Source: Methylobacter sp. | GTDB taxonomy: Bacteria > Pseudomonadota > Gammaproteobacteria > Methylococcales > Methylomonadaceae | NCBI GenBank assembly: GCA_026399025.1 | Contig: JAPLRU010000036.1 | Span: 1-47,218 of the forward strand | Reading direction: 5' to 3' | Length of the DNA stretch: 47,218 bases | Shown here: positions 1-47,218 of the stretch, in pieces | Layout of the letters: each line of letters starts with the position of its first letter | Numbering within the stretch: the first letter of the stretch is position 1 | The notes under the pieces: generated by a model | Told to the model about the DNA's origin: nothing | The model's input: only the letters and a program-made list of their open reading frames with translations | The model's database searches: none | Made by a program: the position numbers and the translations under genes

Positions 1-1508
1 ACGAAACCGGCGCAACGGTCGCCTTGAGCCTTGGCGGGAATAGCCGCGCCGCGACAGTCACCGGCACGACGTGGAGCTAAACCCTGATTGCCGCGGATAT
101 TACCGCCATGGGCCAAGGCGCCGAAACGCTGAGCGCCACCCAGACCGATGCGGCGGGCAATACCAGCCCGGCGGGTACGCGCGCCATTAGCGTCGACACC
201 AGCGTCCCGGTCGCGCCCGTCATTAATACAGTCGCCACCGACGACATCATCAATGTCGCCGAACAAACCGGTGTCATTACCGGCACCAACGAAACCGGCG
301 CTACGGTCGCCTTGAGCCTGGGCGGGAATACCCGCGCCGCGACAGTCACCGGCACGACGTGGAGTTACACCCTGATTGCAGCGGACATCACCGCGATGGG
401 CCAAGGCGCCGAAACGCTGAGCGCCACCCAGACCGATGCGGCAGGCAACACCAGCCCGGCGAGTACGCGGGCCATTAGCGTTGACACCAGCGCCCCGACC
501 GTCAGTAGCGTCGCGATTAGTTCAGCCACGGGCATCCAGAACAATACCCTCAACGCTGGCGATGTGGTCAGCGCTACAGTCACTATGAGCGAAGTCACCA
601 CAGTCACCGGCACACCGAGATTGGCGCTTAACATTGGCGGTACGACGGTACAGGCCAACTATGCATCCGGTAGTCCCGGTACTACTCTGGTATTTACCTA
701 TACCATATTGGCAGGGCAAACCGACGCCAATGGCATCAGCATTGATCTCAATAGCCTCACACTGAATAGCGGCACAATTGTAGATGCTGTCGGTAACGCC
801 GCCACGCTGACCCATACTGCGGTAACCGATAATGCGGGTTATAAGGTTGACACCAGCGCCCCAGCCGCGCCCGTCATCAATACGGTCGCCACCGACAACA
901 TCATCAATACCGCCGAGCAAACCAGCGCCATCACCGGCACCAATGAAACCGGCGCTACGGTCGCCTTGAGCCTGGGCGGCAACACCCGCGCCGCGACAGT
1001 CACCGGCACCACCTGGAGCTATACCTTGGTTGCCGCCGACATCACCGCGATGGGCCAAGGCGCCGAGACGCTGAGCGCCACCCAGACCGATGTGGCGGGC
1101 AACACCAGCGCGGCGGGTACGCGCGCCATTAGCGTTGATACTAGCGCCCCGATCGTCAGTAGCGTCGCAATTAGTTCAGCCACGGGCATTCAGAACAGCA
1201 CTCTTAACGCCGGCGATGTGGTTAGCGTTACCGTTACTATGAACGAAGCCACAACAGTAACCGGTACGCCGCAACTGGCGCTCACCATTGGAAGTACGCC
1301 GGTGTCGGCTAATTATGCTTCCGGCAGCGGCAGCACCGCTTTGGTCTTTACTTACACTATTCTGGCGGGGCAGACCGATGCCAACGGCATCAGTATTGCG
1401 GCCAACAGCCTAAGTGGTACGCTTAAGGACGCTGCCGGTAATGCCGCTACGCTGACGCACGGTGCCGTGACTGACAATGCCGGTTATAAGGTTGACACTA
1501 CCGCGCCC
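1..1508 (+). repeat. Alternating A/B Ig-module tandem repeats within the surface protein gene
   Basis: Type A (about 96 codons, motifs APVINTVATD, TNETGATVALSLGG, MGQGAETLSATQTD) occurs as a partial copy at 1-209 and full copies at 210-497 and 864-1151. Type B (about 120 codons, motifs VSSVAISSATGIQN, LAGQTDANGIS, VTDNAGYKVDT) occurs at 498-863 and 1152-1508. Copies are very close at DNA level as well as protein level, which indicates recent duplication or homogenisation of an A-A-B-A-B array. The array continues past the left edge. Confidence 0.85.
3..80 (+). pseudogene. Upstream part of the Ig-repeat surface protein, ending at an in-frame stop
   Basis: Reading from base 3 in the frame of the large gene that follows, the sequence encodes another copy of its Ig-like repeat (ETGATVALSLGG onward to TTWS) and then meets TAA at 78-80. 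The two intact copies of the same repeat have a tyrosine codon here (TAC at about 366, TAT at about 1020), so the stop is a one-base change inside an otherwise normal repeat. Downstream the frame continues open to 6002. The original gene therefore entered the window from upstream and is now broken, is read through, or carries a sequencing error. Confidence 0.8.
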
Positions 1509-4500
1509 ACGGCAAGTGTCACTACAGCCACGATTGTTAACACCGGCAATGCCGTGGTGCAGAGTACCGAGACCGGGACGGCCTACTTGGTAAATAATAC
1601 GGTGACGGTGACCGATGAGACCTCGATCACCAGTTCCGGAGATACTAACTTCAATTCTGTCAGCATTGTCACAGCCGGCACCAACACTAACTTGCCTGCT
1701 ACCGGCTTGGTAGACGGCACCTACAAGGTTTATACGGTGGATGCTGCGGGCAATCTCTCGGCGCCTTCCGGCAATAGCGTCACTATTAACTCCTCTGTAA
1801 GCTGCACCAGCCAAGCCACCGGCTCCTGGAGTGCATCGGCTACTTGGGTGCAACCGCAATGCCATAACGGAGGCGTTCCAATTGCAGGGGACAATGTCAC
1901 CATCGCTAGTGGTCATACGGTGACACGAAGTATTACTACGCCTCCTACTTTGGCGACTCTTACCATCAACTCCGGCGGCATTTTAACCAATAACAGTGCC
2001 CTGACCCTTACCGGCGCCATGAGTAATGCCGGCACCTATAGTGGTAATGGCACTGTTACTATAGGTGGCAATTTTACTAATACAGGTACTTATACTGGCG
2101 GCAGCGGCACCACTACGTTGTCGGGCAATTTCAGTAACAGCGGCACGTTTACTGCGGGTAGCGGCACTTGGACATTTTCAGGTAGCTCGGCGCTATCGCT
2201 TACCGGCGCGACTAGCTTTAATAATCTGACATTAAATAATGCGGCAGGTCTTACGCTCAATAATAATGTTACTGTTTCCAATACCCTAACGCTAACCAGC
2301 GGAATACTCTCGGTTGGGGCAAACACGCTGACGTTCAACAACTCCATTGGCGGTGTCGGTGCCGATACGAACCTGTCGACCACGTCTTCCTCTAATATAA
2401 TACTCAGCGGCCTCGGTGTTGCGATACCGAGTAGTGTTACCACGCTCAACAATTTGACGATTAACGGATCGGCAACACTTGGTAGCAGCATTACGCTCAG
2501 TGGTACACTGACACTCTTAGGTACGAGTAAGTTGATCACTAATTCGAACACTTTAATTCTGCCGAACGACTGTTCTATCAATAGCGTCATTCGCACCAGC
2601 GGTTATGTGCTGGGCAACCTGAAACTGACATTTCCGGCGGGAGCCCCGACTTGTATTTATCATGTCGGCGACAACACCGGCTATTCTCCCATTACAGTGA
2701 CCTTGGCGGGTTCCGCCGGCGGAACACTTGTCGGTCGGGTTGATCAACCCGATCATCCTGATACATTAACATCAGCGTCCGGCATCGACTGGACAAAAAG
2801 TGCAAACCACTACTGGACCCTGACGCCGGGAACTCTGGCGTCTTCTACCAGTTATTCCGCGACCTTACAGTTTTGCGCAAACTCCGGTTCATGCTCTGCA
2901 CTTGAAGTGGATACAGCAGCCAACACGGGCAATTTTCTGGTCGCCCTGAAGAGTTCGGGAATCTGGTCAACACAGACTGTGGGCGCCAAAACCGCTTATA
3001 CCACTCAGGTTACCGGCCTTACCGGCTTTGGCGAGTTTAGTGTCGGCGAAATATCTAATAATAACTGCTATAACGACGGATTTACCGGCGCTGACGGTGC
3101 CGCTCCCGGCGCTAACTGGTCAGTGGGCAACAAGAACACATCAGCAACAACGTTTGGTAACCCTAAAATTAACAATAATCGTCTGAGGCTTACCGATACA
3201 AGTAACGGCGTAGCCACTTGGGTAACCTTGCAAAAGCTTTTCCCGGCAGCGGGTAATAAGGTGACCTTGGAATTTGATCATTTCGCTTATGGCGGCGGCG
3301 GGGCCGATGGTATCGCAGTAGTTCTTTCTAATGCGGCGACGACGTCTCAAGCCGGCGCTTTCGGAGGCTCTCTCGGCTATGCTCAAAAAGGCGAGTCTCC
3401 CATTTCCGATTGTACGACGGCAGGAGGCTGCCCCGGATTCGGAGGCGGTTGGCTTGGCGTCGGTATTGATGAATACGGCAACTTTTCGGCCACTACCGAT
3501 GGCCGTTTTGGGGGAACCGGGTTCACGCAAGATTCGGTGTCCGTGCGCGGCTCCGGTTCGGGCATGTCCGGTTATCGCTTTCTGCTGGGAACCGGTACGC
3601 TTTCACCGGGGGTTGACGGTAATAATGCCGCCAGTCCTCCGCATCGGTATCGGGTTATTGTCGATCATACCGACAGCGTCCATGCCTGGACTTCGGTGGA
3701 GCGGGATATCAGCGGTGGCGGTACCGCCTACACGGCCTTGATAGGCTGCCCACCCGGAGTAACAACCGGCTGTACGCCTTTCGATGTTAAAGATCCGGGA
3801 TATAGTCAGGATGCCGTACCCGCTTATTGGAACGTGTCTTTTACCGGTTCCACGGGGGCTACGTCCAACATTCACGAGGTCGATACTCTGAAAATCTGCA
3901 CCGTTCAAGGACTGGCAAGCTTAACTTTTCACCATCTTAAAATCGAGCATGGCGGGACCGCTTGCACGACGAACGCGGCGACAGTGACCATTAAGGCCTG
4001 CGCTACTGCGGACTGTAATGCGCTTTATATGGGCAGCGTAACCGTCAACTTGAGCGCTACGGCGGGCACATGGGCGCCTGCCTCGCCGATTACTTTCAGT
4101 GGAGGTCAAACGACCGTAACACTGGCCGATAGCAGCGCTCAGACGGATGATCTGGGTGCAGTTGCCACTTCGCCAACCACAAGCAATGCGACTCAATGTA
4201 ACGGCACAGTAGGACCTTGCTCACTGACTTTCGCGGTTTGTACATTTGATGCGGTTGAGGAGGGGGCGGCTGCGTATACGCCGATTTATACCAAGCTGGC
4301 GAATACGTCTTTTAATCTGGATGTTTTGTCTCTGGTCGACTCGCCCCAGACATTAACGGCAATAGAACTGGTCGATATGAGCAGCGGCACTTGCAGCCAC
4401 CCGTCCAACGTACTTTCGCCGGTGACGTTGAGCCCCGCATTGAGCGGTATCGTTCCAAATTTCACCGCAAACCAGCGTAAGTCTTTCACCTTTACCTATA

Positions 4501-6002
4501 ACAATGCGGCTCCGAATGTTCGAGTGCGCGTTACTACTGCGGGGTCGGTTTATTCATGCTCATCGGATAATTTTGCGATTCGTCCTCAAAGTTTCATTTT
4601 GACAAGTGAAGCCTCTAATACCGGCATCAGTGGCTTGCCCGTTATTTCGGCAGGAAGTCCTTTTTGGTTGGATGCTACAGCTGTCAGCTCAACTACGACC
4701 ACCGGCTACACGGGGACACCGAAGTTGAATCTTAGTTCGGGCATGGTTTCGACAATTCCAGATACTAATCCAGGTAATCTTGGTTCGGCTGCATTTTCAG
4801 CGGTCGGCGGCGGTGTTGCCAGAGCAAGCGGTCTAACTTATTCTGAGGTGGGAGGATTTAGCCTTGGGCAGTATACGGTTTATGACGACACTTTTGCCGA
4901 GGTTGATTCAGTCAAACGTGAATGTACTTCGGGTTTTAGCAATACGTTGTCTTCTAGAAGGTATTCATGCCAGTTCGGATCGTCAGGCAATACATTTGGC
5001 CGCTTTGTACCGCATCATTTTACTATTACCGCAGGAGCGCCGACATCGGGATGTGGCAGTTTTACTTATTTCGGTCAGGATGGGTTCACTACGTCGTTTA
5101 CGTTGACAGCGCAGAATGCAAACGGTGGCACCACTCAAAATTATACAGGTGATGGTGTTACCGGTTGGGCTAAGTTGCCGTTGACGGCTGACGCAGCCGG
5201 TTATTCTCGTTTTGGTTTCGCGGTTAGCACGTGGTCACCATCCCAGCCTCCCGATGCTATACTCGCTGCTAGCAGTACTGCCCCAACGGTAACACCCACT
5301 TCGTTAAAACTCGCGCCTATTAACACTTGGGAATTTGGCAGCATCTATGTCACAGCCAAGCATCGGATCAGCCGGCCGAGCGCACTCACCGGCGAAACCG
5401 GCGTGACAATATCGGCGCAGCCGGTAGATTCGGATGGGGTTACCACACCTGCTGCCGTAGCTCTAAATACCGCATTATTACCCTTACGTTATGGGCGCTT
5501 GGCTTTACAAAATGCCTACGGTTCTGAATTGTTGGATTTAGCCATTCCAGTCTCAGCGCAATATTGGAACGGTAGCAGCTTTGTCACCAATGGACTTGAT
5601 AATTGCACTACTCTGGAATCCGTTAATATCGGATACGGGAATTATCAAGGGACACTGTCTGATACTAACATAGGCGGACTTTCTTTCCGTACTGCCGATC
5701 CCATAACCGGCAGTTGCACTGCCAGTAGTGCTTTAAGCGGTAGTATGAGCGCAGGTCGAAGTTGTATTCTTTTTAGCAAACCGCTTTCGGCCGCCACTGG
5801 GAGCGTTGACTTGTCGATAAATTTAGGCAGTGCCGGCGGGAGCTGTCTTAGTCCAATTTTATCTGCCGGCAGCTCTGCTGACATGGATTATTTGAGCGGT
5901 AACTGGTGCGATCAAAGTTATGACCGCGATCCCATCGCCCGCGCCACCTTCGGCCTCTATAAAGGCAACAGCCATTTTATTTATATCCGGGAGCTTTATT
6001 AA
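108..6002 (+). CDS. Giant Ig-repeat surface protein with MshQ-like (DUF6701-type) C-terminus
   Basis: The open frame encodes 1964 residues, but the ATG at 108 lies inside a repeat, so it is not a native start. Residues 1-467 are alternating Ig-like modules of two types (A at nt 210-497 and 864-1151, B at 498-863 and 1152-1508), then another Ig-like segment to about residue 565. Residues 575-900 are low-complexity T/S/N/G beta-strand repeats (LTLNNNVTVSN style). Residues about 1010-1230 resemble a concanavalin/legume-lectin-like fold (LEFDHFAYGGGGADGIAVVL). From about 1400 to the end, paired cysteines and motifs such as YGRLALQNAYGSELLDL and the closing RATFGLYKGNSHFIYIRELY match the C-terminal domain of MshQ, the product linked to MSHA type IV pilus operons. 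By family it should be exported and act in adhesion. No other msh gene is visible, because the window begins inside this gene. Confidence 0.8.
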   Translation: MGQGAETLSATQTDAAGNTSPAGTRAISVDTSVPVAPVINTVATDDIINVAEQTGVITGTNETGATVALSLGGNTRAATVTGTTWSYTLIAADITAMGQGAETLSATQTDAAGNTSPASTRAISVDTSAPTVSSVAISSATGIQNNTLNAGDVVSATVTMSEVTTVTGTPRLALNIGGTTVQANYASGSPGTTLVFTYTILAGQTDANGISIDLNSLTLNSGTIVDAVGNAATLTHTAVTDNAGYKVDTSAPAAPVINTVATDNIINTAEQTSAITGTNETGATVALSLGGNTRAATVTGTTWSYTLVAADITAMGQGAETLSATQTDVAGNTSAAGTRAISVDTSAPIVSSVAISSATGIQNSTLNAGDVVSVTVTMNEATTVTGTPQLALTIGSTPVSANYASGSGSTALVFTYTILAGQTDANGISIAANSLSGTLKDAAGNAATLTHGAVTDNAGYKVDTTAPTASVTTATIVNTGNAVVQSTETGTAYLVNNTVTVTDETSITSSGDTNFNSVSIVTAGTNTNLPATGLVDGTYKVYTVDAAGNLSAPSGNSVTINSSVSCTSQATGSWSASATWVQPQCHNGGVPIAGDNVTIASGHTVTRSITTPPTLATLTINSGGILTNNSALTLTGAMSNAGTYSGNGTVTIGGNFTNTGTYTGGSGTTTLSGNFSNSGTFTAGSGTWTFSGSSALSLTGATSFNNLTLNNAAGLTLNNNVTVSNTLTLTSGILSVGANTLTFNNSIGGVGADTNLSTTSSSNIILSGLGVAIPSSVTTLNNLTINGSATLGSSITLSGTLTLLGTSKLITNSNTLILPNDCSINSVIRTSGYVLGNLKLTFPAGAPTCIYHVGDNTGYSPITVTLAGSAGGTLVGRVDQPDHPDTLTSASGIDWTKSANHYWTLTPGTLASSTSYSATLQFCANSGSCSALEVDTAANTGNFLVALKSSGIWSTQTVGAKTAYTTQVTGLTGFGEFSVGEISNNNCYNDGFTGADGAAPGANWSVGNKNTSATTFGNPKINNNRLRLTDTSNGVATWVTLQKLFPAAGNKVTLEFDHFAYGGGGADGIAVVLSNAATTSQAGAFGGSLGYAQKGESPISDCTTAGGCPGFGGGWLGVGIDEYGNFSATTDGRFGGTGFTQDSVSVRGSGSGMSGYRFLLGTGTLSPGVDGNNAASPPHRYRVIVDHTDSVHAWTSVERDISGGGTAYTALIGCPPGVTTGCTPFDVKDPGYSQDAVPAYWNVSFTGSTGATSNIHEVDTLKICTVQGLASLTFHHLKIEHGGTACTTNAATVTIKACATADCNALYMGSVTVNLSATAGTWAPASPITFSGGQTTVTLADSSAQTDDLGAVATSPTTSNATQCNGTVGPCSLTFAVCTFDAVEEGAAAYTPIYTKLANTSFNLDVLSLVDSPQTLTAIELVDMSSGTCSHPSNVLSPVTLSPALSGIVPNFTANQRKSFTFTYNNAAPNVRVRVTTAGSVYSCSSDNFAIRPQSFILTSEASNTGISGLPVISAGSPFWLDATAVSSTTTTGYTGTPKLNLSSGMVSTIPDTNPGNLGSAAFSAVGGGVARASGLTYSEVGGFSLGQYTVYDDTFAEVDSVKRECTSGFSNTLSSRRYSCQFGSSGNTFGRFVPHHFTITAGAPTSGCGSFTYFGQDGFTTSFTLTAQNANGGTTQNYTGDGVTGWAKLPLTADAAGYSRFGFAVSTWSPSQPPDAILAASSTAPTVTPTSLKLAPINTWEFGSIYVTAKHRISRPSALTGETGVTISAQPVDSDGVTTPAAVALNTALLPLRYGRLALQNAYGSELLDLAIPVSAQYWNGSSFVTNGLDNCTTLESVNIGYGNYQGTLSDTNIGGLSFRTADPITGSCTASSALSGSMSAGRSCILFSKPLSAATGSVDLSINLGSAGGSCLSPILSAGSSADMDYLSGNWCDQSYDRDPIARATFGLYKGNSHFIYIRELY

Positions 6003-6431
6003 CGCAAACCCTGAGCTTAACTAAGCGGTAATCCCATTCTTTATAAGAACCGCATCTTTGAGGCTAAATAAGGCAACTCGCAATAAATACTCCGACCCTG
6101 AGGTATCCCCACGAATTTTCCAAGCTCGTCGTTCCGGCAGGGATGCCGGAACCCAGTGCTATGGACGGTAACTTTGTGACTTTTCAGGTGCTTAATAAAA
6201 GCGGGTTGCCTTTTAAAGTTTCAGATCCTTGTGACTGGATGTTGGCATCCCTGCCGGCATGACGACTTTCCGGCTATGTTGTATATATTGACTGCGCGCA
6301 AAATCAAAAGCTTGTTGTTTTATAATAGTATTTTCTGGGGATACCTCAGACTTAGTGCTCTATACTTTAAAAAATCCGTGTTCTATTTCTTTTTTCGCTA
6401 TCGATAAAATACACGATGTATTGCAAGCGGC
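6003..6431. other. Intergenic space between convergent genes, filled by a palindromic element
   Basis: No coding sequence is seen. It separates the surface protein gene (+) from the methyltransferase gene (-), so both end here. Apart from the inverted-repeat-bounded element listed separately, the rest is AT-rich and unremarkable; a weak GCGGT/ACCGC hairpin follows the first stop but has no T tract. Confidence 0.6.
6098..6349. repeat. 252-bp MITE-like element with 14-bp perfect terminal inverted repeats
   Basis: CTGAGGTATCCCCA at 6098-6111 is exactly mirrored by TGGGGATACCTCAG at 6336-6349. Inside, a second imperfect inverted pair (6127-6147 and 6244-6264, core CCGGCAGGGATGCC) forms another palindrome. 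No transposase is encoded. This nested architecture recurs in other gaps of the window. Confidence 0.65.
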
Positions 6432-7007
6432 TTAGCCTTGTTTACGAATCACGAAAAGCTTAGGTGCGCTGTCTTTATGTTCGTTGCTGAAAATAATACT
6501 GACCTTAAACCGCTCGGCATTCAGCTGCTTGCACCATGTTTCAACCTGAGCGGTTTCGCTATCGCCGCCCGCATGGCCGGGATAAGCCAGCACAGTGATG
6601 AGGCCGTCGTCCGCCAAAATCCGGACGGCGGCGGTTAAAGCGGTTAACGTGGAATCGGCTGCGGTGATGACCGTTTTATCGCCTCCGGGCAAATAGCCCA
6701 GGTTAAACATGATCGCACGGATTTTACCGTGTAGATGCGCGGGGATTTTTTCGGCCATATCGGCATGACTGGCGTGGATCAAGGTCAGGCAAGCCAAGGA
6801 CGGGCTTTGGCGGCATGTAGCCAAGGTCGACTCAAGCGCCGCTTGCTGGATGTCAAAGCCGAAAACCCGACCTGAGGGGCTGATCTGTTCGGCCAGGAAT
6901 ACCGTATCGTGGCCGTTGCCTACTGTTGCATCGACGGCACTATCGCCGGGACCAAGAATAGTCGCGATTAAGTCATGGGCGGTGTTAACCAGTGAAATAC
7001 GTTTCAT
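6432..7007 (-). CDS. mnmM: SAM-dependent methyltransferase of the MnmM (YtqB) family
   Basis: The 191-residue protein is full length for this family. The SAM-binding motif I is VDATVGNGHDTVFLAE (about residues 24-39), followed by an acidic loop GFDIQQAAL and the family signature MFNLGYLPGGDKT (about 105-117). Bacillus YtqB/MnmM methylates nm5s2U at the tRNA wobble uridine to mnm5s2U; some databases label the family an rRNA methylase. It begins 10 bases after the stop of the FAD oxidoreductase gene, so the two are probably co-transcribed. That neighbour resembles the oxidoreductase half of MnmC, which makes a tRNA wobble-modification pair likely. No strong ribosome binding site precedes the ATG, consistent with translational coupling. 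Confidence 0.8.
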   Translation of the reverse strand: MKRISLVNTAHDLIATILGPGDSAVDATVGNGHDTVFLAEQISPSGRVFGFDIQQAALESTLATCRQSPSLACLTLIHASHADMAEKIPAHLHGKIRAIMFNLGYLPGGDKTVITAADSTLTALTAAVRILADDGLITVLAYPGHAGGDSETAQVETWCKQLNAERFKVSIIFSNEHKDSAPKLFVIRKQG

Positions 7008-7017
7008 GGAAGGTCGC

Positions 7018-8088
7018 TTAAAGTGTGGGTCGACGGGTAAGTAAAGCCTGATAACGTTGAATGTTGCAGGTTTGGGATAGCGGAGCGTCGTTTAATAACA
7101 CATCGGCGAAATGCCGACTGTACCAAGGTATCTGCAAACTGCCTTTCGCCCCGAAGCCGTTAAAAACAGCCAGGTTGTCATGCTCCGGATGGCGCCCGAT
7201 AAAAGCCTGTCTGTCCTGCGTGCAAGGCCGGATATTGGCTTGATGATCGATCAGGGTTGCGCCGGTCAAATCGGCTGAGAGGCGGCCTAGTGAGTTCAGC
7301 AAGTCGTTTTTGCCTTGTTCGGTGGTCTCGGTGTTTAGGTTGTCCCGCTCGAAAGTCGCGCCGATCCTGATTTGATGAGCGTTTAACGGAATCAGCCAAT
7401 TGCCGTAATTGAGGATTTTATCGGGCAATGCGGTGCGGTGCTCCAAGCTCAGAATTTCGCCTTTGACCGGTCGAAAAGGTAGCCGGGAAAACCAGGGATT
7501 TTCCGTCGCCCTGTAGCCCTCGCAAAAAACGACCTGCTTGGCGACGATGTCCCGCCAATGCGGCAATGGTTGAAGTTGTAGATCCCGATAATCGAAATCG
7601 GCTTGGCGATAACTGTCGTTGGCAATAAAAAACGCTTTCAGGCAACTTAACAGCGGCCGGGTCAATAAATAACCGGTTTGGTGTTGCTCCAGAAAGCCGA
7701 AAGGCGCGGCGAGAGGACCGATGCCGTTGCCCGGAACGTGCAGTTCGCCCAGATAAGCTTGATAGTCCCGACTATTCAGGCGCTTAAGCGCATTTTTTAA
7801 TTCGTTGTCGCCAAGAAAAAACCGCAGCATCGGTTTTTCAATATAAAACGCTTGCTGAAAAAACTCGGCTAAGTGCAAATAACAGCGTTTCGCCGCAGGC
7901 AACAGCGTATCGACCTCGGCGGATTTTACAAAGCGCATGCCGGTGACCGGATTGATCAAGCCGGCCGCCACTTGCGAGGCGTTTTCCCGGCCGTTATCGA
8001 TTACGACAACTGTGCAACCCCGTTGGATGAGTTCCCAGGCCAGCAAGCTTCCGGCCAGGCCTTGGCCGATGATGAGAAAGTCGATCAT
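7018..8088 (-). CDS. FAD-dependent oxidoreductase (DAO family), MnmC oxidoreductase-domain-like
   Basis: The 356-residue protein begins with a Rossmann dinucleotide-binding motif, IIGQGLAGSLLAWEL, followed by VVVIDN and the AAGLINPVTG segment typical of DAO-fold flavoproteins. A C-terminal FAD-contact region reads IRPCTQDRQAFIG then VFNGFGAKG, the pattern seen in glycine oxidase and in the C-terminal half of MnmC. MnmC's flavin domain removes the carboxymethyl group of cmnm5s2U34 in tRNA. Here it stands alone, without the fused methyltransferase domain, but directly upstream of an MnmM-type methyltransferase. Function is inferred from this pairing; another amine or amino-acid oxidase role is possible. 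No signal peptide is seen, so it should be cytoplasmic. Confidence 0.75.
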   Translation of the reverse strand: MIDFLIIGQGLAGSLLAWELIQRGCTVVVIDNGRENASQVAAGLINPVTGMRFVKSAEVDTLLPAAKRCYLHLAEFFQQAFYIEKPMLRFFLGDNELKNALKRLNSRDYQAYLGELHVPGNGIGPLAAPFGFLEQHQTGYLLTRPLLSCLKAFFIANDSYRQADFDYRDLQLQPLPHWRDIVAKQVVFCEGYRATENPWFSRLPFRPVKGEILSLEHRTALPDKILNYGNWLIPLNAHQIRIGATFERDNLNTETTEQGKNDLLNSLGRLSADLTGATLIDHQANIRPCTQDRQAFIGRHPEHDNLAVFNGFGAKGSLQIPWYSRHFADVLLNDAPLSQTCNIQRYQALLTRRPTL

Positions 8089-8151
8089 GGTTTTTGCAAG
8101 GAGAGTTGGCTATGAAGGTATCGGGCTTGATAAAAACAACGGCATGACCGC

Positions 8152-8400
8152 TCAAGCCGCGTGCAACTCTTCTTGCAGTACCTTGCGCAACATTTCAACG
8201 GTAAGCGGCGCCGACTCAGGAGAAAGTCCGGTACGCAAAGCCTCGTTAATCAGGGTCTGATAACCCTTGCCGGTTTGCGCAGCCCGTTCCCGAAAAGCCG
8301 CCAGAATGTCGTCATCCAGAAAAATGGTAATGCGGGTTTTTCCGGTAGAATCCACCACCGCGCCACGTTTTCCGTCGGAAAAATCGTATTCGTCTTTCAT
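8152..8400 (-). CDS. brnA: BrnA-type antitoxin
   Basis: This 82-residue acidic protein has the BrnA layout: a short N-terminus (YDFSDGKRGAVV), a ribbon-helix-helix DNA-binding segment TRITIFLDDDILAAFRERA followed by GKGYQTLINEALR, and a helical tail. In the BrnT/BrnA type II system the antitoxin dimer binds two BrnT molecules and represses its own promoter. It starts 3 bases after the stop of the toxin gene, the usual brnT-brnA order, so the pair is one operon. Confidence 0.85.
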   Translation of the reverse strand: MKDEYDFSDGKRGAVVDSTGKTRITIFLDDDILAAFRERAAQTGKGYQTLINEALRTGLSPESAPLTVEMLRKVLQEELHAA

Positions 8401-8403
8401 CGT

Positions 8404-8763
8404 TCAAACCTCTTGATAAGCACGTTGTTCACGAGGTTCAGCCAAACGTGCGGAAATAATCCTGATTTCATCCTCGCTTCGATAATGATAAACCACTACC
8501 AGCAAGCGTCCAATGCCATCCATGCCCAGCGTCACAAAACGCTGTTCGGCATGATTGCGGTCTTCGACGGTAATGGCTCTGTCATCGTAAAGAACAGTCT
8601 CGGCTTCCGCTAAATCAATCCGATGCTTGTTTCGGTTGATTTTATTTTTGACGGGATCGTAGGTATAGAGTTCGAAGTGAATAATGCGACATCGTTCCCA
8701 CGCTCCGGCGTGGGAATGCCGAAGTACCGCTCTAGCGGTACGGGACGCAGGAGCGTCCCTCAT
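8404..8763 (-). CDS. brnT: BrnT-type RNase toxin, start uncertain
   Basis: The conserved part begins near HFELYTYDPVKNKINRNKHR and runs to ISARLAEPREQRAYQ, matching the small BrnT ribonuclease fold (normally about 90-95 residues, starting two to four residues before FEWDPxK). The open frame adds about 26 residues, RDAPASRTARAVLRHSHAG and onward, which are the translation of a palindromic repeat at 8691-8793, and its only ATG (8763) lies inside that repeat. No ATG, GTG or TTG exists in frame between the repeat and the conserved domain; only two ATT codons (8680-8685) occur at the expected start. The native start was probably removed by the insertion, so the toxin is either extended, started at ATT, or not made. 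Confidence 0.75.
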   Translation of the reverse strand: MRDAPASRTARAVLRHSHAGAWERCRIIHFELYTYDPVKNKINRNKHRIDLAEAETVLYDDRAITVEDRNHAEQRFVTLGMDGIGRLLVVVYHYRSEDEIRIISARLAEPREQRAYQEV

Positions 8764-8793
8764 TGCGTTCCCACGCCGGAGCGTGGGAACGAT
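8691..8793. repeat. Palindromic repeat with 26-bp perfect inverted arms (family 1)
   Basis: Bases 8691-8716 are the exact reverse complement of 8768-8793 (core CGTTCCCACGCTCCGG). Between them lie two further hairpins, GTACCGCT/AGCGGTAC (8724-8741) and GGGACGC/GCGTCCC (8742-8759), so the unit folds as a multi-hairpin cruciform. A relative at 17184-17465 has the same sub-blocks in another order and is split by a different element. Confidence 0.8.
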
Positions 8794-8849
8794 AGCAATC
8801 TTTTAAATTTTTAATCCGGCATGTTCCCAATCGGACGCCATTCACTCGG

Positions 8850-10088
8850 TTAATACATAAACTCTACCGGTGACGAACGCTGCATCAACCGCTCGATATT
8901 GGCTTCCCAGCCGCGAATCCAGTTAGGGATTTCCGCTCCCGGCATGGGTTCCGAGATGAAATTGCCTTGGGCCAGATCGCAGCCTGTACTGCGTAAGAAA
9001 TCCCAGTCCGCTTGATCCGCCACGCCTTCGGCCACCGTTTTCATGCCCAGTTGCCTCGCCACATGAAGACTGACGGTATAAATCGCGCGTAAGGTGCTGT
9101 TGTTCGCGGCGTTATGGACAAAGCCTTGGTCCACTTTAAGCTCATTAAACGGGATGTCGCGTAACTGGGAGAAGGAGGAATGGCCGGTACCGAAATCGTC
9201 AATCGACAAACCGAAACGCTTCAAGCGTAGGCGGGTCAGAATTTCCAACGGTGCGGATAGGTCTTTCATCAGCTGGGTTTCTGTCACTTCCAGCACAATG
9301 CTGTCCGGCGCTATACCGGCATGGGCCGCAGCCGCGGCTACATAGTCCGCAAACTCCAACAACGCAAGGTTTTTCATCGATATATTAATCGCCACCCGCA
9401 GATTTAAGCCGCAATCCTGCCAGATTCTCGTTTGAGCGAAAGCTTCTTTGACCACAACCCGTGTCAAATCGTCGATCAGCCCATATTCTTCAGCCACGCC
9501 GATAAAGTGATCGGGACCCACTATGCCATTCCGGGGATGACGCCAGCGTACTAAAGATTCAACTCCGATCACCTTACCGTTGTTTACGGCTACTTTGGGT
9601 TGGTAGTAATTTATCAGTTCGCCTTTGGCTATCGCTTCACCTACCTCGTCTGCGCTGTAAGCTTTAATCGAGGTCAGGGCAATAGTGGGTGAGGGCGGCG
9701 TCCATTTGTTCAGTAACGCGGATAAACTCTCCGGATTGACCGGTTTGTGCAGATGGCCCAGCGCCGGAATTTTATGCGCCAGCACCAGTTTTTCGGCGGT
9801 TTGCAAGACGCGCTCATCCTCGCCGCTGATCAGGATAAGGCTGCCGGTATAATGCCGTCCGACCAAGTGCCGCATGAATTCTATTCCGTCCATTCCGGGC
9901 ATGTTCAGGTCCAGCAGAATCAGGTCCGGTGGAGTGTTTGGGCTGTCAAACTCCATCAGCGCAGCCGTTCCGCCGGCGCAAGTTTTCACCTGGGTAAATC
10001 CCAAGTTGGTCAGCATGTGACTCAGCAGCTTGAGCATAAAAGGCTCGTCATCGAGCACCAGAATCTTGATGTCGGATTTCTCAACCAT
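8850..10088 (-). CDS. REC-EAL response regulator, c-di-GMP phosphodiesterase
   Basis: I place the start at the internal ATG (10088), giving 412 residues, because AGAGGA sits about 7 bases upstream; an in-frame ATG 54 bases further up has no such site. Residues 7-125 are a receiver domain (LVLDDE, phospho-acceptor Asp in LLDLNMPGMDG, LISGE, HLHKP). Residues about 150-395 are an EAL domain with the expected residues present: ESLVRW, INISMKNL, LEVTETQL, DDFGTGHSSF, LKVDQGFV and AEGVAD. It therefore looks catalytically competent for c-di-GMP hydrolysis, and no GGDEF domain is attached. It follows the hybrid kinase after a repeat-filled gap of about 410 bases, so it may have its own promoter. Context suggests it is the output of the chemosensory cluster, in the position where Wsp systems carry the cyclase WspR. 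Confidence 0.9.
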   Translation of the reverse strand: MVEKSDIKILVLDDEPFMLKLLSHMLTNLGFTQVKTCAGGTAALMEFDSPNTPPDLILLDLNMPGMDGIEFMRHLVGRHYTGSLILISGEDERVLQTAEKLVLAHKIPALGHLHKPVNPESLSALLNKWTPPSPTIALTSIKAYSADEVGEAIAKGELINYYQPKVAVNNGKVIGVESLVRWRHPRNGIVGPDHFIGVAEEYGLIDDLTRVVVKEAFAQTRIWQDCGLNLRVAINISMKNLALLEFADYVAAAAAHAGIAPDSIVLEVTETQLMKDLSAPLEILTRLRLKRFGLSIDDFGTGHSSFSQLRDIPFNELKVDQGFVHNAANNSTLRAIYTVSLHVARQLGMKTVAEGVADQADWDFLRSTGCDLAQGNFISEPMPGAEIPNWIRGWEANIERLMQRSSPVEFMY

Positions 10089-10500
10089 GATTATTCCTCT
10101 TATAGGTATTTCGTTGTTACCGCTCTGTAACCAAAAATACAATGCCTCAAAGCCAGGGTAGAAAAATGTAGTCTTGCCGTTTTAGAACAAAAGCAAAAGC
10201 ATTCACCACGAAGGCACGAAGGCACGAAGATCACGAAGGAAAAATAATTGTTTATAGACGCCATCGTTGATCAAGCAGCATTAATTCAGGCACGTTGGAG
10301 TGCAGGCTTTGCCTGCTTGCAGGCGAAGCCTGCACTCCAACGTGCCTCGGATTGAATTTGCAGATGTCATGTCGGTCAATCAATTCAGCGCTCCATAAAC
10401 TCAATGTATTGAAAACTTCGTGTCCTTCGTGCCTTCGTGGTGAATGCTTTTGGTTTTAATACTTTGAAGCTTGGGAACCTGCGCATCGACACCGACATCG
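10089..10500. other. Repeat-filled gap inside the chemosensory cluster
   Basis: Apart from the AGAGGA ribosome binding site of the REC-EAL gene, the gap is occupied by the large inverted element at 10178-10452. No credible gene is present. A promoter for the REC-EAL gene would have to lie here. Confidence 0.5.
10178..10452. repeat. Long inverted element (family 2, CACGAAGG type) with a nested 28-bp hairpin
   Basis: The left end (TTCACCACGAAGGCACGAAG) and right end (CTTCGTGCCTTCGTGGTGAA) are inverted repeats. Bases 10178-10222 are the exact reverse complement of 17312-17356, and 10395-10452 are identical to 17283-17340, so this is a dispersed family. In the middle, 10289-10316 and 10319-10346 form a near-perfect 28-bp hairpin (core GGAGTGCAGGCTT, one mismatch) that the copy at 17.2 kb lacks. 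Confidence 0.8.
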
Positions 10501-13765
<3,265 letters not shown>

Positions 13766-13776
<11 letters not shown>

Positions 13777-14938
13777 CGCCGGCTCTCCCTTTTGCTTGGC
13801 CATTGGCCAGATTGGCCAGCATCAGCGAAATTTTATCCGGCGGCAGCACATACAATGCCGCGCCCAGTTCAATAGCTTCCGCCGGCATGCCGTGGATCAC
13901 CGAGCTGTCTTTGTCCTGAGCAAAGGTGACGGCGCCTTTTGCTTTCATCAAGCCCAGCTCCGCAGCGCCGTCCTTGCCCATGCCGGTCAGCAATATGCCA
14001 ACCGCGTCGGGGCCGTAAGCCGCCGCTACCGAGCGAAACAGGCAGGAAACCGAGGGCATATGGCCGTTTTCCGGGCCGCTGTTTCTCAATACGATCTGTC
14101 CTTGAACATTCACCGTTGCCTGAACACTATTGGGCGCGACATAGGCATGACCGGGCAGCATCACGGCGCCGTGCGTCGCCGTGCAGACCGGAAAGCCGGA
14201 AGATTGCTCAAGCCAGTGCACAAGCCCTTCGGTGAAGCCTTGAGCGATATGCTGAACAATAATCAGAGGCGCCTGAAAATTCTTGGGCAATTTCGATAAG
14301 AGCTGTTTCAATGCCAGCGGTCCTCCGGTTGATGAACCGACTGCGACCAACTTTATAGCGGCGGGTTTTGGCATGATCGGCTTGATGTCTTTCGAAACAA
14401 GTATTTTGGGCCGCGCCCAACGTTTAACCACCTTGACTTCCGACATCAGCTTGACGGTCTGGATTAATTCTCTTGCGGTCGCGGTATGCTCCGGACAGCC
14501 GATGCCGGCCGGCCTTTTGATAATGGCCAGCGCACCGGCTTCCAAGGCGCTGAGGGTCATCGCCATGCGCTCGCTGGAAGGGTTATCGGTCACCAACACA
14601 ATCGGGGTAGGAACGCTTTCCATGATGGCTCGGGTGGTCATGTAGCCGTCCATGTTCGGCATGTGCAGATCCATAGTGATCACGTCGGGGTTTTTGCTTT
14701 TGACTGCCTCAAGCGCTTCCAATCCGTTATTGGCGGTGCCGACCACTTGAATTTCCTGGTCGGAAGCGAACAGATACAGCAGAAACTCCAGTATCCACGG
14801 CGAGTCATCGACGACCAGCACTTTGATGGGAAGACGCCGGTTTGTGTTATTAGGCCGGTTATCAATCATTACATTCTCCGAGAGTCTCGGTAAGGTGCTG
14901 TGTTGCACGGGTTTCGAAGCTCCCGCCGCGACAGACAT
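13766..14938 (-). CDS. cheB: CheB-type protein-glutamate methylesterase with receiver domain
   Basis: This protein has an N-terminal receiver (KVLVVDDSP, phospho-Asp in ITMDLHMPNMDG, Lys in AIIKRPAG) and a C-terminal methylesterase with the expected triad: Ser in VGSSTGGP, His in IVQHIAQGF and Asp in LTGMGKDGA. It removes methyl groups from receptor glutamates to reset the MCP, as WspF does in Wsp systems. The ATG at 14938 is 2 bases after the cheA stop; a second in-frame ATG at 14869 (MIDNRPNN) has GGAG six bases upstream and may be the main start, giving 367 residues. It overlaps the hybrid kinase gene at its 3' end. Confidence 0.92.
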
Positions 14939-14940
14939 CG

Positions 14941-17139
14941 TTAAATAAGCCTTCGCACCGCTTCCAGCAAATTGCTCCGCTCGAAGCTGTGTTTAACGAT
15001 GTAGGCATTGGCGCCAAGAGCGAAGCCTCGTTCGCGGTCTTCAGGCGATTCCTGCGCCGTCACCAGCACTATCGGCAAAGCGGCCAGATTTTTATCGCTG
15101 CGGATTTTCGCGGTCAATTCGAGGCCGCTCATGCGCGGCATGTCGACGTCGGACACCACGAGATCGAATGTGTCGTTATTGAGTTGGATTAGGCCGTCGA
15201 TACCGTCGACTGCGGTCGCCACGTCATAGCCCGCCACCTCCAAAATGCCCTTAAGCAAACTGCGCGAGGTGATCGAGTCTTCCACGACCAGAACGGTTTG
15301 CTTGGGCTCGGTTCTTTTTTTCTCGGCCGCAACCGCTTTTTTGATTTCGGTATGCACGGTTTGCAAGGCGGATTTTAGTAAATCGGCAACATTCAGGATC
15401 GGGACCACCTTGCCCGAACCCAGAATGGTTGCGGCCGAAATGTTGCGCACTCGGGACAGCTGCGGTCCCAAGCTTTTAACCAGGACTTCCTGTTCGCCGA
15501 GCACTTCGTCCACGACAAAGGCCATGCGTTTTCCGCTTGCCGCTAAAATGAGTACAAGTACGGTATCGCTGAGGTCGGTGCCGGCTATTTCCAGTACTTC
15601 GTTCAGCCACACCAAGGCCAAGAGGTCGTCGCCAAGCTCTATCGTTTCGTGGTTTTCCAAGGTTCGGATGTCCTCCCGACGAATTCTTAGGCTGCGTTCC
15701 ACGCTGCCGGTCTGTACGACGAATAGCTGCGTTGCTACCCGTAGCGCAATACCGCTGTAAGTGCTGACGGTGAGCGGCAATTTGAGGTGAAAAGTCGTGC
15801 CGATACCGGCCTGGGTTTCGACCGTGATACCGCCGCCCAGTTGTTCCACTTTCTCGCGTACAATAGCCAGTCCCAAGCCTCTGCCTGAGACTTTGGTGAC
15901 CGCCGGGTTGGTTGAGACGCCGGATTGATAGATCAGATCTACGGCGGTCTTGCGATCCAGCCTGGATAACGCTTCTTGCTTGATAATGCCGAGACGGGCG
16001 GCGGCATCCTTCACTTTGGCAACGTCGATCCCGGCCCCGTCGTCTGAAACGTCGATTTCTACACAATTGCCGTCACACGGAAAAGCGGCAATTGTGATTT
16101 TTCCCTGCGACGGTTTATGCCGGTTGATCCGCTCTGCCGGCGTCTCAATGCCGTGATCGATGCAGTTGCGCAATAAATGAATCAGCGGGTCCTTGATTTC
16201 TTCAAGTATTCTGCGGTCGGCTTCAATGTCGCCGCCCTGAATGTCCAGATTGATGTTTTTGCCGCTGTCTTTTGCCAAATCCCGTACCAGTCTGGGGAAG
16301 ATTTCGGTGAGTGCCGAAACAGGCAGCATCAATGCTTTTTTCATATTGTCCAGCAGATCGTCCACTATCTTGTCCAGCAAGCGTTGATCTTGATCGGCTG
16401 TCCGGGTCATCATATCGAGCTGATGTCTCAAGGTTTTGATGAAGCCGGTATTCCGCTCGATCAATTCCATCCATTGCGGCTGTAGTTTTGCCGAGATGTT
16501 ATGAAATTCCGGTTGGCGCGCCGCTAATTCGGACCAGTCTTTGCTCCAGGCCATTATCATCGTTTGTGCGGTTTGCAGGTCCTGACGATGTTGTTGCGCC
16601 AACAGCTTTGCGACCAGCATTTCTTCCGCTTGTAAAAAAATGCAATCGAGCTTTGTTTTGGCAATCCTGACGGTTTCTGTTCGCGGCAATTTTCCTTCAA
16701 TGAGGACGCGCTGAGGAATTTTCGTTACGGCGGCAGCCTGCGGCACGGTTTCCTCGGTCTGCTCGGGCGTTTCGGCCGGCATTGCTTCAGGTTTTTGCAT
16801 AGGCGGTAATTCAAGCAATTCGCTCAATCGACTAATCGCTTGATGAACTTTGTCAAACAGTTCCGCGTTCAGCGCAACTTGTTTATTTTTCATCATGGCA
16901 AAGGTGTTTTCCAAGGTCTGACAGGCCGTTTCGATCGGCATTAGGTTCACCGAGCGAGCCGCTCCTTTTAGACTGTGCGCTTCGCGAAAAATCGTTTCGA
17001 TCAGTTCGGCTTGCTTGGCGGCGTCGGTCGATTTTTCGATCTCGTCGATGCCGGCAAACAGCGCGTCAATATGCTCCTGGGCCTCCAGCTTAAAGGTCTT
17101 AAGCAGCCGCTTGAGGAAATCGCTGTCTTGTTCGGCCAT
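14941..17139 (-). CDS. cheA: CheA-type histidine kinase with C-terminal receiver (WspE/FrzE-like)
   Basis: I use ATG 17139 (MAEQDSDFLKRLL) after a GGGGG stretch; the ATG 54 bases upstream reaches into the repeat region. In the 732-residue protein, HPT comes first with the phospho-His in REAHSLKGAARSV (about residue 55), then a linker, dimerisation and ATPase domain (LLRNCIDHGIE, VSDDGAGID, GRGLGLAIV), a CheW-like domain (about 460-595) and a C-terminal receiver (VLVVEDSITSRS, VVSDVDMPRMSG). There is no obvious P2 response-regulator docking domain. The fused receiver is characteristic of CheA proteins in alternative-output systems such as WspE, FrzE and PilL rather than swimming chemotaxis. 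It should phosphorylate CheB and a downstream receiver. Confidence 0.92.
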   Translation of the reverse strand: MAEQDSDFLKRLLKTFKLEAQEHIDALFAGIDEIEKSTDAAKQAELIETIFREAHSLKGAARSVNLMPIETACQTLENTFAMMKNKQVALNAELFDKVHQAISRLSELLELPPMQKPEAMPAETPEQTEETVPQAAAVTKIPQRVLIEGKLPRTETVRIAKTKLDCIFLQAEEMLVAKLLAQQHRQDLQTAQTMIMAWSKDWSELAARQPEFHNISAKLQPQWMELIERNTGFIKTLRHQLDMMTRTADQDQRLLDKIVDDLLDNMKKALMLPVSALTEIFPRLVRDLAKDSGKNINLDIQGGDIEADRRILEEIKDPLIHLLRNCIDHGIETPAERINRHKPSQGKITIAAFPCDGNCVEIDVSDDGAGIDVAKVKDAAARLGIIKQEALSRLDRKTAVDLIYQSGVSTNPAVTKVSGRGLGLAIVREKVEQLGGGITVETQAGIGTTFHLKLPLTVSTYSGIALRVATQLFVVQTGSVERSLRIRREDIRTLENHETIELGDDLLALVWLNEVLEIAGTDLSDTVLVLILAASGKRMAFVVDEVLGEQEVLVKSLGPQLSRVRNISAATILGSGKVVPILNVADLLKSALQTVHTEIKKAVAAEKKRTEPKQTVLVVEDSITSRSLLKGILEVAGYDVATAVDGIDGLIQLNNDTFDLVVSDVDMPRMSGLELTAKIRSDKNLAALPIVLVTAQESPEDRERGFALGANAYIVKHSFERSNLLEAVRRLI

Positions 17140-17645
17140 CGGATTATGCCCCCGGAAGTCTATGTAACTTAAACAACATACTATCGTTCCCACGCTCCGG
17201 AGACTGTGAAAGTATTATTCAAATCAATTTAAAAACCTATTCACCACGAAGACACGAAGAGCACGAAGGAAACAATAATTGTATAAACTCAATGTATTGA
17301 AAACTTCGTGTCCTTCGTGCCTTCGTGGTGAATGCTTTTGCTTTTGTTCTAAAACGAATACTTTCACAGTCTCTCCGGCGTGGGAATGCAGTGAGGGACG
17401 CTCCCGCGTCCCGTACCGCTGGAGCGGTATTCCGGCATTCCCAAGCCTCGGAATGCCGGAAACGCCGGTCCTGCGCTAAAGCGCGGACCGGCTTATTCCG
17501 GCCTACATCGAGATGTGTATAACGATGAGCGCCGGAACGTGGAACGATGTCGAAAATCAGTTTAGAAACCTATTCACCAAGTCGTTCGTGTCCTTCGTGG
17601 TGAATGCTTTTTGCTTTTGCTCAGTAGTTCAAGCCGGATAAACTC
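17140..17645. other. Gap between MCP and cheA filled by nested repeats
   Basis: About 500 bases with no gene. It holds part of a family 1 palindrome, a 172-bp element inserted into it (17201-17372) which itself contains a family 2 copy (17231-17356), and a further short family 2 copy at 17571-17622. The repeats separate MCP from cheA and could act as RNA stem-loops or terminators between the two blocks. Confidence 0.6.
17201..17372. mobile_element. 172-bp non-autonomous element with 16-bp TIR and 6-bp target duplication (family 3)
   Basis: The ends are AGACTGTGAAAGTATT (17201-17216) and its exact reverse complement at 17357-17372. CTCCGG at 17195-17200 is repeated directly at 17373-17378. 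Joining the flanks restores the intact palindrome core CACGCTCCGGCGTGGG found at 8698-8713, so the empty site is known from this same window. No transposase is encoded inside; the interior is a family 2 repeat. Confidence 0.8.
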
Positions 17646-20045
17646 TTAACGCCGTTTCATCAACAATTTCAGTTTAATACCCAGTTCGTGCAAATTATGC
17701 GCAACGCTTTCGGTCTGCTTGGTGCTGTCCACATTTTGCGAGCTGGCTTGGCTGATGCTCCTCATGGCCAGTACCACTTGGTCGATGCCCATCAACTGCT
17801 GTTGCGACGACGCAGCGATTTGCGCCGCGGCTTGCGCCGCGCCTTCAATACTCGCCGCCAGCAGCTTGATGGCTTCGTTGACTTGCACCGTCAGTTTCAT
17901 GCCGCCTTCTACCGCTTTGCGGCCCTGATCGGTAGCCGCCACTGCCGCTTCGGTCGCCTTTTGGATGTCCTGTAATATTTTTCGCACTTGGGCCGTCGCC
18001 TGCTTGGACTGGGCGGCCAAGTTTCTAACTTCCTGCGCGACGACTTTAAAGCCTTTGCCTTGCTCGCCGGCCTTGGCCGCTTCGATGGCGGCATTAACCG
18101 CCAAAATATTAGACTGCTCCGCCAAATCGTTAACCGTGGCAATAATCTCGCCTATGGTTTGGCCTTGCTCCGACAGCCGAACAATGCTTTGCGCTACCCA
18201 CTCCATCTGCTCCTGAATGAGCTGCATGGCGGCGATGGAGTCTTGCACCGAATTTTGTCCGCGCTGGGATATTTCCATGGTCTTGCGCGCACTGTCGGAG
18301 ACATGCTGAGCTTTTTCGGCCGCCATCATCGCGGTTTGCTTGACTTCTTCGACGGTGCTTGTGGTTTGGCTGACCGCGGCTGCGGTTTCCACCGAGCCGG
18401 TTGCCACTTGGGTGGTCGCGGACAGGATATTGCTGGTCGATGCGGCCAAAATGTCCACGGTTTCTTGTATTTCCTGCAACACGCGATGTATCTCGGCTTC
18501 AGCCTGTTTGCGTTCGGTAATATCGATGATGCTGGTCAACACCAACATGCCGTCCTCGCTCTGAATCGGGTTGAGGCCGATTTCCACCGGAAACTCGCGG
18601 CCGTCTTTACGCAAGCCGAACAGGTCGCGCCCGGCGCCCATAGGACGAACCGTCGGATTGGCGAAAAAAGAAGCGCGGTAAGCGGGATGCTCGCCGCGAA
18701 AGCGCTCCGGCACCAGCATATCGACCGATGATCCGAGCAACTCTTCGCGGCTATAGCCGAACAGTTTTTCGGTCTGGGCATTAACCAACGAGATTCGGCC
18801 GTCCTGATCGACCAGAATAATCGCATTCGGGGCCGATTCGACGACGCGGCGGAAGCGCTCTTCGGCATGTTTGCGCTCGGTGATGTCGGTAATACTGGTC
18901 AGCACCATCGATTCTTCGTCGCTATGGATCGGGTTGAACCCGATTTCTACCGGAAATTCCCGACCGTCTTTACGTAACCCGAAAAGATCGCGGCCCGCGC
19001 CCATAGGATGAACCCTGGGATTGATAAAAAATGAACTGCGGTAATCGGGACGGTTGTCGCGAAAGCGCTCCGGCACCAGTGTCTCGACCGACTGACCGAT
19101 CAATTCTTCGCGGGTATAACCGAACAGTTTTTCGGCCTGGGCGTTAATCAGCGCGATTCGGCCGTCCTGTCCAACCAGAATAATGGCGTTCGGCACGGAT
19201 TCGATAACGAGGCGAAAGCGCTTTACGCTTTCACGGCTTTTCCGGGTGAGTTTGCGCAGCCCATCCACCATCGCGTGAAATGATTGAGATAATTTCCCCG
19301 CTTCATCGGTTCTATGCAGGATCGGGACCTCAACCTCAAGATCACCCGCGGCCACGCGGTCAGTCAGTGCTGCGAATTGTTTGAGCGGATTAACGATTGC
19401 CCAGTTTAGCAGCCAGGTCATCAGGATACTGGAGACCAGCGCGATAACGCCGATGGCGACAAAGATAGTCTTTGCTTGTTGAGCTTTTTGTTCGGAGTGA
19501 GCAATCGAAGCTTCCACCTGTTTATAAGTATCGTCGCTCATATTCTGCACCAACGCGCGTATCCGGGCGTAACGGTCGGCCTGGATGCCGACCGCCAGGG
19601 CTTGCGCCGCTTTAATCTTGCCGGCATAAATTAACGGAACCTGCCGATCATCGCGAGTCTGTGTATACGTGAACAACAGCGTTTCCAATTGCTTGAGCTT
19701 GTCCAACATCTCTTTGTTATCCGCTTGGCGTAAGATCAGTTGCTGCATCAGTTCTTCTACTTTTTGGCGGCGTTGTTTGATGTCGTCGTATCTTTTTTTT
19801 TGCTCGGTCAGATTATTGGTCAGCATCATAGCCAGTATTTCAGCGCGCATAGTGCTCTCGGTTCCGCGGATCTGCGCCAGGTCGGCCGCGTTAGCAAAAT
19901 CGGTTTTATAGAGCTTCCGCTGCGATGCCTGTAAAAAGTCTATGTTTTGGTAAGCGGTTGCAATCACCCCGATCAGCAGCAGGATGATCAGGCCGAAACC
20001 GAGCAGCAGTTTGCTGCGGGTGGTCAGGTTAAGAAATAGCTTCAT
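17646..20045 (-). CDS. Methyl-accepting chemotaxis protein with HAMP and duplicated PAS domains
   Basis: The 799-residue receptor begins with a transmembrane helix ([20 protein letters not shown], about 13-32), a helical sensor region (about 33-190) of four-helix-bundle type, a second membrane helix (about 193-214) and HAMP ([20 protein letters not shown]). Two PAS domains with PAC ends follow (about 270-390 and 391-511); they share roughly three quarters of their residues, including [20 protein letters not shown]. The signalling domain carries the conserved hairpin tip [20 protein letters not shown] and [11 protein letters not shown]. It corresponds in position to WspA but adds the PAS pair on the cytoplasmic side. 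No CheR-binding pentapeptide ends the protein (LLMKRR). It starts 81 bases after the cheW stop. Confidence 0.92.
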
Positions 20046-20126
20046 AGTGCCCTCGGGGTAGGCTATATCAATAAAAGCCGTAATTCATGTGATAGGAGGC
20101 TCAAGGCCAAAGGCAAAGGGTGAAAC

Positions 20127-20717
20127 TTACCTAACCTCTTCATGGACAACGATGCCGGCGTCTGTCAGCAGCTTTAGCGCATCCAGAATCACCAGATGTT
20201 CAGCGGCGATGCCTTTTAAATAACTTTCGCGGATGCCGTTGAGCGTCGATAATCCGGGCTGGATTTTATTCAGCGGGATGCGCTTGATGTCGACGACGGT
20301 ATCCGCCAGTATGCCGAATTCCATGTTGTCATTGGCTAGGATGATGATTTTGTTGAGATCGGTCAGTCCTTGCTCCGGCAAGCCGAAAAATTTCTTGATG
20401 TCGATCACCGACAGCACTTGACCGCGCACGTTGACGATTCCGGAGACGAAGGCAGGCGTACAGGGCAGGGGGGTAAGCTCTTTCAGCGGGCAAATTTCGC
20501 GCACCCAGGCGGTCTCAATGCCATAAGTTTCGTAAGCCAACATAAATGCCACGATTTCGAGGCATTCCTCGGTCTCAGTCAATTCGACCGGTTGCGCCAG
20601 CGCTTCAGCCCTGGCCTTGAGAATGTCCGGCCATTGCTCAGGCGGGGCTAACCATGACTGTTCGGAACGTGCACGGGGCAAACGCCGCTTATCGCCGCCA
20701 TTAAACGGCGCTTTCAT
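20127..20717 (-). CDS. cheW: CheW-type coupling protein (WspD-like)
   Basis: This is a 196-residue protein with an approximately 50-residue N-terminal extension before a CheW fold (VAFMLAYETYGIETAWVREI, GIVNVRGQVLSVIDIKKFFG, ILADTVVDIKRI). It links MCP to CheA. N-terminally extended CheW proteins of this kind are seen as WspD. Its ATG overlaps the cheR stop as ATGA, so translation is coupled. Confidence 0.9.
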   Translation of the reverse strand: MKAPFNGGDKRRLPRARSEQSWLAPPEQWPDILKARAEALAQPVELTETEECLEIVAFMLAYETYGIETAWVREICPLKELTPLPCTPAFVSGIVNVRGQVLSVIDIKKFFGLPEQGLTDLNKIIILANDNMEFGILADTVVDIKRIPLNKIQPGLSTLNGIRESYLKGIAAEHLVILDALKLLTDAGIVVHEEVR

Positions 20718-22198
20718 GCCGCATTCTCCAATTCGCGCATGGTATGGATAATTTCGGTCAAGCGGCCGGCCGTTATGCCGTCCGTTTCGGGCAGAATATC
20801 GCGCGGCGCATAAGCCTTAAGCAGCCGTAGTGCAATGTCGAAATGTTTGCCGGCTTCCCGGCGCCTGCCTTCTTGTCGATACAGGTTGCCCAGCGTGAAG
20901 TGCGCGAGTACGAAGCTCGGGTCCAGGTCCACGGTGCGCTTAAGTTCCATCTTGCCGCCATCCGCGCCTTGTTCCAGCAGCACCATCGCCATCAGATAAT
21001 GGCCTAGCGGGTCCTTCGGATTGGCCTCGATCGCCTGTCCGCACCATTCCTTGGCTTTAGCCAGATTGCCCTGGTTGGCGTGAATTTTAGCGAGCAGACT
21101 CATCGCCTTTATTTTGCCTTGCGGATTAGCCAGAAGCTTGGCGGCTTGTGCGCCGGCTTGGTCGTAGAGGCCTTGTTGATAAAGGGCGAGAGCGTGCTGA
21201 TAATCCGGCGATTTTGATGCGGAGAGCCCTTTGTCCTGCGCTAGCTGTACTACGCCGGCTTGCTTCATCGTCTTCACCGGACTGATGGGCTCCGGTAGGA
21301 TAAGGAAAGGCACTGACGGACACGGCGCCGTATGAGGGACGGCTTTGCGGTGCAACACGGCGTTGGGGAAATTAACCGCTTCTATGGCTTCAGGTAGAGC
21401 CTGATTAATGCCTTGGGTCTCGGTGGGACTGACCACCAGCCAGCCGCCAGTGGTCAACGACAGACACTGCCGGCGTATCACTTGAGCCACCAAGTCCGGT
21501 TTGAAGTACATCAACACGTTGCGGCAAAAGATGATGTCTATCGCATTGGTGTTGTTGATCAACGACGGGTAGGCGTTTTCCATCAAATTAAGGTAAGCGA
21601 ATGACACCATCTTTTGCACGGAAGAAATAATTTCATAATGGCCTTTTTCGGTAGCGCGAAAATAACCGGTTTTCAGCCAATCGGGCGTATTACGGAAGGA
21701 CCATTCCCTATAAATACCGGCTTCCGCCTTGGCTAAAGCGTGCGGATTGATGTCGGTGCCGAGAATGCTGATATGCCATTGCCTGAAATCGGGAATGATC
21801 CGTTGCACCATAATGGCGAGTGAGTAGGCTTCCTCGCCAGTCGCACAGCCGGCGCTCCAGATTCTGAGGATTTTTTCGTGCTGCCGCCGGGAATGAATGA
21901 GGGCCGGCATAATATAGGTTTGTAACGCATGAAAGGCTTGGGGCTCGCGAAAAAAATAAGTTTCGCCTACGGTCAGATGACAGGCCAGGGTTTCGATCCG
22001 GCTGCGATTCAGCGGAGTCGACATCAGCCAGCGCATGCATTCTTCAGTATTATGGAAATCGAACTCGCGTGCCGCCGCCTCGATTCCGCGGACCAGATCG
22101 GGCCAGCGTTGTTGAGGGAAATACAGCCCTATCTGTTGCGCCAGGAATCCGCTAAAACGGGATAGCAGCGAGTGCCGATATGTTTGCTCGGTATTCAT
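20714..22198 (-). CDS. cheR: CheR methyltransferase with TPR repeats (WspC-like)
   Basis: The 494-residue protein has a CheR N-terminal helical domain (about 10-75), a SAM-dependent methyltransferase domain (IWSAGCATGEEAYSLAIM, LGTDINPHALAKAEAGIY, IIFCRNVLMYF) and a C-terminal run of TPR-like helices (about 335-460, AKIHANQGNLAKAKEWCGQA). It methylates glutamates of the receptor. The CheR-TPR fusion is typical of WspC and FrzF, where the TPR part modulates the methyltransferase. It lies 2 bases downstream of the first cheW and overlaps the second. Confidence 0.92.
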   Translation of the reverse strand: MNTEQTYRHSLLSRFSGFLAQQIGLYFPQQRWPDLVRGIEAAAREFDFHNTEECMRWLMSTPLNRSRIETLACHLTVGETYFFREPQAFHALQTYIMPALIHSRRQHEKILRIWSAGCATGEEAYSLAIMVQRIIPDFRQWHISILGTDINPHALAKAEAGIYREWSFRNTPDWLKTGYFRATEKGHYEIISSVQKMVSFAYLNLMENAYPSLINNTNAIDIIFCRNVLMYFKPDLVAQVIRRQCLSLTTGGWLVVSPTETQGINQALPEAIEAVNFPNAVLHRKAVPHTAPCPSVPFLILPEPISPVKTMKQAGVVQLAQDKGLSASKSPDYQHALALYQQGLYDQAGAQAAKLLANPQGKIKAMSLLAKIHANQGNLAKAKEWCGQAIEANPKDPLGHYLMAMVLLEQGADGGKMELKRTVDLDPSFVLAHFTLGNLYRQEGRRREAGKHFDIALRLLKAYAPRDILPETDGITAGRLTEIIHTMRELENAA

Positions 22199-22200
22199 GC

Positions 22201-22647
22201 TTATAGATTTCCTAAGGCTTGTTCCAGCGCCGCTTTTTCTTCAAGCAACAGAAAGTAGGCAAGATCATGGATCAGAATCATGCCGTCGTTAAGCCGGACC
22301 ACCCCGGCAATATGCTTAATGCCGGGTACGATGTCGCTTGCCGAAACAAGGTCTTGTTCGGCACATGTAATGATGCCGGTGACTTCATCAACGATAAGCG
22401 CGGCCCGGTGGCCGGAAGCGTGAGCGATGATGAACAGGTCGTCCGGGCTCAGAATTTTTGTCGGCAGGCCGAAGCGCAGCCGGATGTCGACAACGGGGAC
22501 GATGACGCCGCAGACATTAACAATGCCCAGAACGACATCCGGGGCATTCGGCAACGGCGTGATAGCGGCGGCGCGGTAGATTCTTTCGACGCTGGAAAGC
22601 TCCAGCGCACAGCGCCAATCATCTAATGTGAAACCCAACAACATCAT
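22201..22647 (-). CDS. cheW: CheW-type coupling protein (WspB-like), first gene of the cluster
   Basis: The start at 22647 gives 148 residues, a normal CheW length, and is preceded by GGAGG nine bases upstream; the frame stays open for another 77 codons to 22878, but that extension has no ribosome site and no CheW similarity. CheW features are LLGFTLDDWRCALELSSVERI, LGIVNVCGVIVPVVDIRLRFG and ALIVDEVTGI. As the most upstream gene of the minus-strand cluster its 5' region (22648 upward) should hold the cluster promoter. Confidence 0.88.
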   Translation of the reverse strand: MMLLGFTLDDWRCALELSSVERIYRAAAITPLPNAPDVVLGIVNVCGVIVPVVDIRLRFGLPTKILSPDDLFIIAHASGHRAALIVDEVTGIITCAEQDLVSASDIVPGIKHIAGVVRLNDGMILIHDLAYFLLLEEKAALEQALGNL

Positions 22648-23513
22648 ATTTCGATACCTCCGAGGCGGGGCGGGTTTTGGGGATGTCGATAACAACGCCG
22701 GTCGGGAAATTAAGCGGGAACAGTTCGGGTCAAAACTATGTTTCCGGTAGTCATTCAGTACGAGCAATTTTTCGTAATATTTAGAAAGCAAACGAAAATT
22801 TACGGGCTGATAGGATGCGCCGCAAGACGAGAAAGAGTGTGATAACTGCGATAAAAATAGAGGGTCCTGAAGTGCCATCGGTATTTTTATAGGACGACTA
22901 CTTAAAAAACATCAACGTTGTCAATCGGTACGGATAGATATACTAATTGTTTTGCCGGAAATAGGAATACGCGAAATTGCGTATTAATAAAGCGGCAGGC
23001 CTAAAGGCTCACTGCCATTAAGTTAAGAAAAAAGCTCCCTCTCCTGCTGGAGAGGGTTGGGGTGAGGAGAATAAAATAAGGAAAAAGGCCTTATTTGATC
23101 CCCTCATCCTAACCTTCTCCCTGAGGGAGAAGGGACTGTCCATCTTTAACTTAATGGCAGGGGGCCTAAAGGCTGGGGGCGATGGGTATGTAAAATGGGC
23201 TCCCCTTTATTGTTGCAGGAGTAGACGCTCCAGCGTCCCGAAACTGTGTAGGGCGAGTGTTTTTGTCGACGAGCCGGTGTTTTATGCCTTAGCTTGATGC
23301 GTATGGGTTGCAAACTCCGTCCGGCTTAGAGGAGGTCCTTAGCCGGTCGAACTATTTCAATAATCAATCGTTCACTGTATTCTATACATAACCGATGTTA
23401 TGCAATGATCGTTCCCATGCTCTGCTCCGGCAGCGTTGGAAGGAGCGCCTACACTACCCCCGCATTTTGCGCGGGAACCGTACCCTAAACTAAAAGTTGG
23501 AATCTATTAAATA
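22648..23513. other. Divergent intergenic region upstream of cheW and cyoE
   Basis: About 870 bases between divergent genes. It must contain the promoters of both the chemosensory cluster and cyoE, but no promoter is unambiguous by eye. It holds a MITE-like element with target-site duplication at 22998-23174, and a degenerate family 1 type palindrome near 23409-23485 (GATCGTTCCCATGCTCTG). The only open frame (to 22878) is a read-back from cheW. Confidence 0.5.
22998..23174. mobile_element. MITE-like element, TTAAGTTAA-type TIRs, 12-bp direct repeats outside (family 4)
   Basis: CTGCCATTAAGTTAA (23012-23026) is exactly mirrored at 23146-23160. Just outside, GGCCTAAAGGCT occurs directly at 22998-23009 and 23163-23174, looking like a target duplication. 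The interior (23033-23137) is an inverted pair of the 'CCCTCTCC...GGGGTGAGG' type common in proteobacterial spacers. A second element with the same ends lies at 45661-45797. Confidence 0.75.
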
Positions 23514-24401
23514 ATGGCTAGCGAATCGTCCCGACCTTCTTGGCAAAGTTATCTTCAGTTATGCAAACCTAAAGTGGTTGCCCTGATCGTTTTTACGGCG
23601 ATAGCGGGGATGTTGCTGGCCGTTCCCGGATTGCCGCCGATCGGCCTGTTTATCTACAGCAGCTTGGGCATTGCGCTGGCCGCCGCTTCGGCCGCCGCGA
23701 TTAATCATTATATCGACCGCGAAGCCGATGCACTGATGGATCGCAACAAGAACCGGCCCTTACCCAAAGGCGATTTAAGCTCCACCAATGTGATCGTTTT
23801 TGCGTTGGCGTTGGGCGTTATTTCGATGCTGTTGCTGACAGTCCTGGTCAATGCTTTGACCGCATTGCTGACTTTTTTGTCGGCGCTGGGTTATGCGATT
23901 ATCTACACGGTTTACCTAAAGCGTATGACCCCGCAAAACATTGTTATTGCCGGTGCTTTCGGCGCGACGCCGCCGATGCTGGGCTGGTGTGCGATGACCG
24001 GCTCCGTGCATCCTTACGCGATGCTGTTGTTTTTGATTATTTTCGTCTGGACGCCGCCGCATTTCTGGCCGCTGTCCATCGCCAAACGCAAGGAATTCGC
24101 CAAAGTCGGTATTCCGATGCTGCCGGTCACGCACGGGGTTGAACATACCCGTTTGCAGATTTTGCTGTATTCGCTGTTGCTGTTTATTGTTACCCTGCTG
24201 CCTTATCTGACCGGCATGAGCGGCCTGATTTATTTATCCGCCGTAGTACCTTTAGGTCTCGGCTTTATTTATTTCGCTATTTTGATGATGCGCCGGAAGG
24301 ATGATAAAACCGCGATGCGAACCTTTTTTTATTCGCTGATTTATCTGACCGTGGTATTTATTGCTTTATTAATCGATCATTACTTTAAATTTACTTTATG
24401 A
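23514..24401 (+). CDS. cyoE: Heme O synthase (protoheme IX farnesyltransferase)
   Basis: The 295-residue UbiA-family protein is full length. The prenyl-diphosphate-binding motif NHYIDREADALMDRNKNRPL (about 67-86) and the second aspartate-poor loop with TPPHFWPLSIAKRKEFAKVG (about 181-200) are those of CtaB/CyoE. About nine hydrophobic segments are visible. It adds a farnesyl group to heme b to make heme O for terminal oxidases, in the inner membrane. It overlaps the following gene by four bases (ATGA). No cytochrome oxidase genes are adjacent; they may lie elsewhere. Confidence 0.95.
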   Translation: MASESSRPSWQSYLQLCKPKVVALIVFTAIAGMLLAVPGLPPIGLFIYSSLGIALAAASAAAINHYIDREADALMDRNKNRPLPKGDLSSTNVIVFALALGVISMLLLTVLVNALTALLTFLSALGYAIIYTVYLKRMTPQNIVIAGAFGATPPMLGWCAMTGSVHPYAMLLFLIIFVWTPPHFWPLSIAKRKEFAKVGIPMLPVTHGVEHTRLQILLYSLLLFIVTLLPYLTGMSGLIYLSAVVPLGLGFIYFAILMMRRKDDKTAMRTFFYSLIYLTVVFIALLIDHYFKFTL

Positions 24402-25423
24402 CCTTCACTCATCACGAACAAACGCCGTATCCCGAACATCCGTTCGCGGAATTCATCCGCATCTTGGGCAAAGGCAAAAAAGGCTCAAGGCCGCTAACCC
24501 AGGATGAAGCCTATCGCGCCATGAGCATGATTATGACCGACCAAGTGCAGCCCATTCAGTTGGGCGCATTCCTGATGTTGATGCGGGTTAAGGAAGAAAC
24601 CCCGGAGGAATTGGCCGGTTTCGCACAGGCGGCGCAGGAATCGTTTGATGTGGCCGACAACGCCGTAAAAGTCGATTTGGACTGGTCGACTTATGCCGGA
24701 AAGCGTCGGCATTTGCCTTGGTTTTTGTTGTCCGCTTTAATGCTGGCTGAAAACGGTATTACCGTGTTTATGCACGGTGCCGGCGGCCATACCGAAGGCA
24801 GGCTGTATACCGAAAACATGCTGGGTTATCTGGGACTTAACTGCGCAAATTCTATCGAAGAGGCCAAGCAACAACTTGAACAACAGCATTTTAGTTACTT
24901 ATCGCTGGAGCATTTTTGCCCCAAACTGCATGACATTATAGAACTGCGTCCGATACTGGGCTTGCGCTCGCCGGTGCATACGCTGGTGCGCTTGTTAAAT
25001 CCGTTTAATGCCGAATGCAGTATTCAGGGTATTTTTCATCCCGGCTACCGCCCGGTGCATCAACAAGCCGCAGCCCTTTTAAACCAGCCGCACATGGCGG
25101 TATTAAAAGGCGAAGGCGGCGAAACCGAGCGTAATCCCGATATGGAATGCCTGGTGCAAAGCGTGCATAACGGCGAATTATCCGACGAAAACTGGCCGGC
25201 TTTATTCAGGCACCGTCACGTCAGGCCCGAGCAGTTGGCGCCGGAGCAACTGGCGTTGGTCTGGCAGGGAAAAGCAGAAGACGAGTTTGCCGAAGCCTCC
25301 GTTATCGGCACGGCGGCGATTGCGCTTAAGTTATTGGGTAAGGCGGATACGAAGGAAGAGGCGCAGCAATTGGCGGCTGAGTATTGGTTGGAAAGGGATA
25401 AGAAAAAATATGCGGAGGTTTGA
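24398..25423 (+). CDS. ybiB: YbiB/TrpD2 family protein (anthranilate phosphoribosyltransferase-like fold)
   Basis: The 341 residues show the TrpD-type two-domain fold: an N-terminal helical domain (FAEFIRILGKGKKGSRPLTQ, AYRAMSMIMTDQVQPIQLGA) and a phosphoribosyltransferase-like domain. The glycine-rich PRPP loop of true TrpD is altered (VFMHGAGGHTEGR), and conserved positions include LRPILGLRSPVHTLVRLLNP and KGEGGETERNP. E. coli YbiB/TrpD2 binds nucleic acid and is not a tryptophan enzyme. No other trp gene is present. Translation is coupled to cyoE by a four-base overlap. Confidence 0.85.
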   Translation: MTFTHHEQTPYPEHPFAEFIRILGKGKKGSRPLTQDEAYRAMSMIMTDQVQPIQLGAFLMLMRVKEETPEELAGFAQAAQESFDVADNAVKVDLDWSTYAGKRRHLPWFLLSALMLAENGITVFMHGAGGHTEGRLYTENMLGYLGLNCANSIEEAKQQLEQQHFSYLSLEHFCPKLHDIIELRPILGLRSPVHTLVRLLNPFNAECSIQGIFHPGYRPVHQQAAALLNQPHMAVLKGEGGETERNPDMECLVQSVHNGELSDENWPALFRHRHVRPEQLAPEQLALVWQGKAEDEFAEASVIGTAAIALKLLGKADTKEEAQQLAAEYWLERDKKKYAEV

Positions 25424-25489
25424 CATCAAGCAGGGATGATATACAGAAACTATGTAATCATTTTTTAGCCTTGAGGAGTAGTAATAGTT

Positions 25490-25924
25490 GTGGCAGAACA
25501 AAAATGGAAAATGAGCAAGCACCCCTTATATAGAGGTGATCGCAAAACTGGGGTTAGCATACCTAATCCAACGGCAGACGGCTCAATTGTGCGTCATATA
25601 CTGTTTCTCGAAGGGCCGGGAAGGGAAACGCCATATCTATCCACCTCTGAAGAGTATGAGTCGGCTAATAACTTTGCGGCTGGTGGCGGCGTTGTCTGGG
25701 AAATCTATTTAAAAACGGTCAGAGCGGAAGGTGTAGCTCATATCAGCCGTACAGAGTTGCTATCATTAATGAAAGGAAATGGCAAAGGTAAAGCAAAATG
25801 GGAGAACGCATTTGAAGTAATGCAAGCCCGTCGTTACGTCGAACAATGGAACGAGCATTTGCTGGATTTTAGGGAAACAGCTAACCCCGAAGTCACAACC
25901 AAAAAAATATTTAAAAAATCATGA
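25490..25924 (+). CDS. Small protein of unknown family, ADP-ribosyltransferase-like motifs
   Basis: The 144-residue product starts at GTG 25490 with GAGGAG about 11 bases upstream; an in-frame ATG seven codons later is an alternative. I do not recognise the family. The motif order is suggestive of an ADP-ribosyltransferase fold: Arg15 in HPLYRGDRKTG, then YLSTSEEYESANNFA (Ser-Thr-Ser at 51-53) and a following strand GVVWEIYL. A catalytic ExE motif is not seen, so activity cannot be claimed. No signal peptide or membrane segment is visible. It overlaps the next gene by four bases. Base composition is AT-richer than cyoE/ybiB upstream, pointing to later acquisition. It could be a toxin or effector of a two-gene module. 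Confidence 0.6.
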   Translation: MAEQKWKMSKHPLYRGDRKTGVSIPNPTADGSIVRHILFLEGPGRETPYLSTSEEYESANNFAAGGGVVWEIYLKTVRAEGVAHISRTELLSLMKGNGKGKAKWENAFEVMQARRYVEQWNEHLLDFRETANPEVTTKKIFKKS

Positions 25925-26763
25925 GATTACATTCCTGTCAAAACTGCTGGTTTAACGGTCTACAGTACGGAGCGTTAGGTTCGCCAGTCGGGTATTGCTC
26001 TAGGCATAAAAAGATATTGAACATGGCTGACGCTACTACTTGCGGCTTGCACGTTAGAAAGGATTTGACAGTAGATCGCGCGCTACAAGTTTCCGAAATT
26101 CATCGCAAAATATATTCGTCAGATGCAATTATTAGAATAATAGACAATGAAGCGCATAAAGAGGATATATCTTCAAATGAAAAAGATCTTGGCGTCTTAA
26201 GAAGCAATCCGGTGGGGGAAGTGGTTTCAGATTTCGGTTTGCTAGGCTCAACAATCGAATCTTTAGCCCAGTTAAAAGCCATGAATGGAGTGCGCGCAGA
26301 AGTGGCTATGGTAAGTCTCGCTCGTGGCTATGTTAATAACTGCATGTCACATAACGGAAAATGGACAAGCGGATTACATCTTTATTGGTGGACCAAAAAC
26401 CGGTTGGCTGATATCCCAGAAATTAAACTAGAAGACTTGCGTACAGTGTGGGGTTCGCAATTGGCAAGACAATCAGAGTTATCTGCGTGGTCTGTCATTA
26501 TGTTACGGCTCACATTTATCGATGACATCATAAGCTACGCCTCAAGACAAAATGACCCTCTAGGTAAGATCTCTAGTTTGACGGAGCAAGCCGCAATCAC
26601 TCTGGACACGTTCCATCTGAAAAAGCTAAGTAGCTGGCTAAAATCGGAAGCGGTTCCACAATTGGATAGAAAGCTTTCAATAAAACGCTATGCAGAGCTG
26701 GCTAATGAGCTTCATGATGAGCGTGCAGGTATAGAAACTCAACATGACGTTCAAACGCTGTAA
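25921..26763 (+). CDS. Unknown protein with N-terminal four-cysteine cluster, partner of the preceding gene
   Basis: This 280-residue protein has Cys6, Cys9, Cys26 and Cys41 (HSCQNCWF, GYCSRHKK, TTCGLH), spaced like a small zinc- or iron-binding knuckle. The remainder is predicted mostly helical with no recognised motif; an R/K- and W-rich stretch (SGLHLYWWTKNRLADIPEIK) lies near 160-180. It overlaps the upstream gene as ATGA and must be co-translated with it. Base composition is low, as in its partner. No membrane segment is seen. A role as regulator, sensor or immunity partner is possible but is only inference. Confidence 0.6.
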   Translation: MRLHSCQNCWFNGLQYGALGSPVGYCSRHKKILNMADATTCGLHVRKDLTVDRALQVSEIHRKIYSSDAIIRIIDNEAHKEDISSNEKDLGVLRSNPVGEVVSDFGLLGSTIESLAQLKAMNGVRAEVAMVSLARGYVNNCMSHNGKWTSGLHLYWWTKNRLADIPEIKLEDLRTVWGSQLARQSELSAWSVIMLRLTFIDDIISYASRQNDPLGKISSLTEQAAITLDTFHLKKLSSWLKSEAVPQLDRKLSIKRYAELANELHDERAGIETQHDVQTL

Positions 26764-27456
26764 GTCGGATTATTTGTATGGTGGATTTGCCGCTAGCCGG
26801 GATCGGGTCGATCTTGGCTTAAAGTGATCACTCTTTATGAAAATACTCCCTTCTTACTCTAAAACCGTTTAACTTTAGCCCGGTAGGGGCGCATCGCTCC
26901 CCTTTTAGACTCAAGTCATTCTGGTATATTCCGTAAATGGTGCGCGATACGCCCCTACTAGGCTCATTAATCCAATGCGTTGATAAATCCACTTGGTTAA
27001 ATGAATGGGACTTTTTGAACTCTATATGACAATTCAATTGAGTAGAAAATATCAGGGATAAGATAATTGCAAAAGCATCGTCTATTGCACCGGCCGATGA
27101 AGATAAACACGTAATTGATACGCAGCTGGAAAAATATGATTAAAAACCTGAATTAAAAAGATGCGGAAACTTTGAAAGCATCAATATGGGGGGATACTCA
27201 AGAGCAACCACAAGGGATTGCCCGATATTCTGAAAGTTGTCATATAGCCTATAAAAAATAGGTCATATGACCTATTTCATGCTTAAAACAGGAATCAAGC
27301 CCGTCAATATTTCGCGTGGAAAGCGCAATACCAAGCTTGTCGCCTGTTCAAGAAGGCCCCTAAAGAAAAATCAAGCTAAGTGGCATTATATTTGCTTTTA
27401 GTTAACAGTAATCTGTTAGCCAAACCGCTCAAATTTAATGTGGGACTGTATCATCA
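26764..27456. other. Intergenic region upstream of the first fecI-like gene
   Basis: About 690 bases without a convincing gene. It holds an imperfect inverted repeat (GTAGGGGCGCATCGC at 26883-26897 against 26942-26958), a short stop-bounded frame near 27044-27142 with no start codon, and the GTCATAT dyad and palindrome upstream of fecI. Some stretches look like decayed coding sequence but nothing is identifiable. Confidence 0.45.
27239..27277. promoter_or_regulatory. Putative operator: GTCATAT dyad upstream of fecI-like gene 1
   Basis: GTCATATAGCC (27239-27249) and GGTCATATGAC (27261-27271) are inverted half sites separated by 11 bases. The right half is itself the centre of a perfect 22-bp palindrome (27256-27277, core AGGTCATATGACCT). 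The same arrangement occurs before the second fecI-like gene. It lies about 180 bases before the ATG. Confidence 0.5.
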
Positions 27457-27957
27457 ATGAACCTGCTGCCTGAACATGGCTTGTCAGCGCTTTTCCTGTT
27501 GCATCAAAAGGACTTGGTGCAATTTTTGACCTATAAAGTCCGTTGCGCCGAAACAGCGGCCGATTTAACACAAGAAACCTATTTGCGTATTGTGCATCAC
27601 CCCGATGTCGGCAATATTGACAATATGCGCGCCTACCTGTTCCGTATCGCCAATAATCTCGCCCTTGACTATCTTCGCAGCCAAACGCGGCACACTCAGC
27701 GTGATGCAGGGCCGGTTACGGACGATATGCTCTGCCAAAAACCTGAACCGGATGCGCTCTTGTCCGACCACCAGCAACTGGCCTTTCTTGAACAGATTAT
27801 TTATGGCCTGCCGCCAAAATGCCGCGCGGTTTTTTTGATGAGTCGCGTGGAAGGCAAAAGCTATACTGAGATCAGTAACGAGCTGGGCATTTCCCCTCGC
27901 ACTGTAGAAAGCCATATGCGTAAGGCATTAGACCAAATTCGGAAACAATTTGAATAG
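27457..27957 (+). CDS. fecI: FecI-like ECF sigma factor 1
   Basis: The 166-residue protein has sigma region 2 (ETAADLTQETYLRIVHHPDV, MRAYLFRIANNLALDYLRSQ; about 25-85) and region 4 (LPPKCRAVFLMSRVEGKSYT, EISNELGISPRTVESHMRKA; about 112-160). In FecI systems, this factor is released by an anti-sigma FecR when the outer-membrane receptor binds its ferric siderophore, and drives transcription of the receptor gene. The matching fecR-like gene follows, but after 485 bases of remnant sequence rather than directly. A dyad operator candidate lies upstream. Confidence 0.9.
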   Translation: MNLLPEHGLSALFLLHQKDLVQFLTYKVRCAETAADLTQETYLRIVHHPDVGNIDNMRAYLFRIANNLALDYLRSQTRHTQRDAGPVTDDMLCQKPEPDALLSDHQQLAFLEQIIYGLPPKCRAVFLMSRVEGKSYTEISNELGISPRTVESHMRKALDQIRKQFE

Positions 27958-28047
27958 CTCCTGTTGATCGCCCAATTAGCCGAACCGAACTAAATATGTT
28001 TTAATCTTGTAAGGGTTACATCTACACAACTTTTCGTAAATTTTCGC

Positions 28048-28392
28048 ATGATGTCGCATGATTTTAAAAAACTATCCGGCGTGGACTCACGCCTAAACGA
28101 CCGCTACCGGCGTCCGCTGAGTGAACACATGAAGTCAAGTGGAGGCCTGAATGCCGGGTTAAACGTGTTGCCCGACAAAATCAGCAGCTTTGCCGGCACT
28201 CAAGCAGCGGATGAACTGAGCGACTGTATCTGTTTGTCGAGTCGGCAAGGTTTTTGCCCGGGTCTTAGTGCATCCCATCAATCGAGAAGGCGATTCCGGT
28301 GGCATATTTTGCAAGCGGGTCAAGTCGGCTGGCCATCACCTCGAATCCTGTCAGCAGGAGTCCGCGAAGGCTATTGCCAAACCCCTTATTGA
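28048..28392 (+). pseudogene. Probable transposase remnant between fecI and fecR
   Basis: The frame begins DFKKLSGVDSRLNDRYRRPL and continues SEHMKSSGGLNAGLNVLP then SFAGTQAA, which recalls the N-terminus of IS4-family transposases (a short 'DxRLNxRY...LPxxxxSFAxTQAAxRF' region). After about residue 50 the similarity stops, and no DDE domain is present. The rest of the gap (27958-28442) holds no gene. I read it as a decayed insertion that split the usual fecI-fecR pair; the identification rests on memory of the family and is tentative. Confidence 0.4.
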
Positions 28393-28442
28393 CGAACCGC
28401 TAACTTCTGTTCGTTGGATACACTGTAGTAAAATAGTAAATC

Positions 28443-29420
28443 ATGCCCAATACTCATTTTTCATCCAATAAGCAATCCATCCCAGACCAAGCCAGTGTAT
28501 GGTTTGCGCGTTTGCGTGCGGATGACGTGACGCTTGTGGAACAAAAGCAGTTCCAACATTGGTACCGGAAAAGTCAGGATCATGCCAAAGCCTACGACAA
28601 TATACTGCTGCTTTGGGAACGGCTTGAAGCACCCGGTCAGCGTGTTCATGCCAAACTTGAAGCGCAAACTGTAGCGATGCAGTGTTCCTTACCGATCAAA
28701 CGGCCCTCTTACGCCCGGCGATTCATGGCGGCAGCTTTGCCGGCGTTGGCTGTGCTGTTGTCCTATCAGTTACCGACACACTACCAGAACTGGCAGAGCG
28801 ATTATTACACCGTACCGGGCAAACAATTAACCGTCGTACTGGATGACGGGTCGCGGCTGATTTTAAATACCGATACCGCGGTCGCCGTGGATGTTTCGGT
28901 GAAGCAACGGCATATCGAACTTTTACGTGGTGAAGCCTATTTTCAGGTGTCGCCCGATAAAAGCCGTCCCTTTATTGTCAGCAATGGTACAGCTAAGGTC
29001 CGCGCAGTCGGTACTGCTTTCAGCGTTAAAAAATCCGATAGGGATATGCGGGTGGTCGTGAATGAAGGCACGGTAGAGGTATCGGACAACAAAATAAATG
29101 TTCCGGCTTTAGTCCATATCAACCAGCAAGTAGATTACCGGAATAGTCATGTTGGGCAGGTGATGGCGGCCGATATACTGGAAACGCTCGCTTGGCAGCG
29201 TGGCCAGCTGATTTTTGAACGGCAGCCGCTGTCGCAGGTGATTAAGGAAGTGAACCGTTACCGGAGCGGCCAAATCATGCTGATTAATCCAAAACTGAAA
29301 GAACGGGTAGTCAGCGGCGTGTTTGATATCGCAGACCCGGATGCGGTGGTTGACGGCATCAAGACCACTCTAAAAGTCAGGTCGGTGAGCTTGTCGAATC
29401 AACTGGTTTTGCTTTATTAA
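28443..29420 (+). CDS. fecR: FecR-like anti-sigma/transmembrane regulator 1
   Basis: The 325-residue protein has the three-part FecR layout: a cytoplasmic N-terminal DUF4880-like helix region (QASVWFARLRADDVTLVEQK, HAKAYDNILLLWERL), one membrane helix (FMAAALPALAVLLSYQL, about 97-113) and a periplasmic FecR domain (TVVLDDGSRLILNTDTAVAV, RHIELLRGEAYFQVS, VRAVGTAFSV), ending with a DUF4974-type domain. It senses the occupied TonB receptor through the receptor's N-terminal signalling domain and controls the FecI sigma factor. The receptor gene follows 100 bases downstream. Confidence 0.92.
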   Translation: MPNTHFSSNKQSIPDQASVWFARLRADDVTLVEQKQFQHWYRKSQDHAKAYDNILLLWERLEAPGQRVHAKLEAQTVAMQCSLPIKRPSYARRFMAAALPALAVLLSYQLPTHYQNWQSDYYTVPGKQLTVVLDDGSRLILNTDTAVAVDVSVKQRHIELLRGEAYFQVSPDKSRPFIVSNGTAKVRAVGTAFSVKKSDRDMRVVVNEGTVEVSDNKINVPALVHINQQVDYRNSHVGQVMAADILETLAWQRGQLIFERQPLSQVIKEVNRYRSGQIMLINPKLKERVVSGVFDIADPDAVVDGIKTTLKVRSVSLSNQLVLLY

Positions 29421-29477
29421 CTAATCATCAATTTTTTTCTCCGCGACTAAGGGTAAATCCATCGCGCCTCGTCGTAT

Positions 29478-29502
29478 GTCATGAAGACAATATTTTCATG
29501 AC
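29478..29502. promoter_or_regulatory. Dyad GTCATGAA-N9-TTCATGAC before TonB receptor 1
   Basis: The 8-bp arms at 29478-29485 and 29495-29502 are perfect inverted repeats. They sit just upstream of the ribosome binding site AGAGG (about 29507) and the ATG at 29521. It could be an operator or an mRNA hairpin in the leader. Confidence 0.35.
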
Positions 29503-29520
29503 CTAAAGAGGATTTACCTA

Positions 29521-31989
29521 ATGACGCTACCTATACGCCGGGTTTGTACAAAACGCGGACAAAAAATCATCGAGATAACCGGGCTGCTGGTATTGTTCAG
29601 TGCGGGACAAAACAGCTATGCCGGTGACGCTGCATCCGGGCAAACCATGCCATTCAACATCCCCGCGCAATCCTTATCGAGCGCATTAACCCGATTTTCC
29701 GCCGAAACCCGGCTGCAAGTGCTTTATGAAGGCGATGTAGCCGATAAACTGCAAGCGCCGGCGCTTAACGGCTCGTATACACCGGCACAAGCCTTGGAAA
29801 AATTGTTGAACGGCTCCGGGCTTAAGTCTCGGTACACGAATGACAAAACTATCACGATAGAAGCGCCGACCAATCAAAGTCCGCAGGGGCCGATTTCAAG
29901 CACTACTACGTTGAAAGCAGTGACGGTGACCGGAAAAGCCAAATACGATGCTACCGATCCGTATGACAGGCATTACGCTGCAACCAATACCACCTTTGCG
30001 ACCAAAACCGACACGCCGATCATGGAGACGCCGCTGAATATCCAGGTGCTGCCGAAAGCGGTACTTGATGACCAGCAAGCCATTAAGATGGATCAGGCCT
30101 TGAAATATGTCAGCGGCGTCACTACCGGCCAAGCTGCGGGCGGACTTACCGACCAGCCGACTATCCGTGGATTTTTTAACTACAACCTTTTTCGTAATGG
30201 TTTTCGTATCGATGCTTCGGGTCCGGAAGGCACGCGAAACATGGCGAACGTACAGAGTATAGAGGTACTTAAGGGGCCTGCCGCTATGCTCTATGGACGC
30301 GTCGAGCCCGGCGGCATGGTTAATATAGTCACTAAAAAGCCTTTGGATACCGACTATTATTCGGTTCAGCAACAATTCGGCTCTTTCGATTTATATCGCA
30401 CCAGTATCGATGCCACAGGGCCGATAACCGATAACAAGAACCTATTGTATCGAATGAATGTCGCTTATGAAAACAGCGGCTCGTTCCGGGAAAACGTGGA
30501 TTACGACAAAGTGTTCGTCGCGCCGGTTTTGCAATGGAATATCAGTTCACAGACGACAGCGCTGTTAGAGCTTGAGTATCGCAACGAAAGCAATGTTTAC
30601 GACCTTCACGCCAGGCCGTTAATCACCGATGGAACAAGGGCGGACGGTACTTGGATCAATCCGCGTTTAGCGGATATTCCGCGCGAGAGAAACTTGATGG
30701 AAGACAACCGCAATCATGTGGAAGACAAACTGATCGGCTTAAATCTTTCGCATAAATTTAATGATGCCTGGACCTTAACCGAACAGCTTAATATTCAACT
30801 ATTGGATAGGGATAGAATGGTGATGACGCCAGGCACACTGCTGGCCGATAAACGGACCTTGAATAGAACATTGCTGACCAGCGATTTTTTTACCAATAAC
30901 AGCTATTTTACCACGACCAATTTAACCGGCCATTTCGATACCTGGGGGCTGAAACATACGCTGTTGGTCGGGGGCGATTATTATCTTCAAGACATGAACT
31001 CCGTCGGCTACAGCAGCACCGCCGCGAGTACTATCGATATTTACAACCCCATCCATACCGGCAATCCACCGATCAATCCAACGACACGCGCCAACCAATC
31101 GTTTCATACGAACACGGATCTGTACGGCATCTATTTACAGGATCAAATCAAGCTGCCTTATAACGTCCATGTGATGGGAGGCTTCCGTTATCAGAATGTC
31201 GAACAGTACGATGTTTTTGCCAAAAAGGTAGGACAAAAAGCCGATGCGGTGACGCCACAGGTGGGTGTACTTTGGCAACCGATAAAATGGTTGAGTCTTT
31301 ACGGCAACTATGTGGAGAATTTTGGAACTACCAACGGTCTGGGGCAAGGCAATATATTTTTACCGCCGCAAACCGCACAGCAATGGGAAGGGGGCTTTAA
31401 AACCGCATTCTTCGATGACCGTTTAAGCACCACGGTTTCTTACTTCAACTTGACCAAACAGAACATTCCAACAACAGACCCTGCTAACCCGACTTACAGC
31501 ATAGCTGCCGGTGAGGCCCAGAGCCGGGGTGTGGAAATGGACATTAAAGGTGAGATTTTACCGGGATGGAACGGTATAGCCACTTATGCCTATACCGAAA
31601 CCGAGGTGCTCAAAGAAAACAACCCGAACAATATACCGGTCGGCAGCCGTTTACGGGGCATTCCCACGCATAGCTCCACATTATGGTCGACTTACGATTT
31701 CCAGAAAGATTATCTGCGCGGTTTCAAGGTGGGCGCCGGGGTGGAACTGGTCAGCAACAAAAAAGCAACCTTCGACAAAAATGATTTCAATTTTGCCGGT
31801 TTCGGTGTTGTCGATTTATTAGTCGGCTATACCCGGAATGTCGCTAAATCTAAGGTTACGCTGCAACTGAACGTCACCAACCTATTGGATAAGGAATATA
31901 CCCACGATGGTTTTGCCGGGCCCGGTCAAACTCGGGCTACCTGGGGTACGCCACGGTCTTTTATGGGATCGATAAAGGTCGAGTTTTAA
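29521..31989 (+). CDS. TonB-dependent siderophore receptor 1 with N-terminal signalling (STN) domain
   Basis: The 822-residue protein has a long signal sequence (hydrophobic core LLVLFSAGQNSYAGD) and a STN domain (about 45-118; FNIPAQSLSSALTRFSAETR, LNGSGLKSRYTNDKTITIE), then a TonB-box region (TLKAVTVTGKA), a plug (ETPLNIQVLPKAVLDDQ, LKGPAAMLYGRVEPGGMVNI) and a beta barrel ending in aromatic SIKVEF. Receptors of the FpvA/FecA type import ferric siderophores and signal through STN to FecR. The ligand cannot be told from sequence. The start follows AGAGG by about nine bases. It is downstream of fecR and upstream of a PepSY-TM gene, a typical iron-uptake set. Confidence 0.93.
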   Translation: MTLPIRRVCTKRGQKIIEITGLLVLFSAGQNSYAGDAASGQTMPFNIPAQSLSSALTRFSAETRLQVLYEGDVADKLQAPALNGSYTPAQALEKLLNGSGLKSRYTNDKTITIEAPTNQSPQGPISSTTTLKAVTVTGKAKYDATDPYDRHYAATNTTFATKTDTPIMETPLNIQVLPKAVLDDQQAIKMDQALKYVSGVTTGQAAGGLTDQPTIRGFFNYNLFRNGFRIDASGPEGTRNMANVQSIEVLKGPAAMLYGRVEPGGMVNIVTKKPLDTDYYSVQQQFGSFDLYRTSIDATGPITDNKNLLYRMNVAYENSGSFRENVDYDKVFVAPVLQWNISSQTTALLELEYRNESNVYDLHARPLITDGTRADGTWINPRLADIPRERNLMEDNRNHVEDKLIGLNLSHKFNDAWTLTEQLNIQLLDRDRMVMTPGTLLADKRTLNRTLLTSDFFTNNSYFTTTNLTGHFDTWGLKHTLLVGGDYYLQDMNSVGYSSTAASTIDIYNPIHTGNPPINPTTRANQSFHTNTDLYGIYLQDQIKLPYNVHVMGGFRYQNVEQYDVFAKKVGQKADAVTPQVGVLWQPIKWLSLYGNYVENFGTTNGLGQGNIFLPPQTAQQWEGGFKTAFFDDRLSTTVSYFNLTKQNIPTTDPANPTYSIAAGEAQSRGVEMDIKGEILPGWNGIATYAYTETEVLKENNPNNIPVGSRLRGIPTHSSTLWSTYDFQKDYLRGFKVGAGVELVSNKKATFDKNDFNFAGFGVVDLLVGYTRNVAKSKVTLQLNVTNLLDKEYTHDGFAGPGQTRATWGTPRSFMGSIKVEF

Positions 31990-32004
31990 CCGGTATGTCT
32001 TGAG

Positions 32005-32033
32005 GCAATGCCTGGGATTATTCCCGGCATTGC
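32005..32033 (+). terminator. Hairpin after TonB receptor 1
   Basis: GCAATGCC (32005-32012) pairs with GGCATTGC (32026-32033), with an additional GGG/CCC inner stem. It is followed by TTTA only, so if it terminates transcription it would be partial, leaving read-through to the PepSY gene. Confidence 0.4.
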
Positions 32034-32080
32034 TTTACGTCGCGTAACGCTATTGCCAACCATTAACCCGAAGAAAAACC

Positions 32081-33385
32081 ATGCACCAAGCTCTTGACGA
32101 TTTTCCGGCGCTGCCTCCGAAAACGGTAGCTAACACCGATACCCATCTGGCTAAACTCAAAGCCCGGCGTAAATTATGGCTGGATGTGCATTTATATCTC
32201 GGCCTGATTGTAGGTGCCGTATTGGTCGTAGTCGGCTTGACCGGCAGCTTTGCTGTTTTCTTTGTCGAATTACAGGAAGTTTTAAACCCGGAGTTGGCCG
32301 TTGTTGCCAGGCCGCCGGAAAATCAACAACAATTGCGCTCTTTGGATGACATCGTTGCCGCAGCGGAATCGGTCAAGCCGCAAGGCAGCCGTTTTGTTAA
32401 AGTTTTTTATCCCCGCAAGCCCGATATTGCCTATAAGTTTGTATATTTTGTCAGGGACGAAAACCTGGCGAATAACGGCGACGGCTATTACATTTTCGTC
32501 GATCCTTACACGGCTAAGGTCAATGGCCTACAGCTTTATTATCCCAAGGACAGATATTGGGGACGGCCTTTAGTCGGTTTTATCATGCAGCTGCACTGGT
32601 GTTTATTGCTGGGCAAAACCGGCGCCATTCTTAACGGTATTTTTGCGGCGTTTTCGATTATTTCAGTGTTGACCGGCCTGATCGTCTGGTGGCCGTTGAC
32701 CGGAAAATTCAAACAGGCGTTAACCTTCAAGCGCCACGCCAGTGCTGTGCGTTTCAACTTCGATCTGCATAAAACCGTCGGCTTTTATTCGGTCATCGTC
32801 TTGCTGCCGGTGTTGTTTTCCGGGGTTTATTTTAATTTGCCGGAGCAGGTCAATGTGCTGGTCAAATTGTTCTCGTCGACCGATAGGCCCAATGCCTTTA
32901 GCACTGTTCCGGCAGCGATTCACAGCGGTCCGCCGCAAGCGGGCCGGCAGCCGATCAGTGCTTCGGAAGTGGAAGACATTGTGCAGGAACGCTATCCCGC
33001 CGGTAAGTTATGGATGCTGAATGCGCCGAAAGACCGGGAGGACGTCTATACGGTAATGAAAAAAGACGTATCCGAAATAAGCCGATTTACCGGTTATCGC
33101 GATTTCGCCGTCGACCAATATAGCGGAGAGATACTCAAAGTTTACGACAGGGGTACCGGCAGCGTCGGCGATGTGTTTCTGGACTGGCAATGGCCGTTGC
33201 ACAGCGGCCACGCTTTCGGTTGGACGGGGCGGATGTTGGTATTTCTTTCCGGCTTGGCTTGCCCGGTATTGTATGTGACCGGGGTGATCCGCTGGCTGCA
33301 AAAACGACGCGCGAAACAAGCTATAAACACAGAGAAGCGCGCCTCAGGCACGCCAACATCCGCTGATGCTTCGTTCCGACCATGA
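32081..33385 (+). CDS. PepSY-associated transmembrane protein 1 (FoxB/PiuB-like reductase family)
   Basis: This is a 434-residue inner-membrane protein with four clear membrane segments (about 43-65, 185-208, 235-257 and 382-405) and a periplasmic PepSY-type region between helices 1 and 2 and after helix 3. Histidines at helix ends (LWLDVHLYLGL, QLHWCLLLGK, FDLHKTVGFYS, WPLHSGHAFGW) are conserved in the family and could bind heme. Members such as FoxB are linked to reductive release of iron from siderophores at the inner membrane. It sits 91 bases after a TonB receptor, and two paralogues lie in the window beside iron genes. Confidence 0.9.
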   Translation: MHQALDDFPALPPKTVANTDTHLAKLKARRKLWLDVHLYLGLIVGAVLVVVGLTGSFAVFFVELQEVLNPELAVVARPPENQQQLRSLDDIVAAAESVKPQGSRFVKVFYPRKPDIAYKFVYFVRDENLANNGDGYYIFVDPYTAKVNGLQLYYPKDRYWGRPLVGFIMQLHWCLLLGKTGAILNGIFAAFSIISVLTGLIVWWPLTGKFKQALTFKRHASAVRFNFDLHKTVGFYSVIVLLPVLFSGVYFNLPEQVNVLVKLFSSTDRPNAFSTVPAAIHSGPPQAGRQPISASEVEDIVQERYPAGKLWMLNAPKDREDVYTVMKKDVSEISRFTGYRDFAVDQYSGEILKVYDRGTGSVGDVFLDWQWPLHSGHAFGWTGRMLVFLSGLACPVLYVTGVIRWLQKRRAKQAINTEKRASGTPTSADASFRP

Positions 33386-34442
33386 GGACAACACCCGTGA
33401 AGTGATTACAGTAAATGTAAACTGACAGCCTGCTTGTTGAATTCGCCAACTGGTTTTCAAGACCCCCGGTGCAAACGCACGGCAGCCGGCATCAGCGGTG
33501 CCGTGGTCAGCGAACTGCTGATAAAATAACGGCTTTGCCAAAGTCATTAATCGTGTGGACGGGTAATCCTAAGCCGCTGACCCAGGGCGCGGGAAATATT
33601 CCAAACAATTTTAAAGGCCAAAGCGGTTCGCCGAACGTAGGTCCAACTCGCAAGGTTGAAATCAGTTTATTATTTTTGCCATTGCATTGGAAAACATTTG
33701 GGGTGTCTCAAGACGTTGGGCTGAACAACTGCATGCATCAGGCAATAAAAACGCACTGGCGCTCAAGCCGACCCCAAGCGCGTGCGCCAGCACTTTGGTG
33801 CGATCATGGCGCTTATTGTCTTCGGGCTGCGCGACAACTCCTGCATTCCGTTAGAAGAAAAGCCGACGGCAAAAAGCAAATACTCACACCGAGGAGTTTT
33901 GGCGATCTACGGTGTTCATCAGCATCCAATTTTTCCAGCTTCAACGTTGGCATTGCCAACTATAAATACAATTATTATTAATAATAACAAAAAGATATGA
34001 ATTTATACCGGTAAATTTTGACGCCATTTTTTAATAACGAATTGGCAGAAATTGAAAGCTGTTTTCCATAGGTCACCCGACCAATAAAGACGGGCTGAGC
34101 ACTAATTACCGCTTAATTCACATAAGGAGACCGAACGGTTACATGGCTTATATTTGATAAAATTTGGTTTGTCAGGAGAATTCTGTTATGTTTTGAGCCG
34201 TTAGTAATAGTACGTATATTGAATGGCTTTTCTGGGCGCTTGGTTACATTTAAATACCTATAATCAATAATATAAAAATGTATACTTCGTTTCTTCGCTC
34301 AAAACTCTTTATTCTGGCGATAGTAAATACTAACGCAATTTCAACTACCTTAAATTATAAAATTACTACTGAGTTATTCAACAACACATAGGCTGATTGG
34401 ATTTTTTAGCCGCTCAGTCCATACAACAGAAGAGGAATAAGT
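33386..34442. other. 1.06-kb gap with no recognisable gene
   Basis: Both strands were read. A 170-codon frame (33469-33981) and shorter ones overlap in different frames; none has a ribosome site, a known motif or protein-like composition. GC content falls from about even at the left to strongly AT-rich after 33950. It may contain a decayed gene (fragments such as ALENIWGVSRRWAEQLHASG and RVRQHFGAIMALIVFGLRDN appear in different frames near 33690-33840) and, near its right end, the promoter of the following operon. Confidence 0.4.
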
Positions 34443-35108
34443 ATGTCAAATATAGCAGGCAAGGCTTATGCGATGAATGTCATTTCACCGTTGAGGCCAT
34501 ATCTGACCTGGGTTAATAAACTTATATTTTGGTACGCCGCCAAAAAACCCAGCAACCTAACCGGTCTGATTACACTTTCATTGATACATTACGCACGCTG
34601 GGTCATTATCGATAGAGATAAGTTTCCGCACCTGGATCCGAAGCAGCCAAAGGAAGACTTAAGTTACAACTATATGTTGTTCTTTAGTAATTTCAACGGA
34701 AGCTGGGATCAATATGTCGATTCTTTCACCTTTGCGATTCCTGGCGGGCTGGACTTACTCTGGAAATGGACGGTCCGCTATCCCAAATCGGTCGCACTAA
34801 CCCCCTTTCATAACTACATCCAATACAACCAGATCGAAACCATTCATTACTACAACGCTTACCCATTGGCGGCTTCCAATGATGTCAAAAGCGCTAAATC
34901 CGTCAAATCCGCACTCATCAAATTCCAGCAGGACACGCAAAATGCAAGCGACGACGACTTCATGAAAAGCTACAACGCATTATTACGCGGATTGCAGCAT
35001 GATTTGGGCGATATGCATCCAACACCCATCGTCAGCATGTCGGCTTATCAGGTGCAAAAGCGGCAAAAATGGCACGAGAAAAACGATTTGCAACTAGGGG
35101 GGAAATAA
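34443..35108 (+). CDS. Unknown protein A, paralogue of the next gene; start of DyP/P450 cluster
   Basis: This 221-residue protein has no family I can name. It starts MSNIAGKAYAMNVISPLRPY after an AGAGGA site. Its mid part, RWVIIDRDKFPHLDP and NYMLFFSNFNGSWDQYVDSF, aligns with the second gene's CRFFVLDD and RYLVFSSNF segment, so the two are homologous. No signal peptide or convincing membrane helix is present. The repeated beta-strand-like blocks followed by D-x-Y could indicate a ferredoxin-like fold, the fold used by DyP peroxidases, but this is only an impression. It is the first gene of a tight unit with protein B and the DyP peroxidase. Confidence 0.65.
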   Translation: MSNIAGKAYAMNVISPLRPYLTWVNKLIFWYAAKKPSNLTGLITLSLIHYARWVIIDRDKFPHLDPKQPKEDLSYNYMLFFSNFNGSWDQYVDSFTFAIPGGLDLLWKWTVRYPKSVALTPFHNYIQYNQIETIHYYNAYPLAASNDVKSAKSVKSALIKFQQDTQNASDDDFMKSYNALLRGLQHDLGDMHPTPIVSMSAYQVQKRQKWHEKNDLQLGGK

Positions 35109-35110
35109 TC

Positions 35111-35815
35111 ATGGCAAGTAATATCAGTGGCAATGCCTACGCACTCACTATCCTGTCTCCGATTAAAAACGGCTTGCAAGATGAAACAGCCTATGCGGAT
35201 ATCGTCAGAAACCGTCTACAAGAATGGAATGCTGAAAATAACAGTCCTATGGCGCTAACGCCGGACACCTATCTTTGCCGTTTTTTCGTACTGGATGATG
35301 TTTACACGGAAACGCTGCCCGGCGCTAATGCCTGGGATACAGTCGTCGACTGGCTGCCCTTCGTGCCGAATTTTTTACGCCGCTGGGCGTGGCCGAAAGA
35401 AGACCATTTAAAATCGCGCTATCTGGTTTTTTCCAGCAATTTTTATTGTGGTCCGGAAGGCACTATTGACGCTTATCTACGCGCTATGTGGATTGCAATC
35501 GGCGATCGCATCAAAGAAATCTGGGGCTATTGCTACGGTTTTGAGAACGTTAACGACGCAGACCAGTTTATTGCCTACATGAAAAAATGCCAGCTTACGG
35601 CAACGCTTTTTTTTGTTGGCTCTACTGATGACCCACTGAATGAACAATTGAAAGCACTCTATCTGAAACAGGAGTTTGCTAAATTTGCCATCGATAATCA
35701 AGGGCTTGATAAAACTGCATTGAGGAATAATTTCCAGACATTCTTTGATCGCGTCCAGCCCGCCAACCTGTCCGCGCCGACATGGGCTGCGGGAAAATAT
35801 CGTTTAGAAGATTAG
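35111..35815 (+). CDS. Unknown protein B, paralogue of protein A
   Basis: The 234-residue protein starts at ATG 35111 (MASNISGNAYALTILSPIKN), directly after a G-rich ribosome site (AGGGGGGAA); an upstream in-frame ATG at 35069 lies inside protein A's gene and lacks one. It shares with protein A the N-terminal NI-G-AYA-SP signature, an R-[FW]-x-V-x-D strand and the SNF-x-G block (VFSSNFYCGPEGTIDAYL). No enzymatic motif is recognised. The gene lies 2 bases after protein A and 12 before the DyP gene, so all three should be made together. Confidence 0.65.
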   Translation: MASNISGNAYALTILSPIKNGLQDETAYADIVRNRLQEWNAENNSPMALTPDTYLCRFFVLDDVYTETLPGANAWDTVVDWLPFVPNFLRRWAWPKEDHLKSRYLVFSSNFYCGPEGTIDAYLRAMWIAIGDRIKEIWGYCYGFENVNDADQFIAYMKKCQLTATLFFVGSTDDPLNEQLKALYLKQEFAKFAIDNQGLDKTALRNNFQTFFDRVQPANLSAPTWAAGKYRLED

Positions 35816-35827
35816 GAGGATAACATT

Positions 35828-37411
35828 GTGACTAAGCAATTAGATTTATTGGATATTCAAGGCCACGTGCTCCGTGCTTACGGTCGCTTCCACTACCCGG
35901 TAGCCCGCTATATATTTTTGAATATCAAGGATGAATCCATAGGCAGGGATTTTGTCGGCGCGATTAGCAAAAGAGTGACGACAGCGGTTGAATGGGGTAG
36001 CGGCCCCGGACAAGTCGAGCAGCCCCCCTGGACGGTTAATATCGCGTTGACCTATCAGGGCCTGAAGCAACTGGGAATCCCCAGATCGTCGCTGATTGGC
36101 TTCTCGCCGGAATTTGTCAGCGGCATGAAAGAACGTAAGGACATACTGGGTGATGACGGCCCAAGCTCACCTGAACATTGGGATCCGATATGGCGCGAAA
36201 ACCGTGAAACCCGCGAAAAGGACGTACATATCTTTATCGCACTCAATGCACAGTTCTCAAAAGACTCCGATTTACTCGGGGAAAGTTACGACTGGTTGCT
36301 GGGCGTTATCAAAGAGCATCAAAAAGGTGTAGCGGTGCTGGGCGGCCATCGCGGCGATGACGGCGCGCTGCTGGATTATCAGGATGCCAAAATCGTGATG
36401 GAAAATGGCTTGCCGACCGCCAAGGAGCATTTCGGTTACACCGATGGCATTAGCGATCCCGTCTTCGAAGGCGTTCCTTATGATGCCGATCGCATCAATG
36501 GCCGCGGCAAGCAAATGGAGGACGGCTCATGGGCGCCTTTAGCTACCGGGGAATTTTTACTCGGACATATCGATGAAGCCAAGGAATATCCGCCGGCGCC
36601 CAATCCTATCCTGCTTTCACGCAATGGCACTTATATGGTGTACCGCAAACTGCATGAAAACGTCGCCACCTTTGAATCCTATCTGGACGAACATGGCAAA
36701 AAATTCCCTGGCGGCAAGGAGTTACTCGCAGCCAAGTTTGTGGGTCGCTGGCGCGACAACGGCGCGCCTTTAACCACGGCGCCCGATGCAGACAGCAAAG
36801 CCGAATTTGATAAAAAATTCAAGGAGGCGGAAGACAAGGATGATAAAAAGGCTATAGACGACTTGCTCTGTAACTTTACTTACGATAATGACATGAGTGG
36901 CGGCAAATGTCCGTTTAGCGCGCATATCCGCCGCATCAATCCGCGTGCTTCGCTGGAAATGATCGAGGGCGATAAGCCCGGTTCGTTAAAAATGAACCCA
37001 AAGGCATTTGACACGCCGGGCGCCTTGTCGAATAGACGTCGCTTACTGCGGCGTGGTTTGCCCTACGGAGAGGTCAAGGATCGCAGCAAAGATAACGGTA
37101 ACCATGGCATTATCATCATGATGGTCAATGCCGATATAAACCGGCAATTCGAATTCGTCCAGCAACAGTGGATTAATTACGGCAACGACTTCAGGGCGGG
37201 TAACGACAAGGAAATCATCCTGGGAAACCATTCGGCTAATGATAAATTTTCGAGTAAAGCTGTAATCCAGGTTGAACCGGACAGCGATGAGACTCCGTAT
37301 ATTTTGTCCAAAATCCCGCGTTTTGTAGAGACCCGGGGCGGCGATTATTTTTTCATACCGAGCATGACAGCCTTGAGAATGATTGCCCAGGGCGTGATCG
37401 ATCCAACCTAA
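35828..37411 (+). CDS. DyP-type heme peroxidase
   Basis: The 527-residue protein starts at GTG behind GGAGG. It shows the DyP signature GxxDG in HFGYTDGISDP (Asp206, the distal acid), the proximal heme ligand His366 in CPFSAHIRRINPR, and a distal arginine region (NRRRLLRRGLPYG). At over 500 residues it is longer than A/B-type DyPs; the extra length includes a charged insertion about 320-345 (KFKEAEDKDDKKAIDD), as in larger class C/D-like members. No Tat or Sec signal is seen, so it is cytoplasmic or packaged. DyPs oxidise dyes, phenols or lipids using hydrogen peroxide; here the natural substrate is unknown. Confidence 0.93.
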   Translation: MTKQLDLLDIQGHVLRAYGRFHYPVARYIFLNIKDESIGRDFVGAISKRVTTAVEWGSGPGQVEQPPWTVNIALTYQGLKQLGIPRSSLIGFSPEFVSGMKERKDILGDDGPSSPEHWDPIWRENRETREKDVHIFIALNAQFSKDSDLLGESYDWLLGVIKEHQKGVAVLGGHRGDDGALLDYQDAKIVMENGLPTAKEHFGYTDGISDPVFEGVPYDADRINGRGKQMEDGSWAPLATGEFLLGHIDEAKEYPPAPNPILLSRNGTYMVYRKLHENVATFESYLDEHGKKFPGGKELLAAKFVGRWRDNGAPLTTAPDADSKAEFDKKFKEAEDKDDKKAIDDLLCNFTYDNDMSGGKCPFSAHIRRINPRASLEMIEGDKPGSLKMNPKAFDTPGALSNRRRLLRRGLPYGEVKDRSKDNGNHGIIIMMVNADINRQFEFVQQQWINYGNDFRAGNDKEIILGNHSANDKFSSKAVIQVEPDSDETPYILSKIPRFVETRGGDYFFIPSMTALRMIAQGVIDPT

Positions 37412-37450
37412 ATTTATATTCGAATAAGCATCAATAACCGGATGCGATAC

Positions 37451-37481
37451 AGGGTGGGTTAGCAATCGTCTTACCCACCCT
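37451..37481. terminator. Hairpin between DyP and P450 genes
   Basis: AGGGTGGGT (37451-37459) and ACCCACCCT (37473-37481) are perfect arms. There is no T run after the stem, so it may be a processing or attenuating hairpin rather than a full terminator. Confidence 0.35.
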
Positions 37482-37566
37482 CACGATACCGTCCATACGC
37501 CACATTGATTTATCAAATAACCTGAGACTGGGTTAAGTCGCTTTTTAAATAAGACAGGAGAATAAA

Positions 37567-38781
37567 ATGGCTTCTAACACACAAGCTTCAATTACTACAA
37601 AAATTCAGGCATGGCTGCTTGCCAATCTGAATTTAGTCTTCAGTATATTGAGATGGGTCAAGCCGATAGCTGTGTATAAAAATGCTGCGCTCGTTACTCG
37701 ATTTGACCATGTTCAGGAAGTTTTATCGCATGATGATATTTTTCATGTCACCTATAAAGAGAAAATGGAAAAAGTCACATCAGGTGAAAACTTTTTCTTA
37801 GGCATGCAAAATACGCCCATTTATACGCGTGACGTTTCCAATATGAGACTGGCCGTGCGTCGAACCGACCTCCCCGAAATAATCACCCCGTTTGTTGATA
37901 ATTGCGCCGAAAAAATCATGGCTTCCGCGCAAGGACGAATTGACGTGCCCGCCGAGTTAAGCAGAGTCGTCCCCACGCGTCTGGTCGGCCATTACTTCGG
38001 CACGCCCGGCTGGGATGAAGAGGAGTTCGCCAATGCCGCTACCTCAATGTTTCAATATCTGTTTTATCCCGATGATCCCGAAGTAGAAAAAACCGCATTA
38101 GCGGCGGCTGCGAAATCGCGTGACTATCTCGATGATTTTATTGTACAAAGGCAAAAAAATCGTCGACAACACGACGATGTCCTTGAGCGTTGTCTGCAAA
38201 TGCAGGATGCCGATATGCCCGGCATGAGTAACCTGGATATCCGTAATAACTTTATCGGCTTGATTATTGGCGCCATTCCCACAACATCCAAATGCGTTGT
38301 GCTTGTTCTCGATTATCTGTTGTCTCATCCTGATTTGTTAGCTCAAGCCCAACAAGCTGCCCGTGCAGATGACGACGCCCTGCTGACTCAATTTATGCAG
38401 GAAACTTTACGCTTTAATTCTTTTTCCCCTGCAATCTCACGACTTGCAGCAGAAGATTACGTAGTGGGACGCGGGTCGTGGCGAGCCACCAAAATACCCA
38501 AGGGTACCAAGGTGATAGCGGCGACTCAATCGGCCATGATGGATTGTCTCCAGCTGAAATCTCCCAGTCAATTTCGACTTGACCGGCCCGATTACCAATA
38601 CATGCACTTTGGTTTTGGATTACATACCTGCTTTGGACAATATATCAACCGGGTGCAAATACCGCATATACTCAAAGCGGTGTTGAAACGCCAGGGATTG
38701 CGACGCGCATCCGGTCCTGAAGGTCAAGTCGAGTCCGTTGGGCCTTTCCCCGTGCATTTGGTACTTGAATTCGATGCCTAA
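37567..38781 (+). CDS. Cytochrome P450 with an unusual I-helix
   Basis: The 404-residue soluble P450 has ExxR (Glu279-Thr-Leu-Arg282), a heme-ligand loop FGFGLHTCFGQYIN (Cys355) and a K-helix/meander region. The oxygen-activation segment of the I helix reads IIGAIPTTSK (about 233-242): proline stands where P450 monooxygenases carry the acid of the acid-alcohol pair. Lack of that acid is typical of P450s that use peroxides or hydroperoxides without redox partners, and no ferredoxin or reductase gene lies nearby. It lies 155 bases downstream of the DyP gene with an AGGAG ribosome site, and probably acts with it. Confidence 0.9.
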   Translation: MASNTQASITTKIQAWLLANLNLVFSILRWVKPIAVYKNAALVTRFDHVQEVLSHDDIFHVTYKEKMEKVTSGENFFLGMQNTPIYTRDVSNMRLAVRRTDLPEIITPFVDNCAEKIMASAQGRIDVPAELSRVVPTRLVGHYFGTPGWDEEEFANAATSMFQYLFYPDDPEVEKTALAAAAKSRDYLDDFIVQRQKNRRQHDDVLERCLQMQDADMPGMSNLDIRNNFIGLIIGAIPTTSKCVVLVLDYLLSHPDLLAQAQQAARADDDALLTQFMQETLRFNSFSPAISRLAAEDYVVGRGSWRATKIPKGTKVIAATQSAMMDCLQLKSPSQFRLDRPDYQYMHFGFGLHTCFGQYINRVQIPHILKAVLKRQGLRRASGPEGQVESVGPFPVHLVLEFDA

Positions 38782-38864
38782 CTGGAATCCATTTCACTAA
38801 AAACAAGGAATAGAAAACTTTAGGCGACATCTCATTAGTCACTTAAAATTGACAGCGAGGGAGT

Positions 38865-39410
38865 TCATGAAAAGTGCTCCGCTTCCGCCAATAATTTAGC
38901 TTGCTGGTCTTTTGCTGACAAGGAGGGCTGGCCTTGAATCGGCCATTGGATGCCGATAGCGGGGTCGTTCCAGGCAATGCTGCGCTCGAATTCGGGCGCC
39001 CAGTAGTCGGTAGTTTTGTAGAGAAACTCTGCGGTTTCCGAAATAACCACAAAGCCATGCGCGAAGCCTTCAGGTACCCACAACATGCGCTTGTTTTCGG
39101 CCGAAAGTTCCAACCCAACAGACTGCCCGAAGCTAGGCGAGCTACGCCGTATGTCTACGGCCACATCAAAAACCGCGCCTTGCACCACGCGCACCAGCTT
39201 GCCTTGCGGCTGCCGGATTTGATAATGCAGGCCGCGCAGTACATTTTTGGCCGAACGGCTGTGGTTGTCTTGCACGAAATCGACATCACGCCCGGTGAGC
39301 TCGGCGAACCGACGGCGGTTAAAGCTTTCAAAAAAGAAGCCGCGCTCGTCGCCGAACACCTTGGGTTCGATAATCAGCACTTCGGGAATAGCGGTGGCGA
39401 TCACTTTCAC
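38865..39410 (-). CDS. rfbC: dTDP-4-dehydrorhamnose 3,5-epimerase
   Basis: The start is GTG at 39410 with AGGAG eight bases upstream, giving 182 residues, the usual RmlC/RfbC length; the longer frame to 39479 runs through a hairpin repeat. Motifs include VFGDERGFFFESFN, FVQDNHSRSAKNVLRGLHYQ (catalytic His region), KLVRVVQGAVFDVAVD, WVPEGFAHGFVV and TDYWAPEFERSI. It epimerises dTDP-4-keto-6-deoxyglucose on the way to dTDP-L-rhamnose. The usual partners rmlA, rmlB and rmlD are not adjacent, so it is an orphan gene here, on the strand opposite to its neighbours. Confidence 0.95.
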   Translation of the reverse strand: MKVIATAIPEVLIIEPKVFGDERGFFFESFNRRRFAELTGRDVDFVQDNHSRSAKNVLRGLHYQIRQPQGKLVRVVQGAVFDVAVDIRRSSPSFGQSVGLELSAENKRMLWVPEGFAHGFVVISETAEFLYKTTDYWAPEFERSIAWNDPAIGIQWPIQGQPSLSAKDQQAKLLAEAEHFS

Positions 39411-39442
39411 GAGGACTCTCCTTCTTTCAACAAGCGCCTGAG

Positions 39443-39581
39443 CAGGTCGGGGTTTGCAACCCCGACCTGAACGTTTCAAAGCAAAGCAACTTTATAATTT
39501 CACAAACGTTTCGGATGGGTTTACAAAACCCGTCCGGCATTCTGCTAGGACAGATAACATCCCTTCAAGGGATGTTATCTG
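39443..39581. repeat. Three consecutive hairpin repeats between rfbC and PepSY gene 2
   Basis: Three unrelated palindromes lie in a row: CAGGTCGGGGTT (39443-39454) with 39458-39469; CGGATGGGTTT (39512-39522) with 39526-39536 (one mismatch); and CAGATAACATCCCTT (39551-39565) with 39567-39581 around a single base. None encodes protein. The first overlaps the upstream leader of rfbC, and the third lies 75 bases before the PepSY start. Confidence 0.7.
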
Positions 39582-39655
39582 TAAATCGTCCCACTTTAAA
39601 TTGGAAGCCCAATATTGAGCTTCAGCCTTTTGTATCATGCGGCAAAACTATTACT

Positions 39656-40837
39656 ATGGATCTAACTTTAAAATCCCGTCGTAAATTCTGGCTCAAGGTG
39701 CATTTGTACCTTGGACTGTTTGCCGGAGCGGTATTCGTAGTGATTGGCCTCACCGGCAGCTTGCTGGCTTTTGAATTTCCGTTGGATGAACTGCTCAACC
39801 CCAAGCTGCTGACTGTTCCGGTCGATCAGGAAAATAAAAGCTATTTGCCGCTGGATACTATTGTCGCGGCGGGCGTGAAAGCATTGCCTCCTGACGGCAA
39901 AGCAGGCGCTATTGCTTTTCCCAGGCATTCCGGCCTGGCTTTTGAGCTGTGGTTTAATCAAGCCTCACTGTATGGAGACAACACTGAAATCCATCAGCTA
40001 TTTATCAACCCATACACTGGAGAAGTGACCGGGCAACGCCTGTTAACGGATTTCGAGCACATCTGGCGCGACCCGTTTAAGGATTTTATTCTGCGCTTGC
40101 ACTATACCTTGGGTTTAGGCTTAGGCGGAATGAATGTCGTCGGCTTTATCGGTTTAGGGCTATTGTTTTCGGTATTAACCGGTTTGATTTTATGGTGGCC
40201 GAGTCCCGGCAAGCTTAGAAACGCGCTGACCATTAAACGCAACGCCAGTCCCGAACGCTTCAACTTCGACTTACACAAAACCTTCGGTTTTTATAGCGCG
40301 GTCATTCTGTTGTTTTTGATACTGTCCGGCGTTTATTTGATTTTTCCGGAGTATGGTCGCGGCTTGGTGGGAATATTTTCACCGGTAACGGAAGATGCTT
40401 CGATATGCCGAAGTACCGTACCCAACGGCGCTAAAACACCGATCAGTCTTGATGAGGTTAAGGCGATTAGCGATGCGCGTTTCCCGGATGGCGAGTATCG
40501 ATTCATCGGTTTTCCCAAGAATGAACAGGGTGTTTATTTTGTGGGCAAACCGGAGATCGACGAGATCAATCCAAAAGGCTCTTACCGCCGCCTTTGGATC
40601 GACCAATACAGCGGCGAAATTCTCCATGCGCGGGAGCGAGGTAGCCGTACTGCGGGCGACATCTTTGTACAATGGCTTTACCCGCTACACACCGGCGAAG
40701 CGTTTGGTTTTATCGGGCAGCTTATTATTTTATTTGCCGGATTGATGCCATTGATACTTTATGTGACCGGTGTTATCCGCTGGCTACAAAAACGCAAAGC
40801 GCGCAAGTTAAAGTCGGTCCGGCAATCTCTAGGATAG
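39656..40837 (+). CDS. PepSY-associated transmembrane protein 2
   Basis: The internal ATG at 39656 (MDLTLKSRRKFWLKVHLYLG) fits the family start; the frame upstream is hairpin sequence. The 393 residues have four membrane segments and the conserved histidine pattern (KVHLYLGL, LRLHYTLGL, FDLHKTFGFYS, YPLHTGEAFGF). It is a paralogue of the protein at 32081-33385, with a shorter N-terminus. It precedes the second sigma gene by 125 bases, so in this locus the PepSY gene is first, not last. Confidence 0.88.
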   Translation: MDLTLKSRRKFWLKVHLYLGLFAGAVFVVIGLTGSLLAFEFPLDELLNPKLLTVPVDQENKSYLPLDTIVAAGVKALPPDGKAGAIAFPRHSGLAFELWFNQASLYGDNTEIHQLFINPYTGEVTGQRLLTDFEHIWRDPFKDFILRLHYTLGLGLGGMNVVGFIGLGLLFSVLTGLILWWPSPGKLRNALTIKRNASPERFNFDLHKTFGFYSAVILLFLILSGVYLIFPEYGRGLVGIFSPVTEDASICRSTVPNGAKTPISLDEVKAISDARFPDGEYRFIGFPKNEQGVYFVGKPEIDEINPKGSYRRLWIDQYSGEILHARERGSRTAGDIFVQWLYPLHTGEAFGFIGQLIILFAGLMPLILYVTGVIRWLQKRKARKLKSVRQSLG

Positions 40838-40872
40838 TCTTTTTCGACAACACACATAAATCCAAAAACTGT

Positions 40873-40904
40873 GTCATATGCCCTATTTAACTATGGCATA
40901 TGAC
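40873..40904. promoter_or_regulatory. Putative operator: GTCATATG dyad upstream of fecI-like gene 2
   Basis: GTCATATGCC (40873-40882) and GGCATATGAC (40895-40904) are perfect inverted half sites separated by 12 bases, matching in sequence and spacing the dyad before the first fecI-like gene. It ends 58 bases before the ATG at 40963, a suitable position for control of initiation. Confidence 0.55.
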
Positions 40905-40962
40905 GCAATCTTCTTCATTGTAATTATCAAGTCATTGATGTTTTTTGTTTATTTAAGCAGGC

Positions 40963-41535
40963 ATGAGTATTGCTTTAATATCCACCACCACAGCTGATCA
41001 ATCCGGTCTTACCCAACCGATGTCCAAACCCAAACACAGCTTCCTGCATGACCTGTTCCTGAAACATGCCCACGAGGTTAGCGCCTTTATTCGCGGACGC
41101 TGGCCCAGAGAACAAGATGTTGACGACATTATGCAGGAATCGTTTTTGCGCTTGTCGCAAGTCCCCAATCCCGAAACTATTCTTAACCCCCGAGCCTTCC
41201 TGTTCACAACGGCCTCCAATATGGCCGTGGATCGCCATCGTCGGCGAAAAACCCGCGAGCGTTATAGTGAGCCGGACCCGGACTTTGAAAATTTAGCGAA
41301 CGATCATTTGTCTCCAGAGCGTCATTCGGAAGCACAGCAAGCGCTTGAGCGCTTTAGCGAATGGCTGGACGAATTGCCGGAACTGCATCGACATGCCTTT
41401 GTTTTATACCGCATTGAAGGTTGCGCGCATGCCGAAATCGCTGTGCGCCTTGGCATTTCCGTGAGCACTTCCGAGCGCTATGTCAAATTCGCCATGCAGC
41501 ATATCGCTGTGCGTCTTAGTGCTATTCAAACTTGA
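40963..41535 (+). CDS. fecI: FecI-like ECF sigma factor 2
   Basis: The 190-residue protein has sigma region 2 (FLKHAHEVSAFIRGRWP, EQDVDDIMQESFLRLSQVPN, NPRAFLFTTASNMAVDRHRR; about 30-95) and region 4 (LPELHRHAFVLYRIEGCAHA, EIAVRLGISVSTSERYVKFA; about 138-180). The first 20 residues are extra; an internal ATG (MSKPKHSF) at about 41020 is an alternative start. The fecR-like gene follows 91 bases downstream. It is clearly diverged from the first FecI-like protein in the window, so not a recent duplicate. Confidence 0.9.
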   Translation: MSIALISTTTADQSGLTQPMSKPKHSFLHDLFLKHAHEVSAFIRGRWPREQDVDDIMQESFLRLSQVPNPETILNPRAFLFTTASNMAVDRHRRRKTRERYSEPDPDFENLANDHLSPERHSEAQQALERFSEWLDELPELHRHAFVLYRIEGCAHAEIAVRLGISVSTSERYVKFAMQHIAVRLSAIQT

Positions 41536-41626
41536 ATTGTGACGAAAATTAAGGCCTCGAACGTCTATAGTATTATTACGCTAAAATGAACCGACTTAAA
41601 CGAGACCGACAAGGCTATAAATCAGC

Positions 41627-42598
41627 GTGAAAACCATCCCGTCCTCTCACGATTCAGTGCAGGCACAGGCTATTGACTGGTTGCTTCGCATTCGTTCGGA
41701 AAACTGCACCGAGGCGGAACGCAGCGCATTCCGTCTCTGGTTGGAAGAAAGTCCGGGCCACCGTCAGGCCTATGAAACGGCGCAGGCGCAATGGGAATGG
41801 ATGGAGCCGTTTAAAACGATGGCTTTTCCCGCACGGGATGCGGCATTACGCTATAGAGGCAAATCATCCCGCCGTTGGGTTAAATATAGTGCGGCAGCTT
41901 CGCTGTTGCTGGCTTTGGGATTGTCCGCTTTTATGCCGAACGGCTGGGTCGGCATTCCGCATAGCTATATTGCCGAAAAAGGCGGCCGTCACATCGTCAC
42001 CCTGGCCGACGGCTCCAGCGTCGAGCTCAATACCGACAGCGAGGTGCGTGTTCATTTCAATCATTGGCGGCGCAACGTCGAAATGATCAAAGGCGAAGCT
42101 TTTTTCACAGTGACCCACAATGCAGAACGCCCGTTCGAAGTACGCGCCGGTAGCGGTCTGATCCGCGACATCGGCACCGCGTTTGAAGTCTATATCAAAC
42201 CCGAACAAGTCCTCGTTGCGGTTCAGGAAGGTATCGTCGAAGTGCAAGCGCTCAAAAAACGCGAACTGACGGCCGGACAACAACTGGCCTTTAGCAACAG
42301 CGGCGAATTTCAAGCGCTGCAAGGTCAGGATGTCGCCGGTCTCACCGCCTGGCGGCAAGGCAACTTGGTGTTCCGCGACCGCCGTCTCGACGACGTACTG
42401 GCCGAAGTAGGACGATACCATGACACCCGCATCCGCTTGCAGAATGAAAGTTTGGGCAAACTGCGGGTTAGCGGTACATTTCATACCGCCGAACTGGGCG
42501 ACACGCTTAACGCTATCGCCACCATTCTCCCGGTTAGCATTGATCACGTCGGCGAACATGAAATCGTGTTGAAATCGGCGGCATCCGGTTACAGATAG
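41627..42598 (+). CDS. fecR: FecR-like anti-sigma/transmembrane regulator 2
   Basis: The 323-residue protein starts at GTG. It has the N-terminal DUF4880-like part (AIDWLLRIRSENCTEAERSA, WLEESPGHRQAYE), a membrane helix (AAASLLLALGLSAFM, about 90-105), a periplasmic FecR domain (HIVTLADGSSVELNTDSEVR, VEMIKGEAFFTVTH, IRDIGTAFEVY) and a C-terminal DUF4974-like domain (LDDVLAEVGRYHDTRIRLQN). It should pair with sigma factor 2 and TonB receptor 2, from which it is now separated by an opposite-strand hicAB remnant. Confidence 0.92.
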   Translation: MKTIPSSHDSVQAQAIDWLLRIRSENCTEAERSAFRLWLEESPGHRQAYETAQAQWEWMEPFKTMAFPARDAALRYRGKSSRRWVKYSAAASLLLALGLSAFMPNGWVGIPHSYIAEKGGRHIVTLADGSSVELNTDSEVRVHFNHWRRNVEMIKGEAFFTVTHNAERPFEVRAGSGLIRDIGTAFEVYIKPEQVLVAVQEGIVEVQALKKRELTAGQQLAFSNSGEFQALQGQDVAGLTAWRQGNLVFRDRRLDDVLAEVGRYHDTRIRLQNESLGKLRVSGTFHTAELGDTLNAIATILPVSIDHVGEHEIVLKSAASGYR

Positions 42599-42630
42599 GC
42601 AGGCTTTAGCTTTTTAGATTGAATCGGCAA

Positions 42631-42852
42631 TCAAAGCAGGTTCAGAAACTCTTCGGCGGTCATACCCGCGTCACGAATAAGAGCGCGTAGCGTACCGATT
42701 GAAAGTTCCTTGTGTTAAGGGACTGATAAGTTAACGCGTACACCGGATTTAACCAAGACACGATGGCTTTAGAGCTGTCCGACTGTTTGCCAACCTTCTT
42801 TTTCAAAAGCTCCGACCGCTTCCTTGCCGGAAATATTGCCCGGCTTCCCCAT
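42631..42852 (-). pseudogene. hicA: hicA toxin pseudogene with two in-frame stops
   Basis: Reading from ATG 42852 gives MGKPGNISGKEAVGAFEKEG then WQTVGQL, TAA, SHRVLVKSGVRVNLSVP, TAA, HKELSIGTLRALIRD and AGMTAEEFLNLL, ending at TGA 42631. All segments are in one frame, and together they are a complete HicA (about 73 residues, including the GSHxxL/V region with the catalytic His). Two TAA codons, one at the usual Gln of SVPQHKEL, interrupt it. The mRNA interferase is therefore inactive unless read through. The gene starts 3 bases after the hicB stop. Confidence 0.75.
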
Positions 42853-42855
42853 ATC

Positions 42856-43077
42856 CTAAACAGTTACCATGATCTGTGCTTGTTTCTGAGAGCCTTCTTG
42901 TTGCAAAGCCAAAATCGCTTTTTGATCCTCGGCCCACAACCAAGCGGTAATTGCTTCTTTGATATTAACCAAGACTTCTTCCTGATCTTTGCCCTGCGAA
43001 ATGGAGCCCGGCAATGCCGGACATTCCGCAACGATCCAACCGTCTTCTGCCGATTCGAGTGTTATATGGAAAATCAT
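42856..43077 (-). CDS. hicB: HicB-family antitoxin
   Basis: The 73-residue protein has the HicB partial-RNase-H fold sequence (FHITLESAEDGWIVAECPAL, PGSISQGKDQEEVLVNIKEA, ITAWLWAEDQKAIL) and no DNA-binding tail, like short HicB forms. Its normal job is to neutralise HicA. The toxin gene directly downstream is broken by stop codons, so this is an orphan antitoxin. The start follows AGAGGG. The pair lies opposite to and between fecR and the receptor gene of iron locus 2. Confidence 0.85.
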   Translation of the reverse strand: MIFHITLESAEDGWIVAECPALPGSISQGKDQEEVLVNIKEAITAWLWAEDQKAILALQQEGSQKQAQIMVTV

Positions 43078-43269
43078 GATGTCCCTCTGTGTTAACTAAA
43101 CGTTATTTTCGAAGAAGCATATTCGCCAGGTAAAAATAGATCAAGAACTATCCAGACAGAAGCGGCACAAAAACAATATCCAAAAATAAATTCAAATTCC
43201 TGACGATTTTTTAAAAGTCATGCGTCTATCCCTTATGAACATAAAATTCAACAAAGGGGAAACGAGAAA

Positions 43270-45654
43270 ATGACATTAAAAATGAAACGGCTGAGCGCGG
43301 CTATTTTGGCGACCATGGCAAGTGCGGTTTATGCAGAAGAGCAAAAACACCACTTCGACATTCCGGCGCAATCATTGGGCTCGGCACTGCAAACACTCGC
43401 CGCGCAATCCGGTGCGCCGATGCTGTATGCCGAACAGACGGCGGCGGGCAAGCAAAGTTCGCGTTTGGTCGGCGACTACAGCACCGCTGAAGCGGCGGAT
43501 AAGCTGCTTGCGGGTAGCGGCCTTGTTCACGGCGTTGCTGCAAATGGCACGGTGACGGTTAAGCCCGCGTCAAACACAGATCCCACTACATTAAAGCCAA
43601 TGACGGTTGTCGGTAAAAACAAACTCGATCCGAATGACCCTTATAACCAAGATTACTCAGTTGCGAATTCCAGCACCGCCACCAAAACAGATATGCCAAT
43701 TATGTTAACGCCCGCATCGATACAAGTGGTGCCTAAGGCGGTGATGAACGATCAGCAGAATATCAATATCCTAGATTCGCTTAATAAAAATGTTAGCGGT
43801 GTATCGGCTAGGACTGGCGGAAATCTTTTGTACGATAACTTTATTATTCGCGGGTTCAACACCGGGCTTGCCGGAGCCGCTTATCGTAACGGCCTGCTGT
43901 CGCCGACCAATTTTTACGAACCAGCCAATATTGAACAACTTGAAGTGTTGAAAGGGCCGGCTGCCGCACTCTATGGTCGGGCCGAACCGGGCGGCATGGT
44001 GAACATTACCACCAAAAAACCGTTGGCGACGCCTTACTATGCGTTGCAACAGCAGTTCGGCTCTTACGATCTTTATCGCACTACTATCGATGCTACAGGC
44101 CCGATTGATGACGCTAAAATGGTGTTGTACCGATTCAATGCAGCCTATCTCGACAAAGGATCATTCAAGGATATGGTCGGCAGTGACCGTGTTTTTATTG
44201 CGCCCACGTTAAGTTGGCGGCCGAATAATGAATTTGAGGCTAATGCCGAGCTGGAATACAAGCGCGATAACGTTACCATGGATGCTGGACTGCCGGTGCT
44301 AAACGGCGCCAACCGGCCTACCAAGTTGCCATCTAATACTTTTCTAGGGGATTCGGCAGCGAATTTGGCTGAACAGGAAAGTGTGCTGATCGGATACGAT
44401 TGGACATTTCATTTCAATGACGACTGGAAACTGACCAACCGTTTTCTATGGGAAGACTGGAATCTCAGGCAGTTTAGTGTAAATCCAGTCAGCTTAAGGG
44501 CGGACAATCGAACCTTGAACAGAGGGTTATCCTACGGTCAAAGAGCGTTTGAAACGTATGCGACTAATCTGGATTTGAACGGGAAATTTGATTTGTTTGG
44601 TACCAAGCATGATGTTTTGATAGGAGGTGATTTTAACGATACCGTATGGCCAGGCGATACTACCTTTCAAGGTGCAACAGCCGCTGTGCCGACTATCGAT
44701 ATTTACAATCCGGTCTATGGGCGAGTCAATCAAGCGGCGCTTGATCTACTGCCCAAAAACAATTTCCGGGTAAAGCATGATCAATGGTTCGGCGTTTATT
44801 TCCAGGATCAAATTACGCTTTGGGATAAGCTGCATATAATGGGTGGTGGCCGTTACGACTGGGTACTAAGCGGCAGCACCATTACTACTGGCTCTTTGCA
44901 ACAGGCAAAAAATGCCTTCAGCGATATAGAGACGCAAAACTTCAGTCCGCGAGCCGGGTTGTTGTATCAGCCATGGACATGGTTATCCTTGTATGGCAAC
45001 TATACCCAATCCTTTAGCAGCAACGCCGGTTCACAGGCAACCGGCAGTCAATTCGCTCCGCAAGTCGGCGAACAATTCGAGGCCGGTTTTAAAACCGAGT
45101 TCTTCGATAAGCGCTTATCGACCTCCTTGGCTTTCTACCATTTGACCAAAAGTAATACCCTGACACCTGACCCGAAAAATTTCGGGTTCAGTCTTGCGAT
45201 AGGCGAGGCACGTAGCCAGGGGATTGAAGTCGATATTAAAGGTCGGCTGACAGAGAAGCTAAATCTGGTTACCACTTATGCCTATGCCGATACGCGGGTC
45301 ACCAAGGATAATTCCGGGATTGTGGGTAATAAATTGTCGAACGTGCCAGAGCATCAGGCTAGCGTTTGGGGTACTTACCAGTTCACCGAACGGTTCAGGG
45401 TGGGGCTTGGTGAGGTGATGGTCGGCAGTCGGCAAGGCGATGCCGCCAATACTTTCCTATTGCCGGGCTACGCAAGGACAGACGCGATGGCGGCTTATAC
45501 TCATCCAATCGGTAAAACCCGGTTGACTACTCAGTTAAATATCAACAACCTGCTGAATAAGGATTACTTTAGCGATAGCTCCAACGGCGGTCGTCTCTCG
45601 GTGCTTTATGGAGAGCCGATTTCGGTAATGGGCTCGTTGAAGTTGGAATACTAA
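43270..45654 (+). CDS. TonB-dependent siderophore receptor 2 with STN domain
   Basis: The 794-residue protein has a signal peptide (MKRLSAAILATMASAVYAEE), an STN domain (about 26-95; FDIPAQSLGSALQTLAAQSG), a TonB-box region (TLKPMTVVGKN), a plug (LTPASIQVVPKAVMNDQQN, LKGPAAALYGRAEPGGMVNI) and a barrel ending SLKLEY. It shares the family organisation of receptor 1, with long conserved blocks at the plug (EPGGMVNI-TKKPL) and the strand after it (QQFGSYDLYRTTIDATGPI), but differs in extracellular loops. It imports a ferric siderophore and signals to FecR. A ribosome site (AAAGGGG) is at about 43254. Confidence 0.93.
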   Translation: MTLKMKRLSAAILATMASAVYAEEQKHHFDIPAQSLGSALQTLAAQSGAPMLYAEQTAAGKQSSRLVGDYSTAEAADKLLAGSGLVHGVAANGTVTVKPASNTDPTTLKPMTVVGKNKLDPNDPYNQDYSVANSSTATKTDMPIMLTPASIQVVPKAVMNDQQNINILDSLNKNVSGVSARTGGNLLYDNFIIRGFNTGLAGAAYRNGLLSPTNFYEPANIEQLEVLKGPAAALYGRAEPGGMVNITTKKPLATPYYALQQQFGSYDLYRTTIDATGPIDDAKMVLYRFNAAYLDKGSFKDMVGSDRVFIAPTLSWRPNNEFEANAELEYKRDNVTMDAGLPVLNGANRPTKLPSNTFLGDSAANLAEQESVLIGYDWTFHFNDDWKLTNRFLWEDWNLRQFSVNPVSLRADNRTLNRGLSYGQRAFETYATNLDLNGKFDLFGTKHDVLIGGDFNDTVWPGDTTFQGATAAVPTIDIYNPVYGRVNQAALDLLPKNNFRVKHDQWFGVYFQDQITLWDKLHIMGGGRYDWVLSGSTITTGSLQQAKNAFSDIETQNFSPRAGLLYQPWTWLSLYGNYTQSFSSNAGSQATGSQFAPQVGEQFEAGFKTEFFDKRLSTSLAFYHLTKSNTLTPDPKNFGFSLAIGEARSQGIEVDIKGRLTEKLNLVTTYAYADTRVTKDNSGIVGNKLSNVPEHQASVWGTYQFTERFRVGLGEVMVGSRQGDAANTFLLPGYARTDAMAAYTHPIGKTRLTTQLNINNLLNKDYFSDSSNGGRLSVLYGEPISVMGSLKLEY

Positions 45655-45660
45655 CAAGTA

Positions 45661-45797
45661 GGCCGCAGGTCAATGCCGTTAAGTTAAGACTTGTTCCGTT
45701 CGCCCTGTCGAAGGGAGAGTGGAGCAAGTCGTTAAGCCGCTCATGGTTCGACAGGCCCACCACGAACGGCTTAACTTAACGGCATTGGGCCGCAGGT
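45661..45797. mobile_element. MITE-like element of family 4 with 17-bp TIRs and 10-bp direct repeats
   Basis: AATGCCGTTAAGTTAAG (45672-45688) is exactly mirrored at 45770-45786. GGCCGCAGGT is directly repeated outside at 45661-45670 and 45788-45797. The ends match those of the element at 22998-23174, while the interiors are unrelated. Confidence 0.75.
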
Positions 45798-45904
45798 TAC
45801 GACTGCATGAAGTAATTGCCGAAAGCAATGCAGGAGCGGTTGCGCTACCTCCTGCATCCATGCAGTCGCAGCTTCGAGAAACAGGAAACGGAGCTTCCGT
45901 AACC

Positions 45905-46056
45905 GAATTTCCAAGCTCCAGAGGCTGTAAAAGTATTGTAAAAATCCATCCTAAAAACATTTTTAGGCTATTGATTTTTATTTAAGTGCTGGAGTACAAA
46001 CCTAGGCTTGTACTCCAGATTCTTAATACTTTCACAGTCTCTGGAGCTTGGAAATT
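45905..46056. mobile_element. Family 3 element (45921-46040) inside a perfect 16-bp inverted pair
   Basis: The ends are AGGCTGTAAAAGTATT (45921-45936) and the reverse complement of AGACTGTGAAAGTATT (46025-46040), the same TIR as at 17201-17372. Outside them, 45905-45920 (AATTTCCAAGCTCCAG) and 46041-46056 are perfect inverted repeats rather than direct repeats. The interior has a different hairpin (CTGGAGTACAA about 45992). Confidence 0.7.
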
Positions 46057-46073
46057 AGCCTAAAAACAAAACG

Positions 46074-47083
46074 ATGAAAACCGACATGAATCAGTCCGAT
46101 TCGAGCACGAAACAACATTCACCAAATCAACGCCTATCACGCCTGAAAACCCGCCGTAAACACTGGCTGGCAGTGCATCTGTGGCTGGGTTTGAGTTTGG
46201 GATTATTGCTTTCAATCTACGGCATCACCGGCAGCATTCTGGTGTTTTATGAAGAAATCGATGAATGGCTGAACAGTGAAATATTGATCGTCAAGCCGCC
46301 GGAACATTCATCTGCTTATCAGTCCTTGGCGGCTATTTTCGAGGCCGGTCGCAAGGCTATGCCGATGCAAGCCAAGCACGTGTTCGCCACCTATCCGCGT
46401 AATGGGCAAGCGGCTTTCAAACTCAGATATGCCGTTGCAACGGCGGACGGCGCGCGCGAAATATGGCAGGTTGCGGTCGATCCCTATACGGCGATGGTAA
46501 CCGGCAAGCGCTTGCAGGATCGCTCGGATAGCATTATTCCGAAAACATTTGTCGATTTCATGTTCAAACTGCATTACGCGTTGCTGATTCCGTCGCAGGA
46601 TGTCAGTACGGTGGTGGTTGGGCTGTCCGGCGCTTTATTGATGATTTCGGTACTGACAGGTTTGATAGTTTGGTGGCCGTTGACCGGGCGTTGGCGACAG
46701 GCATTGATCGTCAAGGCCAAGTCCGGCAGCGTCCGCTACAATTACGACCTGCACAAAATATCCGGTTTTTACATTGCGCTGGTGATACTGCCGGTGCTGT
46801 TTTCCGGGATTTATATGGTGCTGCCGCATAACGTGGTACCGGTGTTGGAGCTGTTCTCGCCGGTGACTTACCGCTATTGGTTCCAGTCCACGCCGCCGCC
46901 TGGTAATGCCCAATCCATCGGTATGGATCAAGCGGTCGCCATCGCCAAGCAACGCTATCCGACCGGTCGTCCGCATTTTATTTACGGCGCCCCAGGACCC
47001 ACCAAAACCTATACGGTATGCCAGAATGGAGTCGATGCGCCCGGCAGCCTGTTGCACCGGCGCTGCGTGGTGATGGATAGATA
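46074..47083 (+). CDS. PepSY-associated transmembrane protein 3, interrupted by a group II intron
   Basis: The 5' part encodes 336 residues of the same family as the two other PepSY-TM proteins: three membrane segments (HLWLGLSLGLLLSIYG; LLMISVLTGLIVWWPL; GFYIALVILPVLFSGIY) and the histidines of AVHLWLGL, KLHYALL and YDLHKIS. The match to paralogues continues to VVMDR, where they read VDQYSGEIL. Here the next codon is TA followed by intron-like GTGCGG, giving an apparent TAG. The fourth helix and the C-terminus lie in a 3' exon beyond the window. If spliced, a tyrosine codon would be rebuilt. Confidence 0.85.
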
Positions 47084-47218
47084 GTGCGGCCAGGCAAGGT
47101 CGTTTATTCCAACGGGTGTGATCCCCGTCCCGGAAGGCGGGCCAGCCACTGGGTAGAGGACTCTGGGTCGGCGGGGGTAACTCCAAAGATTGAGCACAGA
47201 GCGTTTCAAGACAATAGG
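47084..47218 (+). mobile_element. 5' end of a group II intron (runs off the window)
   Basis: The insert begins GTGCGGCCAGGC, consistent with the conserved GUGYG 5' end of group II introns. It is followed by short GC-rich stems (for example ACGGG 47112-47116 with CCCGT 47124-47128) and non-coding sequence resembling domain I. It starts exactly where the PepSY reading frame breaks within a codon. The intron-encoded reverse transcriptase and the 3' end would be downstream. Confidence 0.7.

Follow-up and report, generated by a model that had tools for sequence, protein, structure and literature searches.

Among the closest described systems are dual-heme chains in which a cyclooxygenase-type peroxidase is joined to a cytochrome P450, as set out in the accessible parts of three reports (PMC13049297, PMC5919972, PMC4420034). 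Two of these, again in their accessible parts, describe fungal dioxygenase-P450 fusions in which the P450 part isomerises hydroperoxides and needs no redox partner (PMC13049297, PMC5919972). Fatty acid hydroperoxides are converted both by P450s (CYP74) and by catalase-related proteins, according to the available portion of a further paper (PMC10813956). In the part of the open-licence literature covered, no description was found of a DyP peroxidase with a P450, whether as fusion, operon or genomic context. A locus with this pairing is described here.

Gene layout and the encoded proteins

The locus is found in a Methylobacter contig, from an organism that probably oxidises methane; the window, i.e., the whole stretch of DNA that was analysed, has 47,218 nucleotides. 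The features are:

34443..35108, + strand: gene A, a 221 aa module with IHYARW and SNFNGSW blocks
35111..35815, + strand: gene B, 234 aa, a paralogue of A
35828..37411, + strand: DyP-type peroxidase, 527 aa, GTG start, GYTDG at 203, His366, Arg439
37451..37481, + strand: hairpin in the DyP/P450 gap, 12-nt arms, 92% complementary
37567..38781, + strand: cytochrome P450, 404 aa, Cys355 ligand, I-helix GAIPTT

Open reading frame positions confirm the coordinates, the forward strands and the tight packing of A, B and DyP, with the P450 next, that the initial annotation had given. Gaps are 2 bases between A and B, 12 between B and DyP, and 155 between DyP and P450. A plausible ribosome-binding stretch precedes each of A, B and DyP. 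The ATG of B at 35111 is preceded by AGGGGGGAAA (the mechanical ORF call of B begins at 35069), AGGAGG is found before the GTG of DyP at 35828, and AGGAGA before the P450 start at 37567. The hairpin was considered as a repeat element and rejected as such, as its pattern has a single copy genome-wide; a differently written pattern matched nothing. The nearest named relatives are in methanotroph bins (Methylococcaceae, Methylobacter), and one related locus (L015) is from a genome of the same family as the window organism.

A and B are paralogous (blastp E 2e-6; hhalign probability 97.8), and Pfam, NCBIfam and PADLOC profiles gave nothing for either up to E 1, as had been surmised from the sequence; A has a single weak PHROGs match (E 0.17). 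In distant relatives (L019-L022) one two-module protein of 432-462 aa replaces A and B ahead of DyP. Its C-terminal module is A-like and its N-terminal module B-like (hhalign 97.6 against B, 85.5 against A), so A and B correspond to these two modules, split and in reversed order. Hydrophobicity was scanned by the Kyte-Doolittle method, which is crude and flagged the P450 I-helix as well. One or two hydrophobic segments were found between the modules in 4/4 two-module proteins and in 3/4 fused proteins scanned, a set that did not include L166. L017 and L216 have a hydrophobic segment inside B. A and B of the window show no segment above the threshold.

The initial annotation had raised a ferredoxin-like or DyP-like fold for A and B. 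The AF2 model of B (pLDDT 87.3) displays a ferredoxin-like beta-alpha-beta-beta-alpha order, and that of A is poor (pLDDT 66.8). In a Foldseek search of PDB folds neither protein had a match at E 0.001; A had none, and the top match of B, 4-methylmuconolactone methylisomerase, is not significant at E 0.097. A dimeric alpha+beta barrel (ferredoxin-like) fold is thus suggested by the element order of the model for B only. A DyP-like relation of A or B was rejected, since the comparison with the DyP profile gave an hhalign probability under 1.

To our knowledge, the cellular role of DyP peroxidases is largely open. The third gene product is assigned to the DyP-type peroxidases by profile and by predicted catalytic residues. 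It scores 31.2 bits with DyP_N (PF21105; cut-off 27.5), 19.1 with Dyp_perox_C (PF20628), just below the cut-off of 20, and 85.6 with TIGR01413, below 100.5. Dyp_perox_N (PF04261) has no match in the window genome, because the window DyP fits PF21105 instead. G203-x-x-D206-G207, H366 and R439 are invariant in 26/26 aligned relatives, and we take these to be the GxxDG motif, the proximal His and the distal Arg. At 527 aa the protein is indeed long, as first described, and has insertions relative to the 445 aa relative 8re3. No stretch exceeds the Kyte-Doolittle threshold and the N-terminus is not hydrophobic.

The fourth protein matches PF00067 with E 3.5e-24. Cys355 and Arg282 are invariant in 20/20 aligned rows and Glu279 is found in at least 90%; the Cys ligand, ExxR and the I-helix Thr are all kept. 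In the I-helix, GAIPTT, a Pro is found where an acid usually stands. The best NCBIfam matches are natural-product P450s, all far below the cut-offs, and the CypC profile NF053744 gives E 0.059, with 11.9 bits against a cut-off of 600. The window genome has a second, ordinary-looking P450.

Linkage of the genes and the second heme enzyme

A contig scan gave at least 558 relatives of A, from Methylococcaceae, Oxalobacteraceae, Nitrosomonas, Thiodictyon, Acidobacteria, Bacteroidota, a cyanobacterium, a planctomycete and others, and the best 80 loci were used. A, B and DyP are a fixed unit. B is present in 80/80 of these best loci and DyP in 77/80; of the three without DyP, the contigs of L030 and L050 end inside B and that of L097 shortly past B. 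In a sample of 398 genomes from the phylum, with the window's own among them, A occurs in 27. DyP accompanies it in every one of these, encoded no more than about 1.2 kb away on the same strand or within the ORF of A. Another six genomes of the sample show a DyP match, strong in G399 and G317, but no A. The distribution is patchy, with A in 11/151 relatives and in 0/20 of the same-genus genomes listed. Two of eight scans of viral contigs were covered, and they gave no relative of DyP or A.

The link of the P450 to A-B-DyP is real. In four loci (L165, L166, L167, L180) a P450, A/B-type modules and DyP form a single ORF of 1411-1535 aa, and shared open frames show the same chain in genomes G321 and G347. 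In the fused chains of L165 and L180, Pfam detects no domains other than those of P450 and DyP. L168 may be an additional chain, made up of an A-like module, DyP, a weak P450-like stretch (9.7 bits) and a GDSL hydrolase whose match is below the cut-off. Close kin of the window P450 are found in 18/398 genomes (own included) at 79 bits or more, and the next score is 65. Of these 18 genomes, 15 have the P450 adjoining A-DyP or fused to it; G398 and G410, where it is one gene further away, are counted among the 15. By chance, A and the P450 would be expected to share 27 x 18 / 398 = 1.2 genomes; the hypergeometric probability of the observed adjacency, with kinship ignored, is 2e-17. A chance neighbourhood of unrelated heme genes might be read from the 155-base gap and hairpin that part DyP from P450, and from the absence of the P450 from 59 of the 80 loci, but the fusions and the adjacency contradict it and we regard it as very improbable. 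Thus the claim that the four genes belong together is supported. Of the 21 P450 loci, 15 also hold a GST relative, which none of the 59 others has. In L020 a GST-like part is fused with the P450, although this GST match is weak, below the Pfam cut-offs.

The replacement of the I-helix acid, for which the P450 had been called acid-less, extends to its linked relatives. The position has Pro in 34 of 38 linked P450s, Asp in three (L020, L095, L102) and Ala in one (L198), where the 38 are 34 aligned sequences plus L017, L018, L032 and L171, and where L018 is partly aligned and L171 and L186 are divergent. The fragments L055 and L068, which stop short of the region, and L168, which has Pro, are not in the count. 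Three unlinked kin have Glu, and 11 of 13 ordinary control P450s, which are next-best matches and not a random draw, have an acid. A P450 tree of 51 rows places the linked proteins with the three unlinked kin in a single clade (38 rows, one of them a duplicate of the window P450; support 100/100), separate from the 13 ordinary P450s. Because the Asp, Glu and Ala proteins group with one another (94/97, not starred), the tree does not polarise the change between Pro and acid.

These P450s could be ordinary O2-dependent monooxygenases served by a general cellular ferredoxin, with DyP and A/B clearing leaked peroxide. The intact Cys, ExxR and I-helix Thr of the window P450 and the Asp kept in three linked relatives agree with this, and redox partner genes need not adjoin a P450. 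We nevertheless think it unlikely, given the Pro in most linked members against Glu in three unlinked kin, the two scanned fused chains that show P450 and DyP domains only, and the presence, where the P450 is absent, of catalase-like proteins, which need no reductase.

Such a catalase-like protein is found within 7 kb in 26 of the 59 loci that lack the P450. The 80 loci thus divide into 21 with P450, 26 with a catalase-like protein, 33 with neither and none with both; the catalase-like count is 24 by clustering, 27 anywhere in the locus and 26 within 7 kb. In a larger set of 108 loci the numbers are 38 with P450, 36 with a catalase-like protein, 34 with neither in reach and, again, none with both. 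This set was drawn from 112 loci with A and DyP by omitting L013-L015 (repeats of L032, L031 and L040) and L079 (short DyP). L168 was assigned to the P450 class by hand and the other 37 of the 38 P450 rows by HMM; the catalase HMM was built on 11 proteins from loci later counted with it. As to whether A occurs widely outside the company of DyP and P450, which the initial annotation had left to be seen, the answer is split: in the loci and genomes covered, A is never without DyP where the contig suffices, but 59 of the 80 loci have no P450.

The naive probability of zero overlap between P450 and catalase-like proteins is 2e-9, with kinship ignored. The fewest switches between the two on the DyP tree of 108 rows is 10, on a quick tree in which 54 of 105 inner branches are starred, 29 are open and several are long. 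Among the methanotroph bins of this tree, P450 types (window, L023, L031, L032) are found beside catalase types (L026, L040). A phylogeny-aware sign test with about four informative pairs gave a median p of 0.125 (range 0.0625-0.5), which is not significant; thus the mutual exclusion is striking but not proven. No relatives of the catalase-like protein or of GST matched elsewhere in the window genome, an empty answer that alone shows nothing.

The unit might instead serve repair or detoxification: in the membrane it would reduce lipid hydroperoxides or H2O2, and no specific product would result. Catalase-like partners and the hydrophobic segments in relatives are in keeping with such a role, as is the occurrence in methane oxidisers, ammonia oxidisers and other bacteria. 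The patchy distribution speaks against it, however, a P450 would be an unusual detoxifier, and 32 of 36 catalase-like partners have no Asn at the alignment column that we take for the distal Asn of catalase. On balance this role appears improbable.

Neighbouring genes were tallied from 124 immediate neighbours in 63 loci, using mechanical ORFs and the 25 commonest of 193 families. Catalase accounts for 11 of the 124, TPR models for up to 6, and alpha/beta hydrolase and GST for 3 each; every other named family stays at 3 or fewer. The window locus is flanked by ECF sigma, FecR, TonB-receptor and PepSY genes, to which a meaning in iron supply had been given. The 25 commonest families of this tally include none for iron uptake, and as the neighbours differ in other loci, these flanks are taken as chance and look incidental. 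Production of a non-lipid specialised metabolite, e.g., from a terpenoid or aromatic precursor, would fit the natural-product P450s among the best, far sub-threshold, NCBIfam matches. Yet biosynthetic neighbours are not common to the groups, only close kin sharing neighbours, and we consider such a product distinctly unlikely.

Hints of lipid chemistry are found in a few loci, among proteins hand-picked for scanning. In L217 the order is A-B-DyP-patatin-P450-FadL in a row, and the ORFs of L218, which has the same genus code, match those of L217 in size. A Tle1-like hydrolase is near the unit in L019 and L219, and L019, L021 and L174 have an animal-type heme peroxidase plus a catalase-like protein. 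The lipid substrates proposed in the initial annotation fit the patatin, FadL, Tle1-like and GDSL neighbours in few loci, but such enzymes are not prominent in the tally; a lipid role is suggested by special cases and not by a general rule. The window genome has no match to animal-type heme peroxidase (PF03098) or lipoxygenase, and control genomes are equally silent.

A proposed two-heme oxidation unit

Our main reading, to which we assign a probability of roughly one half, is that A, B, DyP and P450 make up one scaffolded, peroxide-fed two-heme oxidation unit, probably for lipid hydroperoxides. A and B would be the two halves of a bridging platform, as suggested by relatives in which the two modules share one chain, with hydrophobic segments between them, and by the position of the modules between P450 and DyP in fusions. 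The platform would hold DyP beside another heme enzyme, on or close to the membrane. This partner, here the acid-less P450 and elsewhere the catalase-like protein, would cleave the O-O bond of a (hydro)peroxide, in all likelihood that of a lipid, and would need no redox partners. DyP would consume or remove peroxide on the spot and oxidise the product or a released radical. Several observations count against this reading: four linked P450s have Asp or Ala instead of Pro, A and B of the window stay below the hydrophobicity threshold, neither second enzyme is in reach in 34 of 108 loci, the sign test for exclusion is not significant, the window genome gave no heme peroxidase or lipoxygenase match that could point to a source of lipid hydroperoxide, the lipid-type neighbours are few, and the catalase-like proteins mostly lack the Thr before the distal His.

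The four-gene set probably acts on peroxides, and perhaps on lipid peroxides. The hydroperoxide reading is drawn mainly from a shared ability, as fatty acid hydroperoxides are substrates of CYP74 P450s as well as of catalase-related proteins according to the accessible part of PMC10813956, and a lipid substrate is favoured because of the lipid-type neighbours in a few loci. The scaffold role first proposed for A and B fits the modules between both heme enzymes of the fused chains, from which we infer contact in the window organism. Of the joint peroxide chemistry proposed at the same time, the linkage and fusions, the kept heme ligands, the acid loss and the lack of any locus with both P450 and catalase-like protein are observed; peroxide use, a lipid substrate, the place at the membrane and the order of steps are inferred.

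A wider reading is offered tentatively, and we would sooner expect it to fail than to hold. A and B may belong to an undescribed bridging family in a widespread oxylipin-type machine, in which a membrane platform carries DyP and an exchangeable O-O-splitting heme enzyme, with single-chain fusions of platform, DyP and second heme enzyme in some bacteria. If true, this machine would give the present DyP group a defined physiological role. A and B would form the basis of a new protein family. Because this DyP group has constant partners, occurs in natural fusions and is paired with a second heme enzyme that seems exchangeable, its role is directly testable. The fused proteins provide DyP and P450 already paired, and a definite prediction on peroxide use follows from the Pro-Thr I-helix.

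Comparison with described heme systems

Among DyP-type peroxidases the best solved matches are of the C/D kind (8re3, 8re2, the ancestral D-type 7anv, and Alr1585, 5c2i). The window DyP keeps the catalytic residues of these enzymes but, unlike them, has A/B as a constant partner and in some relatives a fused P450. In comparison with the CYP152 peroxygenases, the window P450 misses the family cut-off, keeps the Thr and has Pro in place of the acid.

Catalase-related allene oxide synthases and hydroperoxide lyases of corals and Acaryochloris perform reactions of CYP74 P450s, according to the accessible part of PMC10813956. The catalase-like proteins that are found here where the P450 is absent resemble this overlap. 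Reference 158 of PMC10813956 names, in its title, a Thr-His connection as a hallmark of catalase-related allene oxide synthase. Here, in contrast, Thr precedes the distal His in only one of 34 catalase-like rows (L048), and 6 of the 34 rows have no such His.

The fungal fusions (linoleate diol synthase and allene oxide synthase; PpoA, CYP6001) and the oomycete CYP5619 also are chains of a heme peroxidase-fold enzyme and a P450, as far as the accessible texts describe them. Their partner is of the peroxidase-cyclooxygenase type, whereas here it is DyP, and no A/B-type modules are named in the accessible parts of the accounts of the fungal dioxygenase-P450 fusions (PMC13049297, PMC5919972). The I-helix of 9S-AOS reads V-P-x-T, with the Val facing the iron, in the available portion of PMC13049297. 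A likeness to this helix was rejected, since the letters are similar but the register differs: the Pro of 9S-AOS follows the iron-facing Val position, and the Pro here lies two residues earlier and takes the place of the acid. Thus the unit may work like the known dual-heme chains, by analogy, but it is not a member of them, because its partner is DyP and its I-helix register differs.

Surroundings of the cluster and its intergenic hairpin

Two loci of the same type, each with an ECF sigma factor, FecR, a TonB receptor and PepSY, border the cluster of A, B, DyP and P450 genes. The neighboring features in the window are as follows.

23514-25423, UbiA prenyltransferase adjoining a Glycos_transf_3 family protein
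27457-33385, first ECF sigma / FecR / TonB receptor / PepSY locus
38865-39455, minus strand, rfbC-like epimerase, between the P450 gene and the second ECF sigma locus
39653-47084, second ECF sigma / FecR / TonB receptor / PepSY locus

The UbiA prenyltransferase and Glycos_transf_3 genes overlap by four bases at their ends. Within the cluster, a hairpin with arms of 12 nt is situated between the DyP and P450 genes (window 37451-37481). It is present in one copy genome-wide, and no T run is found 3′ of it.

B variants and catalase-like proteins at related loci

In related loci from other genomes (contig coordinates), B of L017 (7711-8745) and of L216 (6837-7835) carries a hydrophobic insertion of one or two segments. 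Proteins of ~400 aa that adjoin DyP at L022 (5686-6912), L173 (10833-12026) and L175 (6850-8118) are catalase-like by an HMM built in this analysis, and all three display Asn in the distal His column. The L022 protein has no Pfam match.

P450 variants and fused chains

At L055 (13271-13654), DyP is followed by just a 128 aa P450 fragment, perhaps a decayed gene; the contig extends further. At L213 (6678-10109), a RoxA-like cytochrome adjoins an unlinked P450 of the window P450's clade that is of the Glu type. TPR proteins (L165, 4836-6608; L167, 4453-6111), one of the two with a guanylate cyclase domain, are found upstream of the fused P450–A/B–DyP genes. L168 (392-5152) encodes a single 1587 aa chain in which an A-like module and DyP are accompanied by a stretch weakly resembling a P450, and whose end resembles a GDSL hydrolase.
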